The notes under the pieces were generated by a model. That model saw only the letters and a program-made list of their open reading frames with translations. It did no database searches and had not been told where the DNA came from. A program made the position numbers and the translations under genes. DNA of 36,298 nt from Pseudomonadales bacterium (GTDB taxonomy: Bacteria > Pseudomonadota > Gammaproteobacteria > Pseudomonadales > Azotimanducaceae), in NCBI GenBank assembly GCA_022827905.1, contig JAJEIQ010000065.1, forward strand, positions 1 through 36,298, in the 5' to 3' direction. Numbering within the stretch: the first letter of the stretch is position 1; each line of letters opens with the position of its first letter. Positions 1-36,298 of this stretch are shown in pieces.

Positions 1-134
1 GCCTGCTCCCTAGCTGTAATCCCATTAAAGGTATACAGATTGGCCGGCGCGATCAACCCCCGCAATTCCGTGCAACTGCACCATTCGACCGCCCCAACTC
101 CCTGCCCGGACGCAGACCATCACAAATCTGACGT
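1..134. other. Probable foreign junction at left edge
   Basis: The kinase reading frame loses similarity to the OmpR-type DNA-binding domain near position 135. The remaining bases to the window edge give no recognisable protein on either strand. A mobile-element end, a rearrangement or an assembly chimera could each explain it; too little sequence is present to name an element. Confidence 0.3.
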
Positions 135-2250
135 GCACCCCGGTTAGCGACACCGGTTGCCCAGCCAATGCCACCCGGCGCCGGTCGTAGTCGATGGTCA
201 GCCCATCAAGCACGAACGGCTCGGCCTCGGCGCGCCGACGCAGTGCGGCCCCTACCCGAGCTCTCAACTCAGTTGGCGAGAAGGGCTTGACGATGTAATC
301 GACGGCACCGCTTTCCAAGGCCCGCGCGATGGTCTCATCGCGGCCGTAACCGGAGATGAAGACGACCGGCAGGCTGGCGAGTTCCGGGATGCTGGCCATC
401 AACTCGATCCCGTCGGCACCCGGGAGCACGAGGTCAAGCAGCACTAGATCCGGCTGCTCCGATTGAATCAATCCCGGCAGTTCCGTCGGGTCGCCCGTCA
501 CCAAGGGGATGTACCCCCCGGACGCGAGGGCATCGCGGACTTGGCGCAACGTGCGCGGGTCATCATCGACCACAAGAACGCGGGCGCCCTTCAAGGCCTC
601 CACCGACTGGCCCGGACGTGGGGCGCCAGATGCAGGGGAACTGTCCGCCACCGGCAGGGTAAAGACAAACCTTGTGCCTCGGCCCGCGCCATCGCTCTCC
701 GCCTTAATGCGGCCGCCGTGCGCTTCCACCAACCCCTTGCAGATGGCTAGGCCCAAGCCGTAGTCATCGGCATCGCCCGTTCTGCCGGTGAGCCTAGTGT
801 GCCGGTCGAAGATGTGCGCAAGTTGCTCCGCAGGAATTCCTTTGCCTTCGTCCGAAACCGAGAGCCTGACGTGAACTCCGTCCCGCTCCGCAGCTACCTG
901 AATGACGGAGGTCTGCGGCGCGTGCCGAGCCGCGTTCGAAAGCAGGTTGCCGAGAACCTGAACGATTCGCTGAGGGTCGGCCATCACCCGGGGCAGATCC
1001 GGGGGGAGATCAATTTGTACGGCTTGCCGGCCGCCGCCGCTGATGAAAGCATTGCGAGCTTGGTCAATCAAGCTGACCATCCGGGAAGGCTGTGGGGCAA
1101 CCGACAGTGTGCCGGCCCTGATGCGCCCTGCATCCAGCAAATTGCCGATCAGATCGCGCATGTGATCGGCCTGCTGGTCAATGATGCGGAAGAACTGGAT
1201 CATCTCCGCCGCGTCGAGGTGCTGGGCGGTGCCCAACACCGTGGCCGCCGAGCCCTTGATCGAGGTCAGTGGAGTGCGCAGCTCATGGCTCACCACCCCA
1301 AGAAACTCCGCTCGCATTCGCTCGATCTCCCTAAGCGGCTCAAGATCCTGCATTGTGACGACCACCGACACGATCTCGTCCTTTTCGCCACGAATCGGCG
1401 TGGCGTTGATCAGCATAGCCACGCTTCTGCCATCCGGCACCGAGAGAACAACCTCTTCAGCCCGCACCGTTTGTGCGGTGCTAAGCTGACAAGACAGGGG
1501 GTACTCCTCCAGGGAGACCTCCCGCCCGTCCTGGAACCGGCAGGTGACGACCTCCAACTGCTGCTCGATTGAGTTGCCCGGTATGTGCAGCCCCCCCACG
1601 ATTCGTTGCGCCTCGCGGTTGACCGACTGCGGCCGTCCGGTCGCGGCGTCGAACACAACTACGCCAATCGGCGAAGTGTCGACCAGCGCTTCGAGGTCAG
1701 CCCTCGCCCGTTGCTCTGCCCCATAGGTGCGCGCGTTGGTGATGGCTGACGCCGCTTGCGAAGCAAACAGCGTCAGGATTTCCTCGTCTTCGTCCGTGAA
1801 GTCGACCCCGTCTTCCTTGGCGCCGAGAAAGAAGGCGCCCGACGGCTCGCCCCGGTGCCGCATCGGCGTGCCCTGGAAAGTGGTTTCCGGGATGAAGTCC
1901 GCGGAATAGCCAAGCGAGCGGACATAGCTGGCCAGATTCGGAACCCGCAAGGGCTTGGGCTGGTCTCGAAGATGCTCAAAGAACTGCTGTCCCTCGGACC
2001 ACTCCTCGAAGCGCTGATACTCATCCGGCGTCATCCCCGAAGTGACCAACTCCAAGAGCTGCCCGCCTTCATCCAAGGTCGTGATCACGCCGTAGCGGGC
2101 ACCGGTCAGCGCCCGGGCGCTATCCACCACCTCGCGCAGCACCGTGGCCACGTCGAGGCTCCCGCTGATGCGCAGCACCGCGCCGCTCAGCCGGGAGATG
2201 CGCTCATTGAGCGCCTCGATCTCACGATTCAGCTCTTCGATATTCCCCAT
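25..2250 (-). CDS. Hybrid sensor histidine kinase (GAF-PAS-HisKA-HATPase-REC) with broken C-terminal DNA-binding domain
   Basis: A 741-residue soluble signalling protein. A short coiled coil (residues 1-22) leads into a GAF domain (about 30-175) and a PAS domain (about 185-305). The kinase core has the H-box SHELRTPL with phospho-acceptor His322, the N-box NLLSNA near 435, and the G-boxes DEGKGIP (468-473) and GLGLA (498-502). A receiver domain follows (556-670) with the acidic pocket VDDD (561-564), phospho-acceptor Asp606 and Lys655. After it, residues 679-703 match the opening strand of an OmpR/KdpE winged helix, which would make a one-piece sensor and regulator. The match stops after VSLT; the last 38 residues look unrelated and no recognition helix follows in any frame. 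No membrane segment is seen, so the signal is probably cytoplasmic. It stands alone upstream. Domain calls are firm; the signal and targets are unknown. Confidence 0.9.
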   Translation of the reverse strand: MGNIEELNREIEALNERISRLSGAVLRISGSLDVATVLREVVDSARALTGARYGVITTLDEGGQLLELVTSGMTPDEYQRFEEWSEGQQFFEHLRDQPKPLRVPNLASYVRSLGYSADFIPETTFQGTPMRHRGEPSGAFFLGAKEDGVDFTDEDEEILTLFASQAASAITNARTYGAEQRARADLEALVDTSPIGVVVFDAATGRPQSVNREAQRIVGGLHIPGNSIEQQLEVVTCRFQDGREVSLEEYPLSCQLSTAQTVRAEEVVLSVPDGRSVAMLINATPIRGEKDEIVSVVVTMQDLEPLREIERMRAEFLGVVSHELRTPLTSIKGSAATVLGTAQHLDAAEMIQFFRIIDQQADHMRDLIGNLLDAGRIRAGTLSVAPQPSRMVSLIDQARNAFISGGGRQAVQIDLPPDLPRVMADPQRIVQVLGNLLSNAARHAPQTSVIQVAAERDGVHVRLSVSDEGKGIPAEQLAHIFDRHTRLTGRTGDADDYGLGLAICKGLVEAHGGRIKAESDGAGRGTRFVFTLPVADSSPASGAPRPGQSVEALKGARVLVVDDDPRTLRQVRDALASGGYIPLVTGDPTELPGLIQSEQPDLVLLDLVLPGADGIELMASIPELASLPVVFISGYGRDETIARALESGAVDYIVKPFSPTELRARVGAALRRRAEAEPFVLDGLTIDYDRRRVALAGQPVSLTGVHVRFVMVCVRAGSWGGRMVQLHGIAGVDRAGQSVYL

Positions 2251-2280
2251 CGCCCTGCTCCGGCATGTTCCGTGGTTGCT

Positions 2281-2308
2281 TGCGGCCCCAACTACAACTT
2301 AGGCCGCA
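2281..2308. promoter_or_regulatory. Inverted repeat between kinase and MFS genes
   Basis: A perfect 7-bp inverted repeat, TGCGGCC (2281-2287) and GGCCGCA (2302-2308), with a 14-base loop. It lies 30 bases upstream of the kinase start and downstream of the MFS stop, both on the minus strand. It could end the upstream operon or bind a regulator of the kinase. There is no clear T-run, so a rho-independent terminator is not proven. Confidence 0.3.
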
Positions 2309-2386
2309 GGGGTCGAGCATAGCACTCCGCTCAACCAGATGGTGGCAACTGTGACCATTCTGTGAAACCACGTAGGGTCCGTGGCG

Positions 2387-3568
2387 TTAGACTCCCCGCT
2401 GCGCCCGCCAAAGCACGGGCCAGCACAGGCCGATCCCCACCGCAAAGCAGAGCACCGCAAACCCGCCGTTGGCTCCGAAGCCTCCGGCGGCATCGCTGAT
2501 GAAGCCGCCCACGAAGGGTGCCAGGGCACCGCCAAGAAGCACGAAGGCGGGATGCGACCCGGCCAACGCTCCCGAGGGGTCGAGCCGGGAAAGAACGCCC
2601 AGCATGATGGGCATGAAGGCCGTCGGCAGCACCGCGAACACCGGCGTGGCGATGATGAAGGCCATGGGGCCGCTGATGTTGGAGAGTGCCAAGCCGCTCA
2701 ACGTCAAGAGCACGGTAAGGGTGAGCAGCGGCACCAAGGGCTTGGTGCGGCTGCCGACGTAGCCCGCCACCAAGGGTGCGACGATGCCAATGAACGCACC
2801 TGCCATCATGACGTAACCCACCACTTCGGCGTCCAGCGGCACCTCGCGCCCGATCTTGACCAGGAACAGCGCCAAGGTGCCGTGGCCGTGGAAGATGACG
2901 CCCAAGCCAAACAAGGCCAGCCAACCGATGCCCTTGGGCGCCCCGCCGCCCTGTTGCAATGAAGCCGGCGACTGGCCCGGCGTATGGCGAATGAACGGCA
3001 GCACCGCCAGGGAACAGAGCACATAGACTGCAAACAGCCCATCGAGCTCGTTCCAGACCACGCCACCCATGGAGAGATGGGCGTTGGCGAATTCATGGGC
3101 GTTCAAGGCCCGGGGCAGCACCAGCGCCAAGCCCATGGCCATGACCCCAACCATGGAATTGATGATGCCGAAGGTCAGTTCCGGCGTGGCCGACCGGGCG
3201 GCGGTGGCCATGACCGTGGAAACCACCGCTCCCAACGCGAAGCCGGCCGGCGCCCTCAGGAGCAGCAAGTCGCCGACATCGGCAGCGAATAGCGAAGCCG
3301 TGTTGAAACCGATGATGGCCAGCGCGCCAAACAGATAAACCCGGTGCGGGTCCATCTTCGTGGCCAGCCGGGCGAAGATGAGGTTGCCGGCGGCGATGGC
3401 GGCCAGTTCCGCCGACGCCACCTTGCCGGCGTCGAAATTGGTGGTCGAAAACGACAGCGCGATGGCGTCCACGTTGAAGGGCATGCCGAGGGAGGCGGCG
3501 AATGCCAGCAGCAGCACGGCGGTCAGCGTGACCACCTGCGCCGGCGTGAATTCAATCCGTTGGTCCAT
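2387..3568 (-). CDS. MFS transporter
   Basis: A 393-residue integral inner-membrane protein. Repeated hydrophobic segments run from about residue 12 to the C-terminus, with the two-half layout and a polar central loop near 195-205 that are usual for the major facilitator superfamily (about 12 helices, usual length 390-450). The N-terminal sequence lacks a signal peptide and goes straight into the first helix after a short cytosolic stretch. It starts 15 bases after the OYE-type reductase stop and so is almost certainly in the same minus-strand operon. This suggests it imports the reductase substrate or exports its product. The substrate cannot be read from the sequence. Family confidence is high, specificity unknown. 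Confidence 0.85.
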   Translation of the reverse strand: MDQRIEFTPAQVVTLTAVLLLAFAASLGMPFNVDAIALSFSTTNFDAGKVASAELAAIAAGNLIFARLATKMDPHRVYLFGALAIIGFNTASLFAADVGDLLLLRAPAGFALGAVVSTVMATAARSATPELTFGIINSMVGVMAMGLALVLPRALNAHEFANAHLSMGGVVWNELDGLFAVYVLCSLAVLPFIRHTPGQSPASLQQGGGAPKGIGWLALFGLGVIFHGHGTLALFLVKIGREVPLDAEVVGYVMMAGAFIGIVAPLVAGYVGSRTKPLVPLLTLTVLLTLSGLALSNISGPMAFIIATPVFAVLPTAFMPIMLGVLSRLDPSGALAGSHPAFVLLGGALAPFVGGFISDAAGGFGANGGFAVLCFAVGIGLCWPVLWRAQRGV

Positions 3569-3583
3569 CCAGGGTCCCCTCCA

Positions 3584-5518
3584 CTAGAGATTTCGCGCCG
3601 CGGCATGGCCGGTGGCGATGGCAGCCGGCAGGAACCCCGGCCCCGCCGCATCGCCGACCAACGCAACCGTGCAATCCAGTCGATTTAGCTCTTCAATCAA
3701 AGCCGGGTCGGGACGCCGCGCCGTGGCCAACACCAGGGTTTCGGCACCCACCTCCATGTCCGGCCAGCCCGCTTCGGAAGCGATCATCGCCCGATCGGCG
3801 GCCACCGAACCAATCCGGGCTTGGGTGAGAAGCCTGAAACGGCCGCTGCCTTGCAACCGCTCCAAGGCCGGCACGCCCACGCCGATGCCCATCATCTCCG
3901 GCGCGAAGCCCGCCAACGGCGTCACGAAGGTGACGCTCGCGCCTCGTTCAAGGAGGAACTCGGCGGCGCCGATGGCTTCATAGCCGCCGACAGCATCAAA
4001 TACCAACGCACTGCCGGGCACTTCATTTTGGCCAGCGGCCAGCAGTTCCGCGGCGGTAAGCGCTTGGCCGGACTCAGCCCCAGGCGGCAAGTCGTCGGAT
4101 GGCAACCGAGCGGCGCCCACAGCGACGATCACCGCGTCGGGCCGCAGGGCGGCAACCCCGCCCGCCGTGGCCGGCGAGGACAGGCGCACGTCCACGCCGC
4201 GCCGCGACATCTCGCCCGCAAGCCAATCCGCTATCTCACCGATGGCACCGTGCTTCGGCGCCAGCCGCGCCGCCTTCAGAGTGCCGCCGAGCGATGCCGT
4301 CGCTTCCAGCAGCGTCACCTGGTGGCCGCGCAGGGCGGCGACGCGCGCCGCCTCCATGCCGGCTGGCCCGCCGCCGACCACAACGACCCGCTGGGGCCGC
4401 GACGCCGGTTCGATCAGTTCCTCCGACAAGCGCAACTCCTGTCCGGCCGCCACGTTCACCGCGCAACCCACTCGGCCGCGGCTTAGGCCGCCGACGCAGC
4501 CTTGGTTGCAACCGATGCAGGGCCGCACTTCCTCCGCACGGCCGGCCTGGGTCTTGCGCACCAGGTCCGGATCGGCGATGTGGGCCCGCGTCATGCCCAC
4601 GAGATCCGCCTTGCCGGCACCGATCAGGGCATCGACATCGGCCAAGGCGGTGAAGCGCCCGGTCACGATGGTCGGCAGCTTGGTGAGCGCGGTCACCCGC
4701 TCGCTGAACGGAATCTCGTAGCCCGTCGGCTCATGCATGGCGGCAATGATCTTGTGGCTGTTCAGGGAACTGCCGTGGGAGACGTTGAGGTAGTCGATCA
4801 ATTCCTCCTGCAACACCCGATTGACGATCTCGACGTGCTCATCGACGTTCAGGCCGCCGGGAAAGTTGTGCGGCCCCACCCGGGTGCCGACCACGAAGCC
4901 GTCCCCCACCGCATCGCGCACCGCCCGCAGCACCTCCAAGTAGAAGCGCATGCGGTTCTCGAACGATCCGCCATACTCGTCCTCGCGCCGATTGTGGCTG
5001 GCCGAGATGAACTGCTGCAGGAGGAAGTCATGGGCGCAATGCACCTCGACGCCGTCCAACCCGCCGGCTTTGACGCGCGCCGCTGCTCGCGCAAAGGCTT
5101 GGGTCACCTCCGCAATCTCCGGCTTGGTCATCGCGTGGGATTGCATGGGCGACATGGGCACGGGCGCCTCGGACGCCGACCAAGGCCGCTGCCAAGGCGG
5201 CCCGCCGTACAGGCCCATGTGGTTGATCTGGGCAAACACCCGCATGCCGAACGGCGCCGCCTGCTCCATCAGCTCGCGGTAGCGCGGGATGATGGCGTCA
5301 TCCCAAGCATGCAGGGTCATCGGCCCGCTCCAATGGACGCTGGCCGCCTCCAGGATGGTCAGCCCCACCCCGCCCTTGGCCCGCGCCACATGGTAGGCAA
5401 TCAGGTCATCGGACAGGTCGCCATGGCCCATGCTGGTGCCGTGGGCCGTGCGCACCACCCGATTCTTGACCGTCACACCGCCGATGGCGATGGGACTCAG
5501 CACCCGCTCAAGCGCCAA
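3584..5518 (-). CDS. Old Yellow Enzyme-type NADH:flavin oxidoreductase (2,4-dienoyl-CoA reductase family)
   Basis: A 644-residue iron-sulfur flavoenzyme. An FMN-binding TIM barrel (about 1-330) is followed by a 4Fe-4S cysteine set C334-x2-C337-x3-C341-x10-C352. An FAD/NAD(P)-binding half then begins with the dinucleotide motif VGGGPAG (381-387). Order and length match 2,4-dienoyl-CoA reductase, 2-enoate reductase and the trimethylamine or N-methylproline demethylase relatives. Electrons pass from NAD(P)H through FAD and the cluster to FMN, which then reduces an alkene or demethylates an amine. The start is TTG at 5518, supported by a strong GGAGGGG ribosome site five bases upstream. First gene of an operon with the MFS carrier. 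Subfamily is uncertain: enoate or dienoyl reduction and amine demethylation both fit. Confidence 0.9.
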   Translation of the reverse strand: MALERVLSPIAIGGVTVKNRVVRTAHGTSMGHGDLSDDLIAYHVARAKGGVGLTILEAASVHWSGPMTLHAWDDAIIPRYRELMEQAAPFGMRVFAQINHMGLYGGPPWQRPWSASEAPVPMSPMQSHAMTKPEIAEVTQAFARAAARVKAGGLDGVEVHCAHDFLLQQFISASHNRREDEYGGSFENRMRFYLEVLRAVRDAVGDGFVVGTRVGPHNFPGGLNVDEHVEIVNRVLQEELIDYLNVSHGSSLNSHKIIAAMHEPTGYEIPFSERVTALTKLPTIVTGRFTALADVDALIGAGKADLVGMTRAHIADPDLVRKTQAGRAEEVRPCIGCNQGCVGGLSRGRVGCAVNVAAGQELRLSEELIEPASRPQRVVVVGGGPAGMEAARVAALRGHQVTLLEATASLGGTLKAARLAPKHGAIGEIADWLAGEMSRRGVDVRLSSPATAGGVAALRPDAVIVAVGAARLPSDDLPPGAESGQALTAAELLAAGQNEVPGSALVFDAVGGYEAIGAAEFLLERGASVTFVTPLAGFAPEMMGIGVGVPALERLQGSGRFRLLTQARIGSVAADRAMIASEAGWPDMEVGAETLVLATARRPDPALIEELNRLDCTVALVGDAAGPGFLPAAIATGHAAARNL

Positions 5519-5594
5519 ATTGACCCCTCCCTCCCGAAAGAGCCATGATGTGGCGGGACGGGGCGGCAGTCAAACCGGATGCGGCGTCAAGCTC

Positions 5595-5649
5595 CCCGGA
5601 GCGAGGGCGTCCCGCCCTCGAACTGGCCGCCCCAATCCACGTTGGACTC
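5595..5649. repeat. Intergenic palindromic repeat, copy 1
   Basis: A 55-base segment that aligns without gaps to 26741-26795, with about eight mismatches. The core is a perfect hairpin, GAGGGCG and CGCCCTC, around a three-base loop. It sits between divergent genes. A short GC-rich hairpin repeated only between genes resembles REP-type repeats. No transposase is adjacent. Confidence 0.65.
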
Positions 5650-5723
5650 AGCGGCCTTAACTCCGACCTCCGTCGCTTTCTTAGGTAAATTGTGCAAGTA
5701 TAGGTGGCAAATTTCCGGTAAAA

Positions 5724-6881
5724 ATGCCAACTATGTATACAAGATTCCTGAAAACACCATCTCGATCCATTCTTCTGCTTGGCCCCCGCGGCACCGGAAA
5801 GTCCACGTGGATTCAAGATCGCTTTCCGCAAGCCATCTCATATGACCTGTTGGATGCGGGCGAGTCAATACGCCTGAATCGCAATCCCAACGCACTGTTT
5901 GACGAACTACGCGGGCTTGAAGCTGGCACTTGGGTGGTCATCGACGAAATTCAGAAAGCCCCAGCACTGCTCGACCAAGTGCACAGGCTGATGGCGTCAC
6001 ACGGGCTCAACTTTGTTTTGTCGGGGTCAAGTGCCAGAAAACTGCGGCGGGGCGGCGTGAACCTGCTCGCCGGGCGCGCGGTGTCAACGGAGCTTTACCC
6101 CCTTGTTTCCGCGGAGCTCGGCGAAGACTTCAATGTCGAGCACTCGCTGCGCTTCGGCAGCTTGCCGTTGGCGCTAATCCAATCCGACGCCCGAGACTAT
6201 CTGCGCACCTATGCCCAAACCTACCTGGATCAAGAAATCCGTGCGGAAGCACTCACGCGCAACTTTGCTGGATTTGCTCGTTTCTTGGAGGCGACGGCTC
6301 GACAGAACGGCCAGACAACCAATGCCAGCGCCATAGCGCGAGATGCGGGGGTGTCGCGAGCCACGGTGAACAACCATTTCGATCTGCTGGTCGATACGCT
6401 CATCGGCTTTTGTTTGCCGCCTTGGAAGTTGAAGGCCGCAAACAAGCAGGTGAGTCACAGCAAATTCTATCTGTTCGACTGTGGAGCGGCGCGCGCGCTT
6501 TCGGAACGCCTGCCCTACCCGGTGGGCGATGAGGAACGGGGCAGTTTGCTCGAAACCCTGATTCTTGGCGAAATGCGCGCCCATCTCGCCTATACGGGAT
6601 TGCGCTACCCGCTGCATTTTTGGCGCAACCACAACGGCACCGAGGTGGACGTGATCGCGGAAACCGTTGCCGGCTACACGGCCGTGGAAATCAAGGCCAG
6701 CTCGCGCTGGGAGCGGCGCTTCAACCGGGGCCTTCATCTGGTGCGATCCCAGTTGGGCGCCAACAAGACGCGGTGTTTTGGGGTGTACCTTGGCGAACGC
6801 GAGGCGCTGATCGATGATGTGCGGGTTCTTCCCGCCAAGGAGTTTTTGAAACGAATGTGGGAGGGGAGCGTTTTTGGTTGA
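5724..6881 (+). CDS. AAA ATPase with DUF4143 domain
   Basis: A 385-residue ATP-binding protein. Walker A is GPRGTGKST with Lys26, Walker B is VVIDEIQK with Asp74-Glu75, and a sensor-like LSGSSARKL follows near 107-115. A helix-turn-helix-like stretch lies at about 200-225 (AIARDAGVSRATVNNH). The C-terminal DUF4143 region contains EVDVIAE and then AVEIKAS, an arrangement reminiscent of the PD-(D/E)xK nuclease fold. The family is abundant in accessory regions of bacteria and archaea, and its cellular role is not established. It stands alone, divergent from the OYE operon, in sequence of lower GC than its neighbours. ATG at 5733 is an alternative start. Family call is strong; function unknown. 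Confidence 0.9.
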   Translation: MPTMYTRFLKTPSRSILLLGPRGTGKSTWIQDRFPQAISYDLLDAGESIRLNRNPNALFDELRGLEAGTWVVIDEIQKAPALLDQVHRLMASHGLNFVLSGSSARKLRRGGVNLLAGRAVSTELYPLVSAELGEDFNVEHSLRFGSLPLALIQSDARDYLRTYAQTYLDQEIRAEALTRNFAGFARFLEATARQNGQTTNASAIARDAGVSRATVNNHFDLLVDTLIGFCLPPWKLKAANKQVSHSKFYLFDCGAARALSERLPYPVGDEERGSLLETLILGEMRAHLAYTGLRYPLHFWRNHNGTEVDVIAETVAGYTAVEIKASSRWERRFNRGLHLVRSQLGANKTRCFGVYLGEREALIDDVRVLPAKEFLKRMWEGSVFG

Positions 6882-6986
6882 TTCAGGGTGCTGCAGAAAA
6901 CCGGTTGACCAAGCAACATTCGTCCGTCACGCAATTCCACAGTCAGCACCTTTTCGGAGGTTCGGTGACCTCCAACTAGTCGTCAA

Positions 6987-7733
6987 TCAGAAGTCACGGC
7001 CCTCCCTCCGCAACCTTACGGCGAAGTCGCTGGGGTGCAGCCCCGCCCACTCGATGATCGTCCGCATGTTTTCAGCGTGGTACTCGGCGCCGAAATTAGC
7101 ATCAATGAATAGGTCGCCTGCCGACTTGGGATCGCGCAGGCTGTTGCGATCTGCCCGTGCAACAACCAGTAGGTGGCGATTATCTAGGAGGTGGCCTAAG
7201 TCACGATCTAGGTGGGGGTTGGCGTAACGGCGAATCGGCAATTTGTCATCCGGCAGATGACTCCGCTGCCTCAGCCACTTTGTCAGCTCGACTACAAGCT
7301 CGTACAGATGTTGTACTGACACCGTCCCACCATCCGGAAAGCGCAATCCGCTCGGCTTGGAGTACGGTGGCAGCGGTCTAGGGTGTGATAGCCGGATCCA
7401 CTTCTCGGGCTTGGAGTCGTCAAACGCCTCTCTATCCTTAGACCTTTGACCAAGCCAGCGACGCAGCGACCGCTGGCCCTCGCTGGAGGCGCGGCCTGCG
7501 AGGAGGCCCGCCAGATTGACATCCTCGTCCAGTTCCCGCCAATGGATGCCCTGACCCCCATCAATGATCGTCCAGTTTGCACGTTCCTCCTCCGTGGCAT
7601 AGGCCAACCGCGGATACCATCCGGTTGGCACTGCCAACGTCCGTCCATCGCTCAAGTCCACCGTCAGTGCCTCTTCAGAGACCGACACATCCAAGACGTC
7701 GGGCATCCCCGCTTCAGGCGTCGAAAAATTCAT
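6987..7733 (-). CDS. DUF2442 protein with extra C-terminal domain
   Basis: A 248-residue protein. Residues 10-90 are a clear DUF2442 domain (DGRTLAVP, WYPRLAYAT, GIHWRELDED, LLAGR). DUF2442 proteins are usually only 80-100 residues; here about 150 residues follow. That tail has a stretch near 130-160 (FPDGGTVSVQHLYELV) and ends in an EYHAENMRTIIEWAGL-like segment. It faintly recalls a domain appended to restriction-related proteins, but I cannot name it. The start is fixed by a perfect GGAGG seven bases upstream, and the gene overlaps the end of the DUF4160 gene by 20 bases. Such pairs are often neighbours and are suspected toxin-antitoxin-like modules; that role is inference. Confidence 0.8.
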   Translation of the reverse strand: MNFSTPEAGMPDVLDVSVSEEALTVDLSDGRTLAVPTGWYPRLAYATEEERANWTIIDGGQGIHWRELDEDVNLAGLLAGRASSEGQRSLRRWLGQRSKDREAFDDSKPEKWIRLSHPRPLPPYSKPSGLRFPDGGTVSVQHLYELVVELTKWLRQRSHLPDDKLPIRRYANPHLDRDLGHLLDNRHLLVVARADRNSLRDPKSAGDLFIDANFGAEYHAENMRTIIEWAGLHPSDFAVRLRREGRDF

Positions 7734-7950
7734 CCCAAGCCTCCAAAAGTTCCCGCTGACGTTCCTGTACGAGTCTCAAGATGCGCAGGATTTCCACTCT
7801 ATTGAATCCGCCGCTTCGCTGCATTCTCACGGGTTCCAACCAAATTTTCGCAACCAATCCGTCGCGTTCAACATGAATGTGTTTCGGTTCCTCGGCATCG
7901 CTGGAGTAGAAGTAGAAGCGGTACGGCCCGAGCCTAAGCGCCGTAGGCAT
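7714..7950 (-). CDS. DUF4160 protein
   Basis: A 78-residue protein with the family pattern MPTALRLGPYRFYFYS, then PKHIHVERDG and AKIWLEPV, and a C-terminal helix rich in Glu and Arg. Length is normal for DUF4160. The start is placed at the conserved MPT. An in-frame ATG 13 codons upstream (7989) is also open and lies nearer to an AAGGTGG ribosome site, so a 91-residue form is possible. It is the first gene of the two-gene unit, overlapping DUF2442 by 20 bases and hence probably translationally coupled. The biochemical function is unknown. Confidence 0.85.
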   Translation of the reverse strand: MPTALRLGPYRFYFYSSDAEEPKHIHVERDGLVAKIWLEPVRMQRSGGFNRVEILRILRLVQERQRELLEAWDEFFDA

Positions 7951-8148
7951 CGCATCAATCTCGGAAGGCCAGCGGCCACTTTGGTGCATTCATCTTTTGT
8001 CCACCTTTCCAGGTACTTAATGTAGTCCGGTGCCATTCTTCCGCCATGATAACCCAGATGTTGCCACGTCGATCTCATTGATGTGGATTCCACAAGACAA
8101 CAACGATGTAGAATCTGCGTCAATCCAACCGCAGGGAAGCACGCTCCC

Positions 8149-9090
8149 ATGCCCCAAGCCCCCACCTCCGAAGAGATTCGTGCCCTAGTCGGCCACCAGT
8201 TTCCCGGCGGCTCCTACACCATCGCCCACTGGGAGAACTTCCTGCTCACCGAATGCACCGGGGCGCAGCCGCTGCCGGATGGCTTGGCGCATCCGGTCGC
8301 CCTCTTCCATGTGCCGATCCTGGGGGCCAACACCTCCATCAAGGACATGTTCGCCCTCGGCCAAGCGGAATCGGACTTCTCCATCGGCATCGAGAGCTAC
8401 GTCTGGGAGATTTTCCAGCCGCTGCTTGAGGAAACGCCCTACCGCATCACCGGCGAGGTGGTGGAGGCCGACCGCCGCAGCGGCGACGGGCGTATCTTCG
8501 ACCGCATTGCCTTCCGCTTTGAAATGTTCGCGCCGGACGAGGCCTTGTGCGCCCGGGCCACCATCACTTGGCACTACCGGCGCAGCTTCGAAAGCAACCC
8601 ATCCGAACAGGCGGACCTGAACAAGCACGTCGAGCCGGTCGAGGCGTCACCGACCGCCGGTGAGCCGGCAACGTCACCCTCCGGCGTGCGGGTAGGCGAT
8701 GAGATTCCCCCTTGGGTCATGGCCCGGGTCGCGCCCGAGCGGATGCGCACCATGGCGGCCATCCTGCGCGATCCCAACCCAGTGCACTGGGACCCGTCAG
8801 TGGTGGAGAAGATCGGCTTTGGCCACCACACCATCAACCAAGGCCCCTTGGGCCTGAGCTACATGATCAACATGCTCCATGACTGGGGCGGCCCCCGCGC
8901 CATCCGCCGCATCGTCATGCGTTTCCCGTTGGTGGTGCTCGACGGCGACCACATCACGGCCAAGGGCCGGGTCACCAACATCCGCCAAGCGGACGGCGAA
9001 TGGATCGCCGACTGCGACATCTGGCTGGAGCGTGAGGGCACGGAGCCGCCCCTAGAAGGCACCGCCAGCGTGGCGCTCGGTTCGCTCTGA
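8149..9090 (+). CDS. MaoC-like double hot-dog acyl-CoA hydratase/dehydratase
   Basis: A 313-residue protein with two hot-dog folds. The N-terminal half (about 5-145) matches the FAS1/MaoC N-terminal dehydratase region, and the C-terminal half (about 180-310) carries the hydratase motif with Asp208, Asn210 and His213 (RDPNPVHWD) followed by a Gly-rich INQGPLG segment. This is the (R)-specific enoyl-CoA hydratase catalytic pattern, so it probably hydrates a trans-2-enoyl-CoA. The start is the ATG at 8149; an open frame extends to 8083, but that extra peptide looks non-native. The gene is monocistronic and closes the metabolic flank before the helicase array. The exact acyl substrate is unknown. 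Confidence 0.85.
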   Translation: MPQAPTSEEIRALVGHQFPGGSYTIAHWENFLLTECTGAQPLPDGLAHPVALFHVPILGANTSIKDMFALGQAESDFSIGIESYVWEIFQPLLEETPYRITGEVVEADRRSGDGRIFDRIAFRFEMFAPDEALCARATITWHYRRSFESNPSEQADLNKHVEPVEASPTAGEPATSPSGVRVGDEIPPWVMARVAPERMRTMAAILRDPNPVHWDPSVVEKIGFGHHTINQGPLGLSYMINMLHDWGGPRAIRRIVMRFPLVVLDGDHITAKGRVTNIRQADGEWIADCDIWLEREGTEPPLEGTASVALGSL

Positions 9091-9147
9091 GCGCCCCAAC
9101 CGATCATCCGGCTGCGGCTCTGTATTTCCCAGCGTCAGGCCTATTCT

Positions 9148-9243
9148 ATGAACGATAGCAATGCGCGATCCCACCGCTTCACGGCAACACTGGACCAACA
9201 AGCCCGTAGGCGAGCACTGACTGATCTATCGAGCTGGTTGTGA
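9148..9243 (+). CDS. Possible 31-residue leader ORF upstream of drmA
   Basis: An ATG-initiated open frame of 31 codons, beginning MNDSNARSHR and ending in SSWL. Its TGA overlaps the GTG start of the DrmA gene in a four-base GTGA. That overlap geometry is the same as used between bona fide operon genes here, so it may couple translation or encode a small protein. Against it: no good ribosome site, and a TATTCT that could be a -10 element ends right at its ATG. Low confidence. Confidence 0.3.
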   Translation: MNDSNARSHRFTATLDQQARRRALTDLSSWL

Positions 9244-12200
9244 ACTATGTAGGCGCGAGAAAAAGGCTCGTCGACTGGCTACGCAAGCAACTCATCGGCC
9301 CAGCCGTCGAAGGCAGCTTGAACATGTCCCCTCTAGACCGGTATCCGACCGGAGTGCTGCATCCGGTCGACCCGGACCTGTCCGGCATTGATCCCGCCTC
9401 CTTGGTTGACGACATCGCTGAACGTTCCCTTCTGGAAGACGAGAGTGAAGACGATGCGACGCCGGACAACGACGAAACGAGCGAAGCGGCTCCAGCCCGG
9501 ACAACCCGCCGTCGACGCTACGTCCCACCTTCGTCGGCCGGATTCTCCTTCTTCCTTCGTGAAAACACTGCCCTATCAATCAATGCCTCCGCAGCAATCT
9601 ATCGGGGCGCAGATGAACGAGGCGATCGAGGCAGATTCCGCACTCGCGAATACACCCGTGAGGAACTCGAGGAATTTGTCATTACGGTGCCTAGCGCTGT
9701 GACGCCGGGGGAACGGAGAACGGACATCTGGGAAGGACGTGCCAGCATTGACATTCGCTCCCGCCCGCATCGCGACGGTTGGATCGTCACCGTCACCCTT
9801 TGCAATCGCAGGGAATTGGACCCAAGCACTTCCCCAAGGGACCGAACCGGCGACCGAGTGAGCAAGTCGTTGTTCGAAGCACGTCTTGAATGCGTCGTCG
9901 AGAGCGGCGGGTTGGCAGAGTATCCACGAGTTGACCCAAGCCTGCTCACGGATGAAGAACTGGAACTAGAGCTTCAGTATCAGCACCAGCGAATCTATGC
10001 CATCGGTCATGGAGCCGCCGCAAACTGGAATGTGGAACCTCACAGCCAGCCACGCATCTGGTGCGAGTTCATGCCAGAGGCGGAAGTGCCAATGATGACC
10101 GTGAACACCGGTGGCGACGATGCGGTGCTGCGACTCTCGTATCTTGCCGAAAAGGTCGTCCCCGAAGAATTGGCCGGGTTTGTTGAAGGATACGCACGGT
10201 GGATTGCCAACCAGCAGCACACCGCCGAAACGTTTTCCAGATCCGAGAAGCGAGAAGCAGCGAAAAGAATGCTCAAACGAATGCGCGCTGCACGGGATCG
10301 AATGCGGGCATGCGTAGAGATGCTTGGCACCGATCCGGTCGCTGTCGAGGCGTTCCGGCTGGCCAACGAGGCGATGCTCGATCAGATGCGCCAAGCCGAT
10401 GAGAACGCGGGGAAGGAACCTGAAGCCAGCACGTATCGCTGGCGTCCCTTTCAATTGGCCTTTCTGCTCACAGTGATGGTATCCACAATTCGGGAAAACG
10501 ACGATTATCGGGACGTGCTTGACCTCATCTGGTTTCCCACCGGAGGCGGGAAAACTGAGGCATATCTCGGCCTAATCGCGTTCCTCATCGCTTGGCGCCG
10601 ACAGAAGCACCCTGCTTCAGGAGGAGGCACCACCGCCTTCATGCGCTACACCCTGCGGTTGCTGACTAGCCAGCAGTTCGAACGCGCGGCACACATGGTG
10701 TGCGCGTTAGAACTGATTCGAAGGCGCCATCCCCACCAACTCGGCGAAGCGCCTATCAACATCGGCATCTGGGTCGGGCAGAAGACTAGCCCCAATCGAT
10801 ACAAGGAGGCGAAAGAACTCGTGGCGGAGATCAGGGACGGCAAGCCGGGAGCGGAATACAATCTGTTGCTGGAACGTTGCCCTTGGTGCAATACCCCTTT
10901 TGACATAGCGCACGGCTACCAGGCCACCGACGACAAGTTCCACTTCCACTGCACCGCCCCGAACTGCGACTTCGGGGCCGATGACCGCCCCCTGCCGTGC
11001 AACGTCGTGGACGATGCGCTGTACGACGACCCACCATCACTGCTGATCGCCACTATCGACAAGTTTGCGCGCCTTGCCTGGGAAGAACGCACCGGCGCCT
11101 TCTTCGGCGTCAACAACCAAATGCGGCCTCCAGAACTCATCATCCAAGATGAATTGCATCTCATCACCGGGCCATTGGGCTCGGTGGCCGGACTATACGA
11201 GGCGGGTATCGATACCCTCCTCATCCAGCGGGGCGTTCGTCCGAAGTACGTTGCGTCAACCGCTACCATACGCATGGCCCGAGAACAAGTGCGACGACTG
11301 TACGCTAGGGACCTAGCGGTGTTTCCCCCGCCAGGCCTGTCGTACGACGACATGTATTTCGCCAGAACGGACCCGAAACGTCCGGGCCGGCTCTATGTCG
11401 GATACCTGGCGCCCATGCTTGATCAGCAGCATTGCTTCGCTCCCCTTGCTGCCACTCTTCTGGCTGCCCCTCAAGTGCTGTTCGACGACAATGTGGACCG
11501 GGACGCCATGCTCGATGCCTGGTGGACTCAAGTCATCTACCACGGCAGCCTGAAAGGAGTCGGAAACAGTCACAATGCCTTTGTGACCGATGTACGCACA
11601 TTTGGACGGAAACTTGCCTACGGGCTGCAACAGGCAAACGACAGTGCACTGGGTACCGAATTCGAGCCCATGGAAGAAGACATCGACACGGCCAAGGATT
11701 TTGAGGCCGCCCTGGATCGGTTCGACGACCCCCAGATCGACCAGCTCACAAGCCGCAAAAATGCTCGCGAAAACGCGGAAACGTTTCATAGACTGGACAT
11801 TCGGCAGCGGAACGAAGGTTGCCTCGATGCGGTCATGGCAACGAATATGGTATCCGTCGGCCTCGACGTGGCGCGCCTCGCTCTGATGATCGTCAACGGA
11901 CAGCCGCTCACCACCGCGGAGTACATTCAAGCAACGAGCCGCGTCGGGCGTGCGGACGTGCCCGGTCTAGTGGTGGCAAACTACTATCGTCATCAGGCCC
12001 GGAGCCTATCTCACTACGAGAGCTTCCGCCCCTATCACGAGTCGTTCTATCGCTTCGTGGAGCCCAGCAGCGTCACGCCGTTCACCTACCAGGTACGGTC
12101 CCGAGCGCTCCATGCAGCCCTTGTCATCGCAATGCGACATTCGATTCCCGATCTAAAAGACAATAACTCAGCTGGTCAATTCGACCGGGAATTGCCAGGC

Positions 12201-12518
12201 GTCAGGACAGTGCTCTTAGAACTCAAGCGGCGCTGCGGACGTGCGGTGGCCGAGTTCGATCAAGCGCAGGGCATCGAGTCCCACCTCGAGCACCTAGCCA
12301 ACCAGTGGGATGGAGAAGCTCATCGTTGCAAGGAGGAACGCCGACAACTGAGTTACCAAGTGCAAAACAACGTGCGCAATGCCGACCGACTGCTGTATAC
12401 ACACGGCGACCCGCGCCCCGGTCTGTGGGCGACCCTGCACTCAATGCGCAACGTGGAGGGCAGCGGGTCACTGAAGATACATGACTGGCCCTTTTCATCG
12501 AGGACGCACGGCGTGTGA
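9240..12518 (+). CDS. drmA: DrmA-like SF2 helicase (DISARM family)
   Basis: A 1092-residue helicase. An N-terminal 400-residue region opens with RLVDWLRKQLIGP, typical of DISARM DrmA-like proteins. The motor has Walker A TGGGKT (Lys438), motif II DELH (637-640), motif III STAT (673-676) and motif VI QATSRVGR (897-904). A four-cysteine zinc ribbon is inserted between motifs I and II: C547-x2-C550-x20-C571-x4-C576. In DISARM, DrmA works with DrmB to bind invading DNA and block phage. The start is GTG, overlapping a small upstream frame by four bases. The next gene overlaps its 3' end by 38 bases. The symbol is assigned by family and by the adjacent DUF1998 gene, not by a search. Confidence 0.85.
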   Translation: MNYVGARKRLVDWLRKQLIGPAVEGSLNMSPLDRYPTGVLHPVDPDLSGIDPASLVDDIAERSLLEDESEDDATPDNDETSEAAPARTTRRRRYVPPSSAGFSFFLRENTALSINASAAIYRGADERGDRGRFRTREYTREELEEFVITVPSAVTPGERRTDIWEGRASIDIRSRPHRDGWIVTVTLCNRRELDPSTSPRDRTGDRVSKSLFEARLECVVESGGLAEYPRVDPSLLTDEELELELQYQHQRIYAIGHGAAANWNVEPHSQPRIWCEFMPEAEVPMMTVNTGGDDAVLRLSYLAEKVVPEELAGFVEGYARWIANQQHTAETFSRSEKREAAKRMLKRMRAARDRMRACVEMLGTDPVAVEAFRLANEAMLDQMRQADENAGKEPEASTYRWRPFQLAFLLTVMVSTIRENDDYRDVLDLIWFPTGGGKTEAYLGLIAFLIAWRRQKHPASGGGTTAFMRYTLRLLTSQQFERAAHMVCALELIRRRHPHQLGEAPINIGIWVGQKTSPNRYKEAKELVAEIRDGKPGAEYNLLLERCPWCNTPFDIAHGYQATDDKFHFHCTAPNCDFGADDRPLPCNVVDDALYDDPPSLLIATIDKFARLAWEERTGAFFGVNNQMRPPELIIQDELHLITGPLGSVAGLYEAGIDTLLIQRGVRPKYVASTATIRMAREQVRRLYARDLAVFPPPGLSYDDMYFARTDPKRPGRLYVGYLAPMLDQQHCFAPLAATLLAAPQVLFDDNVDRDAMLDAWWTQVIYHGSLKGVGNSHNAFVTDVRTFGRKLAYGLQQANDSALGTEFEPMEEDIDTAKDFEAALDRFDDPQIDQLTSRKNARENAETFHRLDIRQRNEGCLDAVMATNMVSVGLDVARLALMIVNGQPLTTAEYIQATSRVGRADVPGLVVANYYRHQARSLSHYESFRPYHESFYRFVEPSSVTPFTYQVRSRALHAALVIAMRHSIPDLKDNNSAGQFDRELPGVRTVLLELKRRCGRAVAEFDQAQGIESHLEHLANQWDGEAHRCKEERRQLSYQVQNNVRNADRLLYTHGDPRPGLWATLHSMRNVEGSGSLKIHDWPFSSRTHGV

Positions 12519-14403
12519 AGACTCCCCGCAGACAACAAGACGGTGCAAGCTCTTGACTGAAGCGCAGGTGCCCGTTCGACTCTCACATTTGCTGCGCGAA
12601 TGTTCGGTAGGCGCCATTGTGCGGGGTCCGGACAACCTGATGGTCGTCCAAGACATTCGAACTTGGGACCGCCCAGGAAACGACCCCTTGGAGCGCGAAA
12701 TCCGGTACGTTGATCGTGTGCGAAGCGCACTCGGCATAGCGCAGGCGCTCTGCGCTCCCCCGCGAGCGGCGAAGCGGGACAGGTCCGTAACGGGCTGGAT
12801 TCCGGCACTCCGGTTTCCGACCTGGATGCGCTGCCGGGCTTGCGGTTTGTTGCACAAGGCGCCTTGGCGCAGGTCAGGTACTGATAGAGACTCGACCTCG
12901 TCTCAAAACAACGAAGACCTCCAAAGAAACACGGCCTGCTCAGCGTGCGGCGGCACACTGGAACAGACGCCATGGGTTCTCGTTCACGAAGAGGGCTACC
13001 TAGCAGACGTGCCCTGGCACAATCTTGCCCATGAGGACTCCCGAAGTCCGGAACAACGCCAATGCGGCCGTGACTGGACTCAACCCTATCTGAGACTTAC
13101 TGATGACGGCACAGGACGACGGATTCTTTGCACTCGTTGTAACTCGTTTGCCAGCCTTTCGTCGAATGCAATGCCACGCATTCCATTCCCCCCCGGAACT
13201 CGGCAACAACCCTGGGTGCAGGAACCGCCGGCACAAACCCCGGAAGCTCCTGCCCTTCTGGTGGAAATTAACGACGTTCGGGTGCACACTCACGAAACAC
13301 GAACCGCACTGGTCATCCCGCCGGAATCGCGAATCCGTCGCGGAACGGTCACCGACCTCCTTTACAGCAACACTAAGGGTCAGGAACGCATTCGAAACGC
13401 GAGGAGCCTCCTCGACCGAAAACGCACAATTCGGCAACTCGCAAGAGATTACGGATGCAAACCAGCCGAGATCGACAAAGCTGTTGAAGAAATCGATCTG
13501 GGTTACCCTCTGTTCGGTGAAGCAGTTACGGCATCCGACCTTCTAGCCGATGAATACCAAGCGCTTATCGAAGTCATCCCAAATCTCAGGGAGGACGAGG
13601 ACTTTGTCACTGAACATCACACCGACGCTTGGAAAGAGCTCGATGGCACCACGGATTCCGAAGTCGCGCACCACGCAGTGAAGGCGGTCAACCGATTGAT
13701 CGCGGTAAACAAGCTGAAGGAAATCATGGTGCTGAAGGGATTTCGGCGTGCTGGCGGTGAACGGCCGGTGCCACCGGACATTACCGGCGAAAGCACTTGG
13801 CTGCCGGCACTCGAGTTGTACGGTGAGGGCATCTTTTTCACGCTCGACGAAGCGATGCTGCAGCGTTGGGAAGAAGACGAGCGCGTGTGCGGGCGCGCTG
13901 ACGCTTTCGCCAAGCGATATGTGAAGCGCGACGAACAGAACGCTCTCGAAGTCGATGTCTCTCCGCGCTTTCTGCTCTGTCACACGCTCGCCCATCTACT
14001 GATTCGTCAACTGGACGCCGAAGCGGGTTATCCCGCTGCCTCCTTGAAGGAGCGCATCTACTGCCAGGCCACCGGGGACCGCATGGCAGGCATCCTGATC
14101 TACGTTGCAGTGCCGGACGAAGAAGGCTCCTTAGGGGGGCTAATGGAACTCGCGCAACCCCAGCGATTTCTTAGACTGCTGGCCAGTGCAATCGAAGCCG
14201 CCGCATGGTGCTCGCTCGACCCAGTCTGCGCGGAACAGGAAGGGCATGGACCCGACCTACTGAACCGGGCAGCTTGCCATGCCTGCGTTCTGATTCCCGA
14301 AACAAGCTGCGACTTTGACAATGTATTGTTGGACCGGACCTTCGTGAAGGGCACCGCGCCCGATTTTCCCGCATACCTAGATTTTGCAGAGTCGACCGCC
14401 TAG
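12481..14403 (+). CDS. drmB: DrmB-like DUF1998 protein (DISARM family)
   Basis: A 640-residue protein. Zinc-binding cysteine pairs occur at C118/C121 (RCRACG), C153/C156 (CSACGG) and C217/C220 (CTRC). The C-terminal DUF1998 region (about 490-620) has HTLAHLLIRQL starting at His501, then GILIYVAVPDEEGSLGGL and a Cys-rich AACHACVLIPETSCDF end. DUF1998 proteins act as partners of SF2 helicases, and DrmA-DrmB form the core DISARM complex. The start is uncertain: ATG 12481 lies inside drmA, and TTG 12553 is an alternative nearer the first recognisable residues. Its stop shares one base with the next GTG (TAGTG), so the genes are translationally coupled. Confidence 0.85.
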   Translation: MTGPFHRGRTACEDSPQTTRRCKLLTEAQVPVRLSHLLRECSVGAIVRGPDNLMVVQDIRTWDRPGNDPLEREIRYVDRVRSALGIAQALCAPPRAAKRDRSVTGWIPALRFPTWMRCRACGLLHKAPWRRSGTDRDSTSSQNNEDLQRNTACSACGGTLEQTPWVLVHEEGYLADVPWHNLAHEDSRSPEQRQCGRDWTQPYLRLTDDGTGRRILCTRCNSFASLSSNAMPRIPFPPGTRQQPWVQEPPAQTPEAPALLVEINDVRVHTHETRTALVIPPESRIRRGTVTDLLYSNTKGQERIRNARSLLDRKRTIRQLARDYGCKPAEIDKAVEEIDLGYPLFGEAVTASDLLADEYQALIEVIPNLREDEDFVTEHHTDAWKELDGTTDSEVAHHAVKAVNRLIAVNKLKEIMVLKGFRRAGGERPVPPDITGESTWLPALELYGEGIFFTLDEAMLQRWEEDERVCGRADAFAKRYVKRDEQNALEVDVSPRFLLCHTLAHLLIRQLDAEAGYPAASLKERIYCQATGDRMAGILIYVAVPDEEGSLGGLMELAQPQRFLRLLASAIEAAAWCSLDPVCAEQEGHGPDLLNRAACHACVLIPETSCDFDNVLLDRTFVKGTAPDFPAYLDFAESTA

Positions 14404-15566
14404 TGGCCAAGCGCAAATTTGAGTTGCCTGGCATCCAAGATCTCAGCAAGGAGCAAGAGGCGGTACGCGCACTGCCCAACGAAGGCCAGCATCTCGTCGT
14501 GGGAGGCCCCGGAACCGGCAAGTCCGTAGTTGCACTAATCCGCGCCCGGCGTCACCAGCGGGAAGGCGACGACTATCTCTTCCTAGTGTTCAACCATCTG
14601 CTCAATCGCGCGAGTGGTCAATTGTTCGGCAAAGGCATCGCCAGTGAAACTTGGGACGCCTGGTTTCGGCGTCGGTTTTACCAGCTGTCAGGTCAACCAG
14701 TTCCGACGCTGGAGGCAAACGACCGAGGCTATCGGTCGATTGATTGGGCGAGCGTGGATTCGATCGTCACCACAATGCCTCACATTGAACCGCAGCAATC
14801 GACATTTCTCGTAATAGACGAGGGACAGGACATGCCACGGGAGTTCTACAACGCCCTCGTCAGGCTCGGCTTCGACCGATTTTTCGTTGTCGCCGACCAA
14901 AATCAGCAGATCACCGAGGCGAACAGCAGCCGCCAGGATATCCAAGACTGTCTCGCCATCGAATCAAACAAGGTCATCGAACTCAAACACAATTACAGGA
15001 ATCAACATCAAGTGGCGCGATTGGCGAGGGAATTCCATACCGGCGATCCGGCCAGCCCGCCTCCCGAGCTACCGGCAACCTCACCGGGAGCCGTGCCCGC
15101 GCTTTATGTCTACGGGAACGGCAAGCAGGATGCTGTTGCACGAGGCATTCTGCAGCTGGCCGACCGGGACCCCCGGCAACTTATTGGCGTCATCACGCCG
15201 AACAACCAAGTTCGGGATGACTACCACAATGCTCTCCAATCAGCCGAGGTGCGCTTGGACAACCCGAAGGCAACCATCAAAACCTACCACCGAGGCCGCC
15301 GTGCAGAGGTATCGTTCGACGAAGGTGGAGTCCTAGTCATCAATGCGCAGGCCTGCAAGGGACTCGAGTTTGACACAGTAGTGCTAGCAGACATCGACGA
15401 ATACTGGGTTCCCCGCGCCGACCCGGATATCACCCGGCGCCTGTTTTACGTCATGGTTGCGAGGGCCAAGGAGCGGGTGCTGATGTTCATGAAGCGTGAC
15501 GGACGCAGGGACATCGAACGCATCCTTCCCACGGACGAAAAGCTCCTGCGGCGGAAGGAGTTGTAG
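14403..15566 (+). CDS. Compact UvrD-like SF1 helicase/ATPase
   Basis: A 387-residue protein with a full set of SF1 motifs: Walker A GGPGTGKS (Lys40), motif II VIDEGQD (Asp139-Glu140), motif III VVADQNQQ, motif IV-like HNYRN, motif V ACKGLEFDTVVL and motif VI FYVMVARAKERVL. At under 400 residues it lacks room for the usual 1B/2B insertions of UvrD or Rep, so it may be a DNA-dependent ATPase or translocase rather than a full unwinding enzyme. The GTG start overlaps the drmB stop by one base, and the next gene follows directly. It belongs to the array. SF1 helicases are not part of classical DISARM. Confidence 0.85.
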   Translation: MAKRKFELPGIQDLSKEQEAVRALPNEGQHLVVGGPGTGKSVVALIRARRHQREGDDYLFLVFNHLLNRASGQLFGKGIASETWDAWFRRRFYQLSGQPVPTLEANDRGYRSIDWASVDSIVTTMPHIEPQQSTFLVIDEGQDMPREFYNALVRLGFDRFFVVADQNQQITEANSSRQDIQDCLAIESNKVIELKHNYRNQHQVARLAREFHTGDPASPPPELPATSPGAVPALYVYGNGKQDAVARGILQLADRDPRQLIGVITPNNQVRDDYHNALQSAEVRLDNPKATIKTYHRGRRAEVSFDEGGVLVINAQACKGLEFDTVVLADIDEYWVPRADPDITRRLFYVMVARAKERVLMFMKRDGRRDIERILPTDEKLLRRKEL

Positions 15567-17156
15567 ATGACCACCGCGGAATTGTTCGAGTCGCCAAGCG
15601 CGCGAGCCGAGATGGACGTTCCCGAATCAGGGCTTCTCGTAACCAATCACCTCAATCTCATGTACATGCTCGCAGCAGGGCTGGTACTGCCGCCTGCTGG
15701 GTTCGGAGACAAGTACTTCCACGACCCCCTTGGCGAGTTTCCGGGCTGGATTCCTCTCTTCATCGACAAAGTGCCCAACGAGGCGATCGAATCGTCCATC
15801 CGGGAAGCCGCGCACCTGAAACCGGTCATCGTCGAATATCGTCTCGCCGGGTTATTGGGTCCGGTGTTGGCTTTCGACAACCAAAGGATCTGGGAAGTCC
15901 GGCTTCCTTGCGCAATCAGCAGCACGGTGCAGGCGCTACTTGTGCCCGCCCCGTTGCCCACATCGCGAATCGTGTCAGTTGTCTTTCATACGCCGGAGCA
16001 CAAACGGGCGTGCGAATCGGAAGCCAAGGAATTCGGTAACGTGCCGTTGAGGGACTACCTGTGCAGAACAAGCAAGCCACTGTTTACTAAAGCAACTCAG
16101 TCACCATGGCCTTGCGGCACAGGCCCTGAACATCGCCACGTCCCACTCCAGGCGCCTTTTGCGGTCGGTGGGGTCATGGCGATGCTCCAACTCTTCGGCA
16201 ACTTGGGTGAGCTTGCGGTTGATGCATGCCGGATTGCATTCGACCCCGAAATCGAAACATCTCCGACACTAGGCGAACATCCAATTTTCGCCGATCTTGG
16301 ATCTTGGATTCGGGACGGCAAGATCGAGAAACCGGTGCCTGCAACGGCGAACGCCGAGGCGAATCGAATCGACCTAGAGAACAATTCGCAGGCAATGCTC
16401 TTTTGGAATTCCGTGCAGCAAATGGTGGATTGGCGCACTGCGGGAGAGGTCAACAACATCGAGAACGTGTTAATCGACTGTCTAACGGCAGCCATCAGGG
16501 ACATTGACCCGAGATTGCAGGCGGGGGTGGGCCAACTTCACAACACGCTCGTTTCCCTGACAGGACTCGGTGATGCAACGACCAGCGAGCTGTTCGAACG
16601 CCACGACACACCGCTGGCACGCGCCATGATCCTGCTCTTTCTCCGACGCGACTGCGCGGACCTTCTTGACTATCAGAGCAATCATCTAGCCGAACCGGAT
16701 TGGCTTGCCGCGGCCATCCTGTTCGCGGTTCGCGACGGATGGTTGAAGCTGCCTCTCCAACTCCGGGAAGGCCGCCAGCTGGCTGATGCAGTTTCCCATC
16801 GGATGGCACACTTGTCCCACCAGATTGCTCAATCCGGACTCCATCTGGGCGAAGCCCCTCTCAGGATCCGACCACTACGTGAGGCGTTTGGTGATGGCTC
16901 CGGATGGCGAGCCGCTGAGAAGGGGGCCGCGCTGGAGATTGCCAGAGTCCATAAGTGGAATTGCATCAGCACCCGAATCAATCTGGGTCCGGGCAAATAC
17001 AAGCTCATTGTCAAGGGTGGTTCGACGCAAATTGAACTCCCCGGCGAGCCGGGGATACGCCCGGAAATCGATTCCGGCCGATTTCTTGAGATGCTGTCCA
17101 AGACCCGCCTCGACCACAAACTTGAGGCCAAAATCCGCAAGATCCTAAAGGGCTAA
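15567..17156 (+). CDS. Unrecognised 529-residue protein of the DrmAB array
   Basis: The ATG follows the preceding stop with no gap, and eight bases separate its end from the NERD-helicase gene, so it is an integral array member. No Walker motif, HKD (phospholipase D), methylase, or zinc-finger pattern is visible. The N-terminus (about 20-75: GLLVTNHLNLMYMLAAGLVL, a Gly/Pro loop, then GWIPLF) looks like a small alpha/beta domain. The middle (about 180-430) is mostly predicted helical, and the C-terminal 60 residues are rich in Lys with beta-type spacing. It sits between two SF1 helicases, suggesting a structural or sensor subunit. I do not recognise a family; no function is claimed. Confidence 0.85.
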   Translation: MTTAELFESPSARAEMDVPESGLLVTNHLNLMYMLAAGLVLPPAGFGDKYFHDPLGEFPGWIPLFIDKVPNEAIESSIREAAHLKPVIVEYRLAGLLGPVLAFDNQRIWEVRLPCAISSTVQALLVPAPLPTSRIVSVVFHTPEHKRACESEAKEFGNVPLRDYLCRTSKPLFTKATQSPWPCGTGPEHRHVPLQAPFAVGGVMAMLQLFGNLGELAVDACRIAFDPEIETSPTLGEHPIFADLGSWIRDGKIEKPVPATANAEANRIDLENNSQAMLFWNSVQQMVDWRTAGEVNNIENVLIDCLTAAIRDIDPRLQAGVGQLHNTLVSLTGLGDATTSELFERHDTPLARAMILLFLRRDCADLLDYQSNHLAEPDWLAAAILFAVRDGWLKLPLQLREGRQLADAVSHRMAHLSHQIAQSGLHLGEAPLRIRPLREAFGDGSGWRAAEKGAALEIARVHKWNCISTRINLGPGKYKLIVKGGSTQIELPGEPGIRPEIDSGRFLEMLSKTRLDHKLEAKIRKILKG

Positions 17157-17164
17157 ATTCCATC

Positions 17165-18748
17165 ATGCGTATGGTGCCGAATTCCCCCTACGCAACGGGT
17201 AGCCAAGCAGAGAAAGTGACCTTTGAGCGGCTCCGTCGTGCCTTCGACGACCGCTTTGTCGCGTTTCACTCGCTCAAGCCAACACGTCATCCCCACAAGC
17301 GATTTCCGGAAATTGACTTCGTCGTCTGCGGCCCCGAAGGACTCTACGTGCTCGAAGTCAAGGGCGGAAGGATCGCTTGTCGTGATGGCATTTGGGAGTA
17401 CCGGGACCGATACGACAACGTGTCACGCTCGCAGGAAGGCCCATTCCGACAGGCGGAGTCAGCACTGCGCGGGCTTATGGACACACTGTTCACCGGTCTC
17501 CCCGCGAACGTTCTTGCTCCTGTGACAACAGGATATGGCGTGGTGTTCCCCGACTGCAACTGGCGCGAAGACGGTGTGGAGTGGGAACCGCCAATGCTCG
17601 CTGACCGGCGACGCAGCATGGATATGGAAGGATGGCTTCGGGGTCTGTTTGAGCACTGGCAAGCGCGTGGAAAGTCAGGCGAGTACCTCGATGAGGATGC
17701 TCTGAAGCCCATTGTCGGTTTCCTCCGCCCACAAGTGGACGCCCCAGCGAGTGCGGACACTGTTCCCCTCCTCGACCAGGTGCGGGACGCTGGCCGCCGC
17801 ATCGAAAGGCTCACGGACGACCAAATGCGCATGGTGGACGTGGCAGCGGCAAACCCGAGGATCCTCTGTGCGGGCGGCGCAGGAACCGGCAAGACGTTCC
17901 TGGCCGAACGGCTAGCCCGGATCTGGGCCGGAGAAGCCTTAAACGTTGCGTTGGTATGTCGGTCCCCATGGCTGAGGCACTTCCTCGCATCGCGACTTTC
18001 AATTCCTGAGGTGACCATCTCGCTAATCGGGGGCATTCACTTGGACTGCCAACGTGCCGGACTAGAACGATTCGATGCACTAATAGTCGACGAGGGACAA
18101 GACCTGTTCGATACAAATAGCATCGAAACACTGGACCGCATTCTAGTCGGCGGACTGGAAACGGGACGTTGGTGCTGGTTTCATGACCTCAACAATCAAT
18201 CCCTGACCGCGGAGTTCGATCAACAAGCGAAGGACTATCTGGAGAGCCTTGATCCGGTGCGGATACCACTACGCATCAATTGTCGGAATACCCGGGTCAT
18301 CCTCGAGTGGATTCAGGACACGCTAGGCGCCGACCTCGGCACACGAGGCGCAGGGAGCGGGCCCGAGGTCCGTCAACACAGCGCAGGCAGCCCCAAAGAA
18401 GCCGCAGAGTGTGTTGCTCGCGAAGTTGTCGAACTCGTGGACGTCGGCGGGTTAGCACCAGGTTCGATCACAATCTTATCGCCATTCGACTACGGCGAAT
18501 CCTGTTTGACCGAGGACTCATCGTTTGCGGCTAGTCACATAAGACGTCTGGACGAATACTCAATGCGCGGCACTGAAGGCGACAAGGTGGGATTCGCTCG
18601 AATTGATCAATTCAAGGGCCTAGAGAACGAAGCGATCATTGTGATTGATCTTCCCGCACCTGACAAACTCAGCGGTAGTGGACCCGCTCACTACGTTGCA
18701 ATGAGTCGAGCGCGATCCGTGCTATCGCTGGTCCAAATGATCGGGTAG
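17165..18748 (+). CDS. NERD nuclease-SF1 helicase fusion
   Basis: A 527-residue protein. The N-terminal NERD domain (about 10-120) has the predicted nuclease signature PEIDFVV with Asp51 and LEVKGG with Glu64 and Lys66, the D..ExK arrangement of the PD-(D/E)xK fold. From about 215 onward lies an SF1 helicase: Walker A GGAGTGKT (Lys243), motif II IVDEGQD (Asp309-Glu310), an RINCRN motif IV region, DQFKGLENEAIIV motif V and YVAMSRARSVLSL motif VI. All key residues are present, so both activities look intact. It probably translocates on DNA and cuts it. It is the last gene of the array and is followed by a hairpin. NERD-helicase proteins occur widely; pairing with DrmAB is the notable point. Confidence 0.88.
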   Translation: MRMVPNSPYATGSQAEKVTFERLRRAFDDRFVAFHSLKPTRHPHKRFPEIDFVVCGPEGLYVLEVKGGRIACRDGIWEYRDRYDNVSRSQEGPFRQAESALRGLMDTLFTGLPANVLAPVTTGYGVVFPDCNWREDGVEWEPPMLADRRRSMDMEGWLRGLFEHWQARGKSGEYLDEDALKPIVGFLRPQVDAPASADTVPLLDQVRDAGRRIERLTDDQMRMVDVAAANPRILCAGGAGTGKTFLAERLARIWAGEALNVALVCRSPWLRHFLASRLSIPEVTISLIGGIHLDCQRAGLERFDALIVDEGQDLFDTNSIETLDRILVGGLETGRWCWFHDLNNQSLTAEFDQQAKDYLESLDPVRIPLRINCRNTRVILEWIQDTLGADLGTRGAGSGPEVRQHSAGSPKEAAECVAREVVELVDVGGLAPGSITILSPFDYGESCLTEDSSFAASHIRRLDEYSMRGTEGDKVGFARIDQFKGLENEAIIVIDLPAPDKLSGSGPAHYVAMSRARSVLSLVQMIG

Positions 18749-18778
18749 GAAGACTCCATCATCGCACCGAACCGACCA

Positions 18779-18809
18779 TGAAATCTCGGCGGTAGACACC
18801 GAGATTTCA
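18779..18809. terminator. Hairpin closing the DrmAB array
   Basis: A perfect 11-bp inverted repeat, TGAAATCTCGG and CCGAGATTTCA, around a nine-base loop, 31 bases after the NERD-helicase stop. It probably protects or ends the array transcript. There is no T-run after either arm, so classical intrinsic termination is uncertain; it could also be a protein site or an old element boundary. Nothing else is seen in 18749-19035. Confidence 0.5.
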
Positions 18810-19035
18810 AAGCGCACGAGGCAACTTGACGCGCTTCGCAGAACTCGTGGCAGACGCCGTACGAGCCACGATGAGTGGGCCGAGGAACGCGTCGGCATCA
18901 AACACGGGCATGAATGGAGCTACCTCTCAAGGCTCACGCCGGGCGATTCTCCTACAGATCATCGGGGCGTTTTCCTCTTCTTTTCCAGTGCCCGGCCCCT
19001 CAAAGTGGGGCTTTCAATCACCGGAAGATACCGCG

Positions 19036-19875
19036 ATGTTCCGCTACACCATTCTTTTTTGCTGCTTGTTGGGCGGGCCCGCGCTCGCCACGGATGTCCG
19101 CACCAGCGCCCCTGCCCCGTCTCTCGCCAACACCTACCAAGGCGGTGTTGACTTTAGACGCTATTGGGTCAGTGAAAAGCTCGACGGGGTGCGCGCCCTG
19201 TGGGACGGCGAAGCGCTCCGCTCCCGCCGCGGCAACCGCTTCAACGCGCCGGCTTGGTTCACCGAGGGCTTTCCGGCTCAAGCGCTCGATGGCGAACTGT
19301 GGATGGGACGTGGCACCTTCGAGAGCTTATCCGGTGCCGTGCGTCGGCAAGTCCCGGACGACGCAGCGTGGCGGCGCATTCGCTTCATGGTCTTCGACCT
19401 CCCGGAGCCGGGGACACCCTTCGACGACCGTCTCAAACGATTGCAGGACCTCCTGGCGCCAGCGCCTTCACCCCACATCGCCTTGGTCGAGCAGTTTCGC
19501 GTTTCCAGCGAAGCTGAACTCATGGCGATATTGGAGTGCGTCACTGCCGAGGGCGGCGAAGGCCTGATGCTCCGCGACAGCCGGTCCCTGCACCGGCCGG
19601 ACCGCAGCAACGACCTGCTGAAGCTCAAGGCCTACCAAGACGCCGAAGCAATCGTCGTCGCCCACTTGCCGGGCAAGGGCAAGTACCGGGGCATGCTGGG
19701 TTCGCTGCTGGTCGAGACGCCGGACGGGCACCGGTTCAAATTGGGCACTGGCTTCACGGACGCGGACCGGCGCAGCCCACCGCCCATCGGGGCGACGGTG
19801 ACCTACAAGCACTTCGGAACCACCGCCAAGGGGATTCCCCGCTTCGCGAGCTTCATGCGCGTCCGGCGGGACTGA
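19036..19875 (+). CDS. ligE: Periplasmic-type ATP-dependent DNA ligase (LigE-like)
   Basis: A 279-residue protein. Residues 1-19 form a Sec signal peptide (hydrophobic TILFCCLLGG then ALA-TD). The adenylation domain has motif I KLDGVR with the AMP-accepting Lys48, DGELW (85-89), FMVFDLP (117-123), motif IV EGLMLR (175-180) and motif V LLKLKAY (194-200). A short OB-fold follows (about 205-279). Small exported ATP-dependent ligases of this kind occur in many Gram-negative bacteria and seal nicks with bound AMP. The start is placed at 19036 because GGAAG lies upstream and the signal peptide begins there; an open frame reaches back to 18826 but looks non-coding. It stands alone beside the defence array. 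Confidence 0.88.
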   Translation: MFRYTILFCCLLGGPALATDVRTSAPAPSLANTYQGGVDFRRYWVSEKLDGVRALWDGEALRSRRGNRFNAPAWFTEGFPAQALDGELWMGRGTFESLSGAVRRQVPDDAAWRRIRFMVFDLPEPGTPFDDRLKRLQDLLAPAPSPHIALVEQFRVSSEAELMAILECVTAEGGEGLMLRDSRSLHRPDRSNDLLKLKAYQDAEAIVVAHLPGKGKYRGMLGSLLVETPDGHRFKLGTGFTDADRRSPPPIGATVTYKHFGTTAKGIPRFASFMRVRRD

Positions 19876-19949
19876 CCTGCTTCGGTTCAGGACTTACAGA
19901 CCCAAGTCCGCATCCAAACGGCTTGGACCTTTTGTGGTACATTACGGCG

Positions 19950-20300
19950 GTGATCGAAGCCAAGCATGTGTCCGCGGTGTTCTACCGCGCCGAGGACGGT
20001 GCGGAACCGGTGCGCGTGTGGCTGAAATCCATGGCAAAGGAGGATCGCTTCAAGATTGGCACCGACATCAAGACCGTCGAGTTCGGTTGGCCCATGGGAA
20101 TGCCCCACTGCCGACCCTTGGGCAACGGGCTGTACGAAGTGCGCACCGACCTCAGGAACAGGACTGCGCGCGTTCTGTTCTTCGTCGCCGACGCCCACAT
20201 GGTGCTGGTCCATGGATTCCTCAAGAAGACACGCACAACGCCGCGCAAGGATATGACTCTGGCGCTGAGCAGAAAACGCAAATGGGAGTCCTCCATATGA
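19950..20300 (+). CDS. higB: HigB-like toxin (phage Gp49-like, RelE superfamily)
   Basis: A 116-residue basic protein with the family hallmarks: PVRVWLKSM near the N-terminus, GLYEVRTDLRNRTARVLFF in the middle, and VHGFLKKTRTTPRKDMTLAL near the end. Such toxins are ribosome-dependent mRNA interferases, active in the cytoplasm when the antitoxin is lost. The start is probably the GTG at 19950; a TTG at 19932 is the alternative. A TGGTACATT element (extended -10 type) ends six bases before this GTG, so the message may be leaderless. Its stop overlaps the antitoxin ATG in a four-base ATGA, giving the toxin-first order usual for HigBA. Confidence 0.85.
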   Translation: MIEAKHVSAVFYRAEDGAEPVRVWLKSMAKEDRFKIGTDIKTVEFGWPMGMPHCRPLGNGLYEVRTDLRNRTARVLFFVADAHMVLVHGFLKKTRTTPRKDMTLALSRKRKWESSI

Positions 20301-20599
20301 CTGAACGCAACCCCCACCTAGGCAGCACGCTCGACGAGTTGTTGGAGCAGGATGGATCACTGGCCGATGCCCATGCAGTCGCCGTCAAGCGCGTTTTGGC
20401 ATCGCAAGTGGGTCGGACGATGTCAGATCTGCGCATCAGCAAGAGCGAGATGGCCCGGCGCATGGGAACGAGCCGCTCTTCGCTTACCCGTCTGCTCGAT
20501 CCCGACAACCCGTCAGTGACCCTGTTGACGTTGGACAGGGCCGCCGCCGTGCTCGGCAAGCGGCTCGCCGTGAACTTCGCTGACCGCGAAACCGCCTGA
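20297..20599 (+). CDS. higA: HigA-like antitoxin (XRE helix-turn-helix)
   Basis: A 100-residue protein. An XRE-type helix-turn-helix spans about 38-75 (DLRISKSEMARRMGTSRSSL then RLLDPDNPS), followed by a helix with LDRAAAVLGKRLAV that is typical of the domain's fifth helix. The N-terminal 35 acidic residues probably cover the toxin. It should neutralise the HigB-like protein and repress the shared promoter. It overlaps the toxin gene by four bases, so is translated by coupling. Confidence 0.88.
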   Translation: MTERNPHLGSTLDELLEQDGSLADAHAVAVKRVLASQVGRTMSDLRISKSEMARRMGTSRSSLTRLLDPDNPSVTLLTLDRAAAVLGKRLAVNFADRETA

Positions 20600-20609
20600 G
20601 AGAACCTTC

Positions 20610-21245
20610 TCAAGAGCTAGGCGGTTTTCGACCCCATTGGTCCCAAAAGGTTACGTCCCGCGCATCCATGCGCTGGGCCCGCTTGAGGTTCGCGCCCTTG
20701 GTGTAGGCGATGGGCAGCATCACCGTCAGCAGAGCGTCCTTGGGCAGGTCAACCACCTCCGCCACCTCGGCCTGCCGGGCGGCGAGCAGCGAGGTCCAGG
20801 TGGTGCCGATGCCCCTCGCCCGCAGGGCCAGCATCAGCGACCAGGCAGCGGGCAGGATGGAGCCGAAGTAACCCACTTGTCCGGCGGCTGTAGCGTCTGG
20901 CGGCAAGCCCAGGTTGCAGACTAGGATCATCGCCGGAATCTCATGCAGGCGGGCGACCAGCGCTTGTTGGGTGGGTTTGATCTCCACGCCCCGGGCGACC
21001 ACCAATTCCTCCAGGGTCTGTTGGTAGAGCGCCGCCAAGCGACGCTTGACCGCCGGGTCGGTCACCACCACGAAGCGCCAGCTTTCGCCGCCCAAGCCGG
21101 TGGGCGCCTGGGTGGCGATGTTGATGCAGTCGAGAATGTCCGACTGCGCCACGGGGCGGTCGAAGTCCAGCCGGCGGCGCACGGAACGGGCCGTCGCCAG
21201 CACCTGATCGACGCTGGCCAGATCGATGGAATCGCTCAACGCCAC
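20610..21245 (-). CDS. Nitroreductase family oxidoreductase
   Basis: A 211-residue FMN enzyme. The N-terminal FMN phosphate-binding stretch is RSVRRRLDFDRPV, the second site is PTGLGGESWRFVVV, and the C-terminal region GIGTTWTS then LPIAYTKG is the usual third FMN contact. Such enzymes reduce quinones, nitro groups or enones with NAD(P)H, and some desaturate steroid-like rings. It starts at a GTG seven bases after the sterol-reductase-like gene stop, with GAAGG upstream; a TTG two codons in (21239) has better ribosome-site spacing. Last gene of a four-gene minus-strand operon. The specific substrate is unknown. Confidence 0.85.
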   Translation of the reverse strand: MALSDSIDLASVDQVLATARSVRRRLDFDRPVAQSDILDCINIATQAPTGLGGESWRFVVVTDPAVKRRLAALYQQTLEELVVARGVEIKPTQQALVARLHEIPAMILVCNLGLPPDATAAGQVGYFGSILPAAWSLMLALRARGIGTTWTSLLAARQAEVAEVVDLPKDALLTVMLPIAYTKGANLKRAQRMDARDVTFWDQWGRKPPSS

Positions 21246-21252
21246 AGTCCCT

Positions 21253-22338
21253 TCAATAGACCTTCGGCACGATGCGCCAAGGCACCTTTTGCCGGTACTG
21301 ATCCCAAAGCGCACCGTACTTTTCCGCGCAACGGCGGTCGTCGTCGCGTTCCCGAGGGAACAGCAGCGCGACGTAGTAGAGCGGGTACAGCCATGGGCCG
21401 AACAGCAGCGGCCAACCGAGCGCCAGCGCCAGGCCGCAGGCCATCAGGATCTCGCCCAGGTAGTTGACGTGCCGTGATACGCCCCAGAAGCCGCTGTGCA
21501 GCACCTGCCGCTCGCCGTCCGAAAAGGCCTGTGGCGCCATGCGCCCGAGGAACGCCCGCTGCGGGTCCCGCTTGAAGGTGAACTTCTGCATGTTGGCGCC
21601 GCGCGCCAGCATCCAACCGGCGAAAAACACCAAGGCGGCCAGAACCAGCAGCCAGGCGGGCGCCTGGGGGTTGGGCAGATCGGCTGCCGACCAGAGCCCG
21701 ACGGCATAGAAGTAGGGATACCAGGCCAAGCAGCCCCACACCAGCTTGAACCCCAAGCGTTCCGCGACGAAGTCGTAGGTGTACAGATGCACCCGCTCGA
21801 AAATCAGGTAGTCGCAAATGAACCACGAGAAGAGCGCCACGTAGAGCACCACCCCCGGAGAGGGGTCGTCCGGGTAGGCGAGGAAGTGATGGGCCGCAAA
21901 GGACAGCAGGTTGAGTTGTAGCAGGACGGCGCCAACCAGGTAGAGAACCATCTTGGCGTCGGCCCGCCGCTTGAACATCTGCGGATTTTCCCGGCGGCCG
22001 AGATAGAATTCGGCCAGCAGCGCGCCGCCCCGCGAAGGAGTGCTCAGCACAGTGGCCACGGAGAGCAGCAAGCCCAGGGTGCAGGCGCCCGCCAGCCCCG
22101 CCCACCGGTGCTGCCAGAGCCAGTCCCAAGGCACCGCGCCGCTGAAGCCAAGAACCGCCCAGAGCCCTACGCAGACAATGAGCACCAGCGGCCCGTTTAG
22201 ACGGTAGCTCAGCAACTCGCCGGAATCCTCGTCGCGCACGTAGCCGGTCACCCGGCGGGCCGGCAACAGCAGGTGCAAAACGAAGATGCCCGCGAAGACG
22301 ACCCACGGCGTGAAGAAGCCGATCAGTAGATCCGTCAC
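21253..22338 (-). CDS. Delta(14)-sterol reductase-like membrane protein (ERG4/ERG24 family)
   Basis: A 361-residue polytopic membrane protein with about eight to ten hydrophobic segments. The C-terminus is diagnostic: SRHVNYLGE (288-296), then PRERDDDRRCAEKYGALW (328-345) and VPWRIVPKVY at the very end. This matches eukaryotic C14 and C24 sterol reductases, where these residues hold NADPH. It probably reduces an isolated double bond in a sterol or similar polycyclic lipid. The start is GTG 22338, which overlaps the dehydrogenase stop by four bases (GTGA); the open frame upstream is a shadow. Bacterial members are uncommon. Reaction is inferred; an isoprenylcysteine-methyltransferase-like role is the main alternative since the folds are related. 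Confidence 0.82.
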   Translation of the reverse strand: MTDLLIGFFTPWVVFAGIFVLHLLLPARRVTGYVRDEDSGELLSYRLNGPLVLIVCVGLWAVLGFSGAVPWDWLWQHRWAGLAGACTLGLLLSVATVLSTPSRGGALLAEFYLGRRENPQMFKRRADAKMVLYLVGAVLLQLNLLSFAAHHFLAYPDDPSPGVVLYVALFSWFICDYLIFERVHLYTYDFVAERLGFKLVWGCLAWYPYFYAVGLWSAADLPNPQAPAWLLVLAALVFFAGWMLARGANMQKFTFKRDPQRAFLGRMAPQAFSDGERQVLHSGFWGVSRHVNYLGEILMACGLALALGWPLLFGPWLYPLYYVALLFPRERDDDRRCAEKYGALWDQYRQKVPWRIVPKVY

Positions 22339-23132
22339 AACAGCCGTTCCGTGTTCTTCGCCATGATCCCAATCGCCGTTTTGCGGGGCAGCAGCCATCC
22401 TATCACCCGGGCGACGATGCGATTGGTCAGCCCGGGCACGAATCGTGGCCCCCGTCCAAGGGCGTCCAGGGTGCGGCGCACCACTTCCTCTGGGGGCAGC
22501 ATGCCGGGCACCTTCTTGCCCGAAAATCGAGCGTAGCCGGGCGTGGGCACCGCCCCCGAACAGCAGACCGACACGTCGATCCCCTGCTCGCGCAGTTCGC
22601 CCCAAAGGCCCTCCGCGAGAATGATGTTGAATGCCTTGCTGGCGGAATAGGTCACGATGCCGGGCGCGCCCTGCAGGCCGGCCAGCGACGACATCAGCAG
22701 CACGCCACCTCGCCCCCGCTCGCACATCCCCGGCACCAGCGCCCGCACCAAGGCGAGCGGCCCGCGCACGTTGACCGCCACCGCCTGGTCGATCTCGGCC
22801 AAGTCCGTCTCCAACAACGGACCCAAGGGAACCGATGCCGCGTTATAGACAAGCAATCCCAGTTCGAGCCCGACAAGCGCATCGGCGACCTTGGCGGGAG
22901 TTTGCGGATCGGCCAGGTCCAAGGCGAGGCAACGAACTTCCACGCCCTGCTCCGCCCGAATGCCCTCGGCAACCTGTTCAAGTGCCTCGCCGCGGCGAGC
23001 AATCAGCGCCAAGTTCAGCCCGCGCCGCCCCAGTTCCGCAGCAAAGGCGGCGCCGAGCCCCTCCGATGCCCCCGCCACCAAGGCCCACGCCCCGTATCGG
23101 CTGCGGAACGTTTCGTGACGCGCAGCGCCCAT
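22335..23132 (-). CDS. Short-chain dehydrogenase/reductase
   Basis: A 265-residue classical SDR. The cofactor motif is GASEGLG (21-27), followed by LDLADP near 71-76 (adenine contact) and NAA at 97-99. The catalytic set is Ser149, Tyr162 and Lys166 (YSASK). An Arg-rich IARRGE after strand two suggests NADP(H). The C-terminal 40 residues are hydrophobic with a GWLLPRK stretch, similar to 17-beta-hydroxysteroid and 3-ketoacyl-reductase type SDRs that sit on membranes. It begins 12 bases after the MFS stop and overlaps the sterol-reductase-like gene, so these proteins are likely partners on one lipid or steroid substrate. Confidence 0.88.
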   Translation of the reverse strand: MGAARHETFRSRYGAWALVAGASEGLGAAFAAELGRRGLNLALIARRGEALEQVAEGIRAEQGVEVRCLALDLADPQTPAKVADALVGLELGLLVYNAASVPLGPLLETDLAEIDQAVAVNVRGPLALVRALVPGMCERGRGGVLLMSSLAGLQGAPGIVTYSASKAFNIILAEGLWGELREQGIDVSVCCSGAVPTPGYARFSGKKVPGMLPPEEVVRRTLDALGRGPRFVPGLTNRIVARVIGWLLPRKTAIGIMAKNTERLL

Positions 23133-23144
23133 CGCCAGCCCCGG

Positions 23145-24365
23145 TTAGGCAGGCTTCGGGGCGCCGAAGGCGCGGCCCAGGATCACTTCATTGCCCGGCG
23201 CCGGGTTGTCCGGCACGTTGCGGGCCAGCGCTAGGGAAGCCACCGCAAAGCCGACGCCCACCAGGAAAACCGCCGAATGGGAAACCACCCAGACCAGCCC
23301 CAAGGCGGCGGGGACCACCACCGCGGCGATGTGGTTGATGGTGAAGGACACCCCGGCGCTGCTGGCCAAGTCGGCCGGGTCGGCAATCTTGTGGAAGTAG
23401 GTGCTCATGGCGATGTACAGGGCGAAGAACATGTGGTCGATGATGTAGAGGCCGGCGGCGACCATGGCGTTATCCACGAAAGCGTAAGCGGTGAACACGG
23501 CAATGAGGCCCACATACTCGATGGTAAGCGCGGCGCGTTCGCCGATTTTGGCGATCAGGCGGCCAATCCGCTCCGCAAACAGCCAGTTGAAGGCGTAGTT
23601 GATGAGAAAGAGCAGGGTCACTTGGGCGGCGCTGTAGCCGAACTTCTCCACCATCAGGAAGGCTGCGAACACCATGAAGATCTGCCGCCGCGCCCCGGAC
23701 AGGAAGGTGAGGCCGTAGTACAGCCAGTAGCGCTTGCGCAGCACGATAGTTCGGCGCTGCTCGGCCTGGCCGCGAAAGTGCGGAAAGCCGAGTGCCATGA
23801 CCGCGGCCAGCCCCATGCAGACGGCGCCGGCGATCAGGAAGTTCCAGCGGTAGTCGAGTTCGACCAGCTCCAGCAGGCCCCAGAGCACCCCGTAAACGGC
23901 CAGCGATGTCACCGCGCCCACGGAAATCAGCTTGCCGAGCACCCGCGGTGCCTCCTCGTGGGACAGCCATTGCAAGGCCAGGGACTGCTTGACTGCCTCG
24001 AAGTAGTGAAAGCCGATGGACATCAGCACGGTGGTGAAGTACAGGCCATAGACCGTGGGAAAGAACCCGGCCAACGCCGTGCCCAAGCCCAGCACGGCCA
24101 AGGACAGCACCGCAAAGGTCTGCTCCTTCAGGATCAGCAGCACGAAGACGGTGGTGAAGGCCATGAAGCCCGGCACTTCGCGCAGGCTTTGCAGCACCCC
24201 GATCTCGACCCCGGTGAAGGCCGCCCGCTCGACGACGAAGTTGTTGATCAGCGCCGACCAGGCATTGAAGGCCACCGGCATGGCGATGCTCATCAATATG
24301 AGCAGGGTGAGCGGCGTGCGCCAAGCAGCGGCGCCTTTGGGGGCAGCGAAGGGGATGGACGGCAT
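23145..24365 (-). CDS. MFS transporter
   Basis: A 406-residue inner-membrane protein with roughly 12 hydrophobic helices from residue 15 to 385, a mid-protein polar break (about 198-212, FRGQAEQRRTIVLRKR) between the two halves, and a short cytosolic tail. First gene of the minus-strand operon with SDR, sterol-reductase-like protein and nitroreductase. It probably moves their substrate or product, but the substrate cannot be told from sequence. Its start lies 43 bases from the divergent acyl-CoA dehydrogenase start, so the two promoters must overlap. Confidence 0.85.
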   Translation of the reverse strand: MPSIPFAAPKGAAAWRTPLTLLILMSIAMPVAFNAWSALINNFVVERAAFTGVEIGVLQSLREVPGFMAFTTVFVLLILKEQTFAVLSLAVLGLGTALAGFFPTVYGLYFTTVLMSIGFHYFEAVKQSLALQWLSHEEAPRVLGKLISVGAVTSLAVYGVLWGLLELVELDYRWNFLIAGAVCMGLAAVMALGFPHFRGQAEQRRTIVLRKRYWLYYGLTFLSGARRQIFMVFAAFLMVEKFGYSAAQVTLLFLINYAFNWLFAERIGRLIAKIGERAALTIEYVGLIAVFTAYAFVDNAMVAAGLYIIDHMFFALYIAMSTYFHKIADPADLASSAGVSFTINHIAAVVVPAALGLVWVVSHSAVFLVGVGFAVASLALARNVPDNPAPGNEVILGRAFGAPKPA

Positions 24366-24408
24366 CAGGCTGTTACCATCACTGCAAAACGCCTATTCTA
24401 CTGAACTC

Positions 24409-25563
24409 ATGGAAGCGCCGGAAATCACCGAAATCCGCCACGCCGTCCGGGCGCTGTGTGCCAACTACGGCGAGGACTATTGGCTCCAGCTCGACCGCGA
24501 ACGGGGCTACCCCACCGAGTTCGTCGCCGAGCTGACCGAATCGGGCTTTCTCACCGTGCTCATTCCCGAAGCCTACGGCGGCGCGGGCCTAGGCGTTTTT
24601 GAGGCGGCGGTGGTCATGGAGGAGGTCTGCCGCTCGGGCGCCCACGCCGGCGCCTGCCACGCGCAGATGTACGTCATGGGCTCGGTGCTGCGCCACGGCA
24701 ACGAAGCGCAAAAGCGCGCCTACCTGCCGAAGATCGCCGCCGGCGAACTGCGCCTGCAAAGCTTCGGCGTCACTGAGCCTACCACCGGCACCGATACCAC
24801 CAACTTGAAGACCACCGCCCGGCGGGAGGGCGATGTTTACGTCGTCAACGGCCAGAAGGTGTGGATCAGCCGCATCGAGCACTCCGACCTGATGGTGTTG
24901 CTGGCCCGGACCACCCCGCGCGACCAGGTGCAGCGCAAGACCGAGGGGCTCTCCGCCTTTATCGTCGATGTCAACCAGGCCAATGGGGCGGGCCTGACCA
25001 TCCAACCCATCGAGTCGATGATCAACCACCATAGCTGCACGCTGTTCTTCGACGACCTCGAGATCCCGGCCACCAACCTGCTCGGCGAGGAGGGTCAGGG
25101 CTTCAAGGTGATTCTCGACGGCATGAACGCCGAGCGCATCCTGATCGCCGCCGAGTGCGTGGGCGACGGCCGCTACTTCATCGACAAGGCCAGCGCTTAC
25201 GCCACCGAGCGCGAGGTGTTCAACCGTCCCATCGGCCAGAACCAAGGGGTGCAGTTCCCCATCGCCCGCAGCTACGCGGAAGTGGAGGCCGCTTGGCTGA
25301 TGGTGGAAAAGGGCGCGCGGCTGTTCGATGCCGGGGAGCCGTGCGGCGCCGAAGCGAACATGGCCAAGATGCTGGCCTCGGAGGCGTCCTGGAAGGCCGG
25401 CGACGTCTGCCTGCAAACCCACGGCGGCTTCGCCTTCGCCAAGGAGTACCACATCGAGCGCAAGTTCCGCGAAACCCGGCTCTACCAGATCGCGCCCATC
25501 TCGACCAACCTGATACTCAGCTACATCGGCGAGCACGTGCTCGGCATGCCGCGTTCGTTTTAA
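24409..25563 (+). CDS. Acyl-CoA dehydrogenase
   Basis: A 384-residue FAD enzyme. N-terminal helical domain (1-115), middle beta domain with SFGVTEPTTGTDT (118-130) and VWISR, and C-terminal helical domain with REVFNRPIGQ and QTHGGFAFAKEY. The usual catalytic Glu in the late YEGT motif is replaced here by an APIST sequence. Glu242 in MNAERILIA sits where isovaleryl- and long-chain acyl-CoA dehydrogenases carry their base, so it is the likely catalyst. This points to branched or bulky acyl-CoA substrates. ATG 24409 is chosen; a TATTCT -10-like element lies ten bases before it. A racemase gene follows 22 bases later, consistent with branched-chain acyl-CoA oxidation. Confidence 0.9.
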   Translation: MEAPEITEIRHAVRALCANYGEDYWLQLDRERGYPTEFVAELTESGFLTVLIPEAYGGAGLGVFEAAVVMEEVCRSGAHAGACHAQMYVMGSVLRHGNEAQKRAYLPKIAAGELRLQSFGVTEPTTGTDTTNLKTTARREGDVYVVNGQKVWISRIEHSDLMVLLARTTPRDQVQRKTEGLSAFIVDVNQANGAGLTIQPIESMINHHSCTLFFDDLEIPATNLLGEEGQGFKVILDGMNAERILIAAECVGDGRYFIDKASAYATEREVFNRPIGQNQGVQFPIARSYAEVEAAWLMVEKGARLFDAGEPCGAEANMAKMLASEASWKAGDVCLQTHGGFAFAKEYHIERKFRETRLYQIAPISTNLILSYIGEHVLGMPRSF

Positions 25564-25585
25564 CTTTTTCATCTAGGAGAAGCAC

Positions 25586-26725
25586 ATGGGACCACTCACC
25601 GGCCTCAAGGTCATCGAACTGCAAGGCATCGGCCCCGGCCCCTTCTGCGGCATGATGCTGGCCGACATGGGGGCGGAGGTCATTCGCATCGACCGCGCCT
25701 CGGCCGTCGGCCAGGAACCACGGCGCGCCGACATTCTGGCGCGGGGCCGCCGCAGCATCGCCGTGGACCTGAAGAACCCGGACGGCGTCGAGACGGTGCT
25801 CAAGCTGCTCGAGCAGGCGGATGTGCTGATCGAAGGCTTCCGGCCCGGCGTCATGGAACGGCTCGGCTTGGGGCCCGACGTCTGCCTGGAGCGCAATGCC
25901 GGCCTCATCTACGGTCGCATGACCGGCTGGGGGCAAACCGGCACCCTGGCTCAAGCCGCCGGCCACGACATCAACTACATCTCGCTCACCGCCGCCCTGC
26001 ACTCCATCGGCGAGCCGGGCGGCGCCCCGGTGCCGCCGCTGAACCTGGTGGGCGATTTCGGCGGCGGCGGCATGCTGCTGGCCTTCGGCGTGGTGGCGGC
26101 ACTCTTCGAGCGCGGCCGCTCCGGCAACGGGCAGGTGGTGGACGCCGCCATGACCGACGGCTCCGCGCTGCTGATGAACGGCGTTTTCGGCACGATGAAC
26201 TTGGGCCACTGGCTGCCGGAAAGGGGCAAGAACATGCTCGACGGCGGCGCCCACTTCTACGGCACCTTCGAAACCCAGGACGGCAAGCACGTCTCCATCG
26301 GCTCCATCGAACCCCAGTTCTACGCCCTGCTGCTGGAGAAGTCCGGCCTTGGCGAGGAGGACGGCCTAGCCGGGCAGATGGACCGCAGCAACTGGCCAGC
26401 CATGCGCGAGCGGCTGGAGCGCATCTTCAAGACCAAGACCCGGGATGAGTGGGACGCCATCATGCTCGGCACCGACATCTGCTACGCCCCGGTGCTGAAC
26501 TTCCAGGACGCCATCGACCATCCCCACAACCGCGCCCGCAGTACCTTCGTGGAAGTCGATGGCCTACACCAGGCCGCAGCTGCACCGCGCTTCAGCCGAA
26601 CCCCGCCGCAAACGCCAGGCGCGGCGGCGACCCCCGGCGCCCACACCGACGGCATTCTGGCGGAATTCGGCTTTGACGCCGCGGAGATCGGACGTTTGCG
26701 CGAAGCAGGAGCCATCGCCGGCTAG
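25586..26725 (+). CDS. Alpha-methylacyl-CoA racemase (CaiB/BaiF family III)
   Basis: A 379-residue family III CoA-transferase-fold enzyme. The hallmarks of alpha-methylacyl-CoA racemase are all present: [17 protein letters not shown] with His127, [11 protein letters not shown] with Asp157 and SIEPQFYA with Glu242, the pairs used as acid and base in the mycobacterial racemase. It interconverts (2R)- and (2S)-methylacyl-CoA so that beta-oxidation of isoprenoid, bile-acid or sterol side chains can proceed. It follows the acyl-CoA dehydrogenase by 22 bases, with ribosome site AGGAGAAG, so the two form an operon. Residues after about 335 are Pro/Ala-rich and less conserved. Strong call. Confidence 0.92.
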
Positions 26726-26740
26726 CAAACGCCCTGGCCT

Positions 26741-26795
26741 TCCGGAGCGAGGGCGTCTCGCCCTCGAACTAAACGCCCGAATCCACTCTGGACTC
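26741..26795. repeat. Intergenic palindromic repeat, copy 2
   Basis: Second copy of the 55-base repeat found at 5595-5649, same orientation and no gaps, with the same GAGGGCG/CGCCCTC hairpin. It lies just after the racemase stop and could also act as a terminator-like structure, although no T-run follows. Confidence 0.65.
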
Positions 26796-26829
26796 GATCA
26801 CTTGAAACTTGACTCCCCCACGATTTAGT

Positions 26830-26857
26830 TTAGTGTACTAGTTGACTAGTACACTAA
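26830..26857. promoter_or_regulatory. Operator for the GntR regulator (13-bp inverted repeat)
   Basis: A perfect palindrome, TTAGTGTACTAGT and ACTAGTACACTAA, separated by two bases. It lies 20 bases before the GntR start and overlaps a TTGACT -35-like hexamer. The size and symmetry are as expected for a YtrA-type GntR dimer that represses its own ABC transporter operon. Confidence 0.8.
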
Positions 26858-26871
26858 TAGTCTAGTAGAGT
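26842..26871 (+). promoter_or_regulatory. Probable promoter of the GntR-ABC operon
   Basis: TTGACT (26842-26847), an 18-base spacer and TAGAGT (26866-26871). The -35 overlaps the right half of the palindrome, so bound regulator would block polymerase. The predicted start of transcription would fall on or next to the ATG at 26878, hinting at a leaderless message. A weak AGAG is the only ribosome-site candidate. Confidence 0.45.
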
Positions 26872-26877
26872 ACCCCC

Positions 26878-27231
26878 ATGAACGAGTGGAACGACAACGA
26901 ACCCATCTACTGGCAACTGCGGCGGGTGGTGCTCGGCCAGATTCTCAGCGGCGCCCTGCCGGAAGGCGAGGCGGTGCCGTCGGTGCGCACCGTGGCCGGT
27001 CAGGAACGCATCAATCCGCTCACGGTGTCCAAGGCCTACCAAACCCTGGTCGATGACGGCCTGTTGGAAAAGCGGCGCGGCCTCGGCCTGTTCGTCACCG
27101 CAGGCGCTCGGGACGCAGCCCTCAAGCAGGAGCGGGCGCGCTTCCTGAACGAGGAGTGGCCCGCCACACGCGCCCTGATTGAAACCCTTGGACTCGACCT
27201 CACCCAATTGCTCGAAGGAGAAGACCCATGA
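26878..27231 (+). CDS. GntR-family regulator (YtrA type)
   Basis: A 117-residue repressor. A winged helix-turn-helix occupies about 8-75 (PIYWQLRRVVLGQILSGALP, then VPSVRTVAGQERINPLTVSK and LLEKRRGLGLFV). A short C-terminal helical tail of about 40 residues replaces the large effector domain of other GntR proteins, which is the YtrA subfamily layout. These proteins usually sit first in ABC transporter operons and repress them. The next gene starts inside this one's stop (ATGA). The nearby palindrome is its likely site. The inducer is unknown. Confidence 0.9.
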   Translation: MNEWNDNEPIYWQLRRVVLGQILSGALPEGEAVPSVRTVAGQERINPLTVSKAYQTLVDDGLLEKRRGLGLFVTAGARDAALKQERARFLNEEWPATRALIETLGLDLTQLLEGEDP

Positions 27232-28079
27232 CCGCCGTGGTAGCGCAGAACTTAACCAAGCAGTTCGGCGACGTGCGCGCCCTCGATGGCTTTGACCTGA
27301 CCGTTGAGCCCGGACAGATCGTCGGCCTCATCGGCCCCAACGGCTCCGGCAAGACCACCGCGCTCAAGGCCATTCTCGGTCTTTCTCGCCTTGATGGCGG
27401 CGAACTTGAAGTGTTCGGCCTCAATCCACCCAACCAGCGCCGCGACCTGATGCGGCGCACGGCCTACATCGCCGATATCGGCATTTTGCCTCGCTGGATG
27501 CGGATTCGCGATTTGCTCACTTTTGTCGCTTCGGTCAATCCGGCCTTCGACCGCAACAGGGCTGAAGCCGCCCTGGCCAACACCGAAATCCGGCCGGAAA
27601 AGAAGGTGGGCACCCTCTCCAAGGGCATGACCGTGCAGTTGCATCTGGCCATCGTGCTGGCCGTCAACGCCGAACTGCTGGTGCTCGACGAACCCACCTT
27701 GGGCTTGGACATCCTCTACCGGCAGCGCTTCTACGACGCCTTGCTGAACGACTACCTCGCCGAACGGCGCGCCATTCTGGTCACCACCCACGAAGTCCGT
27801 GAGATCGAGCACATCCTCACCGATGTCGTGTTCATCGATCGAGGCCGCACCCGGCTGCACCTAGGCACTGAGGAGCTGGCCGCAAGCTTTGCCAAGGTGC
27901 TGGCCAACGCGGAGCGCAGCGACGCCTTAAGGGCGATGAACCCGCTTTCCGAGCGTCGCAGCCTGCATGGCCTGGAATTCATCTTTCGGGACGCCAGCCG
28001 CCAAGCGCTGGCGGACCACGGCGAGGTCTCAACACCCAGCTTGGCCGAACTCTTCACCGCGGTCATGGAGGAAAGATGA
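27228..28079 (+). CDS. ABC transporter ATP-binding protein
   Basis: A 283-residue ATPase. Walker A is GPNGSGKTT with Lys42, the signature is a variant LSKGM rather than LSGGQ, Walker B is LLVLDEPTLGLD, and the H-loop is VTTHE. The variant signature and the C-terminal 70-residue extension match ATPases of YtrB/EcsA-like exporters that pair with YtrA regulators. It overlaps both neighbours by four bases, so the three-gene operon is strictly coupled. It should power the permease below. The transported substrate is unknown; cell-envelope stress or antibiotic export is typical for such operons. Confidence 0.92.
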   Translation: MTAVVAQNLTKQFGDVRALDGFDLTVEPGQIVGLIGPNGSGKTTALKAILGLSRLDGGELEVFGLNPPNQRRDLMRRTAYIADIGILPRWMRIRDLLTFVASVNPAFDRNRAEAALANTEIRPEKKVGTLSKGMTVQLHLAIVLAVNAELLVLDEPTLGLDILYRQRFYDALLNDYLAERRAILVTTHEVREIEHILTDVVFIDRGRTRLHLGTEELAASFAKVLANAERSDALRAMNPLSERRSLHGLEFIFRDASRQALADHGEVSTPSLAELFTAVMEER

Positions 28080-29050
28080 TGAGTGGATTCATTGGCCTTT
28101 GCCGCCGCGAATGGCTGGAACATCGCGGCGGATTCCTGTGGGCGCCCGCAAGCGTCGCCGCAGTCATCGTGGTCGCCGTCGTCCTGGTCCTGATCGTCGG
28201 CGAACTGGACCTGGCCCGAGTCGATTTGGATCTGGACATCAGTGAGGCCCCTGGCTCCAACACGGAAATCCGCATCGACGGCGAGGACACCAGCATCAGG
28301 GACCTGGTCGACGGCTGGCTGGCCCACCACGAATGGACCGACGAGACACTCTCCGCCCACTTGGCCACGCTTCGCCGGGGTGTCGCCGAGCCCTTCCACT
28401 ACGTCTATTTCATCGTGTTGGTGTTTGTGCTGCTCGGCGCCCTGTACGACGACCGCAAGGACCGAACGGTGCTGTTCTGGAAATCGGTGCCGGTGACGGA
28501 CACCGAGACGGTGTTGAGCAAACTCGTCACCGCCGTCTGGTTGGCCCCGGCCGCGACGATCGCCATGGTCCTCGCCGTGCAGGTGTTCCTGCTCACGGTC
28601 ATCAGCGGCCTCGCCGCCACCCACGAGACCCTGAGCATTTGGCCGATCTGGGCCAACTCCGGGTTGTTCATCGGCTTGGTTGAGCTGCTGGCCGGCTACC
28701 TGATTCAAGGGCTGTGGGCTTTGCCCGTCACGGGCTGGCTGCTGTTCATTTCCGCCGCCGTCAGCCGCGGCCCCTTCCTTTGGGCACTGTTCGCCCCTGC
28801 TGCCCTGGTGGTGCTCGAGGCGTTGGTCGGCCTGACGCCGGCGGTGCGAGACTTCATCCACGACCACCTTGCCTTCAGGGCCCTGCCCCGCGCCCGCCCC
28901 GGCGACGAGGACGTCCTCGAACACTCCGCCACCGGACTCGGGGACAGCATCGGCCTACTCGTCACCGTCGACTTGTGGGTGGGCATCGCCATCGGCGCCG
29001 CCTTCCTGGCCGGGGCCGTGCATTTGCGCCGCACCAAAAACGAGATCTAA
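28076..29050 (+). CDS. ABC transporter permease
   Basis: A 324-residue membrane protein. One helix lies near residues 18-40, followed by an extracytoplasmic loop (about 45-110), then five further hydrophobic segments (about 113-300). The order resembles the ABC-2 type permease in which a large loop follows the first helix. The ATG overlaps the ATPase stop by four bases. It forms the membrane channel of the GntR-regulated transporter. A single permease gene suggests a homodimer. The sequence shows no specificity. Confidence 0.85.
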   Translation: MMSGFIGLCRREWLEHRGGFLWAPASVAAVIVVAVVLVLIVGELDLARVDLDLDISEAPGSNTEIRIDGEDTSIRDLVDGWLAHHEWTDETLSAHLATLRRGVAEPFHYVYFIVLVFVLLGALYDDRKDRTVLFWKSVPVTDTETVLSKLVTAVWLAPAATIAMVLAVQVFLLTVISGLAATHETLSIWPIWANSGLFIGLVELLAGYLIQGLWALPVTGWLLFISAAVSRGPFLWALFAPAALVVLEALVGLTPAVRDFIHDHLAFRALPRARPGDEDVLEHSATGLGDSIGLLVTVDLWVGIAIGAAFLAGAVHLRRTKNEI

Positions 29051-29108
29051 GGCTGATGTCCGCTCGGCCTCCCTCCCTTCACAAATTGCCCGCGCATGCG
29101 TTAAATGG

Positions 29109-29135
29109 GCGCTTTTCACGATCTAGGAAAAGCGC
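29109..29135 (+). promoter_or_regulatory. Hairpin covering the ribosome site of the acyl-CoA dehydrogenase
   Basis: Perfect 9-bp inverted repeat, GCGCTTTTC (29109-29117) and GAAAAGCGC (29127-29135), with a nine-base loop, ending directly before the ATG. The AGGAA ribosome site falls in the loop end and 3' arm, so folding would hide it. This could make translation temperature- or factor-dependent, or be chance. Confidence 0.4.
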
Positions 29136-30428
29136 ATGGCTTGGGACTTTGAAACCGACCCCGAATTTCAGCGGGAACTCGACTGGATGGACGACTTCGT
29201 GCGCGAGGAGATCGAGCCCCTCGACTTCATCATCGGCCATCCCAACGACTTCACGGACCCGAATCGCGAGAAGCTCATCCCGCCCCTGCAAGCCGAGGTG
29301 AAAAAGCGCGGCCTGTGGGCCTGCCACCTCGGGCCGGACCTCGGCGGCCAGGGCTACGGCCAGCTCAAGCTCGGCCTGATGAACGAAATCCTCGGCCGGG
29401 CGAAGTGCGCGCCGGTGGCGTTCGGCTGCCAAGCCCCGGATTCGGGCAACGCCGAGATACTGGCCCACTACGGCACCCAGGCCCAGAAGGATCAGTACCT
29501 ACAGCCGCTGCTCGACAACGAGATCTGCTCCTGCTATTCCATGACCGAACCCCAGGGCGGCGCCGACCCCAAGGTGTTCACCTGCTCCGCCGAACTGATC
29601 GGCGATGAGTGGGTCATCAACGGCGAGAAGTGGTTCTCGTCAAACGCCCGCTACGCCTCCTTCCTGATCGTCATGGCGGTGACCGACCCGGAGGCGCCGC
29701 CCTACCAGCGCATGTCCATGTTCATCGTGCCCGCCGACACGCCGGGGGTGGAAATCCTGCGCCACGTGGCAGTCGGCTACGAAAGCAAGGGCGCCCATGC
29801 CTACATCCGCTACAACGACGTGCGCGTGCCACGCGATCACCTGCTCGGCGAGACCGGCCAAGGCTTCATCGTCGCCCAGACCCGGCTCGGCGGCGGCCGC
29901 ATCCACCATGCCATGCGCACCGTCGGCAAGATTCGGCGCGCCTTCGACATGATGTGCGAGCGCTCCCTCTCAAGGGAGACCCAAGGCGAGGTGCTCGCGC
30001 AAAAGCAGTTGGTGCAGGCCATGATCGCCGATAGCTGGATCGACATCGAGCAGTTCCGCCTGTTCGTGCTGCGCACCGCCTGGAAGATCGACCGCTTCAA
30101 GAACTACAAGGAAGTGCGGGCCGACATCTCGGCGGTCAAGGCGCAGATGCCCAAGGTCTATCACGACGTGTACGCCCGCGCCCTGCAGGTGCACGGCTCC
30201 TTGGGCCTGTCCACCGAAATGCCGTTCGCCGCCGGGGTGCTCGACAGCTTCCACATGGGCTTGGCGGACGGCCCCACCGAGGTGCACAAGGTGACCGTCG
30301 CCCGCCAAGTGCTCGGCCGCTACCAAGGCACCGAGGAGCTGTTCCCCGACTACCACTTGGTACGGCGCCGGGAACAGGCCTTGGCGAAGTACGCGGACTT
30401 GATCGAGCTTGAGGTGGCGGAGGGCTGA
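29136..30428 (+). CDS. Acyl-CoA dehydrogenase (ACAD10/11-like)
   Basis: A 430-residue FAD enzyme, slightly longer than the usual 380-400. It has CSCYSMTEPQGGADP (about 130-144), the FAD strand VINGEKWFSSNARYA, a long central helical region, and the C-terminal VHGSLGLSTEMPF and LADGPTEVHKVTVARQVL motifs. These last two are characteristic of the ACAD10/11 group, in which the acid/base role is taken by the DGPTE region. ACAD10/11-type enzymes act on branched or 4-hydroxy long-chain acyl-CoAs. It follows the ABC permease by 85 bases and has its own ribosome site in a hairpin. The substrate is unknown. Confidence 0.9.
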   Translation: MAWDFETDPEFQRELDWMDDFVREEIEPLDFIIGHPNDFTDPNREKLIPPLQAEVKKRGLWACHLGPDLGGQGYGQLKLGLMNEILGRAKCAPVAFGCQAPDSGNAEILAHYGTQAQKDQYLQPLLDNEICSCYSMTEPQGGADPKVFTCSAELIGDEWVINGEKWFSSNARYASFLIVMAVTDPEAPPYQRMSMFIVPADTPGVEILRHVAVGYESKGAHAYIRYNDVRVPRDHLLGETGQGFIVAQTRLGGGRIHHAMRTVGKIRRAFDMMCERSLSRETQGEVLAQKQLVQAMIADSWIDIEQFRLFVLRTAWKIDRFKNYKEVRADISAVKAQMPKVYHDVYARALQVHGSLGLSTEMPFAAGVLDSFHMGLADGPTEVHKVTVARQVLGRYQGTEELFPDYHLVRRREQALAKYADLIELEVAEG

Positions 30429-30500
30429 TCGGGCACTACCCGAGTAGCGTTCCCTGCCTGCGCTATGCCGAGGCACGTCCTTCGCGTCATCAAGAATCAC

Positions 30501-30533
30501 TTGACCAGTGTTCCATTTAGAACTAATTTAGAA
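30501..30533 (+). promoter_or_regulatory. vapBC promoter and direct-repeat operator
   Basis: TTGACC (30501-30506), a 17-base spacer and TAATTT (30524-30529), a close match to sigma-70 sites. Two copies of ATTTAGAA (30515-30522 and 30526-30533) lie 11 bases apart, one helical turn, overlapping the -10. Such phased repeats are typical of VapB-VapC autorepression. Transcription should start at the ATG of vapB, giving a leaderless message. Confidence 0.6.
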
Positions 30534-30535
30534 GC

Positions 30536-30739
30536 ATGAAAACCACAGTTGATATTCCCGATACCGAGCTTTCGGATGCCATCCGGTTTACTGGAGCGAA
30601 GACCAAGCGCGAAGCAGTGGTTACTGCAATCACGGATTTCAACCGGAGGCAGCGCATGGCCGAACTGACCCAATATGCCGGGACCTGCGCTGACCTGATC
30701 ACGGTTTCGGAGCTTCAGGCGGTGCGCCGAAAGGGTTGA
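30536..30739 (+). CDS. vapB: VapB-like antitoxin
   Basis: A 67-residue protein with MKTTVDIPD, the beta-strand opening of a ribbon-helix-helix DNA-binding domain, then an Ala/Thr/Lys helix (TKREAVVTAITDF) and a C-terminal toxin-binding tail. It pairs with the PIN-domain gene that begins one base after its stop. It binds the toxin and the shared promoter. Confidence 0.85.
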   Translation: MKTTVDIPDTELSDAIRFTGAKTKREAVVTAITDFNRRQRMAELTQYAGTCADLITVSELQAVRRKG

Positions 30740-30740
30740 C

Positions 30741-31112
30741 GTGATCCTTGTTGACACATCGTCCTGGATACACTTGCTTCGTCCCGACGGCGACCGGCAA
30801 GTTCGGAAAAACGTTGAAGCCGCGTTGGTGAGCGGTGAAGCCTGCTGGTGCGAGATGGTGCAACTTGAGCTATGGAATGGTGCCCGTGGCGACCAGGAAA
30901 AGAGGGTGCTGAGGGACTTTTCCCGAGTTCTGCCGGAATTGCCCATCAGCAGGGAGGTTTGGCAGCGCGCCTTCGATCTTGCAAGGCGGGCCCGAGCGCA
31001 GGGCCTCACCGTGCCAGCTACCGACATTGTAATCGCCGCCTGTGCCCGCCATCATGGCGCTGACATGGAAGCGGCGGACAAGGACTTCGATTTGCTGTCC
31101 GCCGTCGCTTAA
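30741..31112 (+). CDS. vapC: VapC-like PIN-domain toxin
   Basis: A 123-residue PIN-domain RNase. The acidic metal-binding residues are Asp5 (LVDTSSWI), Glu43 (QLELWNG), Asp95 (ATDIVIAACA) and Asp113 or Asp115 (ADKDFD). Length is normal for VapC. Such toxins cleave tRNA or rRNA with magnesium. The start is GTG, one base after the vapB stop, so it is translated by re-initiation. Confidence 0.9.
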   Translation: MILVDTSSWIHLLRPDGDRQVRKNVEAALVSGEACWCEMVQLELWNGARGDQEKRVLRDFSRVLPELPISREVWQRAFDLARRARAQGLTVPATDIVIAACARHHGADMEAADKDFDLLSAVA

Positions 31113-31187
31113 CGCTCAGCGAAAACTGGCCATCAAGGCATCGCTGCCGCAACGATCCACGCCATCCAATCCTGACGAGAGACCAAA

Positions 31188-32030
31188 ATGACCGAAGCAG
31201 CCTCTTACACGCCCCCTCGGGTCTGGCAATGGGACAAGGAGAGCGGCGGCCGCTTCGCCAACATCAACCGTCCCATCGCCGGAGCGACTCATGAGAAGGA
31301 CCTGCCGGTTGGCAAGCACGCGCTGCAGCTCTACTCCTTGGCCACGCCCAACGGGGTGAAGGTGACCATCCTGCTTGAGGAACTGCTGGAGCTCGGCATC
31401 GCCGAGGCCGAATACGACGCCTACTTGGTCAACATCGGCGAAGGCGATCAGTTCGGCAGCGGCTTCGTGGCGCTCAACCCCAACTCAAAGATCCCGGCGC
31501 TCGCCGACCACAGCACGTCGCCGCCCACCCGGGTCTTCGAATCCGCCGCCATCCTCGTCTATCTGGCGGAGAAGTTCGGCGCCTTCCTGCCCACCGAGCC
31601 CAGCGCCCGCGCCGAGTGCTTCTCCTGGCTTTTCTGGCAGATGGGCAGCGCCCCCTACCTGGGCGGCGGCTTCGGCCACTTCTACGCCTACGCCCCGGAG
31701 AAGCTCGAATACCCCATCAACCGCTACACCATGGAGGTGAAGCGCCAGCTCGACGTGCTGGAGCGCAACTTGGCGGAGCGCCAGTTTCTGTGCGGCGACG
31801 ACTACACCATCGCCGACATGGCTAACTACGGTTGGTACGGCGCGCTGGTCCTGCACAACATCTACGAGGCCGCGGAGTTTCTCGACGTCGCCTCCTACGC
31901 CGAAGTGACGCGCTGGGCCACGGCCATCGAGGCCCGGCCCGCCGTGCAGCGCGGCCGCCGGGTCAACCGCCCCTGGGGCCCCGAGGAAACCCAAGTGCGC
32001 GAACGCCACGGCCCGGAGGACTTCAAGTAG
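31188..32030 (+). CDS. Glutathione S-transferase, YghU-like
   Basis: A 280-residue cytoplasmic enzyme. The N-terminal extension (PPRVWQWDKESGGRFANINR) and the GATHEKDLPVGKHALQLYSL lead-in to the thioredoxin fold are typical of YghU. The thioredoxin domain has TPNGVKVTILLEEL and the NPNSKIPAL cis-Pro loop, followed by VFESAAILVYLAEKF. The all-helical C-terminal domain (about 140-260) has FLCGDDYTIADMANYGW. YghU binds two glutathione molecules and reduces disulfides and peroxides. It ends converging on the LLM gene with an eight-base overlap. The upstream ribosome site is GAGAG. Confidence 0.92.
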   Translation: MTEAASYTPPRVWQWDKESGGRFANINRPIAGATHEKDLPVGKHALQLYSLATPNGVKVTILLEELLELGIAEAEYDAYLVNIGEGDQFGSGFVALNPNSKIPALADHSTSPPTRVFESAAILVYLAEKFGAFLPTEPSARAECFSWLFWQMGSAPYLGGGFGHFYAYAPEKLEYPINRYTMEVKRQLDVLERNLAERQFLCGDDYTIADMANYGWYGALVLHNIYEAAEFLDVASYAEVTRWATAIEARPAVQRGRRVNRPWGPEETQVRERHGPEDFK

Positions 32031-33054
32031 GGCTGGCGGTTCGGCTGGCCAAGTCAATCAGCGACTGGTAGGCGTTGAGCAAGGCCTCTTCGGAGGTGCC
32101 GGAATAGTTCACGTTGACCAGCAGCGCTTGATCGACGACGCCTGAAAAGCGGGCCAATTGGTCCCGGCACTGTTCGAGGGTGCCGACGATGGCCACCTTG
32201 TCGAGCACCTCGTCGCCCATCGCCTCCATGGCCTGCTCCATGCGGCCTGCCGGCACGTGCTTGGCCGCGGCTTCGGCCGCCTTGGCGAAACCCTGCTCGC
32301 AGAGCAGGTGGTGGTAGTAGGGATGCGGTAGCGGATCGTAGAGCCGGCAAATGGCGGAGCGGGCGGCGTCCCTCGCCACCGCCTCATCCTCATCCACGGA
32401 GACGAACGGGGCGAAGTAGATGCCGAGCCCATCGGGATCGCGTCCGGCTTCCGCTGCCGCCCCCTGGAACACCGGCTTTAACTCGTCGCGAATGTAGGCC
32501 GGCGACAGCAGGGCGCCGAGCGCCAAGCCATCGGCCACCCGCCCGGCCACAGCCGTCATGCGCGGATACAGCGCAGCTAAGTACACGGGTATCGCCGGGC
32601 GCAGCGGCGGCACCGCGGGCGCCCAGTTCATGCGGTGCATCTCGCCCTGCCATTCCAAGGTCTCCCCAAGCGGCGTGCCGACCGCCTTGCGCAGCAGGGT
32701 GACGTACTCCTCCATTTTGCGCAGGGGCCGTTCCCGGGGAACGCCCTGCCAGACGTCGTTGATGTGCTTGTTGCCGCTGCCGACGCCAAGCACCAAGCGA
32801 CCGCCGCTGAGCTCATCAAGGTCCACGGCGCTCATCGCCGTCACCCACACCGAGCGGGCATAGGCATTGAGGATGTAGGGGCCGATTTCCACCCGCTCGG
32901 TGGCCATGGCGATGGCCGACAAGCCGACGAAGCCGCTGCGCCACGCTTCGGTCAGATAAATCGAATCGACCCCTGCCTGCTCCGCCCGGCGGGCCAATTC
33001 CACCATCTTGCGCATCCCGACGCCGCCGCCGGAAAAAATCAGTCCATGACGCAT
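32023..33054 (-). CDS. LLM-class flavin-dependent oxidoreductase (luciferase-like)
   Basis: A 343-residue TIM-barrel protein of the bacterial luciferase family. The pattern YLTEAWRSGF, RVEIGPYILNAYAR, SGGRLVLGVGSGN and LYPRMTAVAGRVADGLALG is typical of F420- or FMN-dependent LLM enzymes. It uses a reduced flavin to oxidise or reduce a small organic substrate. Start ATG 33054 has GGAGGG six bases upstream. An MFS gene lies 43 bases upstream on the same strand, so the two are probably cotranscribed. The cofactor and substrate are not readable. Confidence 0.88.
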   Translation of the reverse strand: MRHGLIFSGGGVGMRKMVELARRAEQAGVDSIYLTEAWRSGFVGLSAIAMATERVEIGPYILNAYARSVWVTAMSAVDLDELSGGRLVLGVGSGNKHINDVWQGVPRERPLRKMEEYVTLLRKAVGTPLGETLEWQGEMHRMNWAPAVPPLRPAIPVYLAALYPRMTAVAGRVADGLALGALLSPAYIRDELKPVFQGAAAEAGRDPDGLGIYFAPFVSVDEDEAVARDAARSAICRLYDPLPHPYYHHLLCEQGFAKAAEAAAKHVPAGRMEQAMEAMGDEVLDKVAIVGTLEQCRDQLARFSGVVDQALLVNVNYSGTSEEALLNAYQSLIDLASRTASPT

Positions 33055-33097
33055 TTAAGCCCTCCGCTCCCAACTGAGAGGCGATAGTGTATTCGGT

Positions 33098-34414
33098 TTA
33101 CGCCAAGCTGGCAGATCCGCCGCTCGACGAAGCCTGCGGCAGGCGTGCCAGCGCCCGGCCGCAGAGCCAGAAGTGGAATGCCGACCAAAGGCCCAAGGTC
33201 ACGGTGATCGACAGGGCCACGCGCAGCGAAGCCTCGCCGAACGCATCGGTCAGGCCGTCGCTGAGCGCACCGACGATCAGCGGCCCCAAGCCCATGCCCA
33301 CCAAGTTCAGGCACAGCATCTTGATCGCCGCCGCCACCGCCCGCATGGGCACCGGCGAGAGCGTTTGGATGAGCGCCAGGGTGGGCCCGAGATAGAAGGG
33401 CGATACGAAAACGGGCAGCGCAAACAAGACCAAGGCCAACGCCAGAGGCCCGGCTTGATAGGCCAGCACCGACAGGGGCACCACCGCCAACTGGGTCGCG
33501 GCAATCATCCACAGGCCGCGTTCGAGGCCGCCCCTTGAGAGCCGGTCCACCCATTTGCCGCCAACGAAGGCGCCGACTGCCCCGACCACGCCGAATGCCA
33601 GCGCCATCAGCAGCCCAACCTCGCTTTGCGACAGGCCATGGGCACGCACGAAGAAGGCAGGCAACCAAGTGGTCAGCCCATAGGTCACCGTGCCGGATAT
33701 CGTGGAGGCGATCAGCAACTGCCGCACCGCCGGACTCCCGAACATGAACGCCGCGGTTTGGAGGATGGTGGGCGAGGCATCCGTCCCCGGGGCAGGCGCT
33801 TCAAAGGCGCCCCGGATCGGCTCCCGCAGCCGGGCGAACGTCACCACCGCCAAGGCCAGCCCCGGCAGGCCCACCACCACCAACGCCACTCGCCAGCCGT
33901 AGTGCTGACTCACGAAGCCGCCGATCAAGTACCCGATGATCATGCCCACATTGGCACCAACGATCAGCACCGACATGGCCGATGCCCGCCGCTCCTTCGG
34001 AAAGTAATCCGCAATGATGGATTGGCTGGCCGGGCTCACGCCGGCCTCCCCGATGCCCACCCCGATGCGCAGAAGCAGCAGCATCACGAAGCCTACGGCC
34101 AGTCCGCTCAACGCCGTCATCAGGGAAAACACGGCCAGCGAAGCAACGATGATGAGCTTGCGGTTGCCGCGGTCGGCGGCACGGGCGATGGGGATGCCCA
34201 AGGTGGCGTAGAACAGCGCGAACGACAGCCCGCCCAGCAACCCCATCTGGGTGTCGCTGACGCCAAACTCCAAGCGGATCGGCTCGAACAGCACCGTGAG
34301 AATCATGCGGTCGGTGATGGACAGCGTGTAGGCGCTGACCAGCAGCAACAGCGCGGTTCGGGCTTCCCTTGCGGACGGGCCGACGACGTCGGCGCCTCGG
34401 ACGGGGTTGGTCAT
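33098..34414 (-). CDS. MFS transporter
   Basis: A 438-residue inner-membrane carrier with about 12 helices. The first loop motif GLLGGLSFALFYATLGIPIARAADRGNRK carries a G-x-x-x-D-R-x-x-R/K signature after helix 2, and AGVSPASQSIIADYFPKERRA follows helix 4, as in spinster-like and hexuronate-type (ACS) MFS carriers. These take up organic anions or lipids. Upstream partner of the LLM gene. Substrate unknown. Confidence 0.85.
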   Translation of the reverse strand: MTNPVRGADVVGPSAREARTALLLLVSAYTLSITDRMILTVLFEPIRLEFGVSDTQMGLLGGLSFALFYATLGIPIARAADRGNRKLIIVASLAVFSLMTALSGLAVGFVMLLLLRIGVGIGEAGVSPASQSIIADYFPKERRASAMSVLIVGANVGMIIGYLIGGFVSQHYGWRVALVVVGLPGLALAVVTFARLREPIRGAFEAPAPGTDASPTILQTAAFMFGSPAVRQLLIASTISGTVTYGLTTWLPAFFVRAHGLSQSEVGLLMALAFGVVGAVGAFVGGKWVDRLSRGGLERGLWMIAATQLAVVPLSVLAYQAGPLALALVLFALPVFVSPFYLGPTLALIQTLSPVPMRAVAAAIKMLCLNLVGMGLGPLIVGALSDGLTDAFGEASLRVALSITVTLGLWSAFHFWLCGRALARLPQASSSGGSASLA

Positions 34415-34652
34415 CCGGCCTAGCTTTGGCCAGCCAAGGCGTTGGCGGCGAGCCGCGCTTGCAGGCGCTCAGGATTCATGGATGTGGAGCAGCTTCCTCA
34501 TCGCTCCGTCCCCCCGGTCGAAGGGGCGCCATTGTAGCCGCAACTGTCGCGCCGAAACCCGCCCCGATACGTCCCCAACACGGGTCTTGACAGGCTGCCG
34601 ACACAATTCCACCCTTGTCGCCCGGCACCACTCTCGTTCAACCCCGGCTCTC

Positions 34653-35888
34653 ATGGTCCGTCTATCCGACCTTCCCGAATACGAACGCGAGCACTTGCTC
34701 GCCAAGAACGGCGCGACGCTCGGCCCGACGCCTTGGGTGGCCCCTGCCAAGCCCTTGTCCGAGCTGCGCATCGCGTTGATCACCACGGCGGGCCTGCACT
34801 TCCGGGACAACCCCGCCTTCGACTTCGCGGACGCAAGCTTTCGGCCCATTGCCGGCGATGAGGACGCCGGCAACCTCGTCATGACCCACAGTTCCGTCAA
34901 CTTCGACCGCAGCGGCTTCGCCGAAGACGTGAACTTGGTATTTCCGATTGAGCGCTTCCGGGAGCTTGCGGCCGCCAACAAGATCGGGTCCCTGGCCAGC
35001 GTCCACTACAGCTTCATGGGCGCGGGCCTGTTGCCGGAGGCCTACGAGCAAACGGCTACGCAAGTGGCCGGGCTGCTGAAGCAGGACCGGGTGGACGCCG
35101 TTTTCCTGACCCCGGTCTGACCCAACTGCACCCGCGCCGTGTGCGCCATCAGCCACATCCTCGAACGGGAGGGCCTGCAAACCACCGGCATCAGCCTGGT
35201 GCGCGAAAATGCCGCCCACCTGCGCCCGCCCCGCTCACTCTGGGTGAGCTTCCCCCTTGGCCGGCCCCTGGGCAAGCCGAACGACGCCGCCTTCCAGCAT
35301 CGCGTCATCGCCGCCACGCTCGACCTGCTGACGCGTCCCAATGGACCAGTGCTGGGGGACTACCCCGAGGATGCGCCGCCGGTGGCGGCCGACGCCGCGC
35401 CTGTCTGCCCAGTGTCCTTTGCGCGCCCGGTTGACGCCGCCGATACATGGCCAAGGCGCTTGGCCAACGAATTCGCCTTGCTCAAGCCTTGGTACGAACT
35501 CGGCCGCCGTCGGCGGCATGGGCGCACCTTGGTGGGCGCTTCGGATCATGCCGTTGCGGACAACCTGCAGCGGTTAGGCGAGCTCTTGGATGCCCGCCAA
35601 CTGCCCCTGGTTGAACTCAAGTGGTTCAAGCTCGCGATCGAGGACGCCAAGGCCTACTACATCGAAGCCTTGACCGCCCAGCCCGGGGAGCACGCCCAGC
35701 AACTGGTGCAGAACAGGCTCTGGCACGAGACGCAGCTGGGCGCGGGCCTCGCCCTGTTCTACGAATGGTTCCGCAAGGACCCCAAGCTGGCCTTGTTCGC
35801 CCGCATCGTCGCACCGCGCGAAGCCGTGGATGGCTCGACGGGCGAGGAAATCGACATCGGTCCCAACGCAATGGAGACCAGCCGATGA
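34653..35888 (+). CDS. PrdB/GrdB-family selenoprotein with in-frame UGA (Sec156)
   Basis: A 411-residue protein read through the TGA at 35118-35120. Before it, residues 1-155 (ALITTAGLHF, MTHSSVNFD, VHYSFMG, VDAVFLTPV) match the selenoprotein B family of glycine and D-proline reductases. After it, the sequence continues in the same frame: PNCTRAVC, then ISLVREN and FPLGRPLGKPND. The TGA lies in U-P-N-C, the UxxC redox motif, at a position like PrdB (near 152). Both halves are family-like, so Sec is much more likely than two genes. About 170 further C-terminal residues form an unknown helical extension. ATG 34653 is chosen at MVRLSDLPEYER; no strong ribosome site is seen. Function is probably reductive cleavage or redox chemistry; substrate unknown. 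Confidence 0.85.
35118..35150 (+). promoter_or_regulatory. UGA-Sec codon with possible bacterial SECIS hairpin
   Basis: Downstream of the UGA, GCGC (35134-35137), a five-base CGUGU loop and GCGC (35143-35146) form a small hairpin with G and U in the loop, about 17 bases from the UGA. That is within the distance known for bacterial SECIS elements. The stem is short; an alternative GCAC/GUGC pairing exists. Needs folding and SelB-binding comparison. Confidence 0.4.
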
Positions 35889-36190
35889 TCGACGTCCGCC
35901 CGCTCACGCCCGGCTTCGCTGCTGACATCAGCGGGGTGGACGTCAGCCAGCTATCGGAACGAGAGTTCTCGCAACTGCATAAGGCGTGGCTCGACTTCGG
36001 CGTTGTGCGCCTGCGCGGCCAACGGCTGAACGACGACCAACTGCAGGCGTTCAGCGCCCGCTTCGGCCCGCTGGAGGAAATCCCCTTGGGCCGCATGCCA
36101 GCCGCCCAGCGGGCGAAGATCGGCAATCGCTACGTTACCTCGATATCCAACATTCTGAGTAACTATTCGCACCCCCGCGCCGTTGGTTGA
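35885..36190 (+). pseudogene. Truncated TauD/TfdA-family dioxygenase
   Basis: 101 codons begin MIDVRPLTPGFAADISGVDV and continue through WLDFGVVRLRGQRL and FSARFGPLEEIP to ISNIL, the N-terminal third of an Fe(II)/2-oxoglutarate dioxygenase of about 280 residues. The frame then ends in an unrelated ten-residue tail. The iron-binding His-x-Asp and distal His are missing, so the product is inactive. The ATG overlaps the selenoprotein stop by four bases, so the intact pair was an operon. The break falls at about 36155-36160. Confidence 0.8.
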
Positions 36191-36298
36191 CGCCTGAGGG
36201 CGTGTTTCGCACGGCTTGACATTATAGCCGGCGGGTTCTATGGTTCGCCCATTCGGACGTTGGGCGGGGGCATGGGTCACAGCTGGTTGGGTTCCAAG
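36159..36298 (+). mobile_element. Possible end of an IS66-like insertion sequence with outward promoter
   Basis: The dioxygenase is broken just where a GTAACTATTCGCACC sequence begins; IS66-family elements typically start with GTAA. Inside it lies TTGACA (36216-36221), a 17-base spacer and TATGGT (36239-36244), a good promoter pointing to the window edge. No transposase residues are visible before the sequence ends, so the family is a guess. Confidence 0.4.

Follow-up and report, generated by a model that had tools for sequence, protein, structure and literature searches.

A run of five same-strand genes in the window, the 36,298-nucleotide stretch of DNA analyzed here, is best read as a new DISARM-related anti-invader system in which an ADP-ribose-type fold stands where DISARM has a methylase. 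We favor a mobile system with a four-gene core, composed of DrmA, DrmB, an SF1 helicase and a protein with DarT- and ARH-like folds, and a usual fifth member, a NERD nuclease-helicase; with the working proposed below included, we hold this account to be moderately probable. The array probably has an antivirus defence role related to that of DISARM, a role that we infer; the direct results are gene content and its recurrence, predicted folds, motifs, non-matches to DrmC and DISARM methylase references, and the occupancy of the insertion site.

The array opens with a drmA-like gene for an SF2/YprA helicase of the short DrmA type (9240..12518, + strand, 1092 amino acids), followed by a gene for a drmB-like DUF1998/MZB partner (12481..14403, +, 640 amino acids from the ATG at 12481), a small UvrD/HelD-like SF1 helicase (gene 3; 14403..15566, +, 387 amino acids), gene 4 (15567..17156, +, 529 amino acids) and a fusion of a NERD (PD-(D/E)xK) nuclease to an SF1 helicase (gene 5; 17165..18748, +, 527 amino acids). 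The open reading frame coordinates agree with the sequence-only reading of five genes in one direction with joins of −38, −1, 0 and +8. The −38 join follows from taking the most upstream ATG of drmB as its start. Homologous DrmB proteins start shortly ahead of the PVRLSHLL motif, by a few residues, at a place that corresponds to an in-frame TTG at 12553; this TTG is the likely start in place of the ATG at 12481, and with it the first join would become about +34. The naming of the first two genes as DrmA and DrmB, and with it the relationship to DISARM, is upheld by profile matches (PADLOC, NCBIfam): DrmA scored 838 bits with NCBIfam DrmAS, below the curated cut-off of 950, and 668 bits with PADLOC DrmA, while DrmB scored 338 bits with NF038324 (cut-off 240) and 41.8 bits with Pfam MZB. 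Both flanking genes lie outside the system. The flanks had been described as metabolic, which suits the upstream MaoC-like gene (8083..9090, +; Pfam MaoC), the left edge of the insertion site and kept in same-genus genomes, but not the downstream neighbor, an ATP-dependent DNA ligase gene (18826..19875, +; PRK09125, 369 bits). The ligase gene belongs to the locus, shows 92% nucleotide identity in L132 and is preceded by different cargo in G710.

Relatives were gathered by a DrmA alignment scan in which at least 595 stretches matched, 578 were confirmed and the best 80 were kept. In the 99 loci annotated, a sample that leans to kin of the window array, DrmA, DrmB, the SF1 helicase and gene 4 occur together in 18, window included. 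All five genes stand in the window order on one strand in 13 of these 18 (13 of the 99 annotated loci), so the array is more than a chance assembly, and the recurrence in unrelated genomes that had been put forward as a check was found, the same extra genes appearing in distant hosts. Four further loci outside the clade, L005 (a Deinococcus plasmid), L035, L038 and L056, hold a permuted set with the NERD-helicase first; their gene-4 matches are weak (35–71 bits). In the DrmA tree, 17 of the 18 group loci form one clade (SH-aLRT 100, stem 0.51) apart from the classical DISARM rows L093, L094, L096, L098 and L099. The DrmA Walker A motif is present in 17 of 18 group loci, drmA being split in L039, and DExH in all 18; L010 has its drmB divided between two reading frames. 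No DrmA was found in phage records. The group is rare: the gene-4 profile, with at most three candidates scored per genome, matched 1 of 398 genomes of the phylum, the array's own, and in the taxonomic order 2 of 293 genomes, own genome included, carry the group.

The lack of DrmC and of a DISARM-type methylase, claimed earlier for the stretch between the flanking genes, extends to the examined DNA of the whole group. No match was obtained there in any of the 18 loci with references for DrmC (two), DrmD (L098, L099), the DrmMI methylase (L093, L094, L098, L099) or the DrmMII/Dcm-type cytosine methylase (L096, L005), although the methylase references missed a type I methylase near L015 and could therefore have missed other type I methylases too. 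The DrmC profile PDLC02585 had no match in the array's own genome (96.8% complete) and matched in 9 of 14 controls. The name DrmE is absent from the PADLOC matches listed for the five proteins, but the 801-amino-acid L096 protein taken as the DrmE reference had no PADLOC match of its own. According to passages of PMC9252829, DrmC is required in PADLOC's DISARM definitions; passages of PMC9142583 describe it as often missing from, and dispensable in, DISARM.

Gene 4 matched no profile in PADLOC, Pfam, NCBIfam or PHROGs. Its predicted structure is confident (pLDDT 88.9), and the label of orphan that it had been given no longer applies: a DarT-like ADP-ribosyltransferase (ART) fold is predicted at about residues 15–175 and an ARH/DraG-like ADP-ribosylhydrolase helical fold at about residues 193–424, followed by a C-terminal alpha/beta part (residues 437–529). 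As modeled, gene 4 joins the two folds in one protein, and since its predicted fold is that of a nucleic-acid-modifying enzyme, the earlier proposal of a machine that works without host modification is unsupported in that form. The best fold match of the ART part is DarT (E 7.8e-5); alignment with the DarT profile is weak at the sequence level, so the DarT-like claim rests on the fold. Presence in all 18 group loci makes gene 4 look core to the system. Used alone as a query, gene 4 found no relative in the genome contigs and, by tblastn, none on plasmids; context and profile did bring out a homologue, though a weak one, on the L005 Deinococcus plasmid. A sequence search of solved structures with the gene-4 alignment yielded nothing useful, and Pfam 2CompART had no match in 299 genomes, nor in the controls.

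ARH/DraG enzymes carry metal-binding acidic motifs, GD..G and DTD-like; on inspection by eye no conserved motif of these kinds was evident in the gene-4 alignment, and an E/D-x-D/E pair lies near residue 377 in many members. The ART glutamate of DarT1, E152, is essential according to passages of PMC11543638. At the aligned position, in a register taken from weak profile alignments, none of the 17 clade members has Glu; the residue there is A, I, V, L, G, T, N or F, and in the same weak register the preceding residue is not conserved among the 17. On these alignments the canonical catalytic residues of both domains look lost; a ligand-binding role for gene 4 is our guess.

Pfam matches in genes 3 and 5 bear out the proposal of two SF1 helicases, one of them NERD-fused. 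Gene 3 matched UvrD_C and AAA_19 above cut-off, and its Walker A and DE.QD motifs are present in 18 of 18 group loci. Few loci were caught by simple patterns for SF1 motif VI, from which we conclude nothing. Gene 5 scored 37.5 bits with NERD (cut-off 22.1) and 131 bits with PADLOC RTasNERD-Hel, a profile for NERD-helicases associated with reverse-transcriptase systems; it contains both the NERD motif EIDFVVCGPEGLYVLEVK and Walker A GGAGTGKT, and all 46 NERD-helicase loci retain the NERD motif in a relaxed form. That the NERD-helicase supplies the cut, as first supposed, is doubtful, because the gene was not found in 4 of the 17 group loci having DNA past gene 4 (L019, L024, L027 and L039; the eighteenth, L018, ends at gene 4 and is outside the count) and its helicase part is without Walker A in L004 and L011.

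Two genomes of the same genus (G709 and G714) carry no insert at the site, and four others have a large SF2-UvrD-type fusion there. GC content in the array (0.574–0.592) is lower than in most of the flanks (0.589–0.687). The company of other defence genes that had been suggested as a check was seen at three relatives picked by eye from ten listed loci: L020 lies near Druantia III, L015 near a type I RM system with a type I methylase and PADLOC candidate systems, and L080 near TmtA. In the window, the ten flanking genes that were scanned gave only one strong PADLOC match, a DUF4143 ATPase (PDC-S01, 179.5 bits), and, for another gene, one weak match (17.5 bits).

No exact match to a named five-gene system emerged in the searches made, and among the matches listed from the full texts of main articles the gene set was not found described. 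Like DISARM of classes 1 and 2, the array pairs a DrmA helicase with a separate, adjacent DrmB DUF1998 partner; unlike them, the window group has no reference match for DrmC, DrmD or a DISARM methylase, contains the SF1 helicase, DarT/ARH-fold protein and NERD-helicase, and has its own DrmA clade. ARMADA types I and II, as described in passages of a preprint (Bell et al. 2025, PMC12458937), are also arrays with a DISARM-related YprA helicase, and type II has a GajB/UvrD-type helicase as its last gene. In ARMADA, however, YprA is fused to DUF1998 and accompanied by BrxHII-like and PglX-like genes, and ARMADA was rejected as an identity since DrmA and DrmB are unfused here and no BrxHII-like or PglX-like gene appears among the listed matches of the five proteins. 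TALON, largely from Chloroflexota in passages of the same source, likewise combines a YprA helicase with a NERD nuclease, but it also includes genes for TPR-CSD and TBP, and its YprA is joined to an RNase H fold that has been inactivated; Pfam gave no TPR-CSD or TBP match in the ten ORFs scanned (the five genes and five nearby), and TALON was rejected too. DarTG toxin-antitoxin pairs associate a DarT-type fold with an ADP-ribose-removing type of fold, whereas gene 4 holds both in one protein, has an ARH rather than a macrodomain eraser-type fold, seems to have lost the canonical catalytic residues and sits in a DrmAB array. Alphaproteobacterial plasmids (L095, L007, L092) carry UvrD-DrmA-DrmB-NERD arrays that share DrmAB, a NERD-helicase and a second SF1-type helicase but differ in gene order, UvrD and DrmA branch, with no gene-4 homologue detected.

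The scheme that we prefer starts from DISARM DrmAB, which is autoinhibited and loads DNA with a 5' overhang (passages of PMC9142583); every biochemical step in it is one that we infer. DrmAB would load on incoming or replicating DNA by structure, at 5' single-stranded overhangs as in DISARM, and translocate, with the SF1 helicase assisting unwinding. By binding the strand so exposed, or else an ADP-ribose/NAD+ ligand, the DarT/ARH-fold protein would license or aim the attack, and the NERD enzyme, where present, would cut.

Gene 4 might instead be an active DarT-type writer that ADP-ribosylates invader DNA, its ARH domain acting as eraser or brake, the DNA being poisoned and not cut. The DarT fold match, the polar residues conserved among the 17 members of the clade (N30 and D53 in every one, N27 and E80 in 16, K49 and Y51 in 15) and an Azospirillum plasmid whose UvrD-DrmA-DrmB-NERD array has a DarT-family gene immediately after NERD speak for it; we think it unlikely, given the missing glutamate, weak though the register is, and ARH motifs that are not evident. 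It is also improbable that two units adjoin, one a system of DrmA, DrmB, SF1 helicase and gene 4, the other a NERD-helicase defence gene that is independent of it but often co-travels. Such a division would fit the four loci without the NERD-helicase, its first position in the four relatives outside the clade and its RTasNERD-Hel match, but the gene is a same-strand neighbor in 13 group loci, and in the sister group of the DrmA tree 19 of 35 rows have a NERD-helicase close to DrmAB.

That the array is a housekeeping repair or recombination module with no defence role seems quite improbable. YprA-family helicases also serve repair (passages of PMC12458937), and the fusion at the same site in four same-genus genomes could be read likewise; against this stand the rarity of the array, the empty sites and the defence neighbors of the three chosen relatives. 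A classical DISARM worn down by loss of DrmC and methylase is disfavored and has very little likelihood: DrmA and DrmB are unmistakable, but the separate DrmA clade with its long stem, the intact helicase motifs and the recurrence of the additional genes in distantly related hosts led us to reject it as an identity. Returning to the DISARM-related system that we prefer, a bolder form of it is possible, though we give it a rather low chance. ADP-ribose chemistry or sensing, coupled to DrmAB through a DarT-ARH fusion whose active site was rebuilt, would in that case take the place of DNA methylation in the self/non-self or effector step, giving DISARM-like immunity of a third kind.

The array ties DISARM to ADP-ribosylation folds, a tie not met among the matches listed from the literature searched, where ADP-ribosyltransferase, DISARM and DrmB came together only in unrelated passages of one review (PMC12926258). 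Passages of PMC9142583 leave open how DrmAB is licensed and, since DrmC is dispensable, which activity cuts DNA in DISARM. With its NERD nuclease and DarT/ARH-fold core protein, and with neither DrmC nor a DISARM methylase, this compact and recurring DrmAB array is a natural system for testing structure-based self recognition.

The sequence-only reading had described five genes in one direction at 9240..18748 (DrmA, DrmB, an SF1 helicase, a 529-residue orphan, here gene 4, and a NERD-SF1 helicase fusion), and the ORF listing of the window contains all five exactly as described. Profile matches back the identities of DrmA, DrmB, the UvrD-like SF1 helicase and the NERD-SF1 fusion, the DrmA reaching 838 bits against DrmAS of NCBIfam, whose curated cut-off is 950. 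Gene 4, modeled as a DarT-like fold joined to an ARH/DraG-like fold, had no profile match in PADLOC, Pfam, NCBIfam or PHROGs. The 38-base drmA-drmB overlap noted earlier holds with ATG 12481 and disappears with TTG 12553; judged from sequence, the latter is probably the drmB start, so that the overlap may not be real.

A contig scan with a five-sequence DrmA alignment (A1) gave 595 stretches among the matches listed, of which 578 were confirmed and the best 80 kept; the window itself and 18 loci obtained by other routes bring the total to 99 loci, annotated with profiles built from the array's own family. The gene set recurs outside the window: 18 of the 99 annotated loci (the window included), hereafter the group, carry DrmA, DrmB, SF1 and gene 4, and 13 of these 18 hold all five genes, ordered as in the window and on a single strand. 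The remaining five are L018, where the DNA ends just past gene 4, and L019, L024, L027 and L039, in which profile annotation found no NERD gene. In the L024 array (9953-23132), which is rearranged or misassembled, gene 4, SF1 and an incomplete DrmB sit about 6 kb from DrmA and on the opposite strand to it; drmB is split over two frames in L010, as is drmA in L039. By record title, group members come from Pseudomonadota, including the named strains Rhodanobacter thiooxydans (L014) and Vibrio ezurae (L020), and, as metagenome bins, from Deltaproteobacteria (L016), Phycisphaerae (L017), Vicinamibacterales (L027) and Acidobacteriota (L039). A permuted order (NERD-helicase, DrmA, DrmB, SF1, gene 4) was seen among the 99 in L005, a Deinococcus gobiensis plasmid, L035, L038 and L056, all outside the group and with weak gene-4 matches (35-71 bits). 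Gene 4 was found in 2 of 293 genomes of the order by single-protein search, its own genome counted, and in 1 of 398 genomes of the phylum, its own, by alignment search, in which no more than three candidates were scored for each genome. DrmA had no match among phage records. Many Actinomycetota loci (L022, L036, L048, L051, L054 and others) place a gene of about 1550-1700 residues ahead of a NERD- or other helicase, DrmA and DrmB.

In a 95-row DrmA tree, built by a quick method without bootstraps and rooted for drawing only, 17 of the 18 group loci form a single clade (SH-aLRT 100, stem 0.51); L039 was omitted because its DrmA is split. On the same side lie 35 further DrmAB rows, 32 with an SF1 and/or NERD-helicase match, and on the opposite side L094, L098 and L099, annotated with DrmD (and DrmC in L094 and L099), along with the DISARM-like L093 and L096. 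When the DNA around the 18 group loci was searched by phmmer (E up to 1e-6), references for DrmC, DrmD, DrmMI, DrmMII and Dcm and a putative DrmE reference matched none, whereas a Dcm-like match occurred in 17 of the 35 sister rows. The DrmC profile PDLC02585, which rings in 9 of 14 controls, found no match in the window's genome. The references do not extend to type I methylases, and they missed the type I restriction-modification genes that lie near L015. PADLOC DISARM definitions, according to a figure legend of PMC9252829, require DrmC plus DrmD/DrmMI or DrmE/DrmMII; DrmC is nevertheless reported as dispensable and frequently missing in DISARM (PMC9142583).

The SF1 Walker A and Walker B patterns are intact in all 18 group loci. 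A relaxed NERD motif is present in 46 of 46 loci, a result partly expected from their selection by NERD profile, and a stricter motif fits 10 of 13 group loci, whereas L004, L011, L049 and L056 have no Walker A in the helicase part linked to NERD. The nuclease motif is therefore better kept than the helicase part, yet the whole gene was not found in four group loci. The L004 protein lacking Walker A (10870-11961) retains its nuclease motif and belongs to an array that lies, by eye, between serS- and tkt-like genes.

In gene 4, the positions invariant across the 17 aligned group members (alignment A3) include N30, G38, D53, P63 and P131, and N27 and E80 are each present in 16. DarT1 is reported to need E152, N104, M71 and R52 (PMC11543638). 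Where gene 4 aligns with the DarT glutamate, in a register drawn from weak alignments, none of the 17 has Glu, and one position earlier the same weak alignments give Glu in two and Asp in two; canonical ADP-ribosyl transfer by gene 4 thus appears unlikely. ARH acidic motifs were not evident by eye in the 17 aligned members. On another contig of the window's genome, a DarT (L106, G000:C41:130-597; PF14487, 156.8 bits), truncated by the contig end, is followed by a DarG-like macrodomain frame. The gene immediately after a UvrD-DrmA-DrmB-NERD array of an Azospirillum plasmid belongs to the DarT family (L092:15069-15671), which is a second hint that ADP-ribosylation genes occur close to DrmAB-NERD genes.

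The array (GC 0.574-0.592; flanks 0.589-0.687, the low values directly upstream at 6-8.5 kb) lies between a MaoC-like gene (8083..9090) and an ATP-dependent DNA ligase (18826..19875). In the same-genus genomes G709 and G714, a homologue of the window's nitroreductase gene (20610-21314) lies no more than about 70 bases past MaoC, and the array and ligase are therefore absent from this site. Four others (G710, G712, G715, G716; loci L130, L131, L132, L135) carry there a 1584-1751-residue protein, truncated by the contig end in G716, instead of the array. The scanned G710 copy (L132:5373-10604) has SF2 and UvrD helicase domains with PADLOC DpdF and GajB matches, shares its start with the others by eye and is followed by the ligase; against the window's own genome it gave partial, helicase-level matches only. 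From these differing contents, the MaoC site swaps cargo. Serine recombinase-like (L012:815-2158) and tyrosine integrase-like (L014:13461-14867) frames seen by eye near the arrays of two relatives fit with mobility.

Ten flanking genes of the window scanned in PADLOC gave one strong match, an AAA ATPase with DUF4143 (5724-6881, about 2.4 kb upstream; PDC-S01, 179.5 bits), and one weak; the ATPase also occurs in L130 and L131, both without the array at this site. Defence genes near relatives, a point raised by the sequence-only reading, were matched at three loci chosen from ten for defence-like neighbours, a chosen sample and not a rate. The Vibrio ezurae array (L020:1-21818) is directly downstream of Druantia III (DruH3, DruE3) and is followed by a UvrD-type helicase, RelE-like by eye at its N-terminus; L015 has type I restriction-modification genes, PDC-S02 and PDC-M12, and L080 has TmtA.

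DISARM, ARMADA and TALON (PMC12458937) are the nearest described systems, each lacking features seen here or needing features that were not found in this array; by word search, the main text of that preprint nowhere mentions ADP-ribosylation. Most likely, the array is a DISARM-related anti-invader system with a core of DrmA, DrmB, SF1 and the predicted DarT/ARH-fold protein, usually accompanied by the NERD nuclease-helicase. Gene 4 might, as a guess, act as a reader, a licensing factor or an altered enzyme. Since DISARM DrmAB is reported to load 5' overhang DNA and to be autoinhibited beforehand (PMC9142583), this system may, by analogy, tell self from non-self by DNA structure through DrmAB loading, without a methylase.
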